Positions 1 through 46,635 of a DNA stretch of 46,635 bases are shown piece after piece. The notes beneath the pieces are model-generated. The model was given only the letters and a program-made list of their open reading frames with translations. It was not told the origin of the DNA and did not search any database. The position numbers and the translations under genes are program-made. The stretch spans positions 1 through 46,635 of the forward strand of contig JAADIH010000239.1 in NCBI GenBank assembly GCA_013151435.1, read 5' to 3'. This DNA comes from Alphaproteobacteria bacterium. GTDB taxonomy: Bacteria; Pseudomonadota; Alphaproteobacteria; Caulobacterales; Parvularculaceae. Position 1 is the first letter of the stretch. Every line of letters begins with the position of its first letter.

Positions 1-1451
1 TTCCCTATCAGGTTCAAAAGTCGAAACTGATCGAGAAAATCGCCGATCTCATCACGACAAAGAAAATGCAAGCCCTCGCCGATGTGCGCGACGAGAGCGC
101 GGAAGACATTCGCCTCATTCTTGAGCCGCGCTCGGGCAATGTCGATCCGGCGGCGTTGATGGAAAGCGTCTTTAAGCTGACCGATCTGGAATCGCGGTTT
201 TCGTTAAACCTCAATGTCCTTGATGCGAATGGCGCGCCGCGCGTTATGGGGCTGCGCGAGGTGCTCCAGTCCTATCTCGACCATCGCAAGGAAGTTCTGG
301 CGCGCGGCGCCAAATTCCGGCTTGAGAAGATTGCGCGGCGGCTTGAGCTTCTCGATGGGTTCCTCATCGCCTACCTCAATCTCGATGAGGTGATCCGCAT
401 CATCCGCTTTGAAGATGAGCCCAAAGCGCAGTTGATGAAGACCTTCAAGCTGTCGGATATTCAGGCCGAAGCGATTTTGAATATGCGCCTGCGGTCCTTG
501 CGCAAGCTCGAAGAGATAGCGATTAAAACCGAGCACAAGGACCTCAAGAAAGAACAGAAGGCGCTGCGGGCCTTGTTGAAATCGGACGATGCGCAATGGA
601 CGACAATAAGCGATCAGCTGCGCGATGTGCGTAAAGTTTTCGACCCGAAATCAGACCTTGGCCGCCGCCGCACGCAAATTGCCGATGCGCCCGATATTGA
701 CGATATAGATCTTGAAATTCTGGTCGAGAAAGAACCCGTCACCGCCGTTATTTCTGAAAAGGGCTGGGTGCGGACCATGAGGGGGCATGTCGAGGACACG
801 AAGGCCATAAAATATAAAGATGGCGACCGCGAGAGTTTTGTCATCCACGCGCAAACCACCGACAAGTTGATGCTATTTGCGACCAACGGGAAATTTTATT
901 CTCTGGATGTCGCGTCGCTTCCCGGCGGGCGCGGTCATGGCGAGCCGATCCGCCTGATGGTGGATATGGGCAATGATGATGCGATCACCGCCGCCTTTGT
1001 CTATCAGGGGATACGAAAATTCCTTGTCGCGTCATCATCCGGGCACGGATTTATTGTCGCTGAGCAGGATTGTCTTTCCAATACCCGTAAAGGCAAGCAG
1101 GTTCTGAATGTGCCGGCGGGGGCGGAAGCGGCAATATGCCGGCCGGCGCCAACCAAAATCGACGCCGCGCATATGATCGCCGCGATTGGCGATAATAAGA
1201 AATTCCTGGTCTTTCCCGCTGCGCAATTGCCCGAAATGTCCCGCGGCAAAGGCGTCGTGCTGCAGAAGTTCCAAAAAGGCGGACTGTCCGACGCTAAGGT
1301 CTTTTCCAGGAAGGACGGCCTGACCTGGACTGACCGGTCGGGACGCATCCAGACGGTTGAGGGCTGGAAGCCATATCTCGGAAAACGCCAGGCCGGGCGC
1401 ATTGCGCCGAAGGGATTTCCTACCTCGAAGACATTCGGGCCGGATATGTAA
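1..1451 (+). CDS. parC: DNA topoisomerase IV subunit A (ParC), C-terminal part
   Basis: This is the 3' two thirds of the subunit that cleaves and rejoins DNA in topoisomerase IV, which unlinks daughter chromosomes. The frame is open from base 3 with no start inside the window, giving about 482 residues against a usual 740-760, so the catalytic tyrosine region lies upstream of the window. The visible part covers the tower and coiled-coil region (DIQAEAILNMRLRSLRKLEE) and then the C-terminal DNA-wrapping beta-pinwheel domain, whose repeats include a SRGKGVVLQ motif and a GRIAPKGFP ending. ParC is preferred over GyrA because there is no clear canonical GyrA box (QRRGGKG) and the C-terminal domain is short. 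It ends with TAA and no obvious terminator follows. Confidence 0.93.
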   Translation, partial: PYQVQKSKLIEKIADLITTKKMQALADVRDESAEDIRLILEPRSGNVDPAALMESVFKLTDLESRFSLNLNVLDANGAPRVMGLREVLQSYLDHRKEVLARGAKFRLEKIARRLELLDGFLIAYLNLDEVIRIIRFEDEPKAQLMKTFKLSDIQAEAILNMRLRSLRKLEEIAIKTEHKDLKKEQKALRALLKSDDAQWTTISDQLRDVRKVFDPKSDLGRRRTQIADAPDIDDIDLEILVEKEPVTAVISEKGWVRTMRGHVEDTKAIKYKDGDRESFVIHAQTTDKLMLFATNGKFYSLDVASLPGGRGHGEPIRLMVDMGNDDAITAAFVYQGIRKFLVASSSGHGFIVAEQDCLSNTRKGKQVLNVPAGAEAAICRPAPTKIDAAHMIAAIGDNKKFLVFPAAQLPEMSRGKGVVLQKFQKGGLSDAKVFSRKDGLTWTDRSGRIQTVEGWKPYLGKRQAGRIAPKGFPTSKTFGPDM

Positions 1452-1584
1452 TAAAAACCAGCGATTAATAGTACCTATCCGGTAATATTACTTACAATTT
1501 TAATGAAAACGCTGAGTAACCACACTTTACCTTTTTTACTATATCCGCTTTGATCCCTTCGTACGGTTTTGGGGTGGCGATAAA

Positions 1585-3933
1585 ATGGCGTTCAGTACAC
1601 CAAAGCGTTTGCTTGCAGCGGTTCTTCTAGGCGCAGGCGTTATGCTTGGCGCTTGTTCTACGGGCGGCGGCGCGCCAATGACAAGCTTACCGCCTCCACC
1701 ACCTCCGCCACCGCCTCCCCCGCCACCGCCTCCACCGCCGCAGAATTTCGATACTACTGAATTCCGTAACCAGCCCGGCCTTGCGCAGATTAATGCGTTG
1801 GCCGCCTATGATCAGGGCGGGACCGGTGAGGGTGTCATTGTTGCGATTATCGATACCGGAATCGATCTTAATAATCCTGAGTTTCAAAACCGCATTCACC
1901 CGCAAAGTGCAGATCTGGTGATTGCCGGCGTCGTGCCGGCGGCTGATGTGCGAACGATACCCTCGCTGCAGGACGAAGATGACCACGGCACGCCGGTGGC
2001 GAGCATTATCGGCGCCGAGCGTGATGGCATCGGCGTTCATGGCGTTGCGCCGGAGGTGCAGCTTCTGATTTTTCGCGGCGATGATGATTCCACAACGGAC
2101 CCAATCATCTTTGGCGAGGCGATTGATGAGGCCTCGCACCGAGCGGTAACGCTCGGCGCCGGGGTTTTTAATCTTTCTCTTGGTACGGATGAAGCAGGCG
2201 CCCGGGCGGAATTTGCCGCCCTTTTTACGTTCACGCGGGATAATGACATTGTTTCTGTGGTTGCCGCGGGCAATGATGGCGATGCTGATCCGGATGGTTC
2301 TGCGCTCGGTGCGCTTGATGTCGTGGGCGCATCGGCGACGATCATTTCCGGCGCGGTCAGGGCGGATAACACGCTGGCGAGCTTTTCCGATATGGCCGGC
2401 ATCGCGGCGGATATATATCTGGTTGCGCCGGGCACGTCGATACAAACCGTCGGGCTGACAACGGCGCCTGGACAGACGCTGCCTTTTTCCGGAACCAGCG
2501 CCTCGACGCCGCATATTTCCGGCGCGGCGGCGCTTGTGCGTCAGCTTTGGCCAGCGCTGACGGCGAGCGAAGTAGTGGAAATTCTTCTTGATACGGCAAC
2601 CGATCTCGGCGCCCCCGGAACTGACCCGGTTTTCGGACGCGGGCTGTTAAATGTCGGTGCGGCGGTGGCGCCGGTCGGTGGCGTGACGGTCACCAGCGTT
2701 GCCGGTTCGGTCGCGTCAGTCACAGGAGCGACCGCGCAGATGTCGCCGGTGTTTGGCAGCGGCCTTGCGGCGATCAGCGATATTGTGGTGCAGGATAAAT
2801 ATAATCGCGACTTCCGCGCCAGCTTTGGTGCAACGGTGGGACTGGCTGAGCCCGGCGGGTTCAATGTTGAACGGGTGTTCAGCCCGTTTGATAATCACGC
2901 CTATGCCAATCAGCGGGTGAACGGGCGTATGACTATGCGCATGCGTCTTACCTCCCGCGATCGTTCTTATACGGATGTCGGCCTCAACCAGGCGGCGTCG
3001 TTTGACGGCGCCTTTGCGCGCAATGATGTCACTGAGGATACAATCGCGATCGCCCTGACTAACGACCTTGGCGCCGGGCGCTCGGTGACGGTCGCGCAAG
3101 GATTTACCGCCGAGGCCGCCGACCGGATGAGCATACCGGAACGGCGTACGCCGTTTCTCGCCCGCAGCGCCTTTACAGACGCCTATCTGCCAAACGCAAA
3201 GGCCGCGGTAACGACATTCATGAAGACGCCGCTTTCAAAACACGTCGCCACCGATTTCCTGGTTTCTTACGCCTATGATTATTACGTTGATGCATTTGGC
3301 CTGACGCCGGATGGCGCAGCCGCGCCAACACGCAACGCCGCGACTATGCGCGCCGGGCTTAGCTATAATACGCGCAATCTGCATATGCGGGTTGAGCAGG
3401 GGGTGCGTCGCGAACAAGGCGCGATTCTTGATGCGCGTTTTTCCGGCGACAATACCTCCAGTTCCACCATTTATGGTGCGGTAGAGGCGGACTGGTCGCC
3501 GGCGCAAAGATGGCGCCTGAAAGGACGGTTGGCAGCCGGGTATACACGCGCGGAAACCGATGGTTTCGGTGCGCTGATTGACGATTTTTCAAATCTGACG
3601 ACAACGCAGTTTTCAGTGGCGCTGGTGCGCGAAGGGCTGATGAGCGCGAATGATAGCCTTTGGCTCGGGATATCGCAGCCGTTGCAGATAGAAACCGGGT
3701 CCGCGCGCCTCACCCTGCCGACAGGGTTTAACAAGCAGACCGAGGCGCTGTCATTTGAAACCGTGTCCGCGCCGCTCGCTTTTGCTGGCCGGCGTCTCGA
3801 TTTTGAAGCCGGCTATCGGCTTGCGAACGGACCGCTCGGCGCCCTCAATATCAACCTTATCCACCAGACTTTCGGCGCTTATGAAATCCCTGCGGCGACA
3901 ACGCTGATTGTACGCAGTGGGTTTGGGTTTTAA
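1585..3933 (+). CDS. S8 subtilisin-like serine protease, lipoprotein with barrel-like C-terminus
   Basis: This is a 782-residue secreted protease. A lipoprotein signal peptide ends at lipobox LGAC (Cys24), followed by a tract of 17 consecutive prolines (residues 36-52). The S8 domain spans about residues 60-370 with the catalytic triad visible: Asp90 in IIDTGID, His134 in DDHGTP and Ser305 in GTSAST. Residues about 400-782 show alternating hydrophobic, beta-rich sequence and end in the aromatic tail SGFGF, as in autotransporter or other outer-membrane barrels. The barrel is inferred from this pattern only. A purine-rich stretch GGGGTGG lies 8-14 bases before the ATG. It stands alone between parC and a convergent membrane-protein gene. 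A role in surface proteolysis is likely; the substrate is unknown. A lipid anchor together with a barrel is unusual. Confidence 0.85.
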   Translation: MAFSTPKRLLAAVLLGAGVMLGACSTGGGAPMTSLPPPPPPPPPPPPPPPPPQNFDTTEFRNQPGLAQINALAAYDQGGTGEGVIVAIIDTGIDLNNPEFQNRIHPQSADLVIAGVVPAADVRTIPSLQDEDDHGTPVASIIGAERDGIGVHGVAPEVQLLIFRGDDDSTTDPIIFGEAIDEASHRAVTLGAGVFNLSLGTDEAGARAEFAALFTFTRDNDIVSVVAAGNDGDADPDGSALGALDVVGASATIISGAVRADNTLASFSDMAGIAADIYLVAPGTSIQTVGLTTAPGQTLPFSGTSASTPHISGAAALVRQLWPALTASEVVEILLDTATDLGAPGTDPVFGRGLLNVGAAVAPVGGVTVTSVAGSVASVTGATAQMSPVFGSGLAAISDIVVQDKYNRDFRASFGATVGLAEPGGFNVERVFSPFDNHAYANQRVNGRMTMRMRLTSRDRSYTDVGLNQAASFDGAFARNDVTEDTIAIALTNDLGAGRSVTVAQGFTAEAADRMSIPERRTPFLARSAFTDAYLPNAKAAVTTFMKTPLSKHVATDFLVSYAYDYYVDAFGLTPDGAAAPTRNAATMRAGLSYNTRNLHMRVEQGVRREQGAILDARFSGDNTSSSTIYGAVEADWSPAQRWRLKGRLAAGYTRAETDGFGALIDDFSNLTTTQFSVALVREGLMSANDSLWLGISQPLQIETGSARLTLPTGFNKQTEALSFETVSAPLAFAGRRLDFEAGYRLANGPLGALNINLIHQTFGAYEIPAATTLIVRSGFGF

Positions 3934-4001
3934 GTTGCTCCCAATACGGATGATAAATCCCTAAAAAATTTTGCGAAGCGCAAAACACAGACTGCATGGG
4001 T

Positions 4002-4604
4002 TTATATCGCCCGATCAATTCCCAAAGATGCGATGAGTTCATAATATCCGATAACAACCAATACAAACACCGCAATCATAATAATCAGCTCCTGCTTATA
4101 GCCATGCTGGTGGAAGAAATGTCTGTCTTTGTGATGCAGAACATCCATCAGCTCATCGCCAAACCGTATCGAAAGAAACGTGCCGGCGGCGGATAATAAA
4201 ATGACGCCCCAATAGGGAAATGGCGTGGTCAGGATGACGTGAAAAACTTTGGTCAACGGCGTGGTGTCGTAATATTGGGGGAAGTACGCGAGCGACGTAA
4301 TATTGACCGTGATAGCGATGGCCCAGACTGCTATCTCCGACAGCACCATGCGAATGCCAAACAAGAGCCTTAGCGGAAAATCCAGCAAAAATCCCGCATC
4401 GGCAATTGGCGTGCATAAAACGAAGAAGCTCCATGTCAGCAGCGCAGCAACGCCGCCGGTCATCAGGCCATACTCAATGCTGAGATAGGCGAAATACCCA
4501 ACCAGCAACACGCACAACAATATAAATTTGATGATCGCTTGTTTTTTTGGGTGGGGTGTTTGTGCTTTCATAGGGGCTGTCTTTTCTGGGCTGCGCGGCG
4601 CCAA
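4002..4604 (-). CDS. hypothetical multi-pass membrane protein
   Basis: This 200-residue protein is not recognised as a named family. It has about four or five hydrophobic segments (for example IIKFILLCVLLVGYFAYLSI near the N-terminus and ELIIMIAVFVLVVIGYYELI near the C-terminus) and a His-rich cytoplasmic-type loop (VLHHKDRHFFHQHG) before the last segment. Two starts are possible. The TTG at 4604 is preceded by AGGA at good spacing; the ATG at 4571 would give 189 residues but has a weaker site. It is convergent with the protease gene and about 240 bp from tRNA-Cys. The function is unknown. Confidence 0.65.
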   Translation of the reverse strand: MAPRSPEKTAPMKAQTPHPKKQAIIKFILLCVLLVGYFAYLSIEYGLMTGGVAALLTWSFFVLCTPIADAGFLLDFPLRLLFGIRMVLSEIAVWAIAITVNITSLAYFPQYYDTTPLTKVFHVILTTPFPYWGVILLSAAGTFLSIRFGDELMDVLHHKDRHFFHQHGYKQELIIMIAVFVLVVIGYYELIASLGIDRAI

Positions 4605-4846
4605 AATTCTATTTCCTGAACCTTGCCTTCATCATAGATAGTAGCAATCGGCGCTGGTTTTCAAAGCTGCTGTAGGAAATATCTCCGGGTGGGCGCGGCC
4701 TCGGGCGCTCAGAGTATGGGCCAAGAGGCGGTCTAAAAGTCGGTTTTTGCGCGCCTCCGGCAGTTCGGCATATTTCGCTTTGACCGGGCCCTGCCGGCGC
4801 GCTAAGAGAGCGGCCCACTCCCAAAGCCCGATGGGCTTTTCTGGAT

Positions 4847-4920
4847 GGCCACGTGGCGGAGTGGTTACGCAGCGGCCTGCAAAGCCGTGTACGCCGGTTC
4901 GATTCCGGCCGTGGCCTCCA
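4847..4920 (+). tRNA. tRNA-Cys (GCA)
   Basis: A 74-nt cloverleaf. Acceptor arms GGCCACG (4847-4853) and CGTGGCC (4910-4916) pair fully. The anticodon loop is CTGCAAA with anticodon GCA between the GCGGC/GCCGT stem. The T-loop GGTTCGATTCC is present. The discriminator is T, and the CCA tail is encoded at 4918-4920. Confidence 0.95.
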
Positions 4921-5034
4921 TTTTTCTGGGTATAAGGCGAGAGCGCCCGCGCCAGCTGCAAGCGGTGCTGTTTCATTTGTTCGGCAATACGCTTAATCAC
5001 TGGCGTTCCGTATGACGCCGCCGCCTAGTAATAA

Positions 5035-7026
5035 ATGAAACCCTCTACCCAGCCTTATCTGCCATATATTGACGGCCTGCGCGCTTTCGCGGTCGCCAGC
5101 GTCGTGGTTTACCACGCCTGGCCGCAGCTCCTGCCTGGCGGCTTTATTGGCGTCGACGTCTTTTTCGTGATCTCTGGCTTTTTGATCACCCGGTTGCTGG
5201 CGGCGGATATGCAGGCCGGCGACTTCAGCTATTTCGGTTTTCTGGTGCGCCGCATCCGCAGACTGGCGCCGGCGGCGGCGGTGTGTTTTGCCGCCGTCAC
5301 GGTGCTGGGGGCCATGGTTTTTTTACCCGACGCTTATGAGGAGTTCGGGCGCAGCCTGACCGCTGCATCGGCCATGTTCGCCAACTTTTATTTTCATGGG
5401 CAGGCGGGATATTTCTCACCCCCGGCCTATGAAATGCCGCTTCTGCATACCTGGTCGCTTGCGGTGGAAGATCAGTTTTATCTGATCTGGCCGCTGCTCC
5501 TGGTGAGTATACTAAAATTCCGTTCGCGATATATCCCGTTCGCCATTGTCGCCGGTCTTGGCGTTGTGTCCTTCGCGCATGCCGAGGCTTCATTATCATC
5601 AGATGCCGATTACGCATTCTACATGTTGGCGCCGCGCGCCTGGGAGTTGTTGATCGGCGCGCTCCTTGCTTTCGCCAGGCCTGTGTCGTTGCGCCCGGTC
5701 ATTGCCTCCGGTCTGTCGGTCCTTGGCATGGCGATGATTGTTGCAAGCACCCTGTTATTGTCGCGCCAGTCTCATTTCCCAGGTCTGAATGCGGCGCCTG
5801 CCTGTATTGGGACGGCGTTGGTGATAGTTTCCGGACTTGGCCAACGTAGCCTCGGCGCGCGCATCTTTTCCTGGCGGCCGTTGGTTTTTGTCGGCTTAAT
5901 CTCTTACTCGCTTTACCTGTGGCATTGGCCGCTTTTTACATTTGCGCGATATTATGCGGGCCGCGCGCTCACCGATATCGAGCTTTCCGGACTGGTTATC
6001 GCCAGCACGCTCATTGCCGCCCTGTCCTGGCGCTATGTCGAAACGCCGTTTCGCCGACCGCGCATACGGCACAAAAACAACGCCCGCGCGGCTATGGCGT
6101 CTGGCGTCGCGGCTATGGCGCTTTTGGCGACGAGCGGCGTTATTATCCGCGAACTTGACGGCGTTCCAATGCGGTTTTCCGGCCCCGTCGGGCAGATGTT
6201 TTCAGATATGAGCCATGGCAATCCGATGCGCCATCAATGCGACGGTTTTGAAAACATTTCACGCAATGATAGCGAGTGCAATTTCGGACGCCGTAAAGCC
6301 GACGATGGGTCCTACGACGTCGCCTTGTTTGGCGATTCAAATGCTGACCATTTCACGCCGCTAATCGCTGACTGGGCGCGTGACGGCGGTCTCGCCGGCC
6401 GTCAGGCGACGCAAACTCAATGCGGTCCGGTTCTGGGGTCTATACGGACGGCCTTGCCGCGCAGAATTACGTCTAACTGCGAGCGCTATCATCAGGCGGT
6501 GTTAGAATTTGTTGAAGACAATCCAGAGCTAAAGTTAGTTATATTGTCGGCAAACTGGCCGAGTTATAACGGTGCTCTCGCCCCCAATCGCGCGATCTCC
6601 GAGGGCGCGCTCGAAATGCCCGAAAGCAATAGTTTTGACGCCTATATGCGCAACCTCGTCGCGTTCTTTGTTGAACGAAATATTATGGTGCTGATTATCG
6701 AGCGAATTCCGCATTATGACGCATTGCCGGTCCGATGTATCGTCCGTTCTCTAGAAAGCGATGAAAGCACCACACTGTGCGGGCTCGAACGGGCGCGCGC
6801 GACATCCGGGCAGAACAAGACCTTACCGGTTTTTGAGGCGATCGCCGACGATTATGACAGTGTTTTTGTCATCGATCCTACAGCCATCTTGTGTAGTACT
6901 GAACTATGTTTGCCGATGAAAAATGGTGTTTTTCTATACCGTGACGGCGGGCACCTTAATCGCGCCGGTGCGGTGCTGCTGCGCGATTATTTCCAGTTTC
7001 CGCCGATTGGCGAACGTCCAGAATAA
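5035..7026 (+). CDS. membrane acyltransferase 3 family with C-terminal SGNH hydrolase-like domain (OafA-type)
   Basis: A 663-residue enzyme predicted to move acyl groups (commonly acetyl) onto a surface polysaccharide or similar glycan. The N-terminal acyltransferase_3 domain (about residues 1-350, roughly ten membrane segments) carries the family hallmarks YIDGLRAFAV, VVYHAW, GFIGVDVFFVISGFLI and HTWSLAVEDQFYLIWP. The C-terminal periplasmic SGNH domain (about 400-663) shows the block I serine motif LFGDSNADH and the late DGGHLNRAG Asp/His block. This fusion is typical of OafA/YrhL-like O-antigen or peptidoglycan-related acetylases. The acceptor cannot be told from the sequence. The ATG lies shortly after tRNA-Cys with no strong ribosome site. 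No neighbouring polysaccharide operon is seen. Confidence 0.9.
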   Translation: MKPSTQPYLPYIDGLRAFAVASVVVYHAWPQLLPGGFIGVDVFFVISGFLITRLLAADMQAGDFSYFGFLVRRIRRLAPAAAVCFAAVTVLGAMVFLPDAYEEFGRSLTAASAMFANFYFHGQAGYFSPPAYEMPLLHTWSLAVEDQFYLIWPLLLVSILKFRSRYIPFAIVAGLGVVSFAHAEASLSSDADYAFYMLAPRAWELLIGALLAFARPVSLRPVIASGLSVLGMAMIVASTLLLSRQSHFPGLNAAPACIGTALVIVSGLGQRSLGARIFSWRPLVFVGLISYSLYLWHWPLFTFARYYAGRALTDIELSGLVIASTLIAALSWRYVETPFRRPRIRHKNNARAAMASGVAAMALLATSGVIIRELDGVPMRFSGPVGQMFSDMSHGNPMRHQCDGFENISRNDSECNFGRRKADDGSYDVALFGDSNADHFTPLIADWARDGGLAGRQATQTQCGPVLGSIRTALPRRITSNCERYHQAVLEFVEDNPELKLVILSANWPSYNGALAPNRAISEGALEMPESNSFDAYMRNLVAFFVERNIMVLIIERIPHYDALPVRCIVRSLESDESTTLCGLERARATSGQNKTLPVFEAIADDYDSVFVIDPTAILCSTELCLPMKNGVFLYRDGGHLNRAGAVLLRDYFQFPPIGERPE

Positions 7027-7072
7027 AGTAGTCGAAACTAGCCTTTTTACTATGAAATTACCCTATTTTGTA

Positions 7073-7090
7073 CGTTTAGCAGGCTAAACG
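7073..7090. promoter_or_regulatory. 8-bp perfect inverted repeat upstream of the RND operon (operator candidate)
   Basis: CGTTTAGC-AG-GCTAAACG is a perfect 18-bp palindrome with a 2-bp spacer in the 270-bp gap between the acyltransferase and the efflux operon. The short spacer and absence of a following T-run fit a dimeric repressor site (TetR or MarR type) better than a terminator. No regulator gene is adjacent. Nothing else is recognised in 7027-7296. Confidence 0.4.
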
Positions 7091-7296
7091 GACGATTGAA
7101 CCGTATTTTACGCTTGTGCGACCTTATATTTACTGAGTTGTTAACCATGATGTTAGGGGCCGCCGGATAGCGTGCTGGCGCGTGGTTTGAGGGATGTGAG
7201 GGCGTTCATCGCATTCTCCGCACCGCCCGCCGAATATGGCTTGCAGTTCCGCCTCCGGGGCTACAAGTAACGCTGAAACACCAATGAGGGGCGAAG

Positions 7297-8889
7297 ATGC
7301 TTTCTACCGACCGGACAAACAAGGCGCCAATGCGCACCAGCGCGGTTGCACTATCGGCGCTGCTTGCTTCGTCCTGCGCGAGCATCAATCAGGATTTGCT
7401 GGAGGCGCAACTACCGGACATGCCCGCAGCGTGGTCGAGCGAGGCGCAAGCGGCGACGCCGCTCACTGGCGACTGGGTCGCCGCCTTCAATAATGATGCC
7501 CTTTACCAGTTGATCGACGAAGCGCTATTGCGCAACAATGATTTCCTTGCCGCGGCCGCCAATCTGAAGCAGGCGCGCGCGAGCTCAAAAATTGCGCGGG
7601 CAGATTTGTTGCCGTCGCTGAACACCAGCTTTAGCGCCAGCCGCAACGCGATTGTCACGGATCCGACTTTCGCCGCGCAAGCCGGCGGCTCATCAACCCT
7701 TAGCGGCCTGAGAGCGCAGGACCTTGAAGACCAATTTGGCATTGACGTCGATGGCGACGGCAAGCTTGACGGTCTTGACCTGGACGGTAACGGGACTGCC
7801 GAAACCGACTTGCCGAACCGGCGGCTCTACATCAACAACTATTCCCTTGGTGCTCAAATTCGGTGGGAAATCGATCTTTGGGGCCGCCTGACGGATCAAA
7901 CCAAGGCGGCCTATCGCGATGCGGCGGCCGCCGAAGCCGATCTCATCGGTGCGCGCCTGTCTATCGCTGCACGGGTCTCGCAAGCCTGGTTCGGGCTTAT
8001 CGAGGCGCGCCTGCAGCGCGAGCTGGCCGAACGCGATGTTAAAGCGCGCGAGAGCAATTTGCGTGTTACTGACCGGCGCTATGAGCGGGGCGTTGCATCA
8101 AGTCTTGACGTAAGACTATCGCGCTCAGCGCTGGGATCGAGCCAGGCCAGCCTGGCCTTGCGTCAGCGGCTGGAGCTTGAAGCCTCGCGCCGTCTTGAAG
8201 TTTTACTCGGACGCTACCCTGCTGCTGAGCTTGAAGCAGCCGATAGCCTGCCTGAACTGCCAAGGCTTGCTGGCGCCGGCGCGCCGGGCGACCTTCTGGC
8301 GCGGCGCCCGGATCTGGTCGCCGCCGAGGCGCGCATGGAAGCGTCGGGCTTACGCGCCCGCGCCGCACGTAAACAAATGCTGCCGCAGATCACCCTGACA
8401 TCGCAGATCAACACTTCCGGACCGTTGCTTGCCGACTTGATTGACCCGGAGCGCTTAGCCGGCAACCTCATCGGTGGTCTGTTCCAGCCGGTGTTCCAGG
8501 GCGGGCGCCTCCGCGCCAGCGCCAAGCGCGCTCGCGCTGCGGCGGAAGCATCGCTCTTCAATTATGCGCAGACCGTCCTGGTGGCGTATGAGGAAGCAGA
8601 AAATGCGCTCGCAGCAGAATCGTTCCTCGCAGTGCGTGAAGACGCGCTCAAGCTGGCCTATGAGGAAGCCGCCGCGGCGGAAGAACTGACAGAGCGGCGT
8701 TACGCCAGCGGCGCGGCGACAATTTTTAATCTCCTGGATGCGCAGACCCGCCGGATTTTGTCGGAGAGCCAATATATACAAGCCCAACAGCAGCGGGTTT
8801 CCAATCGTGTGCTACTTTATCTTGCGATTGGCGGTGATTTTCTCACCGATGAAAAACTCGCAGCGCTGTCAATGGGAGAGAGTGAGTAA
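7297..8889 (+). CDS. RND efflux outer-membrane factor (TolC/NodT-type lipoprotein) with Ca-loop-like insertion
   Basis: This 530-residue outer-membrane channel completes a tripartite efflux pump. The N-terminus has a signal peptide with a lipidation-like Cys27 (LLASSC, slightly atypical lipobox). The two repeated OEP halves are visible, with NodT-family landmarks such as WEIDLWGRL and the second-half RRPDLVAAEARM and FQPVFQGGRL. Residues about 120-180, at the place of the first surface loop between barrel strands, contain an acidic glycine-rich insertion DVDGDGKLDGLDLDGNG. This matches the DxDxDG calcium-binding loop pattern (Asp150, 152, 154, 158, 161). The start is supported by AGGGGCGAAG directly before ATG. 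It is the first gene of a three-gene operon; the stop is 4 bp from the next ATG. Confidence 0.92.
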   Translation: MLSTDRTNKAPMRTSAVALSALLASSCASINQDLLEAQLPDMPAAWSSEAQAATPLTGDWVAAFNNDALYQLIDEALLRNNDFLAAAANLKQARASSKIARADLLPSLNTSFSASRNAIVTDPTFAAQAGGSSTLSGLRAQDLEDQFGIDVDGDGKLDGLDLDGNGTAETDLPNRRLYINNYSLGAQIRWEIDLWGRLTDQTKAAYRDAAAAEADLIGARLSIAARVSQAWFGLIEARLQRELAERDVKARESNLRVTDRRYERGVASSLDVRLSRSALGSSQASLALRQRLELEASRRLEVLLGRYPAAELEAADSLPELPRLAGAGAPGDLLARRPDLVAAEARMEASGLRARAARKQMLPQITLTSQINTSGPLLADLIDPERLAGNLIGGLFQPVFQGGRLRASAKRARAAAEASLFNYAQTVLVAYEEAENALAAESFLAVREDALKLAYEEAAAAEELTERRYASGAATIFNLLDAQTRRILSESQYIQAQQQRVSNRVLLYLAIGGDFLTDEKLAALSMGESE

Positions 8890-8893
8890 GGAT

Positions 8894-10132
8894 ATGTTCC
8901 GTAAATTTTTCACAATATTCGGCACGCTCGGCATTCTTGTTGGCGGCATTGCCTTTATCGCTCTGATGGGGCAGTTGCGTCCGAAGCCAGAGCGAGAAGA
9001 GCCGGATATCGCACCGCCAACGGTGTTTTATACAACTGCTGAAACCCGTTCCGTCACTCTTGATGTGAAGGCGCAAGGCGAGGTTCGTCCGCGGACAGAT
9101 ATTTCACTGACGGCGCAAGTCTCCGGCCGTGTGGTCGCCATCGCTGATAATTTTGTCAATGGCGGCGCCTTCGACAAAGACGATATGCTGATCCGGATTG
9201 AAGACGCCGATTATCGCGCCGCGGCCGCCGGCGCGAAAGCCCGGGTTGCGCAAGCGGAAGAAGCGCTGCGCCGCGAGGAAGCAGAAGGCGCATTGGCGCG
9301 CCGGGACTATGAAGACCTTGGCCGTGGGGAAGACCAGACCGAGCTGGCGCTGCGCATTCCGCAGCTTGCACAGGCGCGCGCGAATTTTGATGCGGCCAAA
9401 GCAGAACACACCGCCGCGCTTTTAAACCTTGATCGCACGCGCATTCGCGCGCCCTTTACCGGGCGCGTGCGCGAGCGCATCGCTGGTGTTGGCCAGTTCG
9501 TCTCGCCCGGCGCCCAGCTTGGACGGATATTCTCAACCGATGTCGCCGAAATCCGGCTGCCCCTGACCGACTCCGACCTCGCCAAGCTTGGCCTGCCAAT
9601 CGCTTTTGTCGCGACAGATGAAAATCCCGGCCCGCCGGTTGTGTTGACCGCTTTTCTCGCCGGTGAGCAACATGAATGGACCGGCCGCATCGCCCGCGCC
9701 GACGGCTCTATCGACGCCGCGACACGGCAGGTGTTTGTCGTCGCGGTAGTCGACGACCCTTACGGGGCCGGGGCCGATGACGACATGCCGCTTATTATGG
9801 GTTTGTTTGTCGATGCGACTATACGCGGCAAGCCTTTTCATAACGCCATCGTTTTGCCGCGCTCGGCGCTTTATGGGCGCGATACGGTTTATGTGATTGC
9901 TGATGATGCAACCCTTGATCGACGCACTGTCCACATTGTCTCCACTGATCGCGACACGATTACAATTTCCGGCGGCGTGAATGCTGGTGAACGCGTTGCG
10001 GTCTCGCCACTGCGCGGCGCCGATGATGGCGACGAGATATCACCAGTAGATCCTGATGAAATCACCCCTACGGGCGACATTGACCTAACGGCCAGCGCTG
10101 CAAGCGCTGCGGCCAACGCGGGAGATAACTAG
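8894..10132 (+). CDS. RND efflux periplasmic adaptor (HlyD/AcrA family)
   Basis: A 412-residue membrane-fusion protein bridging the pump and the outer-membrane channel. An N-terminal membrane segment (about residues 5-27, FFTIFGTLGILVGGIAF) anchors it in the inner membrane. The barrel-sandwich hybrid half-motifs are AQVSGRVVAIADNFVNGG and TRIRAPFTGRVRERIAGVG, separated by an alpha-helical hairpin of Ala/Glu-rich sequence, followed by beta-barrel and membrane-proximal domains. The ATG at 8894 is chosen over an upstream in-frame start because it sits just behind the channel gene stop with GTAAGGAT ahead of it. Its stop TAG overlaps the GTG start of the pump gene by one base, indicating translational coupling. 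Confidence 0.93.
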   Translation: MFRKFFTIFGTLGILVGGIAFIALMGQLRPKPEREEPDIAPPTVFYTTAETRSVTLDVKAQGEVRPRTDISLTAQVSGRVVAIADNFVNGGAFDKDDMLIRIEDADYRAAAAGAKARVAQAEEALRREEAEGALARRDYEDLGRGEDQTELALRIPQLAQARANFDAAKAEHTAALLNLDRTRIRAPFTGRVRERIAGVGQFVSPGAQLGRIFSTDVAEIRLPLTDSDLAKLGLPIAFVATDENPGPPVVLTAFLAGEQHEWTGRIARADGSIDAATRQVFVVAVVDDPYGAGADDDMPLIMGLFVDATIRGKPFHNAIVLPRSALYGRDTVYVIADDATLDRRTVHIVSTDRDTITISGGVNAGERVAVSPLRGADDGDEISPVDPDEITPTGDIDLTASAASAAANAGDN

Positions 10133-13100
10133 TGGACGGAATTATCGCCTGGTGGACCAAGAATACAGTCGCCGCAAACCTGTTGATGGTCGCCTGTTTT
10201 GTCGCCGGCTTTATCGCCTTTACCAACCTTGAGCGCGAGCTGAACCCGTCCGCGACGTTTACCGGTGCATCGATCAACGTGGCCTGGCCCGGCGCCTCGC
10301 CGCGCGAGGTTGAAGAGCAGATTGTCTTGCGGATCGAAGAAGCGATTGCAGGAATTGATGGAATAAAACATGTCGATTCGACAGCGCGTGAGGGCATCGC
10401 TTCCATCAACGTAGAAGGCGACGACAATATTGATGCGACGCGGTTTTTAAACGAGGTAAAAAATCGCATCGACGGCATCTCGACACTGCCGCAGGATGCA
10501 TTCCCGCCGATTGTCTCACAATGGAGTAATTTTCAGCCCGGCGCGTTTATGGCGCTTTATGGCGATATTGGAGAACGTGAACTCAACCGTCTTGCGCGCC
10601 AGCTTCGCGACGAACTCTCGCAATTGCCGGGCGGCTCGCCGCTGGTCTTCCTGTGGGGCGCGCAAAAAGAGGAAGTCTCTATTGAGGTGTCCGAAGAAGC
10701 ATTGCGCCGCTATGGTCTGACTTTTGACGATGTGTCGCGCGCGATCCGGGGCTCATCGATTAACCTTGCTGGCGGTCAGGTGCGCACCCAAACCGGCAAC
10801 CTCCAAATTGCCGCGCGCGGGCTCGCGGATTCAGAAGAAGACTTTGAGCGCATTGTGGTGCGCCAAAACCCCGATGGTTCAGTGATCAGGGTTCGCGATG
10901 TTGCAACCGTGATTGACGGCTTTGAAGATCGCCGGCAGATCCGTACGCTCAATGGCCAAAAATCGATTTCGATTGCCGTGCGTTCGCCGGAAACGTCCGA
11001 CCTGCCAACCCTGTCTAAAACACTGAACGAATGGGTCGAAAAAAAGAACGAAGAACTGAAAGGCAAAGCGCAGATTTACATCTGGTTCGACGCCGCCGAC
11101 CCGTTTAACGGCCAGCTTAATCTGGTTTCTTCAAATGCTGTATTCGGTCTCATCCTTGTCCTGATCGTGTTGATGCTTTTCCTCCGACCAGCAGTCGCCT
11201 TTTGGGTCGCGGTCGGCATTGCGGTCGCTTTCGCCGGCGCCTTTATCTTAATGCCGGCGACCGGTGTTTCGCTGAATTTTCTTTCGATTTTCGGGTTCCT
11301 TCTGGTGATCGGGGTCGTCGTCGATGATGCGATCATTGTCGGCGAAAGTATTCACAACCAGGTGGAAGCCGGCGTTAAAGGCGCTGAAGCTTCGGTGCTA
11401 GGTACGCAGCTTATTCTGAAGCCGGTGTTTTTTGCGGTTCTGACGACAATGATCGCGTTTTCGCCATGGTTGTTTATCGGCGGGGGCGCAGCGCAATTTA
11501 CCCGTCAGATCAGCCTGACCATCATCTACGCGCTTGGGTTTTCACTGATCGAAGCCTTTTTAATCCTGCCGGCGCATCTTTCGCACATGAAACCGCAGAA
11601 CAAAAATGGCTTTTACTACCGACTACAGAGAGGCTTTGCCGAAGGCATTTTGACGTTCGCCGACACTGTTTACAGGCGAGTTATCAAACTGGCGCTTCGG
11701 TTGCGCTATTTCACCGTTGCCGGGTTTGTTGTCAGCTTTGCTGTCGCCGTCGCGCTGTTGTCGCAAGGGTGGGTATCTTTCAAATTCATGCCTGAGATTC
11801 AAGGCACCTTTATCTCGTTGAATGTCCGCCTTCCCGAGGGCTCTTCTTTTTCGCGTACCGAGCAAATTTATGACGAGGTAGAGCGTGCCGCCAACGCCTT
11901 GAAAGACAAACTCGGCAAGGCTGACGACCTCGACTATGTTCAGTCGATATATATCGCCGCCGACGAGGGCGAGGTGACTTCCTATGTCACGATTGTTGAT
12001 GCGAACCACCGTAAAGAATCGACAAAGCAGGTCGCGGAAATGTTTCGCGAAGAACTTGGCGAAATTCCTGATGCGGAAGAAATCAATATTGGCTTCACCC
12101 AAAATGACGGCGGTCCGGATCTTTCCTTTGGGGTTCAGGCCGACGATCTTGAAGATTTAAGGCTGGCGACGGTCGATTTACAAAATTATCTGCGGACGCT
12201 GCCGGGCGCTTTCGATGTGCGTAACAATCTCCAATCGGCAACGCCGGAGCTTCGCATTGCGTTAAAACCGGGTGCGGAACGATTTGGCATCACCTTAGCC
12301 GAAGTCTCGCGCCAGGTGCGTCAGGCTTTTTATGGAGAAGAAGTGCAGCGCCTGCCGCGTGAGGGGCAGGATGTGCGGGTGATGGTGCGCTACCCAAAAT
12401 CCGCCCGAGAGTCACTGACGACGATCGAGAATATGCGCATTCGCACAGCAGATGGCCGCGAAGTGCCGCTATCGGCCATAGCGGACGCTAAATTTGCGCC
12501 GAGCTATAAGCGCATTGAGCGCCGCGATAGACAGCGCTCTTCGCGAGTCACGGCAGAGCTGCGCGAGGGCGTTGACCGCGCGGCGCTGATGAAAATCTAC
12601 CGCGAGGAATTCGTACCCGAATGGACCGGCCGCCATCCTGGGGCGTCGCTCGTTCAACGCGGCGATGCGGAAGCGCAAGCCGAATTCATGGGTGAATTTT
12701 TGTCGCTTTATGTGGTGGCGCTGTTTGCTATGTATATGGTCCTGGCAATTGCGTTTTCGTCCTATTGGCAACCGGCGCTAATCATGACCGCCATTCCATT
12801 CGGGTTTATGGGCGCGGCGTTTGGACATTTTATATTCGGGCTTGATTTTGCGTTATTCTCGTTCTTCGGCGTGGGCGCGGCGGCCGGCGTTGTTGTCAAC
12901 GACAATCTGGTGCTGATCGATTACGTCAATCGGTTGCGCAAGGATGGCGAGGGCGCTTACGCAGCGCTTGTCAAAGCCGGCGTCGGACGGTTCCGGCCGA
13001 TTGTGTTGACATCGTTCACGACCTTTATCGGCCTCTTGCCGATCATGTTCGAAAGCTCGACGGACGCGCAATTCCTCAAGCCGACGATTGTCTCGCTCGC

Positions 13101-13332
13101 CTTCGGCGTGTTCTTCGCGACATTCGTAACGCTGATCTTCGTTCCGGCGATGTATGCGGTGGGCGCAGATATTGCGCGGTTCTACCGTTGGGCCTGGACC
13201 GGCGAGAAACAGCCGAAAATTGGCGAAGGCGCTTCAGCCGACAGCGATTATGGTGATCCGGTAGGGGGCCGGGGCGAAACGCCGGACGGCCAGTCCGCAC
13301 GCCCCAATCCGTTATGGGGCCCGGCTGAGTAG
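10132..13332 (+). CDS. RND efflux pump permease (AcrB/HAE-type)
   Basis: A 1066-residue inner-membrane proton-driven transporter of the AcrB superfamily. It shows the usual duplicated layout: TM1 at the N-terminus, a large periplasmic porter domain, TM2-6, a second porter domain and TM8-12. The TM4 proton-relay motif is visible as VVVDDAIIVGE (two adjacent Asp), and the TM10-11 counterpart reads VVVNDNLVLIDYVN. The start is GTG, overlapping the adaptor stop. The C-terminal tail after TM12 is polar and Gly/Pro-rich. Together with the two preceding genes it forms a complete tripartite pump. The substrate cannot be read from the sequence; similarity to the broad HAE-1-like branch suggests drugs or hydrophobic compounds rather than metals. 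Confidence 0.95.
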   Translation: MDGIIAWWTKNTVAANLLMVACFVAGFIAFTNLERELNPSATFTGASINVAWPGASPREVEEQIVLRIEEAIAGIDGIKHVDSTAREGIASINVEGDDNIDATRFLNEVKNRIDGISTLPQDAFPPIVSQWSNFQPGAFMALYGDIGERELNRLARQLRDELSQLPGGSPLVFLWGAQKEEVSIEVSEEALRRYGLTFDDVSRAIRGSSINLAGGQVRTQTGNLQIAARGLADSEEDFERIVVRQNPDGSVIRVRDVATVIDGFEDRRQIRTLNGQKSISIAVRSPETSDLPTLSKTLNEWVEKKNEELKGKAQIYIWFDAADPFNGQLNLVSSNAVFGLILVLIVLMLFLRPAVAFWVAVGIAVAFAGAFILMPATGVSLNFLSIFGFLLVIGVVVDDAIIVGESIHNQVEAGVKGAEASVLGTQLILKPVFFAVLTTMIAFSPWLFIGGGAAQFTRQISLTIIYALGFSLIEAFLILPAHLSHMKPQNKNGFYYRLQRGFAEGILTFADTVYRRVIKLALRLRYFTVAGFVVSFAVAVALLSQGWVSFKFMPEIQGTFISLNVRLPEGSSFSRTEQIYDEVERAANALKDKLGKADDLDYVQSIYIAADEGEVTSYVTIVDANHRKESTKQVAEMFREELGEIPDAEEINIGFTQNDGGPDLSFGVQADDLEDLRLATVDLQNYLRTLPGAFDVRNNLQSATPELRIALKPGAERFGITLAEVSRQVRQAFYGEEVQRLPREGQDVRVMVRYPKSARESLTTIENMRIRTADGREVPLSAIADAKFAPSYKRIERRDRQRSSRVTAELREGVDRAALMKIYREEFVPEWTGRHPGASLVQRGDAEAQAEFMGEFLSLYVVALFAMYMVLAIAFSSYWQPALIMTAIPFGFMGAAFGHFIFGLDFALFSFFGVGAAAGVVVNDNLVLIDYVNRLRKDGEGAYAALVKAGVGRFRPIVLTSFTTFIGLLPIMFESSTDAQFLKPTIVSLAFGVFFATFVTLIFVPAMYAVGADIARFYRWAWTGEKQPKIGEGASADSDYGDPVGGRGETPDGQSARPNPLWGPAE

Positions 13333-13464
13333 GGATAAATGGGTCGAATCAGCACTGCCTGCACAACCTAAGGGTGTTAACCTTATGTTAAGACCTTGAT
13401 GAGAGGTTAAGAATATCTTCTCCCGAGAAGATACCCCACCATACCCCACGACAGTGAGTACCGG

Positions 13465-13487
13465 CCGCGTTTTTCCCCAAAACGCGG
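13465..13487. other. 9-bp hairpin downstream of the RND operon
   Basis: CCGCGTTTT-TCCCC-AAAACGCGG forms a perfect 9-bp stem with a 5-nt loop about 130 bp after the pump stop. No T-run follows, so it may be a Rho-assisted end or an RNA-stability hairpin rather than a classic intrinsic terminator. Nothing else was recognised between 13333 and the tRNA. Confidence 0.4.
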
Positions 13488-13602
13488 TCGTCTCATATCG
13501 TCGCTTCGGATATGGGCCCAAGCGCCGAAAACTTTGCCAAAGGACCCAAAAGATGGTGGATTCGCCACAAGGCCTTTGCTATATCCGCCGCCTCCAACGT
13601 AT

Positions 13603-13678
13603 TCCCCGGTAGCTCAGTTGGTAGAGCAGCTGACTGTTAATCAGCTTGTCACTGGTTCGAGTCCAGTCCGGGGAGCCA
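13603..13678 (+). tRNA. tRNA-Asn (GTT)
   Basis: A 76-nt cloverleaf. Acceptor arms TCCCCGG (13603-13609) and CCGGGGA (13668-13674) pair. The D-arm is GCTCAGTTGGTAGAGC, the anticodon loop CTGTTAA gives anticodon GTT, and the T-arm is CTGGTTCGAGTCCAG. Discriminator G and encoded CCA follow (13676-13678). Its 3' half is the integration target of both downstream elements. Confidence 0.96.
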
Positions 13679-13679
13679 T
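13630..13679 (+). repeat. attL: 50-bp tRNA-Asn 3' segment, left end of element 1
   Basis: Bases 13630-13679, from the anticodon stem to one base past the CCA, are repeated without mismatch at 35675-35724. The match stops exactly at both ends (G versus C before it, T versus G after it). This is the expected core of a tyrosine-integrase element inserted in a tRNA 3' end, leaving the tRNA intact. Confidence 0.9.
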
Positions 13680-13750
13680 TTTTAAGAATAGAATAATATC
13701 AATGAGTTGTGTGGCGCTAGCTATTTTTGTCATGTCAATTTTTTAATTGC

Positions 13751-13767
13751 GCTACCGCTGAGCTACC
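13751..13767. repeat. arm-like 17-bp site, left copy
   Basis: GCTACCGCTGAGCTACC lies 72 bp inside the left att. A 15/17 match, GCTACCACTGCGCTACC, lies at 35553-35569 inside the right att. Each contains two copies of GCTACC. Such paired sites near both ends are what integrase arm-binding sites look like. The sequence also resembles a reverse-complemented tRNA D-arm, so a tRNA scrap is the alternative. Confidence 0.35.
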
Positions 13768-14070
13768 GGATGGCTGGAATTCGATTGCTTGTGACCCCTC
13801 TTAATCAGCTCAATTTCTTGATTTGGGTAAGGTGGACGCATCCGTAAACATGGTTCTCTTCATTGAGCTTTCCTTCTCCCACAGGGGATCATAAATGGAA
13901 CATTCCAGCTTTAAATGGCCCAGAAAACGGGAAGCACGTCACGTCCATCGTTGTGCCCATTCCACGCCACATACGGGCTGCGCAGAGGGACGTCTTTGCG
14001 TCAGCTCCCTCTCTTGCCTGATGGAGTGTGTCGGACGGGCGCGGGTTGGACTTAGCTTGAAACCAAGAGC

Positions 14071-15267
14071 TTAAAAGCTGCCCGTCTCTTCCTTCCGTCG
14101 ATATTCTGTCGGCGTCATCCCGCGATGTTTTTTAAAGGCGGTGTAGAATGAAGACCTTGTATTAAATCCGACATCAAAGGCTATTGCGAGTATGGTTTCC
14201 TGCTCAGATTTGACACGGGGAGCTGCCGTTTCAATTCGCTTGCCATTCACATAGTCAAAGAAAGAGGATTCCAGCGTCGTGTTGATAACCTGGGAAACAT
14301 AGTTGGCGTGAACGCCGATATGCGCGGCAAGTTTATTGAGTGATAGATTCGATTCTAGGTAAAGAGTATCGACGTCCATCGCTTGCTGTATTTTTGTTGC
14401 AATCTCCGAGCGCATTTCATCCGTCAAAGCCGATCGTCCGTATTTGTTGCTCTCACCTGGGCGCACCGAATCCTGCGCCTCGGTATTAGACTTGCCGATG
14501 TTCATCTCGGCTTCATTCTCCAATAATCCAGGCTTCTGTCGTGCGCCCCACAAAGCGAGGGTCCAAAACAGAGCCAGTCCGAGCGCGTCTGAGATCGGAC
14601 TGTCGTAAAAATCTACATCCGTCACTAAAATTGAAATATCAGAAGCGAATGTCGCCACCTGATCGACGGCAAACAGACTGACGAGCCAACTAATCCATCG
14701 CATTTCTCGCTGTTCTGTGCTCGCGAACATATCTTTCAATCGCGCCCGGTAGCGAACGAGCTTTCTTGTGATCGCAACAGCGTAAGCGATAGTGAATATC
14801 GGCTGCGCTAAAAACACTACGTTCATGAATAAGGCGATTACAGCTTCATAGAGCGTGTGGACGATGGGGCCATCCCAGAGACGAACACGTACATCCGGCG
14901 TCACTGTCCAAATCAAAATGGCTAAGATGACGGCCAGCCCGAAGAAAGTCAGGTGCCAATAATACTGGCGACCATACTCGGTGGTTTTTTCAGCGGTGAG
15001 GGCTTTTACGTAAAACCAAAGGGCCGGCATCAACAGATAAAATGGAATTGCCTCGCTGGCCTCCATGCCGGCAAGGAGGTGGTCTTGTAGTCCAAGAAGC
15101 TCTCCGATGGATGAAGGATAGGTGAGCGCGTTAGCAAAAAAGAAGAGCGCTAAAGGGTAGTGCACTTTTGGGTGGTCCGCACGGCCAACAAAGAGCGTCG
15201 CCGCGAAGAGGGAGATGCCCATTGCAAAACTGACGAAGATTAAACTGAGACTGTCTACGATCGACAT
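14071..15267 (-). CDS. AraC-family transcriptional regulator with N-terminal membrane domain
   Basis: A 398-residue one-component regulator. The N-terminal about 240 residues contain some seven hydrophobic segments (for example LSLIFVSFAMGISLFAATLF and LTFFGLAVILAILIWTV) and form a putative membrane sensor. The C-terminal about 110 residues are an AraC-type double helix-turn-helix: LNKLAAHIGVHANYVSQVIN for the first and AIAFDVGFNTRSSFYTAFKK for the second, followed by the family signature HRGMTPTEYRR. It is divergent from the serine-hydrolase autotransporter across a 266-bp region with an inverted repeat, so that gene is its likely target. Sensor-type AraC proteins of this build are known; the ligand is unknown. 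Confidence 0.88.
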   Translation of the reverse strand: MSIVDSLSLIFVSFAMGISLFAATLFVGRADHPKVHYPLALFFFANALTYPSSIGELLGLQDHLLAGMEASEAIPFYLLMPALWFYVKALTAEKTTEYGRQYYWHLTFFGLAVILAILIWTVTPDVRVRLWDGPIVHTLYEAVIALFMNVVFLAQPIFTIAYAVAITRKLVRYRARLKDMFASTEQREMRWISWLVSLFAVDQVATFASDISILVTDVDFYDSPISDALGLALFWTLALWGARQKPGLLENEAEMNIGKSNTEAQDSVRPGESNKYGRSALTDEMRSEIATKIQQAMDVDTLYLESNLSLNKLAAHIGVHANYVSQVINTTLESSFFDYVNGKRIETAAPRVKSEQETILAIAFDVGFNTRSSFYTAFKKHRGMTPTEYRRKEETGSF

Positions 15268-15422
15268 CCTTTACCAGAATATATGGCCGACTGGCGGCAA
15301 CTCTTCACCGACGATAGGGCCGGCGTCATTCGTCGGCGATGAACCCTCTGTTCTTCCTTTGTAGTCGATGGTCAAGCGGAATGATTGTCTCCACGCTCAC
15401 AACATGCCGAAAACATGTCCGA

Positions 15423-15465
15423 GTCTGAGGATTGGGACATCTTGAGGGTGTCCAAGTCCTCAGAC
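15423..15465. promoter_or_regulatory. imperfect inverted repeat between araC-like and autotransporter genes
   Basis: GTCTGAGGA-TTGG (15423-15435) is the reverse complement of CCAA-G-TCCTCAGAC (15452-15465) apart from one extra base. It lies about 70 bp before the autotransporter start in the divergent region 15268-15533, a natural place for an operator of the AraC-type regulator. It could instead be an RNA hairpin in the leader. Confidence 0.4.
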
Positions 15466-15533
15466 ATGGTCCCATTGACTGGAGAAATTGGGGATTGAAG
15501 TTCTAACGATTCGCTAAGCGCTGGAGCTCCCCC

Positions 15534-17846
15534 ATGACCAAAAACATAGTTGGCCGATTATGGTCTCGACGACCGCAGACTGCAAAAGTTGCAAAATCCA
15601 CGACTGCCTCGCTGATGATGTTGTTTGCATTACCGAGTTTCGCCCATGCTCAATTCTCGGCAACAAATTGCACGAATAACCTGGCGCTCGAGCGCCGCCT
15701 CGCTGAAATCCGAGAGCGGTCAGGCGCGCCATCATTGTCAGCCTCCATTTTCACCACTGAAGGTGTTCGAAGCGCGGCCGTCGGTGTTCGTAACATCGAG
15801 ACAGGCGATGTCGCCCGTGTGGGCGACCTCTATCGGATGGGGTCACTGACGAAGAGTGTGACTGGCCTTATCATCGGCAGCATGGCTGACGAAGGTTTGC
15901 TCTCGTACGACAGTACGGTGGCAGAACTGTTGCCTCAATTTGTTGACCAGATGAGTGACGGTATGCGTGCTATCACCATAGGACAGCTCTTGAACCATTC
16001 CTCCGGTCTGCCCGCGCTTGATGGAGCGGAGGAGTTTGAGCGACTTTTTGGGAATGCCGGTTTTCTAAGCAGTTTTGACGGTTCGCCGGTCGAGCAAAGG
16101 CGGCAAATGGCGCTTCACTTGCTGAAATTGTCGCCAACGAACACGCCAGGGTCCATAGAACGGTACTCTAATGGAGGCTATCTGCTTGCCGGGATTATCG
16201 CAGAGACAGTTACGAGCCAAAGTTGGGAATCTCTTGTTCAAACGCGGGTGGCGCGACCTCTCAAGATTCGTCTATTCACGGCCTCGCCGAACGACATTGC
16301 CCCCGATCAGCCAGCCGACCACACCTTTAGTGAAGATGGCCAGCTATCGGTCACGCGAGACTTTACGCTGCCCCAAACCGTTAATCCTGCAGGCGGCCTC
16401 GTCGCTTCGGTGGAGGACTGGGCGGTACTCCAACAAGCGCAAATGCGGGGATTGTTAGGCGGCGAGTCTGAGCTTCCCATCAGTAATGCCACTCTAACAC
16501 AGCTTTATACACCGTCTTCACCAGATGGTAATTTTGGTTATGGCGGCGCGATCGTTGAAGTAGATGGACGGCCTTTAAATGGTTTTGTCGGCAGCATCGG
16601 CGGGGTTTCTTACGCCAGCCATCTGATTGACGAAGATGCAGGTGTCGGAACAGTGCTTGCGACCAACGCGAATGGGATACCAGGCTATACCACGCTTGAA
16701 GGCATCCTCGCGCTCGACAAACTTCTGGCGGACTTGGCGCCAGTTGAACTGGCAAGCCGAGGATTGCCGGCGCCGACGAGCGCAGGTCAGGCCGCCGTAT
16801 TCCATGGACTGGAGACACTTTGCTCGTCTGACGCCGGCAGGAACTCAGAACTCGTCAAGCGTTCTGGCGAAATTTCAAAACAAGATGCACGCGCGCTGGC
16901 CGAGGCCATAGTGCCCGATGACGTCCGCATCGCCCCGCAGGTGGCGCTCGCCTCTATGGAAACTGTCAGCCGCCTGTTCAGCTTGCATATTGATCAACGC
17001 CATCCAGACGACGACGTCCGATTTGCCATCCTCTATGGCGTGGTCGACGGCGGCGTTGGCAGTATCGGGCAAAGTGTGAGCGCAGACCTCAGCGGTCACA
17101 CGACGATCTTTACAATGGACTGGTCGCCCACCGATCGCGTCACTACGGGCTACGCGCTGGCATATGGCAAAACCATAGGACAACTACGCAATAGAGTGGG
17201 CGAAGTTGAAGTCGATTCTCTCACCCTCGGCGCGCACATTCGTTACGGCCAGTGGGCAGGTTTGTTCGCGCACGGCCAAGCGCTTTACGCTTTCCAAAAC
17301 CTTAAAACCAGCCGGTCCATTGCTGCGGGCGCCATTGATTTGGGCGTCGCCAGTGCGAAAAGAAACGGCAAAGGCGTTCTTCTGGACACTCGTGTCGGAT
17401 ATCGGATTAGTCTAGGCGATCATTTTGGATTGTCTCCCTTTACCGGTTTTCAGTACGGATACGTCAAAACGGATAAGACGTCCGAAAAGGGAAGTATCGC
17501 GTCGCTCAAGCTCGATGATCAATCCTATCACGGCGGATATGCGCGTTCCGGCATTGCCGCGGACACCACATGGGACATAGGTGACTGGAAAATTAGCCTC
17601 ACGGGTAAAGGTCTGTATGCCCACCGGATCGCCGAAAGCTCATCAACTGTTGATGCGAGCTTCCTCGAAGGCCCGAGCGGCATGTCATTTTCTTCAGTGG
17701 TTCCGGACAAGAGCTGGATTGAGTATGAAACTGGCCTCCAGCTACGATATGGTCGCTGGCAGTTCTCATTGGGCGGCCTTGCAACGAGCGGCCGAGATGA
17801 CGCGGACAATTACTCGGGCTACAGCAAAGTTGGCGTCTCCTTCTGA
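15534..17846 (+). CDS. class C beta-lactamase-fold serine hydrolase with C-terminal autotransporter-like barrel
   Basis: A 770-residue exported hydrolase. A signal peptide ends near AHAQ (residues 37-40). Residues about 50-420 have the beta-lactamase/transpeptidase fold with the S-x-x-K motif Ser104-Leu-Thr-Lys107 and the Tyr-x-Asn motif Tyr211-Ser-Asn213. The third box, usually KTG or HxG, reads GSIGG and lacks the basic residue, which favours an esterase or peptidase-like enzyme over a true beta-lactamase. Residues about 500-770 are beta-rich and end in GYSKVGVSF, as in autotransporter translocator domains. This suggests the enzyme is displayed on the cell surface. The ATG at 15534 follows GGAGCTCCCCC. 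The gene's stop abuts a decayed SRAP fragment. Confidence 0.85.
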   Translation: MTKNIVGRLWSRRPQTAKVAKSTTASLMMLFALPSFAHAQFSATNCTNNLALERRLAEIRERSGAPSLSASIFTTEGVRSAAVGVRNIETGDVARVGDLYRMGSLTKSVTGLIIGSMADEGLLSYDSTVAELLPQFVDQMSDGMRAITIGQLLNHSSGLPALDGAEEFERLFGNAGFLSSFDGSPVEQRRQMALHLLKLSPTNTPGSIERYSNGGYLLAGIIAETVTSQSWESLVQTRVARPLKIRLFTASPNDIAPDQPADHTFSEDGQLSVTRDFTLPQTVNPAGGLVASVEDWAVLQQAQMRGLLGGESELPISNATLTQLYTPSSPDGNFGYGGAIVEVDGRPLNGFVGSIGGVSYASHLIDEDAGVGTVLATNANGIPGYTTLEGILALDKLLADLAPVELASRGLPAPTSAGQAAVFHGLETLCSSDAGRNSELVKRSGEISKQDARALAEAIVPDDVRIAPQVALASMETVSRLFSLHIDQRHPDDDVRFAILYGVVDGGVGSIGQSVSADLSGHTTIFTMDWSPTDRVTTGYALAYGKTIGQLRNRVGEVEVDSLTLGAHIRYGQWAGLFAHGQALYAFQNLKTSRSIAAGAIDLGVASAKRNGKGVLLDTRVGYRISLGDHFGLSPFTGFQYGYVKTDKTSEKGSIASLKLDDQSYHGGYARSGIAADTTWDIGDWKISLTGKGLYAHRIAESSSTVDASFLEGPSGMSFSSVVPDKSWIEYETGLQLRYGRWQFSLGGLATSGRDDADNYSGYSKVGVSF

Positions 17847-17975
17847 CCACCTCAGTGACGGATAATTACGGCGGTCAGGAAAGCATCTATCCCGACCAGG
17901 ACGTGCGCAACTCAACATAGTTCACAGTAAGTGATGTCGAGACACTCTGTTTCGCCGGCGTGTGGCGCCCAAGAT
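17845..17975 (+). pseudogene. decayed SRAP (HMCES/YedK) gene fragment, copy 1
   Basis: Beginning right at the autotransporter stop, GACCACCTCAGTGACGGATAA and the following bases match the intact SRAP gene around 22594-22650 at high identity. After an internal deletion, GCGCAACTCAACATAGTTCAC to GCGTGTGGCGCCC matches the intact gene around 22828-22900. Start, catalytic Cys and C-terminus are missing, and an in-frame TAG replaces the TGG of the intact copy. It looks like a recombination scar. Confidence 0.75.
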
Positions 17976-18314
17976 AAATAGGAACAACACAAACGGAAAG
18001 ACAAAGGCGGGATGCGTTAGATAGCTTTCTGGGTGGTGCCCTCTTGGAATTCTGGCCATCAGTAAGTCGAAATCTCTGCTGTTCAGCAAATCACTGTTAG
18101 GTATAAATTTATCCTGAAGCCTATCATCACGCCACTCTGCACTAATCTCACCGTCTGAACTGATGCTTATGGTTGGAGCCCTAAAACGAAGGGGGGCTTC
18201 GAAAGAAATTAATTCCCCTGTACTAAGCCCTTCGCAATGAACGTCTGCAATATAGCCCATCTTCAAAATCGTCTCGATGCGGCGCAGCGTTTCCGTTTCT
18301 TTCTTGCTGACCAA
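17922..18314 (-). CDS. hypothetical protein with C-terminal membrane segment
   Basis: This 130-residue protein belongs to no family I recognise. It starts with a polar region (KKETETLRRIETILKMGY), has a beta-like middle and ends with one hydrophobic segment (HPAFVFPFVLFLFILGA) followed by a basic tail. The last dozen residues (RRRNRVSRHHLL) are read antisense through the decayed SRAP fragment. The original 3' end has therefore probably been lost and replaced. It is the last gene of a three-gene minus-strand group (19219 to 17922) with gaps of about 10 bp. Confidence 0.5.
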   Translation of the reverse strand: MVSKKETETLRRIETILKMGYIADVHCEGLSTGELISFEAPLRFRAPTISISSDGEISAEWRDDRLQDKFIPNSDLLNSRDFDLLMARIPRGHHPESYLTHPAFVFPFVLFLFILGATRRRNRVSRHHLL

Positions 18315-18324
18315 GGCTTATTCA

Positions 18325-18723
18325 TCAGCACGTTCCATAATACCCTTTTGAGAACCAGCAATACTCAGCCGAAACGCCTGCGGCAATCATCTCGGCTGCG
18401 AGGTCGCGGCCATCCTCAAGAGTACAGCGGCCAACGAAGCGGTTATATTTATCCGTATCCATATGGTCGCATTCAACATAACGATGCAGCGATAGACCGC
18501 GCAGCGCTGCCGTCGCGGCCGCGCCGCCTTGCTCATTCCACTCAGGAGCGTCGAGCCCCCAAAGACGAATATCAGGAGCGACTCCGGTAATCCTCAGCGA
18601 GTCGCCGTCGATCACCTTGACGACCTGGCCAGAAATCGCCTTGCCTTCGCTTGAGCCAAGTGCACAACCCGCGATAAACAACAAGACTGCGACTACAGAA
18701 ATCATGGCCCTGATTAGGTTCAT
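18325..18723 (-). CDS. thermonuclease-like (SNase fold) lipoprotein
   Basis: A 132-residue protein with a lipoprotein signal (LLFIAGC, Cys20) and a staphylococcal-nuclease-type OB fold. Visible family motifs are VKVIDGDSLRI, IRLWGLDAPEWNEQGG, DKYNRFVGRC and DLAAEMIAAGVSAEY. The Asp of DGD, the Arg of IRLWGLDAPE and a GRC-type segment fit the calcium-dependent nuclease active site, though the C-terminus is shorter than in full-length nucleases. It is probably a membrane-attached nuclease facing the periplasm. It lies 10 bp downstream of the membrane protein 18734-19219 and 10 bp before the hypothetical gene 17922-18314, so co-transcription is likely. Confidence 0.8.
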   Translation of the reverse strand: MNLIRAMISVVAVLLFIAGCALGSSEGKAISGQVVKVIDGDSLRITGVAPDIRLWGLDAPEWNEQGGAAATAALRGLSLHRYVECDHMDTDKYNRFVGRCTLEDGRDLAAEMIAAGVSAEYCWFSKGYYGTC

Positions 18724-18733
18724 TGACAGGTTC

Positions 18734-19219
18734 TCACATGTTCATTTTTATATCGTCAAAAACGCTTTCTTTTATGCGGTCAAGTATGTCTATGAGGTAG
18801 TTGTAATAGTCTTTACGGGTTTTCTCAAATTGCTTTCGGCTCACCTGCCTGGACTCGTCATCGTAATGTTTTGTGTAATCGTGATTATTGATGGAGATTA
18901 CTGCATCGAAAAATTTCTCGACAGTGTCTATTGCTGGGGTGACATACGCCGTTGACCGTTCAGAACCGTAGCAATTGATGATCAGAACTATTTCGTCAAC
19001 TCTGGTGGCGGGCCTATCTTTACTTTCTGCCCTAATAGATGCATCAGCTTGTTTTTCCAAATCGACTAACATCAAGTAGGCCTCATAAAGCTTTTCACGC
19101 TTTATGCTACGCGCCTCAGCTGATCGCTTTAAAGTGCTTGAATAGAAGGCTACTAGTGCGCCACTAGCAATTGCAATAATTCCACCGGTTACAACTGCTG
19201 CAATTGGACTAGGCTCCAT
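18734..19219 (-). CDS. hypothetical single-pass membrane protein
   Basis: This 161-residue protein has an N-terminal membrane segment (VVTGGIIAIASGALVAFYSS) followed by a long, charged, mostly helical cytoplasmic part that begins KREKLYEAYLMLVDLEKQAD. No domain is recognised. Such N-anchored helical proteins are common cargo in phage-related islands. It is the first gene of the three-gene minus-strand group with the SNase-like lipoprotein. No strong ribosome-binding site was identified. Confidence 0.55.
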   Translation of the reverse strand: MEPSPIAAVVTGGIIAIASGALVAFYSSTLKRSAEARSIKREKLYEAYLMLVDLEKQADASIRAESKDRPATRVDEIVLIINCYGSERSTAYVTPAIDTVEKFFDAVISINNHDYTKHYDDESRQVSRKQFEKTRKDYYNYLIDILDRIKESVFDDIKMNM

Positions 19220-19352
19220 AAATGTATTCCTCTCTGACCGTTAAGTGGTGAGTATAATAGATTTAACGGCCGCTCGTTTTCTCAGTTTACGGCCTTGCGT
19301 AGTCGTGGCCGGTCAGCGTGTTTATTAATCCACCATTTTGCGGGCTTCATAC

Positions 19353-20258
19353 CTAATCAATGGCTGCACAGGCGACAACAGCTTCTTTTGCTTTTGCATA
19401 TCTGTCGCCAGTTTCCGCGTAAGGCACAATTCCGGCATTCGCCAATCCCATGCCTTGCAGGATATATGCGGCTTTTACGTTATTATTTTTGTTAGTTTCA
19501 GCTTGTTTTTTTTGTTCAACAGCTACTGTGATCGTCTTAATTAGCTGCTCATAATTTTGTAAAGGTATCTCTGTTGCTTGACGCCAAGTATTTATTATTG
19601 TGCGATATGCACTCCCGACTAACACAAATCTCTCACCATAAACCTCGCGTTCGTCATCAACTGCACTCTGTAAGTTCACACCAAAATCTTTTATCTCCTG
19701 CGGGATTAATGCTTGTCTCAATGTCGTTACCGTTGTTACGCCAGTTCCAACATTGAATGCAGAAATAAAACCTGGGTCAGTCGCCCACGACTTGCCACTC
19801 GCACCAGTCAGCAAAGAAGCGCTAAGGCTTTGTGGCGCCGGGCTGAAGTCTCCTTGAAACTTTGAGGCTGCAGAACTTAGGCAACCAAGCCTTCGTGAAG
19901 CTTGCGCAGCCGCGCTTCGTCTGGAGGTGGGATTGCTATAGGTTCTCAAGCTAGCGATGGTGGCGGCTGAAAATGCAGCGTCTCTTAGGTTGTCGCTACC
20001 GCCGAATGTTGTGGTGAATCCTCCGTATGCTGCCGAGGCCAATATTCCCAACCCCGCCGCATATTCAGCGCCGCCCCACTGATCCGAATGCTTGGATAGT
20101 TTAATCGCGTCACCTCCTATGGTAGAGAGCAGCGTTTCGAATTGTTTTGGCGTTCCGCTCGTTAGATAAGCCAAACCATCCTTTTCAGTATTTAATTCAA
20201 CAGTCGTACATGCCCCCAGGAGCATTGCCGCGACTATAAAGATCAACTTTGTTTTCAT
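19353..20258 (-). CDS. hypothetical lipoprotein
   Basis: A 301-residue lipoprotein with signal MKTKLIFIVAAMLLGAC (Cys17). The mature part is Ala/Ser/Thr-rich, with an N-terminal region (KQFETLLSTIGGDAIKLSKH), a central serine-rich segment and a C-terminal predicted helix with a Lys/Asn-rich stretch (KKQAETNKNNNVKAAYILQG). No enzyme motif is seen. The start at 20258 is chosen over the in-frame ATG at 20282 because it begins the signal peptide directly and AGGA lies 8 bases upstream. It stands alone; the flanking 20283-20408 is AT-rich and empty. Confidence 0.6.
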   Translation of the reverse strand: MKTKLIFIVAAMLLGACTTVELNTEKDGLAYLTSGTPKQFETLLSTIGGDAIKLSKHSDQWGGAEYAAGLGILASAAYGGFTTTFGGSDNLRDAAFSAATIASLRTYSNPTSRRSAAAQASRRLGCLSSAASKFQGDFSPAPQSLSASLLTGASGKSWATDPGFISAFNVGTGVTTVTTLRQALIPQEIKDFGVNLQSAVDDEREVYGERFVLVGSAYRTIINTWRQATEIPLQNYEQLIKTITVAVEQKKQAETNKNNNVKAAYILQGMGLANAGIVPYAETGDRYAKAKEAVVACAAID

Positions 20259-20408
20259 GATCCCCATCCTATTTCGACCCAACTAAATTATGTCAGGACA
20301 AGAAGAACGAAGTCAATAATAAAAGGGGTGTATACAATTCATGTTTCATGTGAAATTTAACAAAAGTCCTACAGATTTCTACTAAAGTGTGAGTTGAAAG
20401 GCATATCT

Positions 20409-20645
20409 CTAAGGCATTCCGCCAACAAAGCCGCTAGTGTCTTCGTTCCGGATTACCTCCAGGCGTACGCCAACATGGCGACAACCGAGTTTAGGGCAGG
20501 CGAGGTTCGCCGCGACCTCATCCATTCGCACATCGCGGTGATCGACCTTGATCAACATGGCCGTTGGGCTTTGTAGCCATGTATGCAGACAACGGATGCA
20601 GGTCGATTCTATCAACACTGAATCGTCTAGATCGCGCAGGCTCAT
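20409..20645 (-). CDS. small four-cysteine (zinc-ribbon-like) protein coupled to Y-family polymerase
   Basis: This 78-residue protein starts 14 bp after the polymerase stop, with GCGAGGAT directly before its ATG, so it is likely translated from the same message. It has two cysteine pairs about 30 residues apart, CIRC and CPKLGC, a plausible zinc-binding knuckle pair, plus an acidic N-terminus (SLRDLDDSVLIESTC). I do not recognise a named family. By position it may be a partner or regulator of the error-prone polymerase. A longer in-frame extension upstream overlaps the polymerase gene and is rejected. Confidence 0.55.
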   Translation of the reverse strand: MSLRDLDDSVLIESTCIRCLHTWLQSPTAMLIKVDHRDVRMDEVAANLACPKLGCRHVGVRLEVIRNEDTSGFVGGMP

Positions 20646-20659
20646 ATCCTCGCGCCAGC

Positions 20660-21910
20660 TCACCAGAAATCCTCCGATGATGGAATGCGGGTGTAGGAAA
20701 TTTTTGCACCGGCATAGCCTCCAGGCGGAGGCGTCCACGGGCCGATAGAAATCACGCGCTTGCCAAATTTGCGGTTGAGGAAATCGGTCGCGCTGGTGAT
20801 GCGCTCCCATTTCATGCGGATCGCGTCGTCATTGTTGAAGAGATCAAGCTGCCGGCTTTCGGCTGGCGATAAGTCCAACAGCGTAATGCCAACGCGAACA
20901 ATATTGATATTGCGTCGGCATTCTTGTTTTACGCGGTCCCATAGCTTTCCAAGCGCAGCGAGGCACGCCTGATCATCATGAACGTGATGCAAAGTTTCCT
21001 GACCGAACCAGCCGCCATTGCGGATGTCGAGCCATAGCCAAAGTTTGTTTGCGTAGAACTTGTCCCGGCGCATGCGGAACGCTGCTTTTTGCATTAGGAA
21101 CCGGGAGAATGTTTGAGCGTTTCTGATATCTCGCAAGTCCGGCGGCAGTACGCGGCCATGGCCGAACATGCTTCGCCCAGTAGGTTGCGCCTTGATGTCA
21201 TAGCCGTGCAGCGCGTACCACATGCGCTCGCCGTTCACATTGCGCCATAGCGCACGCATTTGCTTCGGTTGTGTCCGCAATAGATCGCTCACGGACCATA
21301 TGCCGGCCTTGTTGAGCCTCCGTGCCATACGCCCGCCAATGCCGGGTATATCGTCGAAAGTCACTTTCTCAAGCGGGTCGGGCATGTTCTCCGGTCGCCA
21401 GATGGTGACGCCGTTTGGCTTGTCAATCTTACAGGCGATTTTCGCGAGCATGCGGTTTGCCGCGAGTCCCATCGAACAAGTGATATAGGGCCCGACATTT
21501 TCTGCGATGCGTTTTGAGATGCGCGCGGCCAGTGCATGCGGGTCGTTTATCGTACCTCGGTCAAGCCTACAGGCCAGCTCATCAATCGATTTGATTGTCT
21601 CGATTGGAATTTCGCAACGGATTTCATTTAGCAACGTATTATGCGCTCGGCGGAATAGATCCACGCGCTGGGGAACAAGCACAATGTCAGGACATTGCTC
21701 GCGCGCCGCCGGTACCGGCATGACGTTTGTGCAGCCGGCGGCCTTGGCCTCCTTTGAGCAGGCAATAACGACAGTGGAGTTTCCGGCGTTCTCAAACGGC
21801 ACAACACCGACAGGCCGTCCCCGTAGCTTAGGAAACGCCTGCTGCATCACAGACGCAAAGAACCCGTCAAAATCGAGATAGAGGCTTTCAATGGTCTCAG
21901 CTTTACGCAC
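20660..21910 (-). CDS. Y-family (DinB/UmuC/ImuB-like) DNA polymerase
   Basis: A 416-residue translesion polymerase. The N-terminal catalytic motifs are intact: LYLDFDGFFASV (first metal-binding Asp and steric gate region) and KSIDELAC (the SxDE catalytic motif, here SIDE). Then come the thumb helix-hairpin-helix (FDDIPGIGGRMARRLNKAG) and a little-finger domain. Because the carboxylates are present it should be an active polymerase, unlike ImuB proteins that have lost them. The length is that of UmuC/DinB family members. No umuD-like gene is nearby, but a DNA-damage-related SRAP gene lies 600 bp away. I found no GTTC-N7-GTTC SOS box in the 160 bp upstream. Confidence 0.88.
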   Translation of the reverse strand: MRKAETIESLYLDFDGFFASVMQQAFPKLRGRPVGVVPFENAGNSTVVIACSKEAKAAGCTNVMPVPAAREQCPDIVLVPQRVDLFRRAHNTLLNEIRCEIPIETIKSIDELACRLDRGTINDPHALAARISKRIAENVGPYITCSMGLAANRMLAKIACKIDKPNGVTIWRPENMPDPLEKVTFDDIPGIGGRMARRLNKAGIWSVSDLLRTQPKQMRALWRNVNGERMWYALHGYDIKAQPTGRSMFGHGRVLPPDLRDIRNAQTFSRFLMQKAAFRMRRDKFYANKLWLWLDIRNGGWFGQETLHHVHDDQACLAALGKLWDRVKQECRRNINIVRVGITLLDLSPAESRQLDLFNNDDAIRMKWERITSATDFLNRKFGKRVISIGPWTPPPGGYAGAKISYTRIPSSEDFW

Positions 21911-22036
21911 GTCTCGCAGTCCTTTTACTCAAGGACCGCCCCAATCCATCTTCCCGCCCAGGGAGAGGCATCAAAGCCGAACGGGGTAGCTCGGTCAAGA
22001 TCGATCCGAACGGATGGCACAAATACCTCATTACTG

Positions 22037-22060
22037 CTAAGATGATATTTTACATCTTAG
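22037..22060 (+). promoter_or_regulatory. inverted repeat overlapping the ribosome-binding site of 22072
   Basis: CTAAGATG-ATATTTTA-CATCTTAG is a perfect 8-bp inverted repeat whose right arm shares its last bases with the AGGAG ribosome site (22059-22063). As RNA it would partly occlude translation; as DNA it could be an operator next to the polymerase/22072 divergent region. Confidence 0.45.
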
Positions 22061-22071
22061 GAGTGTTTTCA

Positions 22072-22485
22072 ATGTGGAACTTCCTGAAGCGCTCAAACAA
22101 TGACGCGGATGAACAGTCATTTACTATCCCAGAAGATGTAGACAAGGCTGGCGTAGAGGCCTGCGTACATCGTGATCAGAAATGGACACTAGAGAAAATA
22201 ATTTATGACGCTGGAGAAAATGAATACTCAATTGCAACCGGTACGATTGCGGATAAAGAATCTGGCCAACCGCGGCGTGTCTGCGCAATACGTTGGAATG
22301 GTGCTTATCGACCCAAACCGGAGAAAAATCCAAACCAAAGACTAGAGGAAACTGGTACGCCGTCACCCGGGGGGCAGCCTGAATGGTTTGTATTACCAGA
22401 ATTTTTATGGCGGCCAGCAGTTGATGCAGTTTTCACATTGCAAAAAAAAGAAATTCTTGACTGGCTTTTACCAGGTGAGGATTGA
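22072..22485 (+). CDS. hypothetical protein
   Basis: This 137-residue soluble protein is not recognised. It is acidic and Trp-containing, beginning MWNFLKRSNNDADEQS and ending KKEILDWLLPGED, with a central Pro-rich turn (GTPSPGGQPEWF). The ATG at 22072 is preferred over 22042 because AGGAG lies 8 bases upstream. The start is overlapped by an inverted repeat that may control translation. It is followed 31 bp later by the SRAP gene in the same direction, so the two may form a transcription unit. Confidence 0.55.
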   Translation: MWNFLKRSNNDADEQSFTIPEDVDKAGVEACVHRDQKWTLEKIIYDAGENEYSIATGTIADKESGQPRRVCAIRWNGAYRPKPEKNPNQRLEETGTPSPGGQPEWFVLPEFLWRPAVDAVFTLQKKEILDWLLPGED

Positions 22486-22516
22486 TCTTTCCTAGTTTAT
22501 CGGTCCGGTATCGTGG

Positions 22517-23161
22517 ATGTGCAACCGCTACGCAAATAGAGGCTCCGTCGCGCAAATCAGAGCGCTCGCGGCGTTGATGGATTACGACCTGGCGACCACC
22601 TCAGCTACAGATAATTACGGCGGTCAAGAAAACATCTATCCCAACCAGGATGTGCCAATATTGCGCGCGTCGGGTGAGGGGCGGCTTGAACTCGCTATGA
22701 TGCGCTGGGGCTTCCCGCCAATCACCAATATTCGAAACCTGCAAAGCCGATGGTGGCGAGACGTCAATCGTGAATGGATGACCGAGCCGAAATATCGCGC
22801 ATTAGTCCCGTTCACAGCCTTCGCTGAGCCGGTGCGCGACTCAACATGGTTCACGGTCAAAGACGTGGAGATTCCTTGTTTCGCTGGCGTGTGGCGCCCG
22901 TGGTGTGGCGAGCGCCTAGCCGAGCAGCCGGGCAAGAAGCGACGAGTGCGCGAGGAGCGTGATTGGGAGCTTTATGCATTCCTGACCACGGAAGCGAATG
23001 ACCTTGTTAGACCGGTTCATGACAAAGCCATGCCGGTTATTCTCACCGACCCGGACGAAATGAAAGAATGGCTTTCAGGTGGGAAGGCCAGTTTGCGTTT
23101 GCAGCGACCATATCCGACGGAGAGGATGGCGATTGTACTTCAAACATTGGTCGATCTCTGA
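22517..23161 (+). CDS. SRAP (SOS response-associated peptidase, HMCES/YedK family) protein
   Basis: A 214-residue abasic-site sensor. Family members form a thiazolidine link between the N-terminal cysteine and abasic sites in single-stranded DNA. The initiator Met is followed directly by Cys2 (MCNRYANRG), and the other conserved elements are visible: MMRWGFPP, ALVPFTAFAEP (a normally GFYEW-type site), FLTTEAND and the histidine in RPVHDKAMPVIL. The family usually has about 210-230 residues, so this copy is complete. Two decayed copies of the same gene lie at 17845 and 25376, showing repeated rearrangement here. SRAP genes are known to co-occur with SOS polymerases, matching the Y-family gene nearby. 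Confidence 0.92.
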   Translation: MCNRYANRGSVAQIRALAALMDYDLATTSATDNYGGQENIYPNQDVPILRASGEGRLELAMMRWGFPPITNIRNLQSRWWRDVNREWMTEPKYRALVPFTAFAEPVRDSTWFTVKDVEIPCFAGVWRPWCGERLAEQPGKKRRVREERDWELYAFLTTEANDLVRPVHDKAMPVILTDPDEMKEWLSGGKASLRLQRPYPTERMAIVLQTLVDL

Positions 23162-23194
23162 GACTTCCAAATCAGATATTACAAATCATCGCTC

Positions 23195-23257
23195 AGTTTC
23201 TCAAAAATACCCTCTCAGGTAGGGCAGGTTGTTTTTCTCTCAAATCTCAATCCTGAG
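23195..23257 (+). repeat. 63-bp dispersed repeat, copy A
   Basis: AGTTTCTCAAAAA, then 31 bases (with GGTTGT at the same offset), then CTCAAATCTCAATCCTGAG. Copy B at 29637-29699 has the identical spacing and the same terminal blocks. A 16-bp part recurs inverted at 33620-33635. Copy A sits just behind the SRAP gene. Apart from it, 23162-23418 holds nothing I recognise. Confidence 0.65.
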
Positions 23258-23418
23258 AGAAAACCGCAGAGGTTTCTGTGGGTGTAATTCGATTTAATCG
23301 CATGGTCTCGGCCCTCCTTTCTCGCTCCTCATCGCTCAGCGGTTTGAGGAGTTGCTTTGCCATTTAACATCGTGAGAATTTTGTTCCATACTCAGAAACC
23401 ACGAATAAGGCCGAAACT

Positions 23419-23634
23419 ATGGGCTCGAAACTAAAAAACAGAATTGCCAGCACAACTGGCCGTAAATCGAAATACCAATTGATCCTTGAGGCGGCTCGGC
23501 AGGTGGGGGCGCAGAGAGTTGAATTCGACAGCGGTAAGACCGTTGTCGTTCTATCCCCGGGTGAGGATGTTGTGGCTGATGGCGGGGGCTTCCGATACGA
23601 TCATGAGGAATGTGACGATGACGAGGGCCCTTAA
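23419..23634 (+). CDS. hypothetical small protein
   Basis: A 71-residue ORF with a basic N-terminal half (SKLKNRIASTTGRKSKYQLI), a beta-like middle (VEFDSGKTVVVLSPGEDVV) and a very acidic C-terminus (EECDDDEGP). No family is recognised. The weak AAGG lies nine bases before the ATG. The charge layout resembles small phage-encoded accessory proteins, but this is only an impression. Confidence 0.4.
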   Translation: MGSKLKNRIASTTGRKSKYQLILEAARQVGAQRVEFDSGKTVVVLSPGEDVVADGGGFRYDHEECDDDEGP

Positions 23635-23672
23635 GCTGGGCAGGGTTCTGTGCCCTCTCAGGAGGGCAGGGC

Positions 23673-23783
23673 TTACTCAGGCCCGACAAGCTTTTCCATC
23701 TCGTCGAACAGGTGCCGTAAATAGAAAAGGTTCTGATAAGGCAGTAGCCGACGCAGGGCAGCCATATCTCCCTTGATAAAGTC
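23673..23783 (-). pseudogene. C-terminal scrap of a phage virion-type protein
   Basis: Read on the minus strand this segment gives about 37 codons ending in TAA, including AALRRLLPYQNLFYLRHLF and DEMEKLVGPE. The LPYQNLFYLR pattern is typical of the C-terminal end of large internal or ejection-type proteins of podovirus-like prophages, as far as I recall. The N-terminal side is lost where it meets the TerL fragment on the opposite strand. It is too short to be a gene. Confidence 0.4.
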
Positions 23784-23786
23784 ACC

Positions 23787-24170
23787 TTGAAATGCCGAAC
23801 TTCCCCGAATGAACCATGCGGGGCTTACGATTGCTTGCGTACAGCTGTGAGCGAAGGCCGGATCAAGTTCTCAAACCATGAAAAACTGCATAGTGAACTA
23901 TTAGCCCTCAAGCATGACTTGAAACGCAACAAGGTCGATCATCCAAGTTCGAGTTCGGGGTCAAAAAATTTGGCAGATGCACTTGCAGCTGTGGCCTATG
24001 GGCTAACCAACATCGCCACACCGTTTGATTTTCAACGATACGATGTTTGGCAACATAATCGAGAACCTAAAGGCTATAAGCTAGCTATGGGCTCGCGGAC
24101 AACTGGTTGCGGGGCTTATTTCGACAGTGGATTCAATGATTTTGAAGAAATGGGGAGAGGTCTATTTTGA
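23787..24170 (+). pseudogene. phage terminase large subunit, C-terminal remnant
   Basis: This 127-codon frame (TTG first codon) matches the end of the nuclease domain of large terminases: LRTAVSEGRIKFSNHEKLHS, then LLALKHDLKRNKVDHP and SKNLADALAAVAYGLTN. The KVDHP...SKDxADAL block is a well-known TerL C-terminal signature. The ATPase domain and most of the nuclease are missing, so it cannot package DNA. It marks a former phage packaging module inside element 1, oriented opposite to the surviving TerS-like and gp14-like genes. Confidence 0.7.
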
Positions 24171-24222
24171 ACAGCGGCGGTATTTATAGTAGAAGATGAG
24201 GGCTGCAAATGGAAGAACCGCT

Positions 24223-24429
24223 ATGAAAGCCGAAGTGTATATTACGTTAGGGGATAAAGAATGGGGCTCAGAAACTGTCGATTACGAAAATGGTGACACC
24301 TATGGCAAAGCCATTAAGCGCTTAAATAAGCGATTTCGGAAAACGCATTCTGGTGACCCGCTTGATACCGAGAAGGAATTTCTTTCTACTCTCGACCCTG
24401 ATTTTTGTATTCGATATAGAAGAATATAA
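24223..24429 (+). CDS. hypothetical small protein
   Basis: A 68-residue protein of unknown function: an N-terminal beta hairpin (KAEVYITLGDKEWGSETVDY) followed by a basic helix (YGKAIKRLNKRFRKTHSG) and an acidic end. The ATG at 24223 has GGAAG seven bases upstream; an in-frame ATG at 24196 would add nine residues. It lies between the TerL scrap and the membrane coiled-coil gene, all on the plus strand. Confidence 0.4.
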   Translation: MKAEVYITLGDKEWGSETVDYENGDTYGKAIKRLNKRFRKTHSGDPLDTEKEFLSTLDPDFCIRYRRI

Positions 24430-24459
24430 ATTGCTGACATCATTACTTCTTCTGGATTA

Positions 24460-25230
24460 ATGCCAATTTCCAGTTTTCAAATACAACCTGCCGATATTGC
24501 TAATGCAGGAAGCGTCATACAATGGGCGGTAACAACCGGCTCAGCCGTTGTGGTAGCTATTGCAGCTTGGCGGGGCGTCGAATTATGGCGCGAAAAACTT
24601 CATGGAACGAGTGAGTATGCGGTTTGTACTGAGACACTAAAGGCCGTTTGGGAATTGTACAGCGCAATGAGGTCTGTTCAGGCTGTCGAATTGTTGGACT
24701 TGGAAATATCTCGATTTACGTCAAAAATTTCCGAAGATATTGCTGGAGATAAGACATCGGCGGCAAGATATTATGATATGAAAGCGCAGGCCACCTCAGC
24801 AAGATTGGAACGTGTGTTAAAAGCGCGAGAAAAACTGGCTGAAACTCTGCCGAGTGTCGCTGCAGTGATTGATCCGAGGTCGGGAATCCATGTGGCTGAA
24901 TTACTGCGTCTAAGCGAAAAGATGTTTCAAGCTCAAGAGCGGATCGAGCGTAAGATGCGATTTGCTCCAATTGTCAATATCGCCAAAGGCAATAAAGCAA
25001 TTGAAACGGATTTTGACTCGTTATTTGATTTATTAGTTGGAGCCGGCGGCAAAAATACAATCGACCGAGCCTATAACGTCATAAATAAGCTTGAAACCGA
25101 ACTGGAGGAATACATGCCTCCAAAACGGCGCAGGAGATTCAAAAAAGCATCCGCACTAGCTCGCAAACAGGCTGCCAAAAATCCTAACGCGCAGGCTGCA
25201 AAGCCAGAGAACGATTCACCGGCGATCTAG
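24460..25230 (+). CDS. hypothetical membrane-anchored helical protein
   Basis: A 256-residue protein with one N-terminal membrane segment (VIQWAVTTGSAVVVAIAAW), then a long mostly helical cytoplasmic part with coiled-coil character (SARLERVLKAREKLAETLPS, EKMFQAQERIERKMRF) and a strongly basic C-terminus (PPKRRRRFKKASALARKQ). No family is recognised. The basic tail suggests nucleic-acid or membrane-phospholipid contact. The ribosome site is weak. It is followed on the same strand by a decayed SRAP end and then meets the SIR2 gene convergently. Confidence 0.55.
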   Translation: MPISSFQIQPADIANAGSVIQWAVTTGSAVVVAIAAWRGVELWREKLHGTSEYAVCTETLKAVWELYSAMRSVQAVELLDLEISRFTSKISEDIAGDKTSAARYYDMKAQATSARLERVLKAREKLAETLPSVAAVIDPRSGIHVAELLRLSEKMFQAQERIERKMRFAPIVNIAKGNKAIETDFDSLFDLLVGAGGKNTIDRAYNVINKLETELEEYMPPKRRRRFKKASALARKQAAKNPNAQAAKPENDSPAI

Positions 25231-25375
25231 ACTTGTCCTCTTGGTCCTATTTCCACGCCTTCAGCCAAATCCAAACCATTTTGGTACGTACAGCGAACGA
25301 ATTTGTATGGGCCCACATATGGGGCGGATCACCAACAAAAATAATTATGGAGTCAATTCAATTGCTTATGAGTAT

Positions 25376-25455
25376 AGATGGCGGTGATGATGGATTTCGT
25401 AATTCAAACATCGGCCGATCATTGAAGCCTCCGATTCAGATTTTGTAAATCATCC
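25376..25455 (+). pseudogene. SRAP gene 3'-end scrap, copy 2
   Basis: GATGGCGGTGATGATGGATT through TTCAAACATCGGCCGATCATTG to ATTTTGTAAATCATCC matches the last bases of the intact SRAP gene and the sequence just after its stop (about 23118-23190) with scattered substitutions. The matching block includes about 30 bp past the stop codon, so the duplicated unit covers the gene end plus its downstream flank. Apart from it, 25231-25524 holds nothing I recognise. Confidence 0.6.
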
Positions 25456-25524
25456 TCAATTCAGACACAAGTAACCCGACAGCACATTACCAACTAGGCG
25501 CAGAAGTGGGCATAAGAAATCAAA

Positions 25525-28500
25525 CTATGCATCATTTAGGCGATGCAACAGCTCGATAAGTTTCGGATCAGTATCCATTCCGAATTCAGGATCTTTGAGT
25601 TTTCTTACAATCTCAGCAGCTCCATAAGGCCAGCGCGCGGCGTCTTCAGGAAGAATAGCAAACAACAAGTCGAGCGTGCTTTTCGGATGTGTCCTGACAT
25701 TGGCGCCTTCTTTATCTCGAATGGAGGGCAGATACAGGTGTTCGTTTTCAACTCCCTCTACCAATTCGGCCACCAGTTTTGCGATCTCGGGAAATAGCCG
25801 CTTTTGCGAAAATGCCAAGTCACATAACCTTGCCGATACGCGAGGCGTGCGTGCCTTTTTCTGTTTGGGCCAAACATCGGTTAAAAACTCCACAATTTTT
25901 TCGGGCCAGTTGGTATCTTGATCCGAACTCCAGCGCTCCAATTGCCAGAGGATATGATTTCTAAATTCTTCGGTGGAGTTTAGCAAAACAGCCCTAAATT
26001 CCTCGTTGGAAATAAATGTAGTGGATTGACTATCTCCTTTTGATCGCCAGCCGGACAACAGCAAACCCGAAAGTATCTCTCCATGGCGGCGATTTAAAGG
26101 AGATTCGCGACGGGCCATTTGGAGAAGCATGGGCTTTAAACGATCATATAGCGCTGCTTGTGGAATTTGCGCGCCCCAGAAGAAACCTGACCAAATCGCG
26201 CCTTTGTCGAACTCGCTTGCAGAAGCATTTTCAAGTACGGAAATAAGATGAGATTCGGCAAACTCAGGGTCAATGTAGAAAAACCAATTTAGGTTGAAGG
26301 CAAAAATCGTCAGTGCATATTGCCGGGAGAATTCAGGCAACGATATCAGCTCTTTCACACGATCAAGCCACGCATTCGGAAATATTTGCCTTTTGTTTAA
26401 TCCTTTCTTTTTGTCATCGGTCATGTGCAGCTGTGTCAAATAACCCGCAGGCGAATTGATCGCTTCAGATGCCCAATCGGGGTCTTTATTGCCGCGAATA
26501 ACCGAGGAAGTTTCTTCCATATTCAAATTTTGAATTGCGTTCACAAGTATGGTCCATATTTTTTCAAAATGGGACTTGTGATGATCCCGCAAATATGGGC
26601 CAGCGCTTTGGAACCATTGCGCCAACGAGTGAAGAATAGCGGGGATGTTTCCTTCGTCGATTTCAGAAATACGCGCGGCCAGAAGTAAATTTATCCGTGG
26701 CGATTCTGCTGTGACCTTTTTTGAATGCAAGAATTGCCTCCAATAACGAGCCGAAAATTCAGCATCACACGGAACCGCCAATAAAGCGCGTAAAGCCCGG
26801 ACAGGTCGCTCCTCGCATAGTCCCGCAAATGGGTTCTGTTCTATGAAAGTTGCAACGCGACGAGATTGTAACTTAGAAGCTTGAGTGACGATCTCCGATA
26901 TCGGTGTCTTCGCCAGCTCAGACCAATCCGTATTAGTTTTCACCGAACCGGAGCGCCCATCTGTACTTTCTGCGGCGCTCTCGGCATATTCCTCCAACCA
27001 GTCGGGGGCCTTTTCTCTTAGAGGCTCTATTGTTTCTTCAAAATTGAATGAGAATTCACAACCTTGGTTATGGAGCCAATACAGCACGTTTAGACGCAAA
27101 TGGGCTGATGAAATTTTGTGTTCCTCGATTGGTTGATTTTTGTAGCGTTTTGGCCCCAACAATATACGTTTTTCAATTTTCTTTCTGTCATTGAGCGGAA
27201 TAACGTTCCACCGACGCGCTAATGTGAGCAATAAATCTCTTTGGCCTTTGTAATCCCAAAAAGACTTGCGATCCACACCAAGTAATTCAGCCGCGTAGGT
27301 GGTTCCGCTTGCCAGTTCTGGCATCCCTGCAGCCCAAAACCTAAGTCGGGCAAAAACTACATCCCCGCTTCGCCAACGTTTGTATTCATTGGCTGCTTTA
27401 GCTGCATCGAGTTGGACCAAGCGCCGGAAAAGGCTCGTGAAATAAATAACGTAGCCAGACAGCTTATAATGGCGGTGAAACTGCTCATTGTCGTCACCCT
27501 CAACAGGTTCATCCGGCTCAATTGCGCAAACATCAACCCAACCCGATAAATCCTTCTCAAGGTCTATTGCTTTTTCGACATTAGGTCTGAAAACCTCGAT
27601 TACTGCCGCAAGATGAGTGTCAGGTATTTGAACGGTCTTGAATGCGTCAGGGTATTCAACCGAAACAGAAATCAAGTCTCGAAGACGCACACCTTTCTTT
27701 GTGGACGGTGGAAGTGGGCCTCGGTAGAGCGGTTTGCTTTCAAGGCTTGGGGCCGCAATTTTTGCGAATTGTCGAATCGTCGATCCGTTCCAACCTAATT
27801 TATCAACATCCGATTTAAAATCGTATTGCTCCAAGCGATCTATCGATCCCGTGTCGGCAACCTCGAAGACAAGCCGCCAACCTTCACGTACAGCTCTAGG
27901 AATAGGTTTTTTTGGATTTCTGCCACGAGTGTGGCGATTGACCCTATCCCGAACATCTGGATGCAGCGATCCTTGACTGGCAGCCCACCACACAGATGCG
28001 GGTTGGTCTGCAACTTCGACGATCCACTCGCCAATTGCGGCCATTCGTTTGGGTAATCTTGGCACTCGTTTTGACCAGTGCCCGACCAATCCCGAAATTT
28101 GGTCATCAGATAGTTCGGCGCGGTCGATATCTGACGATGCAAATGCGGACCATGCATCTGGTGGAATCTTTTTGGCTGAGAATTCATCATTGCGGCCAAT
28201 GGGCGGGGGGTCATCGTCCAGAGAATACAGATCATATGGATCAACAACCGGACCATCGCTGTACATGCCGTTTTGTGATGCCGGATCGGAGAAACGTATT
28301 GATCTGTCGAATACGCAAAGCCATGTTGCGGGCAACGGGGGATTGGCATTTCGAAAAGATTTGGCACCCGATTCAGATGATACGATATGTGCGACCATAC
28401 CTCTTTCATGTGGTGCCAATTTTTCAGGGCCTCGCCGCGCTTTTCGAAATACGGTTTCTCGCCATGCCAGAGGGGCATCGCTTCGCGCAGACCATTCACG

Positions 28501-29358
28501 AAGCGAGTTCCAAAGGAGCTTATGTTTATCCCGAGGATCATAAGTTATGGTGCGAACACCTTTTTCGTCCCACCTTGCGATTGCTTCATCGTCTTCCCCA
28601 GCCTGAAATGCATAAATATCGCCAAGCGTTCCTCTCGACTGCATCAATCCTTCAAGTAAATACCGAATAGGGGGATCGTCTGCTGAGTAACCAACAAATA
28701 CGGCGGTAAAGCGTTGTAAAATATCTTGAACGAAGCTTCTTGCCCAACCTTGGGCCAAATACGCATCCCCGAATTCAGCGCTTGAGAGCACAAACCCGTC
28801 TTGGTCTGGCGCACTCGAGTCTGTGTTCACTCTACCATGGAGGTGGACGATGCCCCAGTTATGGGAGTCGAAATTTACATGTGGCAAATTTGACCGCGTA
28901 CAGGAATTTAGAACGGGATCAGCCTGCTCAAACAATCTGTCGAAGTTGGTCGTTACTAGTCGAGTATGACCAGTTTTTTGTTTGGCGAGTCCAAGTAGAA
29001 TCTCATGTGCTATCGTGTTCGGTTTTTTGTCTTTTGGCTTCAATATCCTGGCTACGGACTCATGTATAAGTTTTTGGTCAAAGCTTCTAGCTAGTAAGGA
29101 AAAGATTCGATCTGCTGCAAGCAACCCACTTACATTGGCATCCTCTTCCAGACGCTTCGCAGCTTCGTACACTCGCACAGCTTCACTATCGGGAGCTGCG
29201 CCCAAATCGGTAAGCACTTGTTCGGCAAGGCCATCGAAATTCGGTAATCCGGTATATGCCATAGACACGCCGGAGCCACAGAAAAAAACTACCCTGCCTT
29301 CATCTTGGGCAGTTAGTAATTCATTCGGAAATACGGGGCCATCTTCAATAAAACGCAT
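25525..29358 (-). CDS. large SIR2-domain protein, probable NAD-depleting anti-phage defence effector
   Basis: A 1277-residue protein. The N-terminal about 300 residues are a SIR2-type NAD-binding domain: VVFFCGSGVS (residues 24-32, the GAGxS-like site), VTTNFDRLF (Asn138, Asp140), VHLHGRV (catalytic-type His174) and FVGYSADDPPIRYLLEG. The remaining about 970 residues are mostly helical with Trp/Arg-rich segments and may form a sensor or scaffold; this build (N-terminal SIR2 plus a very long helical C-terminus) resembles DSR-type and SIR2-DUF4020-type proteins. Characterised relatives destroy NAD when a phage is detected and so abort infection. The function here is inferred from this architecture and the mobile-element context. 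It is a single gene with no obvious partner, convergent with 24460-25230. Confidence 0.82.
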   Translation of the reverse strand: MRFIEDGPVFPNELLTAQDEGRVVFFCGSGVSMAYTGLPNFDGLAEQVLTDLGAAPDSEAVRVYEAAKRLEEDANVSGLLAADRIFSLLARSFDQKLIHESVARILKPKDKKPNTIAHEILLGLAKQKTGHTRLVTTNFDRLFEQADPVLNSCTRSNLPHVNFDSHNWGIVHLHGRVNTDSSAPDQDGFVLSSAEFGDAYLAQGWARSFVQDILQRFTAVFVGYSADDPPIRYLLEGLMQSRGTLGDIYAFQAGEDDEAIARWDEKGVRTITYDPRDKHKLLWNSLREWSARSDAPLAWRETVFRKARRGPEKLAPHERGMVAHIVSSESGAKSFRNANPPLPATWLCVFDRSIRFSDPASQNGMYSDGPVVDPYDLYSLDDDPPPIGRNDEFSAKKIPPDAWSAFASSDIDRAELSDDQISGLVGHWSKRVPRLPKRMAAIGEWIVEVADQPASVWWAASQGSLHPDVRDRVNRHTRGRNPKKPIPRAVREGWRLVFEVADTGSIDRLEQYDFKSDVDKLGWNGSTIRQFAKIAAPSLESKPLYRGPLPPSTKKGVRLRDLISVSVEYPDAFKTVQIPDTHLAAVIEVFRPNVEKAIDLEKDLSGWVDVCAIEPDEPVEGDDNEQFHRHYKLSGYVIYFTSLFRRLVQLDAAKAANEYKRWRSGDVVFARLRFWAAGMPELASGTTYAAELLGVDRKSFWDYKGQRDLLLTLARRWNVIPLNDRKKIEKRILLGPKRYKNQPIEEHKISSAHLRLNVLYWLHNQGCEFSFNFEETIEPLREKAPDWLEEYAESAAESTDGRSGSVKTNTDWSELAKTPISEIVTQASKLQSRRVATFIEQNPFAGLCEERPVRALRALLAVPCDAEFSARYWRQFLHSKKVTAESPRINLLLAARISEIDEGNIPAILHSLAQWFQSAGPYLRDHHKSHFEKIWTILVNAIQNLNMEETSSVIRGNKDPDWASEAINSPAGYLTQLHMTDDKKKGLNKRQIFPNAWLDRVKELISLPEFSRQYALTIFAFNLNWFFYIDPEFAESHLISVLENASASEFDKGAIWSGFFWGAQIPQAALYDRLKPMLLQMARRESPLNRRHGEILSGLLLSGWRSKGDSQSTTFISNEEFRAVLLNSTEEFRNHILWQLERWSSDQDTNWPEKIVEFLTDVWPKQKKARTPRVSARLCDLAFSQKRLFPEIAKLVAELVEGVENEHLYLPSIRDKEGANVRTHPKSTLDLLFAILPEDAARWPYGAAEIVRKLKDPEFGMDTDPKLIELLHRLNDA

Positions 29359-29636
29359 GTCGCCTCAAAATTATGAACCTGCAATTGTAAGTCGAAGCGA
29401 GCTGATTCGGCCAATCAACAATCTTCTTTAGTTGAATGAACAAAGTTCATTTTCGGAATTGCCAGCATACATTAATATGGGGCGCAGGGCGTATTCCTTT
29501 GTTTTAGAGCTGAATTCACCATTCGGTTCCGTTTAGTTCCGCTTTTGGATATTTCCGACAATATAGTCATATTTCTCGAATGACCGCTTTTTCCCGTACT
29601 TCTTTTACCTTTACCACCTGTATAAACTGGCGCTTA

Positions 29637-29699
29637 AGTTTCTCAAAAAGGGACGCTTTGGGACATTGGGTTGTCCGAGGCTCAAATCTCAATACTGAG
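29637..29699 (+). repeat. 63-bp dispersed repeat, copy B
   Basis: Same layout as copy A: AGTTTCTCAAAAA, 31 bases with GGTTGT at the same offset, then CTCAAATCTCAATACTGAG. It lies in the otherwise featureless 29359-29828 gap upstream of the SIR2 gene. Copies A and B therefore bracket the block 23.2-29.7 kb. Confidence 0.65.
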
Positions 29700-29828
29700 C
29701 GTTTAGGCATGGCTCTCATCGGTCGGTGAGTTTATTTTTGCAGCGGTTTCTCGGGCCGTTTTCCTCACCGCGTACGTGTCGTGCGCCAGAAACAGATTGT
29801 AATGGTCTAGAGCCGGGGCGCCTCACAC

Positions 29829-30290
29829 TTAACTTAGGATGCGCTCCGACCTGGCAGCTGCAATTTCGTCGCGCCTGTTAATCTCCTGGGCGATGCTGGC
29901 GCCAGTTGATGCGAAACCTGATATCAGTGCGAACGGTGCTGCGCGTCGCTTTGATGCCGCCCTGGTTTTGATATCCGTCTCGCGGAATTTCGACGACAGA
30001 ACCTCAGCGTTTTCGTTTGTTTGTGAGTTCCTGCGGTTCACGCGACGAATGTTCACTCCGCCCGGAGAGTCCAGCGACAGGCCGCGACCCACACGAATGG
30101 TATCGATTGTCGCCAACGCTTGATTAAGCTGGTCTCTGCGGACGACAGAAATTTGCTTCCCACGCAGTTTTTCACCGCGCGCCTGAAATTCCAGAGACTT
30201 CGCCTCAGATTTCAATGCTGCGCGTTGGCCGAAACTGCTGGCAAGGCTGGCTCCGGCTGATATGCCCGTGAAAATAGCACTAGCTGCCAT
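29829..30290 (-). CDS. phage internal-virion (gp14-like) protein
   Basis: A 153-residue protein resembling small internal or ejection proteins of podoviruses: a Gly/Ala/Ser-rich hydrophobic N-terminus (SAIFTGISAGASLASSFGQR), a long charged helix (KSEAKSLEFQARGEKLRGKQ), then GRGLSLDSPGGVNIRRVNRR and a second hydrophobic Gly/Ala segment (ALISGFASTGASIAQEI). The start at 30290 is set by GGAGG six bases upstream; the ATG at 30302 lacks such a site. It is encoded next to the TerS-like gene on the same strand. An isolated gp14-like gene without tail or nozzle genes means this module is partial. Confidence 0.6.
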   Translation of the reverse strand: MAASAIFTGISAGASLASSFGQRAALKSEAKSLEFQARGEKLRGKQISVVRRDQLNQALATIDTIRVGRGLSLDSPGGVNIRRVNRRNSQTNENAEVLSSKFRETDIKTRAASKRRAAPFALISGFASTGASIAQEINRRDEIAAARSERILS

Positions 30291-30327
30291 GGTTGCCTCC
30301 ATTCAAACAATTGTTGCGCTCACAAAT

Positions 30328-30798
30328 TCACTTAGTCAGGTCAAGAATAATACGCGTCGATGCATCGCGTAATTCTCGCTCAGCGAAATCATCCGCCATC
30401 ATTGATTCAACAAACTTTTGCATTTGGCTGTAGGGGAACTTCCAGTCTTTACTTTGAAGAGCCGTTCGCGCCTGGCGTTGCCAATATGCTCTTGCCAGAT
30501 CGTTTGCTCTGGAGGCGGCGCCAGCAAAACGGTCATGTTCTCGGCGCCACACAATCCACTGCTCACCTGATATACCTAGCTCCGCGCGCAGCTCTGCATT
30601 CGCGAGCCCAACTTTCGCCAATGCCAGGAGTCGTTCTGGCAAGTCATTCGTGTACTCCGCTAGGGGTTCCGGCATGCGATCTAGTATGTCTTCCGGGCTG
30701 ACACGGGCCACGATGCGATCCAATGCGTCGATGCGCTTATTCAGCGCTGAGTTCTCTTCGCGCAGCTTATCCACTTCACTTTTTGCTTTTCCAGACAT
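30328..30798 (-). CDS. phage terminase small subunit-like / HTH protein
   Basis: A 156-residue protein with an N-terminal coiled coil (VDKLREENSALNKRIDALDR) and a central part, GLANAELRAELGISGEQWIV, followed by ASRANDLARAYWQRQARTAL. This resembles the helix-turn-helix plus helix of small terminase subunits that recognise phage DNA. The start at 30798 has GGAG seven bases upstream. The frame is open further up to 31152, where an ATG overlaps the rep stop as ATGA, but the extension looks non-coding. Gap 30799-31148 otherwise shows only a 15-bp palindrome. The assignment as TerS is by pattern and is not certain. Confidence 0.5.
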   Translation of the reverse strand: MSGKAKSEVDKLREENSALNKRIDALDRIVARVSPEDILDRMPEPLAEYTNDLPERLLALAKVGLANAELRAELGISGEQWIVWRREHDRFAGAASRANDLARAYWQRQARTALQSKDWKFPYSQMQKFVESMMADDFAERELRDASTRIILDLTK

Positions 30799-31032
30799 TT
30801 TTATTCTCCAAAAAAATTTAAATTTCGAGGGCAATAGGTATACGGTATGCGCCGTCGCCGCGTTTTTGTCCCCGGGGGGTCTGTTTTTACGATCCACTGA
30901 AAACGCGCTGAGAAAACACTCACGCTCTTTGCTCGCGGACGTAATCAACCACTGCGGTAGCTCTATGATTGCGCGGCGTCTGTGTGATGACGTTGAAGCG
31001 GCATTCTTATTGACGTTGGGATGATTGATCTT

Positions 31033-31047
31033 CTGATTGTCAATCAG
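31033..31047. promoter_or_regulatory. 15-bp palindrome upstream of TerS-like gene
   Basis: CTGATTG-T-CAATCAG is a perfect 7-bp inverted repeat with a single-base centre in the 350-bp gap between the rep gene end and the TerS-like start. It could be an operator for a repressor or activator of the late-type genes. No other signal supports this. Confidence 0.3.
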
Positions 31048-31148
31048 GTGGTCCGCAATCGTGCTTTTAGTTTTCGTGGCGACTATGCAACATGTCGCGC
31101 GCGCGATAGGGCAGCTACTCGGCAGGAGGATATCTATTTCACCGTAGA

Positions 31149-31997
31149 TCATGCGACTGAGTCCTGCGTGAACTCTCTGTCAAGTTCGATGTCGCCTAAA
31201 ATTCTTTCAATCTGAGAATTGAGTTGGGGGCTCCAATTGACATCCGGCCTATCATAAGCATCCGATTGCAGCCGTGTTAGAATGAGTTGCGCATCGTGAG
31301 AGGAAATCTCATTGGTATTCCACTTACGATCTATCTCACAGATGAGTGATTGGAAGTCTCTGTTTTCTGGGTATGAGAGAATCGCTTCTGGATCTTCTTG
31401 TAGGATAGTCAGAACGCTAGATAACCATTGCGGCTTATCGATTGAAGGACAGTTCCCCAAATGGCTTTGCAAAGCCACCACATTGTTAGATGTGGCAGTT
31501 TCACTGAATCTATTATTCGTTTCACGGGATATATTCTCCGTTTCACGGAATATATTAGGGACGATTTCCTCAACTGAATCATTGTCTTGGCATTTCTCGA
31601 TGCAATCTATCTCAGGCTTGATTGATTGCAGGCGTGCAGTCTTTTTCTTTTGAGATGCTACTCTCATAGCTTGCGCATCCGCGTCGTTATAGATGACGCG
31701 GTGAATACGTTTGCGCCTGTCTTTTGGGTCTTCTTCTTGAATTACATATCCAAGTTTGATCAGACGCCTGATGCTCCTCCACACAGTGGATGGATCACAA
31801 TTCGCGCACTCGGCTAGGCGATCAGTACCAGCATAGCAGCCACGCTCATTATCTCCGAACCGATCATGGGCAGCGATAATCATCAATAGACGAAAGTCCG
31901 TGGGCGCCAATTGTGTGTCCCTCGCTGCGCGAGTGGGGACGGGTGCAAAGCGTTCTTTGCGTCGTTGTCCTGGAGAAGTGCGATTATTCACATTCAC
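31149..31997 (-). CDS. winged-helix replication-type protein of element 1
   Basis: A 282-residue protein with an N-terminal winged helix-turn-helix of the phage/plasmid replication type: LAPTDFRLLMIIAAHDRFGD, CYAGTDRLAECANCDPSTVW, RSIRRLIKLGYVIQEED. This DnaD/RepA-like N-terminus is followed by a low-complexity polar linker and a C-terminal helical part. The linker is encoded by three 21-bp direct repeats (31498-31560), read as FRETENI-SRETNNR-FSETATS. That recalls lambda O, where the origin iterons lie inside the initiator gene. The start overlaps the preceding Cys-rich gene by 14 bases with GGGGGG ahead of it. It is probably the element's replication initiator. Confidence 0.65.
   Translation of the reverse strand: MNVNNRTSPGQRRKERFAPVPTRAARDTQLAPTDFRLLMIIAAHDRFGDNERGCYAGTDRLAECANCDPSTVWRSIRRLIKLGYVIQEEDPKDRRKRIHRVIYNDADAQAMRVASQKKKTARLQSIKPEIDCIEKCQDNDSVEEIVPNIFRETENISRETNNRFSETATSNNVVALQSHLGNCPSIDKPQWLSSVLTILQEDPEAILSYPENRDFQSLICEIDRKWNTNEISSHDAQLILTRLQSDAYDRPDVNWSPQLNSQIERILGDIELDREFTQDSVA
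31498..31560. repeat. three 21-bp tandem direct repeats inside rep (candidate origin iterons), element 1
   Basis: Units start at 31498, 31519 and 31540, all beginning GTTTCAC and continuing GGGATATATT or close variants. The period is exactly 21 bp, two helical turns, as in iterons. They are AT-rich. A degenerate fourth unit may follow (TCCTCAACTGAATCATTG). Confidence 0.7.
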
Positions 31998-32271
31998 CCC
32001 CCGAAGCCTTCGGGCTTAGATTTTTCAGGGCGGAAAGTACCTGCTTTTCCGACCTCGCAGCTCTGGATGGATTTTTTCCGAATCTGTAACGAAAGAGTTC
32101 GCAATCAACGGAAACACATTCCGCAACGTCTTTGGGCGAACCGCCCATGCATGCGATACACTTTTGGCGAATTGCTCTTAAAGGCGTTGGCTTGAATACG
32201 TGTCTACTCGCGGGTGGTTTGGGGGATTTCTCGACGGTTGACGATTCAGCCGTATTCGGAGTATCAAACAT
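31984..32271 (-). CDS. small cysteine-rich phage-type protein
   Basis: A 95-residue protein with the pattern RQKCIACMGGSPKDVAEC...VDCELFRYRFGKNP. It resembles a small prophage protein type found next to replication genes, in which four cysteines (CxxC...C...C) bind a metal and end in a C-L-x-YRxGxNP box. The role is unknown; nucleic-acid binding is plausible. GAGG lies 11 bases upstream of the ATG. Its 3' end overlaps the rep start, so the two are coupled. Confidence 0.65.
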   Translation of the reverse strand: MFDTPNTAESSTVEKSPKPPASRHVFKPTPLRAIRQKCIACMGGSPKDVAECVSVDCELFRYRFGKNPSRAARSEKQVLSALKNLSPKASGGECE

Positions 32272-32329
32272 TTTCTATAGCCTCATATCTCTCCTGGCTT
32301 GCCGCCGCAAAAGAGATTGTTGGATTTAG

Positions 32330-32361
32330 CCCCGAACTGCTGTGCGGTTCGGGGTTTTTTT
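32330..32361 (+). terminator. intrinsic terminator (plus strand)
   Basis: CCCCGAAC - 9-nt loop - GTTCGGGG followed by TTTTTTT (32355-32361): a strong classic Rho-independent terminator. It is oriented for plus-strand transcripts, although no plus-strand gene is recognised upstream within element 1 after 25.2 kb. It may end an unseen antisense RNA or protect the xis-like gene from read-through. Confidence 0.75.
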
Positions 32362-32367
32362 ATTGGT

Positions 32368-32583
32368 TCATGCAGCTTGCTGTGAAGTTGAAGTCATCAC
32401 ACGTTCGGCTATGAAGTGATCGAGGTCTTCTGGCCTGTATCGTACTGACCGACCGATCTTCACGTACGGTGGTGAATTCAACCCAGTAACACGGGCTTTA
32501 TTTATCGCGCTCTCGGACCAACCAAGGCGACGTGCCGCCTGTGCAGTCGTTAAGAGGGCTTTCTGATCAACGATGTCTTGCAC
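32368..32583 (-). CDS. AlpA/excisionase-type helix-turn-helix protein
   Basis: A 71-residue MerR-like winged helix of the excisionase/AlpA group: LLTTAQAARRLGWSESAINK, then PPYVKIGRSVRYRPEDLDHF. The K/R-IGRSVRYRxxDLxxF ending is diagnostic of the Xis/HTH_17 family. The GTG start is fixed by GGAGG seven bases upstream. In satellites, AlpA-type proteins switch on excision and replication. Here it lies between the rep operon and the integrase gene, which fits that role. Confidence 0.8.
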   Translation of the reverse strand: MQDIVDQKALLTTAQAARRLGWSESAINKARVTGLNSPPYVKIGRSVRYRPEDLDHFIAERVMTSTSQQAA

Positions 32584-32693
32584 TTAATTTCCTCCATGTT
32601 TATCGACGTGTTCTCGATTGCATGGAGAAAATAGTGTTTCCTGCCTATCCCCTAAGGCGCAGTAATCATCCGTTTCTTGACCCTATTGTGCGC

Positions 32694-33431
32694 CTAATTG
32701 CGAATTCGATACCTTCTTTGGAGAGTACGCTCAATAACCGTTAATGCGGCTTGGAGAGATTGTCGGCCAGCGTGCTCTTCGCCCAAGATTCGTGAAGCAA
32801 TAGCGATCACGAGTTCCCAAAAATTGCTTCTGCGTGTGTTTATAGACCCGCGAGCGTCTTCAACTGGCTGTTCAGTTTTCGAAAGCCTCGGCACATAAAT
32901 ATCTTCGGACTCAAGAGTATTTATACATTGAAGGATCAATGAGTGAAATATTGAGTTATCTTTGCGCCCTCTGCCGGTTTGAATTGCAAGCGCAGCATCG
33001 ATCGAGCGTGAATATCGCTCGAGGTAGTCCAGTATGACCCAAAGCTCTGGCACAGTTGTTTTTATAGGTCGCCCCGCGCCCGGACGTTCAAGTGTAATCC
33101 GTGATAGTAAGTATCTACTACCATGAGTTTTAATCATATTTAGCGCTGCGCGCTCAGCGGTACCTGATACGGCTTCCGTGTATCGATTAGCGTCGTCAGT
33201 GAACTTCGCTATCGTAGAGTGAAGTTTTTTTAATGCTTTTTTTGTTTCGCTTTTTGTTGCGGCTAGCTCAAAAGACGGTGCCCATAGTAATGTGTCGAAA
33301 ATCTCCTGAAAGCGTTCAGCAACATGGGAGGACGGTGAAACCATTAATGCTGTGCAGAGCTGTTCTATCTCAGTATCTAGAAGGACTGTATCCGGTACAT
33401 CATCAACATTTTCCATATCAACGTGCATCAT
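32694..33431 (-). CDS. hypothetical protein of element 1
   Basis: A 245-residue soluble, mostly helical protein with no recognised family. It begins with an acidic stretch (DVPDTVLLDTEIEQL), has a central Arg-rich part (SRYLLSRITLERPGAGRPIK) and a basic C-terminus (ERTLQRRYRIRN). The start at 33431 is set by GGAGG six bases before the ATG; the in-frame ATG at 33446 has no such site. It lies upstream of the AlpA-like gene on the same strand. The gap 33432-33634 contains only part of dispersed repeat copy C. Confidence 0.55.
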   Translation of the reverse strand: MMHVDMENVDDVPDTVLLDTEIEQLCTALMVSPSSHVAERFQEIFDTLLWAPSFELAATKSETKKALKKLHSTIAKFTDDANRYTEAVSGTAERAALNMIKTHGSRYLLSRITLERPGAGRPIKTTVPELWVILDYLERYSRSIDAALAIQTGRGRKDNSIFHSLILQCINTLESEDIYVPRLSKTEQPVEDARGSINTRRSNFWELVIAIASRILGEEHAGRQSLQAALTVIERTLQRRYRIRN

Positions 33432-33619
33432 GTGTTGCCTCCGCATGAAAGTTCAGCGCGGCGACTCCGTTGCGGTACAGAGTTTTCGGCGGCTAAACCT
33501 AGTCGCGCTTCTTCTTAAGGTAACGGTGATAAAGATAGATTGCATCAGTTTATTGAGACCGGGCCACCTAACTGACTGCTCAGAATAGAATTACCCTCCA
33601 GAAAGCTGGGGACTTAACG

Positions 33620-33635
33620 CTCAGGATTGAGATTT
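33620..33635 (-). repeat. dispersed repeat, copy C (partial, inverted)
   Basis: On the minus strand it reads AAATCTCAATCCTGAG, 16 bp identical to the right end of copy A, and continues GCGTTA like copy B. The AGTTTCTCAAAAA block is absent. It ends at the stop of the 33635-33919 frame. Confidence 0.5.
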
Positions 33636-33919
33636 CAGGGTGTCAGGACATAAATGAACCGGGCAACCAAATCGGCAATCCTGAGGGGAAAAGCGCGCCT
33701 TATTGTGCGCTCAACAGCATCTTCTCCTGCATCACGGACCTCGCGCCACTCGGCGACGCGCTGACTAGAGACGCCAATTTCATCAAGAGTTGAGGTGCCC
33801 GGTGCGCGGGCACCCTGTTGTTGAGTTTGAAGATCAAGATGAGGATCAACTTGTATGGCGAAGTAACTCAAGAACGCATTCCAAGTGTTCCTCACCATCA
33901 ACATATCCGCCAAAGACAT
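33635..33919 (-). CDS. hypothetical protein, possibly 3' part of a phage DNA-binding protein
   Basis: A 94-residue frame. The part TSTLDEIGVSSQRVAEWREV resembles the small helical DNA-binding segment seen in ParB-like and methylase-associated phage proteins (LxELGIxxxQxxxW pattern). The N-terminal part overlaps the better supported gene 33846-34253 by 74 bases and is probably not native, so the frame may be a truncated gene whose true start is lost. There is no clear ribosome site. Confidence 0.35.
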   Translation of the reverse strand: MSLADMLMVRNTWNAFLSYFAIQVDPHLDLQTQQQGARAPGTSTLDEIGVSSQRVAEWREVRDAGEDAVERTIRRAFPLRIADLVARFIYVLTP

Positions 33920-34253
33920 TGAATTTGATCAAGGCATCATCATAGTTCTCGGACGGGCGAGATCTCATTTCCGCCTCGATTTCACTAACCCAACGATCAA
34001 TCGCAGTAATGTAACCATCTAAGAAGTTAGCACTCTCACCAATTTGGTGCTTAGGTCGGCACATTTCTGCGCTCATGGCTTTCACGCCTACATGAATCGC
34101 ATCGTAGACCCGCGACAAGTCCTCTAAACTGAGATCAGACAGGGCTACGTTCCTACCTGATATTATCCGATAGCTGGTTGATTGGGGCTGGGGTCCCAAA
34201 TTGGGGCTAGCTTGATTTATTGGCTCTTGTAATTCAACATTTTGGTAGTTCAT
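33846..34253 (-). CDS. hypothetical protein of element 1
   Basis: A 135-residue soluble protein, not recognised. It has a Pro/Gln-rich N-terminus (EPINQASPNLGPQPQSTSY) and a helical remainder (SLEDLSRVYDAIHVGVKAMS, ITAIDRWVSEIEAEMRSRP). The start is well supported by AGGAG eight bases before the ATG. It lies 68 bp from the integrase 3' end on the same strand and is therefore downstream of int. Confidence 0.55.
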   Translation of the reverse strand: MNYQNVELQEPINQASPNLGPQPQSTSYRIISGRNVALSDLSLEDLSRVYDAIHVGVKAMSAEMCRPKHQIGESANFLDGYITAIDRWVSEIEAEMRSRPSENYDDALIKFNVFGGYVDGEEHLECVLELLRHTS

Positions 34254-34321
34254 CGCGTTATCTCCTTTGTTTCGCGTTGGACAAGGCCGGCGCGGCGCTG
34301 TAACGCCGCGTTCGGCTGCTT

Positions 34322-35512
34322 TTATCCGCCTTTCTTTTTCAGTGGAATTACTTCGGCAACATGTCCAGCGAGGCTTGCTGCTATGTTGCCGGCAATCTGG
34401 TCAGCGGCTGCGCGCCTTGGATCATCTGACATGTGCGCATATCGCTGCGTGGTCTGTGGTTGAGAGTGGCCGAGCAATGAGCCGATTAGCGGTAAGCTGT
34501 GACCGCTAGCCGCTGCGACGCTCGCATAACTATGTCGTAGATCGTGCAATCTAACGTCGTTGATCAACGCTGCTTTGCGAATACGCTGCCAAGGTTTTTG
34601 TAAGTTGACTAGACTGGCGCCAATTTTTGCGCCGCATATCACATGAGGATTGCCCTCAATCCGGGGTAGGGAACTGAGAACCTCAATTGCGGGGGCGGAA
34701 AGTGCAATTGTTTTCTTGCCTGTTTTGGAATCTGCAAGGCGTAACAGACCTGCACCCAAATCTACCTCAGTCCATTGTAAATTGAGAATTTCTCTGAGGC
34801 GAGCCCCTGTAAACAGCAGCAATCTTATAGCTGCAATCACATAAGGCCGTTGGCCCGCTTGTTCGACTACGCGCAATACCCGACCGAGGCGTTTTAATTC
34901 TCTTTCGGAGAGGAACCTCTCGCGTGACGTTTCCTTGAACTTTTCAACGTGATTAGACGGGTTTGAGCCATCCGCCCTAACGCCCCACACCTCAGCCATT
35001 TTGAACATATGCTGCATTAAGGACAAACATCGGTTCGCGGCGTAAGGCTTATCCCGCATGCCCAGGTGCAACCTTGTGACGTCAGCGCGGGTGATATCTT
35101 TCACCTTCATATTACCCAGAGTTGGCAATATATGGTTTCTTAGATTACGATGTTCGTCATTCACAGTCTTCGATTTTTTATGTGGTTCCGCATAGTCGGC
35201 CGTATATCTTTCAGCAAAAACCTTGAGAGTGTCTGCTTTCTGATCCGTAGTTCGTTCCGCTGCGGGATCGGCGCCTTCAAGTATCCGGCCAATTAGTTTT
35301 TTTGCTTCCTTGCGGGCGGCATCCGGTGTCCAAGGCGCTCCATGACGCCCAAAGGTTAGCCAGCGCTGAACTCCTGACCGGCGGTATTTAAGAATGTAAC
35401 TTTTAACGCCGCCTTTTGATACGCGCAGACCGAAGCCTGGGATATCGCCGTCCCATATCGTCTGGCCAGGTTTGGCGGCATCAACCCGCCGCTTTGTCAG
35501 TCTTGATCCCAT
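34322..35512 (-). CDS. tyrosine recombinase/integrase of element 1
   Basis: A 396-residue phage-type integrase. The N-terminal arm-binding domain is of the DUF4102 type (LTKRRVDAAKPGQTIWDGDI, GFGLRVSKGGVKSYILKYR), followed by a SAM-like core-binding domain and the catalytic domain. Catalytic residues are visible: Arg in TGARLREIL, Lys in SKTGKK, HxxR in HDLRHSYAS, then LLGHSQPQTTQRYAH with His and the nucleophilic Tyr. The ATG at 35512 has AGGT upstream; a GTG at 35533 would add seven residues. This DUF4102 family commonly targets tRNA or tmRNA genes. It lies 160 bp from the right att, consistent with being the enzyme that inserted element 1 at tRNA-Asn. Confidence 0.92.
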   Translation of the reverse strand: MGSRLTKRRVDAAKPGQTIWDGDIPGFGLRVSKGGVKSYILKYRRSGVQRWLTFGRHGAPWTPDAARKEAKKLIGRILEGADPAAERTTDQKADTLKVFAERYTADYAEPHKKSKTVNDEHRNLRNHILPTLGNMKVKDITRADVTRLHLGMRDKPYAANRCLSLMQHMFKMAEVWGVRADGSNPSNHVEKFKETSRERFLSERELKRLGRVLRVVEQAGQRPYVIAAIRLLLFTGARLREILNLQWTEVDLGAGLLRLADSKTGKKTIALSAPAIEVLSSLPRIEGNPHVICGAKIGASLVNLQKPWQRIRKAALINDVRLHDLRHSYASVAAASGHSLPLIGSLLGHSQPQTTQRYAHMSDDPRRAAADQIAGNIAASLAGHVAEVIPLKKKGG

Positions 35513-35552
35513 GCGACACCTGCTTGGGAGCACAGACAGAAAATCTCTTCAT

Positions 35553-35569
35553 GCTACCACTGCGCTACC
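35553..35569. repeat. arm-like 17-bp site, right copy
   Basis: GCTACCACTGCGCTACC, 15/17 identical to 13751-13767 and likewise just inside an att site, between the integrase start and the right att core. It is a candidate integrase arm site and may also affect int transcription. Confidence 0.35.
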
Positions 35570-35674
35570 ATGCGTGAGGAAATGCTAGGAACATCAATAT
35601 CTATGAATGTTAGTGTTTACAAGGCCTGTAGGACTGTAATCTCACACCAGGAACCCCCAGCTTACATGAAACAC

Positions 35675-35724
35675 CTGACTGTTAATCAGCTTGTCACTGG
35701 TTCGAGTCCAGTCCGGGGAGCCAT
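35675..35724 (+). repeat. middle att site: attR of element 1 and attL of element 2
   Basis: 50 bp identical to 13630-13679 of tRNA-Asn. It cannot be a tRNA itself, as the 5' half is missing. The last 16 bp (CAGTCCGGGGAGCCAT, 35709-35724) recur at 44664-44679. On the minus strand it encodes the last residues of the second integrase (APRTGLEPVTS). Confidence 0.9.
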
Positions 35725-36864
35725 GCTGGTCCATGAACCTTTTCCTTTCAATGACTTAGTGCTGATAAAAGTCCCATCCTTCGCAATGTCGATTTTGGGC
35801 GGGACTATTTCGACCTGTTTTTCGCCTCTTGTCCAGAGGCGCATTGCGTCATCGGCTAACTTTTCGCGATCGCGGGCGCGAATGTACTGCTCAAACACCT
35901 GAATTGAGTCATGGCCGGTGATCGCCGTCGCCTGGGCCGAACTGCACCCGGCTTCAACCAACATCACTGACGCTGCTTTTCTCAAACCATGGCAAGAACA
36001 ATGCGGCAGACCTGCTTCGACGCACCATGCCTTAAATCGACCGCCGAATGATTCACGCGAGCCCCAGGGACGTCCGAACCGTGTGGTCAGAAACGTCAGA
36101 TCACCGATCTTCGCCGCGTTGATACTGACGGCAAGGTATGGATGTATCGGAATCGAAACGCGCGTTCCTTTCGTGTGGGCTGTTTTCTTCGGTGTAAAGC
36201 TCAACCGGCCGGACTTTATGTGCTGGCGCCCCAATTCAAAAGCATCATCACGTCGCACACCCGTGTAGAGCATGAGGTCGAGTGCTAGGCGCTGTTGCGT
36301 ACCAAGCGGAAACATATTTTCAAACTTTTCAATCTCTTCGAGCGTCCAGGTGTGATAGCCCTTGCTGCGGATTTTCAATAGCTTCACGTCGCGCGCGGGA
36401 TTGGTATCCATATAGCCATATTCAACCGCGAAGCTGAAAAGCTGGCGCAGCGCCTTAATAAACCCGTTTGCGCCATGCGGTTTTTCCGCTCGCTTATTAC
36501 GCATCGCACGGATATGCTTTGGCTTTATTTTCCGCACCGGCAATTCAGCGCATTTCTCCCGAATCGGATCAAGCGTCAATCGGCGCCGGTAACGCGTATC
36601 AGGATTAAGCGCCCGATACTCCGGCGATTGATAATACTCAACGCAAAGCCGGTCGAAAGTTCCCGCCGCCGGTAAGCCGCCGCGATATTTCGGTTGCTCG
36701 CGCGGCTTCAGCTTGCCCTGTTTTACGGCCTGATAGTCCGTCCAGAACTCTTCTTCAAAAAGTGGGCCGCGAAGCCTAATCTTTTTCTTGCCCGGCTCGC
36801 GATAATAGATGCGCGCGTTGCCGTGCCTATCATAATCAACGATGATATATTTCGGTTTTTTCAC
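35686..36864 (-). CDS. tyrosine recombinase/integrase of element 2
   Basis: A 392-residue phage-type integrase. It starts KKPKYIIVDYDRHGNARIYY (arm-binding region) and its catalytic domain shows Arg in TGVRRDDAFEL, HGLRKAASVM for HxxR, and GHDSIQVFEQYI with the final Tyr. The tail MAPRTGLEPVTS is encoded by the tRNA-derived att core, a known trait of integrases whose gene abuts the attachment site. The GTG at 36864 overlaps the stop of the AlpA-like gene as GTGA, supporting this start over the TTG at 36882. It is the last gene of the capsid operon in the integrated state. In the circular form its tail would change (see findings). Confidence 0.92.
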   Translation of the reverse strand: MKKPKYIIVDYDRHGNARIYYREPGKKKIRLRGPLFEEEFWTDYQAVKQGKLKPREQPKYRGGLPAAGTFDRLCVEYYQSPEYRALNPDTRYRRRLTLDPIREKCAELPVRKIKPKHIRAMRNKRAEKPHGANGFIKALRQLFSFAVEYGYMDTNPARDVKLLKIRSKGYHTWTLEEIEKFENMFPLGTQQRLALDLMLYTGVRRDDAFELGRQHIKSGRLSFTPKKTAHTKGTRVSIPIHPYLAVSINAAKIGDLTFLTTRFGRPWGSRESFGGRFKAWCVEAGLPHCSCHGLRKAASVMLVEAGCSSAQATAITGHDSIQVFEQYIRARDREKLADDAMRLWTRGEKQVEIVPPKIDIAKDGTFISTKSLKGKGSWTSMAPRTGLEPVTS

Positions 36865-37106
36865 GCGGCTATTTTGTCCCAAGGGTTTTCGCCTTCGTCA
36901 TCTTCCCCGTCATGTGGCAACGCGTCGAAGGCGTCGTCAAGTTCTCTGCAGTCCCAAACCTTGCGACAATCAATCCGCCGTGCTCTTGGCATGCGGCCAT
37001 CCTTGACCATTTCATCAAATTTAGTGACGCCGACGCCAATATATTTCGCCGCCAGCGACCGGCTCATGCCGCGCGGCCACAAACCAGCTGGAACATGTTT
37101 TATCAT
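36861..37106 (-). CDS. AlpA/excisionase-like helix-turn-helix protein of element 2
   Basis: An 81-residue MerR/Xis-type DNA-binding protein: GMSRSLAAKYIGVGVTKFDE for the helix-turn-helix, then MVKDGRMPRARRIDCRKVWD, matching the wing and the xRxDxRxVWDxxxLD ending often seen in phage HTH proteins, and an acidic tail. Its ATG overlaps the portal stop as ATGA and its own stop overlaps the integrase start as GTGA, so it is translationally tied to both. It could act as excisionase or transcriptional activator for element 2. Confidence 0.75.
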   Translation of the reverse strand: MIKHVPAGLWPRGMSRSLAAKYIGVGVTKFDEMVKDGRMPRARRIDCRKVWDCRELDDAFDALPHDGEDDEGENPWDKIAA

Positions 37107-38350
37107 GTCATACCCTCCGCCAGCTCGCCTGGCGGTGTTCCGTCCATCTCCGGTCGGGAATTCCAGCCCTCAACTTCGCGGACCTCGTTGGCCGTTAGAA
37201 TGTTGTTTTTCACGGCTATTTCATGGGCTTGCCAACGCGCCTCTGGGTCGCTGCGCAAGAGCGATGTCATGTCGAATTCGATTTCGTGCGTCGCGCGCTC
37301 CGATTCGGAAAACAATGAACGCCGGATCGTTTCTTCCAGCTTGCGCACCCAGGGCATGAGCGTGAACTGTCCGAACCAGCGGCCGGCGCTTTGGCTGTTG
37401 GTGAATGTGTTATGCGTGTAGTCCCCGATGATCGGCGGCGGCACTTGGAAGATGCGCGCGATTTCCTCGACCGTGAACCGGCGCGCGGAGATCATTTCGA
37501 GATTTTCCGGCGTGATATTCAACGGCGTAAAGACCGCACTACCGGTGACCAGCGCCACTTCGCCAGCGTTCCGCACACCCTGCCACACTTCCTTCAGATT
37601 CGTGAGCAAACGGGTTACCTCTTCTTCCGTCACCTCATCCTTGATCGATAAAATCCCGCCTGGCGCCGCCTGATTTTCGTAAATATGAGCGCCATAGGAT
37701 TCTTGAGCAATCCCGGCGCGAACAGGCGACGCGCAGCGCGACAGGCGCGATCGACCAATTAATCCGTCATCAGAGCGATCCCGAAGATGCAGAACGTCGC
37801 TGTCAAGAAGCCGCCGCATTTTTCCCGTTCCGCCATAGATCGAATTGATGTCGCTGACGTCATACACGAGGCGCCCGGATTTCAGCAGAACCGGGGTCAC
37901 ATTGCGCCAGGGAATGATGATTAGCGCCTTGATGCGGCCAGACCGGTCGCTTACGATTTCGACGAGGCCATTTCCATGAGCGAGGGTTTCAGAGACGAGC
38001 ATTTCCAAAAAATCAGGGAACGCCTGATGCGCATTCGGCCCTTCACGAATCAACCGCGCGACCGGATGATCATTGTCGATTTCACGGCCATCGCCGCCCC
38101 TTTTATAGATATAGACCGGGAAGCTCGCCAACGCGCCGGCGATTGCCGCGATGCAAGCGCTATAGGCTGCGAGGTTTTCTGCAATACGCGGCGTCATCAT
38201 TGCGCGGCCGTCGATTACCGCGTCAAAGCCGCCATGGGTGCCGGCCAGCGCCTGCCATGACAGATCGGCGCCGCGCGTCTCAACCGGCGGTTCGGCTTTT
38301 GCGGGCGGCGCCGGGTCGATGCGCTCGGCAATGCGCCGGATCAATCCCAT
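37103..38350 (-). CDS. HK97-family phage portal protein
   Basis: A 415-residue portal, the dodecameric ring at the capsid vertex through which DNA passes. Recognisable parts are RMLRRL-like starts (here MGLIRRIAERI), DNDHPVARLIREGPN, LAHGNGLVEIVSDRSGRIKA, RRFTVEEIARIFQVPPPIIG and the NTFTNSQ clip region. This is the normal size for the family. The start at 38350 is chosen because it overlaps the protease stop as TAATG and has GGAG eight bases upstream; the longer frame to 38482 runs antisense-like through the protease. The order of transcription is capsid, protease, portal, the reverse of the usual portal, protease, capsid. Confidence 0.92.
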   Translation of the reverse strand: MGLIRRIAERIDPAPPAKAEPPVETRGADLSWQALAGTHGGFDAVIDGRAMMTPRIAENLAAYSACIAAIAGALASFPVYIYKRGGDGREIDNDHPVARLIREGPNAHQAFPDFLEMLVSETLAHGNGLVEIVSDRSGRIKALIIIPWRNVTPVLLKSGRLVYDVSDINSIYGGTGKMRRLLDSDVLHLRDRSDDGLIGRSRLSRCASPVRAGIAQESYGAHIYENQAAPGGILSIKDEVTEEEVTRLLTNLKEVWQGVRNAGEVALVTGSAVFTPLNITPENLEMISARRFTVEEIARIFQVPPPIIGDYTHNTFTNSQSAGRWFGQFTLMPWVRKLEETIRRSLFSESERATHEIEFDMTSLLRSDPEARWQAHEIAVKNNILTANEVREVEGWNSRPEMDGTPPGELAEGMT

Positions 38351-38919
38351 TAGAGCGTCTCCAGATAGCGGCGAAGGGCGTCGAGGCGCGGCGTCGGGCA
38401 GGAACGACTGGAGACAAGCTGCCCTGCGGCCGGACGCGGCCATTGCCGCGCCTCGACTGAGGTTTCCGCATAGGCCGGCCATGCAGAAACAACACTGATT
38501 TCGAGGAGCTTGGCGCGTTCAATCACGCGTATTTCCCCGTCTTTTGATTCCTGTTCGACGATGAAGCCGATTGAGGCGCCGCCGAGATCGCCGCGCATGG
38601 CGAGCGCCAGGGCGTCACGCCCGGCGCCGGTGTTGGGCACGGCAATATCGAAAGCGAGGCCTTGAGGCTCATCACTGAGCTGCAGAGTCTTTGAGCGTGT
38701 GCGGCCAAGCACGCGGGTCGGATCGTGATCGAGGAGGGCGAGAATGTCCGCGCCGTCGCCAATCGATTCCGCGAACGCATCTGGGGCGATGCGTTCGCGA
38801 AACGGACCGATATCGGCGACGACGCCATAGCGCGCAGCGAAGCCGATAAGCCGTCTGGCGCTGGCGCGGGTGTCGGTGAGGATTTCCGCCGAGAAACGCT
38901 GTTCGATTTTGCCGGTCAT
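38350..38919 (-). CDS. HK97-family prohead protease (S78)
   Basis: A 189-residue capsid-maturation protease. It shows the family start-like RFSAEILTDTRASARRLIGF, then PFRERIAPDAFAES, the catalytic histidine in LALLDHDPTRVLGR, and the serine in GDLGGASIGFIVE. This protease cleaves the delta domain from the capsid protein during prohead maturation. The ATG at 38919 follows GGCGGAGATC. The gene begins 14 bp after the capsid stop and overlaps the portal start by one base of its TAA stop, so the three genes are translated as a set. Confidence 0.9.
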   Translation of the reverse strand: MTGKIEQRFSAEILTDTRASARRLIGFAARYGVVADIGPFRERIAPDAFAESIGDGADILALLDHDPTRVLGRTRSKTLQLSDEPQGLAFDIAVPNTGAGRDALALAMRGDLGGASIGFIVEQESKDGEIRVIERAKLLEISVVSAWPAYAETSVEARQWPRPAAGQLVSSRSCPTPRLDALRRYLETL

Positions 38920-38932
38920 GATCTCCGCCCCC

Positions 38933-40207
38933 CTATGCGGCCGGGAAGTCGGTCGCGGCGGCGAAGGATTCGATGTGGCGCACCGCAATATCGGCGGTGA
39001 GCATGCCGCGGACGCTGACATTGCCTTTTGAATAGGCGGTCGATTCGTATGGGTTCACGAGCAAATCAAAGGCCGAAAAGTAGCCGATGAAAAGATCAGA
39101 CCACTGACCGAATATGATTGATGTTTCATCCGGCGTCGGTACGGTATCGATCGGCACCAGCGTCGAACGCGAGACCGGATAACCCGCCAGGCTGTCTGGC
39201 GCCTCCATCACCATCACCGAATCGGTGGAGGCGACTTTCGGCGTCTCACGCAATTTCTTGGCGACCAGCGGGCGCATGACAAAGCCGTTGCCCTGGGCGT
39301 CGGCTTCCTCGACGATGTTGATCAGATCGAGAATGTTGGACCAACTCGGTGTCGCCATTGAGACGCTAGTGTCGATCCCGGCGGCGATCAAACCCGTTGG
39401 CTCATTCGTCCCGCCGCCGACCAGCGCCGCCGCATCGAGGGCGCGCGCCAGAACCGCGGCAAAGTCGCTGCGAATCAACTGTTCGATATCCGGAGTCGAT
39501 TGCATCAGCATATTACGAGAAAATTCCGTCAGTGCACCGACATGTTTCGGAGCCAAGGAAATTTTATCGAAGGCCTGGTCCGAGGCGGTGAGGGCGGTGT
39601 TCTCGGCCACCCAACCTGAAACGGCGCTGGTTTTGAGGAGCGGAATATCCACATTCCCGACAAGCCCAGAGAGCACCGTCGCGCCGCGCTGTTGCGTCAC
39701 CAGTTGGCTGCGCAAAATATCGATGAAGTGCTCGCCGAGAAAATCGGTGGCGATGATATTGGTGCCCGGTCCGCCCGCCGGGGCGGTTGTGGTAACGACG
39801 CGTTTTTCAAAAACCTGCATCGGCACGGCGAGGCCCTGGAAAGCGCCGCCGGCATTGCGGCGCTTGATCTCGCCCGAGGCTTCACGCTCGAAGGCGTCAT
39901 CCACATCGAGACCGGCGGCGCCGGCCATCGCGCGCACCAGGGAATATCGAGTGCGGATTTCACGGTCGAAATTGTGATCCTTGTCGCCGGCGATGACCTC
40001 GCCGCCAGCGCGGCGGTCGGCTTCATCGATCAGCTTTTGCCGGTCCTCCTGCTTTTCGACAAGCTCAAGTTCGCCTTTCAGGATGTCAAATTTTTTCGAC
40101 TGTGTTTCGGAAAGATCGCCGCCCTTGTCGCTTTCCGGCGCATCATTTATGGCGCGCATTTGGGCAACAAGGGCGGCTCTCTTTTCCCTAAGCTCTCTGA
40201 GCTTCAT
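38933..40207 (-). CDS. HK97-family phage major capsid protein
   Basis: A 424-residue capsid precursor. The N-terminal about 110 residues are a charged coiled-coil delta domain (KLRELREKRAALVAQMRAIN...), removed by the protease in the family. The HK97 fold body follows, with PTDFLGEHFIDILR-like E-loop region (here IIATDFLGEHFIDILRSQLV), ENTALTASDQAFDKISLAPK, VGGGTNEPTGLI and a C-terminal GYFSAFDLLVNPYESTAY. The start has GGAG eight bases upstream. It is the first gene of the capsid, protease, portal, alpA, int chain. Capsid size cannot be deduced, but a 9-kb genome would need a small shell or several copies packaged. Confidence 0.93.
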   Translation of the reverse strand: MKLRELREKRAALVAQMRAINDAPESDKGGDLSETQSKKFDILKGELELVEKQEDRQKLIDEADRRAGGEVIAGDKDHNFDREIRTRYSLVRAMAGAAGLDVDDAFEREASGEIKRRNAGGAFQGLAVPMQVFEKRVVTTTAPAGGPGTNIIATDFLGEHFIDILRSQLVTQQRGATVLSGLVGNVDIPLLKTSAVSGWVAENTALTASDQAFDKISLAPKHVGALTEFSRNMLMQSTPDIEQLIRSDFAAVLARALDAAALVGGGTNEPTGLIAAGIDTSVSMATPSWSNILDLINIVEEADAQGNGFVMRPLVAKKLRETPKVASTDSVMVMEAPDSLAGYPVSRSTLVPIDTVPTPDETSIIFGQWSDLFIGYFSAFDLLVNPYESTAYSKGNVSVRGMLTADIAVRHIESFAAATDFPAA

Positions 40208-40316
40208 GGGGCATTCTCCATCTAAGGGGGACGGCCGGCATCATCGCGACGCTGGTAAAACCGTCAGGCTACTGCGCAATTTCCTCTATCAGAGGCGGAC
40301 CCGCAGCGATCCGATT

Positions 40317-40583
40317 CTAGTTAATCCGCCTCCTTACCTGTGGCATGGCGAAAAGCTTTGGCGAATAGTGTAAAAGTAAGTAACCCATTACGGGCCATGG
40401 CAGGCCGACCATTTCCGCAGCGTCTTCGAGCGTGAAAAACTCTCCGATTTCTATCCGGTCAAATAACTCACTGCAGCGTTGCTCAAATCCCGGTGTAGAT
40501 ATGCGATCAAGAAAATTGTGGCTCGAAAAATACGCGCAAATAACTTCGATATCGGGAATTTTGTCACTTACTGGGGCTTTCAT
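40317..40583 (-). CDS. hypothetical small protein, possible DNA-binding
   Basis: An 88-residue protein. The stretch EIGEFFTLEDAAEMVGLPWP resembles a short helix-turn-helix (LEDAAEMVGL). The rest is aromatic-rich. It has an excellent ribosome site (GAGGAG five bases before ATG), and its start overlaps the stop of the upstream MerR-like gene as ATGA. It lies 110 bp before the capsid gene, a place where a regulator or a scaffold-type cofactor of the capsid operon could sit. The family is unknown. Confidence 0.5.
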   Translation of the reverse strand: MKAPVSDKIPDIEVICAYFSSHNFLDRISTPGFEQRCSELFDRIEIGEFFTLEDAAEMVGLPWPVMGYLLLHYSPKLFAMPQVRRRIN

Positions 40584-41059
40584 TTCTTCTCCTCGGCCGT
40601 AAGTGCGTCGTCGACGTCGTGAATAAGATTTGAGAGAGGAAGAAAAATCGCCGCGTGACCGCCGAGAGCGGTCAATTTCGGAGCGGCTGCAAAGAAGTCG
40701 TCGGCATAGTAAGTTTCGAATTCATGCCTGTTTTTGCTGTTGCCTTCATCCGACGGGCGGTAAACCCACACTATGAGCCGCCGGGTGTGACCAGGCGCGA
40801 TTTGACTATCTTTCAAGTCCGTGACGATGGCGCCCGCCAGTTCGACCGCCAGCGACGGGGGTGTTTTTGCAACACGCACCAACTCAGCAACGACTCTGAG
40901 CTGAATGATTTCCCGGCGCGAATAGACATATCGTCCCGTTGCATGCAGCTTGCCGAGGTCGTTGAAAAGCTCCCTTTGCCGCCATTGAAGGATGGCGCGT
41001 GCATCAAGCCCGGAGCCGACGACGGCCGATTTGTGATTGTATTCACGATTCATACTCAT
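40580..41059 (-). CDS. MerR-like transcriptional regulator candidate of element 2
   Basis: A 159-residue protein. The segment RAILQWRQRELFNDLGKLHA followed by GRYVYSRREIIQLRVVAELV fits a MerR-type winged helix (GxRxYSxxDIxxLRxIxxL pattern). The C-terminal part (VWVYRPSDEGNSKNRHEFET) is unlike metal-binding MerR domains. It may control the capsid operon that follows. Two ATGs, 41059 and 41053, are possible and neither has a strong ribosome site. It is divergent from the plus-strand cargo ORF at 41148 across 88 bp. Confidence 0.55.
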   Translation of the reverse strand: MSMNREYNHKSAVVGSGLDARAILQWRQRELFNDLGKLHATGRYVYSRREIIQLRVVAELVRVAKTPPSLAVELAGAIVTDLKDSQIAPGHTRRLIVWVYRPSDEGNSKNRHEFETYYADDFFAAAPKLTALGGHAAIFLPLSNLIHDVDDALTAEEKK

Positions 41060-41147
41060 GTGAGTATCACATACGCATACGCTGCGCAAGAGAGTCTTTT
41101 CAAGGCAGCGATGATTTCCGAATCATCCACAAATGCCATGATCAGAC

Positions 41148-41378
41148 ATGCCGGCGAGAATTGATGTGAAATCGAAAGAAGAACTAGAAAAGGAATGGTG
41201 GGATGCCTGGTGGGAGGCCGACTATTCTTGGGAGGGTTTGAAAGAGAAAGTTGTCGTCGGGGGAAAGTACGAATCGCAATGGCTCCGAATCGCTCGTAAC
41301 TTTCACAAATGTCAAACCTTCAACATGTTCCTGGCTTTTGCTCAAATTGCGGCCTGTTCCCGTCGACCTTTAAACTAG
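41148..41378 (+). CDS. hypothetical small Trp-rich protein
   Basis: A 76-residue frame with an unusual tryptophan cluster (EKEWWDAWWEADYSWEGL), then KEKVVVGGKYESQWLRIARN. No family is recognised. Its last 70 bases overlap the next ORF in another frame, and the final 25 or so residues look unlike the rest, so the two ORFs might once have been one gene split by a frameshift. There is no clear ribosome site. Confidence 0.4.
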   Translation: MPARIDVKSKEELEKEWWDAWWEADYSWEGLKEKVVVGGKYESQWLRIARNFHKCQTFNMFLAFAQIAACSRRPLN

Positions 41379-41863
41379 GTCCCGGCACGCACGGCCAATG
41401 GCTGAATTGCCACTCGAACTGCACAATATGCGGAAAACTTTCCTCTCTTCTCGACGGCGTCTACACGACAGACCTTCAGACCAATCTCAATATCCTCTTG
41501 GCGCCGGATACCTCGATCGAGATTCTTCAAGCACTGAAGGTGCTCGCCGAAGAAGTTGAGGCTGGCCAGGCCTCAATCGAAGAAGCCGACAAAAAGGCCG
41601 GCGAGATTTCGCCGGCTTTGCAGGGTATTTTCAGTAAATTCGGCCACGGCGCAGCAACTGTTTTCCTTGGAGTTGTTGCGGGTCTGATTGCGAATCGGAT
41701 TGACCGGCCCCGCACTTCGTCTCCCACGGTCATCGATAATTCCGTCACGGTCAATTACACACTGACAAAAAATGAATTGATGAACACGGCGGTCTGCGGG
41801 CCAGGCGGACTCAAATTTCCGCCCACGCCGCGATTAAAACCGAAGCGCCCAGCAGGTCAGTGA
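41309..41863 (+). CDS. zinc-ribbon membrane protein (hypothetical cargo)
   Basis: A 184-residue protein with two Cys pairs near the N-terminus (CSNCG and CTICG, separated by a His/Asn-rich loop), an acidic helical middle (ILQALKVLAEEVEAGQASIE) and one hydrophobic segment (FGHGAATVFLGVVAGLIANR) before a Pro/basic C-terminus. This gives a metal-binding head on a membrane anchor. The family is unknown. It is placed between the 41148 ORF and the AbiC-like gene on the plus strand, the cargo side of element 2. Confidence 0.5.
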   Translation: MSNLQHVPGFCSNCGLFPSTFKLGPGTHGQWLNCHSNCTICGKLSSLLDGVYTTDLQTNLNILLAPDTSIEILQALKVLAEEVEAGQASIEEADKKAGEISPALQGIFSKFGHGAATVFLGVVAGLIANRIDRPRTSSPTVIDNSVTVNYTLTKNELMNTAVCGPGGLKFPPTPRLKPKRPAGQ

Positions 41864-41931
41864 CGAGCTTGGTCACTGCCCGGAATGACGCACACGCCTT
41901 CACTGTACGAACACCTAATAGGAACTGACCG

Positions 41932-42831
41932 TTGAAAAGCCAACAGCGCAAAAACGATGACAACTCAAAACCGTTTTGGTTCGCCATAGGCCTTACGGCG
42001 GTAGTTATCGTTCTCGGCGGATGGACCTTCTACGAAAAGGAAGTCTGGTGTCTAAAAGGCAACGAAATCGGCGACTTCTTTGCCGGCTTTGCCGGTGCTC
42101 TTGCATTCATCTGGATCGTGGCAACCATATTTCTTCAGAAAGATGAACTGAAATTCCAACGCGAAGAACTCGAATTGCAGCGCAAGGAAGTAAAACGATT
42201 AGCGGATGAAACAGCTTTGCAGGGGAAAGCACTCAATGCCAATGCAAAAACATTCTTCGTGGATCGATGGGAGAATGGATTAATCGCCTTCGCTAGGGTT
42301 AACCATGAACACCTTGCGAATCTCGAAAAGCAATTGGTGAAGGAAAAATTGCTATCAAAAGAAATTGAGACGGATATTTTGGCAAAGGCGGCACACAGGT
42401 TTCGAAAGTCCACAATAGATAGCGTTTTGAAAGTTGAGGATACCAAAATTACAAACTTCCGCGTCGTCGACCATCATAACATTGAGTATACAATCGAAGG
42501 TACGTCTACGGTTGCTGTAGTTGAAAACTCTGCCGAGAAAACCATCAAGATCGATCCACGCTATCAAATCTCAAATTTGGAGTTGCATAAAAAGCTGCAA
42601 GATCAGCCGATTTACATGGACTATATTCGCGACCTTGTTTCTGAGGGGGTGTCACTTGGTTTGGCTTCGATGATGAAAAGTTCCGACGTATGGCTAATTA
42701 GCACGTCCCGACTCCCACATGCACTTGCTACTGACATCGCTCAGCTTACTAAGTGCATTATCAGTTTCATGATCCGTGACGCGTTAGATTTTGCTTCTCA
42801 GCAAGCAATCGAGAAAGCCATTAGCGAATAG
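41932..42831 (+). CDS. two-TM coiled-coil protein resembling AbiC-type phage abortive-infection proteins
   Basis: A 299-residue protein with TTG start and AGGA eight bases ahead. Two N-terminal membrane segments (FWFAIGLTAVVIVLGGWTFY and GFAGALAFIWIVATIFLQ) enclose GNEIGDFFAG; the second runs into KDELKFQREELELQRKEVKR, a coiled coil. This GDFF(G)..ALAF...LQ..EL..QREEL layout is typical of putative AbiC-like membrane proteins found in prophages. The C-terminal about 190 residues are soluble, with no recognised enzyme motif. By position it is cargo of the satellite; exclusion of rival phages is a reasonable guess but unproven. Confidence 0.55.
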   Translation: MKSQQRKNDDNSKPFWFAIGLTAVVIVLGGWTFYEKEVWCLKGNEIGDFFAGFAGALAFIWIVATIFLQKDELKFQREELELQRKEVKRLADETALQGKALNANAKTFFVDRWENGLIAFARVNHEHLANLEKQLVKEKLLSKEIETDILAKAAHRFRKSTIDSVLKVEDTKITNFRVVDHHNIEYTIEGTSTVAVVENSAEKTIKIDPRYQISNLELHKKLQDQPIYMDYIRDLVSEGVSLGLASMMKSSDVWLISTSRLPHALATDIAQLTKCIISFMIRDALDFASQQAIEKAISE

Positions 42832-42840
42832 GCTCTATCT

Positions 42841-43098
42841 AAAAAAATTCCTGAGATTTCGCGCCAAACACGCGACGCTTAGGGCGTTGGTCACGACCTT
42901 CTAAGGCTGGAGAGATATTCGGCTCACAAATCATTGTATTTATTGTGTATTTTTTTCTTCTGATTCACTCATTGATGCATTGCCGGCGCAATTGCCAAAA
43001 GGGCTATACGGTCACCTTCAAAATCCGAAATTGGCTAAAAAAATCTCTGAATGACAGGGGCGTGGGTCAGGGCTTTCGACAAAGCTGGAGAGATTTTT
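42841..43098. repeat. two imperfect direct repeats between the AbiC-like gene and rep
   Basis: Copy 1 (42841-42920) and copy 2 (43037-43098) both begin with a run of seven A, contain GGGCGT.GGTCA and end GCTGGAGAGAT plus a T-rich stretch. Copy 1 has about 18 extra bases. They bracket an AT-rich 115-bp spacer in the gap between the convergent AbiC-like and rep genes. The function is unknown; a packaging or recombination signal or terminator pair are options. Confidence 0.5.
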
Positions 43099-43100
43099 CA

Positions 43101-44183
43101 TTAGCCAACCGCAGATGCGAGAGGCAGGTCATCATGGTCGCTGTCGTCAAGCGGATCGATTTCTTCCATCTTCGCGCGAATTGCGTCGAGAGCTATATCG
43201 CCGTCGCTCCATCGTCGCGCTAGATCAGCGGCGAGCGTCAACGAACCCAGCCTAATGCAGATTTGGTGCTGGCGCATCTGGAGTACTTTCGCCAGCCCCT
43301 CGATCGCGCTCAGCGCGTCACGAGCTTCTTCGCCGACACCGCTTGATTGGCGTTTAGGCAGCCGTTGGCGATGTTCGACAGGCTTGTGCGTCAATCGCCA
43401 ACTCTCCGCACAAGCTAGGGTTTGAGGGGTGTGCTTTGCTTCGACCTCCCCACCTTTCTCGCCAAGCCTGCGACCTGGCAGCGCTCTCGATCGGATTGGC
43501 TCCTGCGAATCGGATGCCGCTTGCACCCTTTCAATTGACGGATCTGTATTAGAATCAATAAGTGGTTCGGGTGACATCACGTCGGGGGTGCCCCGACTCT
43601 GTGTCGGGGGTAAGCGACGTGATGTCGGGGGTGCCCCGACATCAGCGCCAGAGCAAGTTTTTTTCGATGTTTCGACCCCCGACGTGATGTCGGGGGTCAG
43701 TACCGACCCTGTGTCGGGGGTATTTACCGCGCTGTGGGTTTTTCCACGACCACTACTCGTCTCTCGAACGCGCTTCCGCGCCAAGCGGCGGGGCGCCGCT
43801 TCTCGGTCGAGTTCAGCCCGAATTGCAGTCGCGATGAGTTGCATCTTGTCATAGCGATTGCCGCCCTCCTGAAGGGCCTGTTGCTTTGTACGATAGATTG
43901 ATGCCGCTGCTTTTTGGAGCCAATCAATATTCAAGCGATAGCGGTTGGCCCTTCGCCCGCCGCCCTTTTCGAATACCTCCAAGACTAGCAGGTCTTCTAA
44001 CTCGGGAAGCGCCCGCTCCACTGTCCTCGAGGCCAGACCGGTATTCCATGCGATCTCATTAATTGATGGCCGACAGAGGCCATTTTCGTCGGCATAGTTC
44101 GCTAATGCGAGAAGCACTGCCTTTTCCGCTCCCTTAAAGATGGGGCCACAACGCATGATATCGCCGATAGCGCTGATGCTCAT
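43101..44183 (-). CDS. winged-helix replication initiator-type protein of element 2
   Basis: A 360-residue protein. The N-terminal winged helix-turn-helix (FKGAEKAVLLALANYADENG, CRPSINEIAWNTGLASRTVE, RALPELEDLLVLEVFEKGGG) is the type found in phage replication initiators such as lambda O relatives. A long low-complexity linker follows, encoded by GTCGGGGGT repeats, then a helical C-terminus (GLAKVLQMRQHQICIRLGSL) and an acidic end. The start at 44183 overlaps the preceding ORF stop as ATGA. The iterons inside the gene argue that it initiates replication at its own coding sequence. It is the final gene of the minus-strand chain in the circular form. Confidence 0.65.
   Translation of the reverse strand: MSISAIGDIMRCGPIFKGAEKAVLLALANYADENGLCRPSINEIAWNTGLASRTVERALPELEDLLVLEVFEKGGGRRANRYRLNIDWLQKAAASIYRTKQQALQEGGNRYDKMQLIATAIRAELDREAAPRRLARKRVRETSSGRGKTHSAVNTPDTGSVLTPDITSGVETSKKTCSGADVGAPPTSRRLPPTQSRGTPDVMSPEPLIDSNTDPSIERVQAASDSQEPIRSRALPGRRLGEKGGEVEAKHTPQTLACAESWRLTHKPVEHRQRLPKRQSSGVGEEARDALSAIEGLAKVLQMRQHQICIRLGSLTLAADLARRWSDGDIALDAIRAKMEEIDPLDDSDHDDLPLASAVG
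43581..43721. repeat. GTCGGGGGT iteron cluster inside rep (candidate replication origin), element 2
   Basis: GTCGGGGGT occurs directly at 43581, 43603, 43624, 43689 and 43713, and inverted at 43675-43683. Two units extend as the palindrome GTCGGGG-GTG-CCCCGAC (43581-43597, 43624-43640). Two share the 14-bp form GTGATGTCGGGGGT. Between the third and fourth units is a T-rich tract (AGTTTTTTTCGATGTTT), a possible unwinding element. Confidence 0.75.
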
Positions 44184-44791
44184 AGGAAACCCCCGGCCCA
44201 GTGCACGGGCTCTCCGATAAGCGTCCCCAACCCCAAAAGAGCGTCTTCGAAACGCTCGAATTTGACGCCGATCATGTCCTCGAATCCGTCGCGGATGATA
44301 GTCGGATAGCAATCGCGATAGATATCAACGCCCTGAGCGAGGTCTTCACTCATATCTTTGATATCGTCAGCCGAAAGGTCGGTGCTTATGCGTTCGCCTC
44401 TTTCGAAAGATTCGTATTCCGAAATGATGTGCTGGACCCAATAGCGGGCTTGATGAATGCGGTGGAACCCAGTACTAAAGGTGTCGCATCTTGTGTATTC
44501 AAAATCGTTTTCGTTAAGCCCGTCAGTGACCGCTGGCGGGTTTTTCTTTTGTTCAATGTCTCTATCGGGTGGGACTGCCCTTTCAGATTTCCCTGATGTT
44601 GAGCGAACACTTTTAGCGTCCCGCCTATCATCGCTAAGTTGTTCTATTTGTTCTTTTTTACGGCAGTCCGGGGAGCCATACTTTAGATCAATTAGGGCCA
44701 GCTTGGCGGAAACTGCACAGTCTTGTACCATGGTCTCATCTTCATGGATCATGGCGGATGCAGGTACGGGGTGAGCTATTCCAGCACTCAA
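44180..44791 (-). CDS. hypothetical protein upstream of rep, frame crosses the right att site
   Basis: A 203-residue frame as integrated. The part encoded inside element 2 (from CRKKEQIEQLSDDRRDAK onward) is charged and helical, with DDIKDMSEDLAQGVDIYRDC and a C-terminal KFERFEDALLGLGTLIG; no family is recognised. The first 38 or so residues come from outside the att site and are probably host sequence fused by integration. In the excised circle the same frame would begin at an ATG (35734 to 35732) behind AAAGGAAAAGG, giving the N-terminus MDQHGSPDCRKK. The stop overlaps the rep start as ATGA, so it is coupled to rep and may be a replication accessory or regulator. Confidence 0.55.
   Translation of the reverse strand: MSAGIAHPVPASAMIHEDETMVQDCAVSAKLALIDLKYGSPDCRKKEQIEQLSDDRRDAKSVRSTSGKSERAVPPDRDIEQKKNPPAVTDGLNENDFEYTRCDTFSTGFHRIHQARYWVQHIISEYESFERGERISTDLSADDIKDMSEDLAQGVDIYRDCYPTIIRDGFEDMIGVKFERFEDALLGLGTLIGEPVHWAGGFL
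44664..44679 (+). repeat. attR of element 2: 16-bp tRNA-Asn end
   Basis: CAGTCCGGGGAGCCAT equals the last 16 bases of the tRNA-derived att repeats (13664-13679 and 35709-35724). Sequence diverges immediately on both sides. An exact 16-bp match in this window by chance is very unlikely. It defines the right end of element 2 and the return to host sequence. Confidence 0.75.
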
Positions 44792-44815
44792 AATCTTTGT
44801 GTTGCGAAGCCCCCC

Positions 44816-45511
44816 CTATTTCGACGACTTTTTTATGAGTACAAACACGCGGATTGTTTGCGCTATAGCAATCCCCCCTTGCGTGACGGTCAGGGCAACC
44901 AAGGCGCCAATACTTGAATGAAAAAATAGCCCTATACTGACCATCAGATACAATTGCGATTCTTCAAAAAGAAAAAACCGAAGATTTCGCTGAAGAAAAT
45001 CTTTTCCAGACAAGATTTTCCAGGGCGCTATTCCAAAATCGTTCAAGACAAACATTTTCAAGTAAGGCAGATAGCAAATCAGAAAAACACTTGAGATCCC
45101 CAAAATAATTGGTGCGACTGTTTGCGCCGAGCTGTAGGCCTCAACTGACAGTGCCAGAATAACAATTGGAAATTTTACAAAATCGGACCATTTGTCCAAA
45201 AATGAACCGACTTTTGAAGCCACATTGCGATAGCGCGCAAGCTGGCCATCCATACAGTCGATTATGTACGAAATTTGCAGAATTACGCCTGCAGCGATCA
45301 GCAAACCATAGCCGCCTCGTAAAATCAAAGCGGCGGATAAAATCGCTAAAAAAAGTGACAGGACCGTCAGACGATTTGGCGTGACAATACGCCAATCGGC
45401 GACTGCTAAAAGGATGATGTTGGCGGCAGGTGTGGCGAACACTCTCGACCACCACTCTTCTCGTGGTTTGACGGTCGCCTTTAATTGCGATCTGCGCTGC
45501 GTAAAACCCAT
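44816..45511 (-). CDS. CDP-alcohol phosphatidyltransferase family protein
   Basis: A 231-residue integral membrane enzyme that transfers a phospho-alcohol group from a CDP-linked donor to an alcohol acceptor. The complete catalytic signature D-x2-D-G-x2-A-R-x8-G-x3-D-x3-D is present: DCMDGQLAR, then G and D in GSFLDKWSD. The N-terminus contains TPNRLTVLSLFLAIL, the typical entry to the first membrane helix, and about six membrane segments follow. It lies 13 bp downstream of a paralogous gene and the stretch REEWWSRVFATPAANIILL aligns with it, so the pair arose by duplication. The substrates are unknown. Confidence 0.85.
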   Translation of the reverse strand: MGFTQRRSQLKATVKPREEWWSRVFATPAANIILLAVADWRIVTPNRLTVLSLFLAILSAALILRGGYGLLIAAGVILQISYIIDCMDGQLARYRNVASKVGSFLDKWSDFVKFPIVILALSVEAYSSAQTVAPIILGISSVFLICYLPYLKMFVLNDFGIAPWKILSGKDFLQRNLRFFLFEESQLYLMVSIGLFFHSSIGALVALTVTQGGIAIAQTIRVFVLIKKSSK

Positions 45512-45524
45512 GAGATGAAAACCT

Positions 45525-46310
45525 CTACTTTTCCATCGGGGTCAAAAGTTCTTTATGCTGATTGAGATAAATTTGCCGCCCCCTCTGCCAGCTGCGCACC
45601 ACCCCATAATAGAGTTGGCTCACTGCGAAGACCCAGAGCATCGGCATGATCGCATCAAATATGAGGGCTGCGGAAAGCAGAAACACAAACACCGCTTCAT
45701 TGAACAAAAAGAACTTTCGCTGCTCGCGGATAAACCAAACTAAATTTTCCTTCCAACCATGGCCAAGCCCGGCCTTTTCTTGTTTTTGATCGTTAATGGC
45801 GCCAGCCTGCTCGGAAGCCTTTTCCAAATAGTCCTTATCGTGGTCGATTTCGATGAAAATAGTTACGTATTTAACGTACACTCGCAGGGAGTAGAAAGTG
45901 ACGCCTGTGAACGCCAAAAATACAGCAACTACATTTTGTGTTTGCAAATAGGCGGCATAGGCAATCGCGCTGAACCAAAAGAAAATTTGAATCTGGTCAG
46001 TGACTTTGTCAAAAAAGTTTCCGAACCGGGAGGAGACGCCCCGATACTTCGCCATTTGCCCATCCATACAGTCCAGAATATGGCTGACATTGATGAGGGC
46101 GGCAGCGGCGTAAAAATTTACCTCCCCACCAAGAACAATAAGGCCAGACGCCATAAGCGCCGTAATTAGGGAAAGCAGGGTGATGAGATTTGGCGTTAGC
46201 CACTTGAAATCAACGACAACATAATTGATGAGAACGGCCAGGGGCGATGTTACGAAAGACGACCACCATTCATCATTTTTATTCTTGGTTTCCCCGCTGG
46301 AATTTGCCGT
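45525..46310 (-). CDS. CDP-alcohol phosphatidyltransferase paralogue with N-terminal frame problem
   Basis: It is a membrane transferase like its downstream neighbour, with signature DCMDGQMAKYRGVSSRFGNF followed by DKVTD (Lys in place of the usual Arg after Ala). The frame is open to 46310, and the upstream part (NDEWWSSFVTSPLAVLINY, WLTPNLITLLSLITAL) aligns with the start of the paralogue, so it belongs to the protein. But no ATG, GTG or TTG precedes it in frame; the first in-frame ATG (46154) would remove the first membrane helix. A GTG at 46314 with AGGAG five bases upstream is in another frame and stops after 11 codons. A frameshift, a sequencing error or a non-standard start is implied. 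Confidence 0.7.
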   Translation of the reverse strand, partial: TANSSGETKNKNDEWWSSFVTSPLAVLINYVVVDFKWLTPNLITLLSLITALMASGLIVLGGEVNFYAAAALINVSHILDCMDGQMAKYRGVSSRFGNFFDKVTDQIQIFFWFSAIAYAAYLQTQNVVAVFLAFTGVTFYSLRVYVKYVTIFIEIDHDKDYLEKASEQAGAINDQKQEKAGLGHGWKENLVWFIREQRKFFLFNEAVFVFLLSAALIFDAIMPMLWVFAVSQLYYGVVRSWQRGRQIYLNQHKELLTPMEK

Positions 46311-46357
46311 TCACCCGCACTCCTGTATTGGATTGTTGTGCTTCTATAAGTCCCAGA

Positions 46358-46635
46358 TTAACCAGCCAGTAAACTTGGCTGATCGGTCATGATAGGGTGA
46401 GTTTCCTGTTTCATCAGCCACCCTTGAAGTCGTTGGTAATCCCCTAAGTGATCCACTTCCGTCCAAAATGTTCCCATCACGTCTTTATGATAGATGGCCA
46501 TTCCGTCATCAATGAATGAATAAAGAACACCTTCCCACCAGTTCCGGAAATCGGCGCGCTGGATCATATGCTCCAGCCGGATTTTGAACTCACTGATGAA
46601 GCTCCTGTCAATGCGCACGATTCCAACGTACTCGC
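46358..46635 (-). CDS. nucleotidyltransferase (MobA/GlmU-like NTP transferase), C-terminal end
   Basis: About the last 92 residues of a protein that enters from beyond the right edge. EYVGIVRIDRSFISEFK and the late FWTEVDHLGDYQRLQGWL match the end of NTP-transferase-fold cytidylyl- or nucleotidyltransferases, where the Glu-Val-Asp contributes to metal binding. It precedes two CDP-alcohol transferases on the same strand. Cytidylyltransferase plus CDP-alcohol transferase pairs make phospho-alcohol or phosphonate headgroups (inositol-, choline- or aminoethylphosphonate-type); which one applies here cannot be decided. Confidence 0.7.
   Translation of the reverse strand, partial: EYVGIVRIDRSFISEFKIRLEHMIQRADFRNWWEGVLYSFIDDGMAIYHKDVMGTFWTEVDHLGDYQRLQGWLMKQETHPIMTDQPSLLAG

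Follow-up and report, generated by a model that had tools for sequence, protein, structure and literature searches.

In phage lambda, four iterons and a 39-bp AT-rich stretch lie within the initiator gene O, and two of the iterons together with the AT-rich stretch suffice for unwinding (PMC6022878, PMC7466680). The iterons are described there as inverted repeats (PMC6022878), for which possible hairpins are discussed (PMC7466680). In PICI replicons, the origin is described as following directly on the 3′ end of the initiator gene and as having an AT-rich region between two sets of iterons (PMC6092414). Here, we analyzed a 46,635-nucleotide stretch of DNA (the window) in which an array of 21-bp repeats (31498–31560) lies inside the coding sequence of a putative initiator (31149–31997).

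Two tandem elements at a tRNA-Asn gene

The array belongs to the first (element 1) of two neighboring elements, whose relevant features are listed below.

13630–13678, plus strand: 3′ part of tRNA-Asn (intact tRNA at 13603–13678), att-like copy 1
31149–31997, minus strand: rep of element 1, 282 aa, GTG start, with a predicted winged-helix N-domain, disordered linker and helical C-domain
31422–31667, minus strand: linker of the element-1 Rep, residues 111–192, pLDDT <50, containing all three repeats
31743–31913, minus strand: winged helix of the element-1 Rep, residues 29–85 (HTH_36, E = 2.1e-10)
32368–32583, minus strand: small DNA-binding protein of element 1, HTH_17-like (2.2e-7) and excisionase-like (PHROG excisionase, 7.3e-7), which we take to be AlpA-like
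34322–35533, minus strand: tyrosine integrase of element 1 (Phage_integrase, 2.6e-18)
35675–35723, plus strand: 49-bp identical copy of the tRNA-Asn 3′ end, between both elements
43101–44312, minus strand: rep of element 2 (HTH_36), used as a comparison gene
43581–43720, minus strand: in-gene boxes of element 2, CCCCCGAC five times forward and GTCGGGG three times reverse
44664–44679, plus strand: third copy of the tRNA-Asn end, 16 bp (CAGTCCGGGGAGCCAT), on the far side of element 2

The 49-bp tRNA-Asn repeat and its 16-bp third copy are consistent with two elements in tandem, an arrangement already recognized in a first-pass annotation of this DNA. Element 2 (35686–44312) comprises an integrase, a portal, a capsid and an HTH_36 Rep whose gene carries forward and reverse CCCCCGAC boxes, and by its gene content appears to be a capsid-bearing small element or a degraded prophage. 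The term satellite, which the annotation had applied to both elements, is not supported here: element 2 has portal and capsid genes, and element 1 has only weak phage-structural matches, namely to an 'internal virion protein' PHROG (29829–30302, 7.2e-6) and a terminase PHROG (30328–30798, 0.029). A 1277-aa SIR2-domain protein (25525–29358, minus strand) matches PADLOC Dsr1 models (8e-90) and is likely anti-phage defense cargo of element 1. In a sibling element on contig C186 of the same genome (L019, 5772–8040), a Septu-like PtuA/PtuB defense pair adjoins the rep gene, designated L002 below.

The window Rep matched thirteen replication-related PHROGs with partial coverage (9.4e-8 to 0.026), the best being 'replication initiation' families (9.4e-8). 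An AlphaFold2 model built from two sequences (mean pLDDT 54, low confidence) predicts a winged helix and a helical end, with residues 111–192 between them as a disordered linker. Searches against Pfam and PHROGs found no helicase-loader family of the P or DnaC type among nine element-1 proteins around rep, and a host helicase loader could serve the element instead.

The 21-bp array in the rep gene of element 1

The array and the structures next to it are as follows, with the units numbered in coding order.

31462–31477, no strand: perfect 16-bp palindrome TGGCTTTGCAAAGCCA, adjoining the inverted repeat at 31478–31495
31478–31495, minus strand: inverted repeat CCACAT-CTAACA-ATGTGG, directly adjoining hairpin 3
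31498–31518, minus strand: repeat unit 3 (NRFSETA), with hairpin 3, CAGT-GAA-ACTG, at 31496–31506
31519–31539, minus strand: repeat unit 2 (NISRETN), with a weaker hairpin, CGT-GAA-ACG, at 31518–31526
31540–31560, minus strand: repeat unit 1 (NIFRETE), with hairpin TCCGT-GAA-ACGGA at 31537–31549

We recovered the three units where the first-pass annotation had placed them, with an exact period of 21 bp and starts at 31498, 31519 and 31540, each beginning with GTTTCAC and having an AT-rich second half; the HTH_36 match and the predicted disordered linker likewise agree with its placement of the array in the linker of a winged-helix Rep. On the coding strand the units are of the AATATATTCCGTGAAAC type and encode NIFRETE, NISRETN and NRFSETA; GTGAAAC is common to all three, and the stem letters differ between units 1 and 3 although pairing is kept. 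Tandem Repeats Finder reported 31498–31557 (period 21, 2.9 copies, 82% matches, zero indels) and no second tandem array in this rep gene. The best 42-base stretch of lag-21 self-match scored 32 in the window, against a maximum of 27 in 100 first-order Markov simulations of the window.

Direct near-identical 10-mer pairs numbered 39 in the window rep. The 300 synonymous-codon shuffles averaged 14.7 such pairs and gave 32 at most, so that none of these protein-preserving sequences reached the observed count and the DNA is more repetitive than the peptide demands. Inverted near-identical pairs were not in excess (11; 133 of the 300 shuffles were equally high). For the rep of element 2, no shuffle among 300 was as high in direct repeats, nor in direct and inverted repeats combined. 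Both tandem elements have an HTH_36 Rep with repeats in the linker DNA, and the repeats of the two are unrelated in sequence, as the annotation had stated.

A 17-mer of the array recurs with one mismatch in L002, which is the sole place outside the array with zero or one mismatch in that 3.07-Mb, 88% complete genome. Seventeen places were listed for this 17-mer, and those examined were the array, L002, and contigs C219 (2 mismatches) and C85 (3 mismatches), where the matches fall in unrelated genes and were discarded. We found no clear separate box array in the window rep. The 9-mer TGAGATAGA, which occurs three times in 30300–33500, was weighed as a separate box and dropped as too thinly supported.

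A rare Rep family

Single-sequence searches with the window Rep found no relative in the phages, plasmids, genome_contigs or viral_contigs collections. Whole-genome searches yielded relatives in 6 of 60 relatives, 7 of 62 genomes of the family, 7 of 398 of the order, 2 of 385 of the class (3 of 385 when searched by profile), 1 of 4 around G374 and 1 of 398 in the phylum (the window's own genome only); these tallies include that genome where it was listed, except for the G374 set of four. Members of the family are rare, and of the ten genomes with a match six are from the host genus. With family profiles or proteins as queries, only L033 was matched among the viral contigs, some of these searches giving no match there, and two already known loci among genome_contigs; there was no match among plasmids. 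L033 is an IMG/VR contig with frames that we presume to be terminase-like, portal-like and protease-like.

The comparison covered ten rep genes, those of the window (W), L002, L003, L004, L005, L006, L008, L030, L033 and L059. L006, which is cut by a contig end, was counted, and the fragment L007 was not. Two weak profile hits read by eye, L034 and L036, were excluded from all counts; both have repeats in or just after the gene. In L036 (G320), the weakly related Rep frame ends just before tandem repeats of about 45 bp that are open in another frame, which may place these repeats at the 3′ end of that gene. The N-domain is conserved in the first eight relatives (37–48% identity to the window Rep), and the C-domains differ among family members, as judged by eye.

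Boxes and repeat excess in related rep genes

Boxes resembling TCGGTAACC occur in L003, L004, L005 and L033, at three to seven places per gene. The TCGGTAAC boxes stand in two codon phases in all four genes that have them, the TCGGTAACC-like boxes occur in both orientations in three of the four, and the encoded peptides differ (SVT, IGN), from which we conclude that DNA rather than peptide is conserved. Other boxes are ATCGG[TA]ATC/GATACCGA in L030, GTTCCCC in L008 and AGGTAACAA in L059, and seven of the nine relatives carry boxes unlike the window unit. By eye, K-[ST]-x-A-R is common to the likely recognition helices of the four TCGGTAACC-box Reps, and W, L002, L030 and L008 differ at this place; going by these sequences, box and recognition helix may co-vary.

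Direct and inverted near-repeats, counted together, were reached by at most 5 of 300 synonymous shuffles in seven of the ten family reps (W 1, L004 0, L005 1, L033 0, L030 0, L008 1, L059 5). No excess was seen in L002 (278/300), L003 (86/300) or L006 (143/300); L003 has three imperfect boxes. Among seven control genes of the window, the capsid gene also passed (3/300) and the ORF at 33846–34253 came near (11/300), with the rest at 27 or more. In all ten family reps the lowest-GC 50-bp window lies at nucleotides 435–622, 3′ of the boxes where boxes were mapped.

As in lambda gene O, repeats inside the initiator gene are also found in the element-2 rep and in most relatives. A homologue with an intact linker and no DNA repeats, which the annotation had named as contrary evidence, is approached by L002, with one copy and no array.

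A GAA-loop hairpin in the AT-rich stretch

In most relatives, the AT-rich stretch after the boxes contains a small hairpin, ATATTC-NNNT-GAA-ANNN, in which the stem is preceded by ATATT[CA], and the window repeats are three copies of this family hairpin. A GAA-loop hairpin with a stem of at least 3 stands directly after ATATT in seven of the ten genes. The stems are CCCT-GAA-AGGG in L008, TACT-GAA-AGTA in both L004 and L033, and TGT-GAA-ACA, as a single copy, in L002. L030 has CTCT-GAA-AGAG followed 21 nt on by GCGC-GAA-GCGC (538/559), and L059 has CAGT-GAA-ACTG followed 21 nt on by CCGT-AGAA-ACGG (487/508), whose loop is AGAA; the second hairpin of L008 lies 24 nt on, not 21, and has the loop AAA. 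At this site L006 has TCCC-TAA-GGGA and L005 a longer, different inverted repeat, neither with a GAA loop, and L003 has no hairpin there. DNA hairpins closed by a GAA loop are known for unusual stability. Short hairpins of very high stability, as a general class, are described in PMC10527192.

Covariation was assessed on eight rows (the three window units, L002, L030, L008, L004 and L033), cut by hand around TGAAA, as MAFFT on longer stretches introduced a gap; L003, L005 and L006 were left out for want of a GAA loop at the site, and L059 was found later. In the side-by-side rows, which are not independent (three rows share a gene, and L004 is close to L033), 22 of 24 cells were paired, 11 cells were changed on both sides and the covariation score was 1.07, each reached by 0 of 500 shuffles. 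Two-sided changes occurred at all three stem positions, and slid structures paired in 17–29% of cells. Two of the five measures were unexceptional, namely pairs with a two-sided change (273/500) and further pair types (382/500). Conditioned on the peptide, pairing gave a Fisher p of 3.6e-4 with one site per lineage and 5.7e-6 for all eight; singly, L002 (0.25) and L008 (0.12) showed no significant pairing beyond the peptide. The hairpin sites had been noticed before testing, so that the side-by-side and peptide-conditioned tests are partly post hoc.

Across the ten genes there were nine GAA-loop hairpins with a stem of at least 4, against 0.95 expected and a maximum of 4 in 500 synonymous-shuffle rounds; eight stand at the AT-rich site and the ninth elsewhere in L003. 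The template strand had 2 (0.66 expected), and triloop hairpins with any loop were not in excess (51, against 41 expected and a maximum of 58). At other GAA codons of nine genes, a stem of at least 3 was present in 1 of 83. By this comparison the hairpin is kept as a shape rather than a fixed sequence, with compensatory change in the stem.

Scans with the DNA motif alone bear on the same point. A AATATATTCNGTGAAACNG scan of the viral contigs gave eight hits, one of which, L059 (IMGVR_UViG_2889914905_000001), was identified from its reading frame as a new family rep, with AGGTAACAA boxes upstream and the hairpin in the linker; the other seven, which comprise two sets of three related contigs plus a single one, are not reps. 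The AATATATTCNCTGAAAGNG scan of the same contigs gave four hits, none in a rep, and the AATATATTCTACTGAAAGTA scan none. A pattern search of 100 relatives returned two places, the known L002 and one in G018 opposite a frame that is presumably OmpA/Pal-like. Since such a motif should very rarely fall in a rep linker by chance, we count L059 as a successful prediction, though a single one: a DNA motif, with no use of protein similarity, recovered a new member of the family.

Local layout and predicted folding of the array

In the window rep, the palindrome (31462–31477), the inverted repeat (31478–31495) and hairpin 3 (31496–31506) follow one another without gaps, and the hairpins at 31518–31526 and 31537–31549 come next, making five small hairpins within 88 bases. 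A perfect palindrome with arms of at least 8 arose in 13 of 500 synonymous shuffles of this gene. Its lowest-GC 50-bp window (32%, nucleotides 441–490) is the array itself.

As single-stranded DNA, 31455–31565 was predicted to fold more stably than its shuffles (z −3.2 for one strand, −3.9 for the other). The minimum-energy fold of this 111-base stretch under DNA parameters has all three GAA hairpins, and the centroid lacks the second. As RNA, the same stretch gave z −2.56. The DNA fold of L059 had z −2.6, and those of L033 (z −1.7) and L030 (−0.4 on the coding strand, −1.2 on the other) were unremarkable; the slices folded for L004 and L008 missed their hairpins, and those folds do not bear on the hairpin.

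A possible in-gene replication origin

With modest confidence, we lean toward a lambda-type origin inside the initiator gene, in which an AT-rich hairpin module for melting or priming would have been triplicated in the window. The order from boxes to AT-rich stretch in the family is that of lambda gene O, and the array probably helps to open the element's own replication start site. The winged helix of Rep would bind boxes in the element DNA, the AT-rich linker stretch would melt, and the hairpin would then appear on the coding strand; most likely, the hairpins would aid duplex opening and offer a structured single strand on which a helicase could be loaded or priming could begin. That the stem arms vary while pairing is kept argues for reading by shape, and the likeness of the L008 C-domain to phage replication or primosomal proteins suggests that the step to follow would be helicase loading or priming. 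One copy would be enough for a homologue to persist, to judge from L002, if its origin works at all. If the hairpin is a loading site, the part of the origin that chooses the initiator would be separate from the part that recruits the machinery, which would explain how neighboring elements in one tRNA gene can be distinct replicons. Tentatively, and as a conjecture that we would not press, two codes could be at work: variable boxes for initiator specificity, and phased GAA mini-hairpins, recognized by their shape once the DNA has melted into single strands, as a conserved docking or priming site for the replication machinery, with hairpin copy number (1–3) tuning initiation.

The first-pass annotation had read the repeats as in-gene iterons of satellite replicons, which our results support in part: in-gene repeats are a feature of these reps, and it is doubtful that these particular units are iterons, as they match the hairpin downstream of the relatives' boxes. 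Were they true iterons, each 21-bp unit would be bound by the window Rep and the likeness to the hairpin would be secondary, the module having been co-opted as a box array. The exact 21-bp phasing on one helix face, the GTGAAAC shared by all units and the absence of another tandem array in the gene would suit this, as would L002, with its one-mismatch 17-mer and no excess of another box; lambda iterons, moreover, are themselves inverted repeats with possible hairpins under discussion (PMC7466680). In relatives with clear boxes, however, these precede the hairpin and have other sequences, and stem letters vary between units 1 and 3 and among relatives with pairing kept, which fits shape better than sequence. 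We thus consider this reading a serious one that is nevertheless rather unlikely; the family's iteron is probably something other than this unit, and in the window Rep gene the units may be both boxes and hairpins.

A tandem duplication at the coding level, or a neutral one, with no origin role would suit the predicted disordered linker, the in-frame peptide repeat and a unit length of 21 bp that preserves the frame, but it is improbable given that direct repeats exceed synonymous shuffles, the 21-nt spacing returns in L030 and L059, hairpin pairing covaries in relatives, and one DNA box is used there in two frames. Even less probable is an action of the hairpins in the rep mRNA (translation, stability or autoregulation): the coding strand is the mRNA strand and the RNA fold is better than average, yet the RNA minimum-energy fold lacks the first two GAA hairpins where the DNA-parameter fold has all three, and the stretch is the lowest-GC part of the gene. 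A partition site can hardly be credited. GTTTCACG, present in two of the three units, is half of TGTTTCACGTGAAACA, which we take to be the ParB site, and the array might in principle recruit host ParB; exact chromosomal-type copies of the full 16-bp site occur at two places in the host genome (G000:C183:606–621 and G000:C240:5329–5344). The window holds half-sites only, with the full TGTTTCACGTGAAACA palindrome absent, and the relatives keep the stem shape mostly without GTTTCAC.

Comparison with known systems

The lambda-type reading can be set against several described systems. Lambda gene O and its Stx-phage variants with six iterons resemble the window rep in having mid-gene repeats and an AT-rich stretch, iterons first, and in an N-terminal DNA-binding domain. 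They differ in that what repeats in the window is the AT-rich hairpin unit, that the window Rep shows only weak similarity to O-like families (phrog_678, 1.8e-6), and that no P-like loader was found among the nine element-1 proteins scanned. PICI replicons (SaPI, EcCI) are alike as small integrated elements with integrase, DNA-binding regulator, rep and repeats; a PICI-type origin was rejected here because the array lies inside rep and Tandem Repeats Finder reports no tandem array in 30800–31150. Within the family, L059 is like the window in its Rep and in having boxes followed by the ATATATTCAGTGAAACTG hairpin and, 21 nt further along, by another hairpin, and unlike it in having a separate AGGTAACAA box set and two hairpins instead of three.

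Burkholderia phage Bcep176 gp11 ('primosomal protein') is an HTH_36 protein whose gene has four AACAGTCCC copies at exact 22-bp spacing, adjoining its lowest-GC stretch, and its C-domain resembles that of L008 (48% identity over 29% of the query); its box is unrelated, and it has no TGAAA hairpin with a stem of at least 3. The L008 C-domain also matches proteins of F10, Pkon1, phiAX1 and Bartholomew, of which only F10 has a notable repeated in-gene 9-mer (CTGATTCTC, three times) and none a TGAAA hairpin. A distant Rep from a Bradyrhizobium prophage (33% identity to L059) has, by eye, GGGTGCCC-type in-gene repeats and no GAA hairpin with a stem of at least 3. In-gene repeats reach beyond this Rep family, to Bcep176 gp11 and the Bradyrhizobium prophage Rep, where the hairpin was not seen. 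We know of no precedent for a hairpin that is separate from the boxes and kept by compensatory change in the AT-rich portion of an origin that also codes for protein, and the titles and abstract openings consulted gave no report of a conserved hairpin inside an in-gene origin. In-gene origins are already known from lambda; a conserved hairpin module that stands apart from the boxes is what this locus and its relatives would add.
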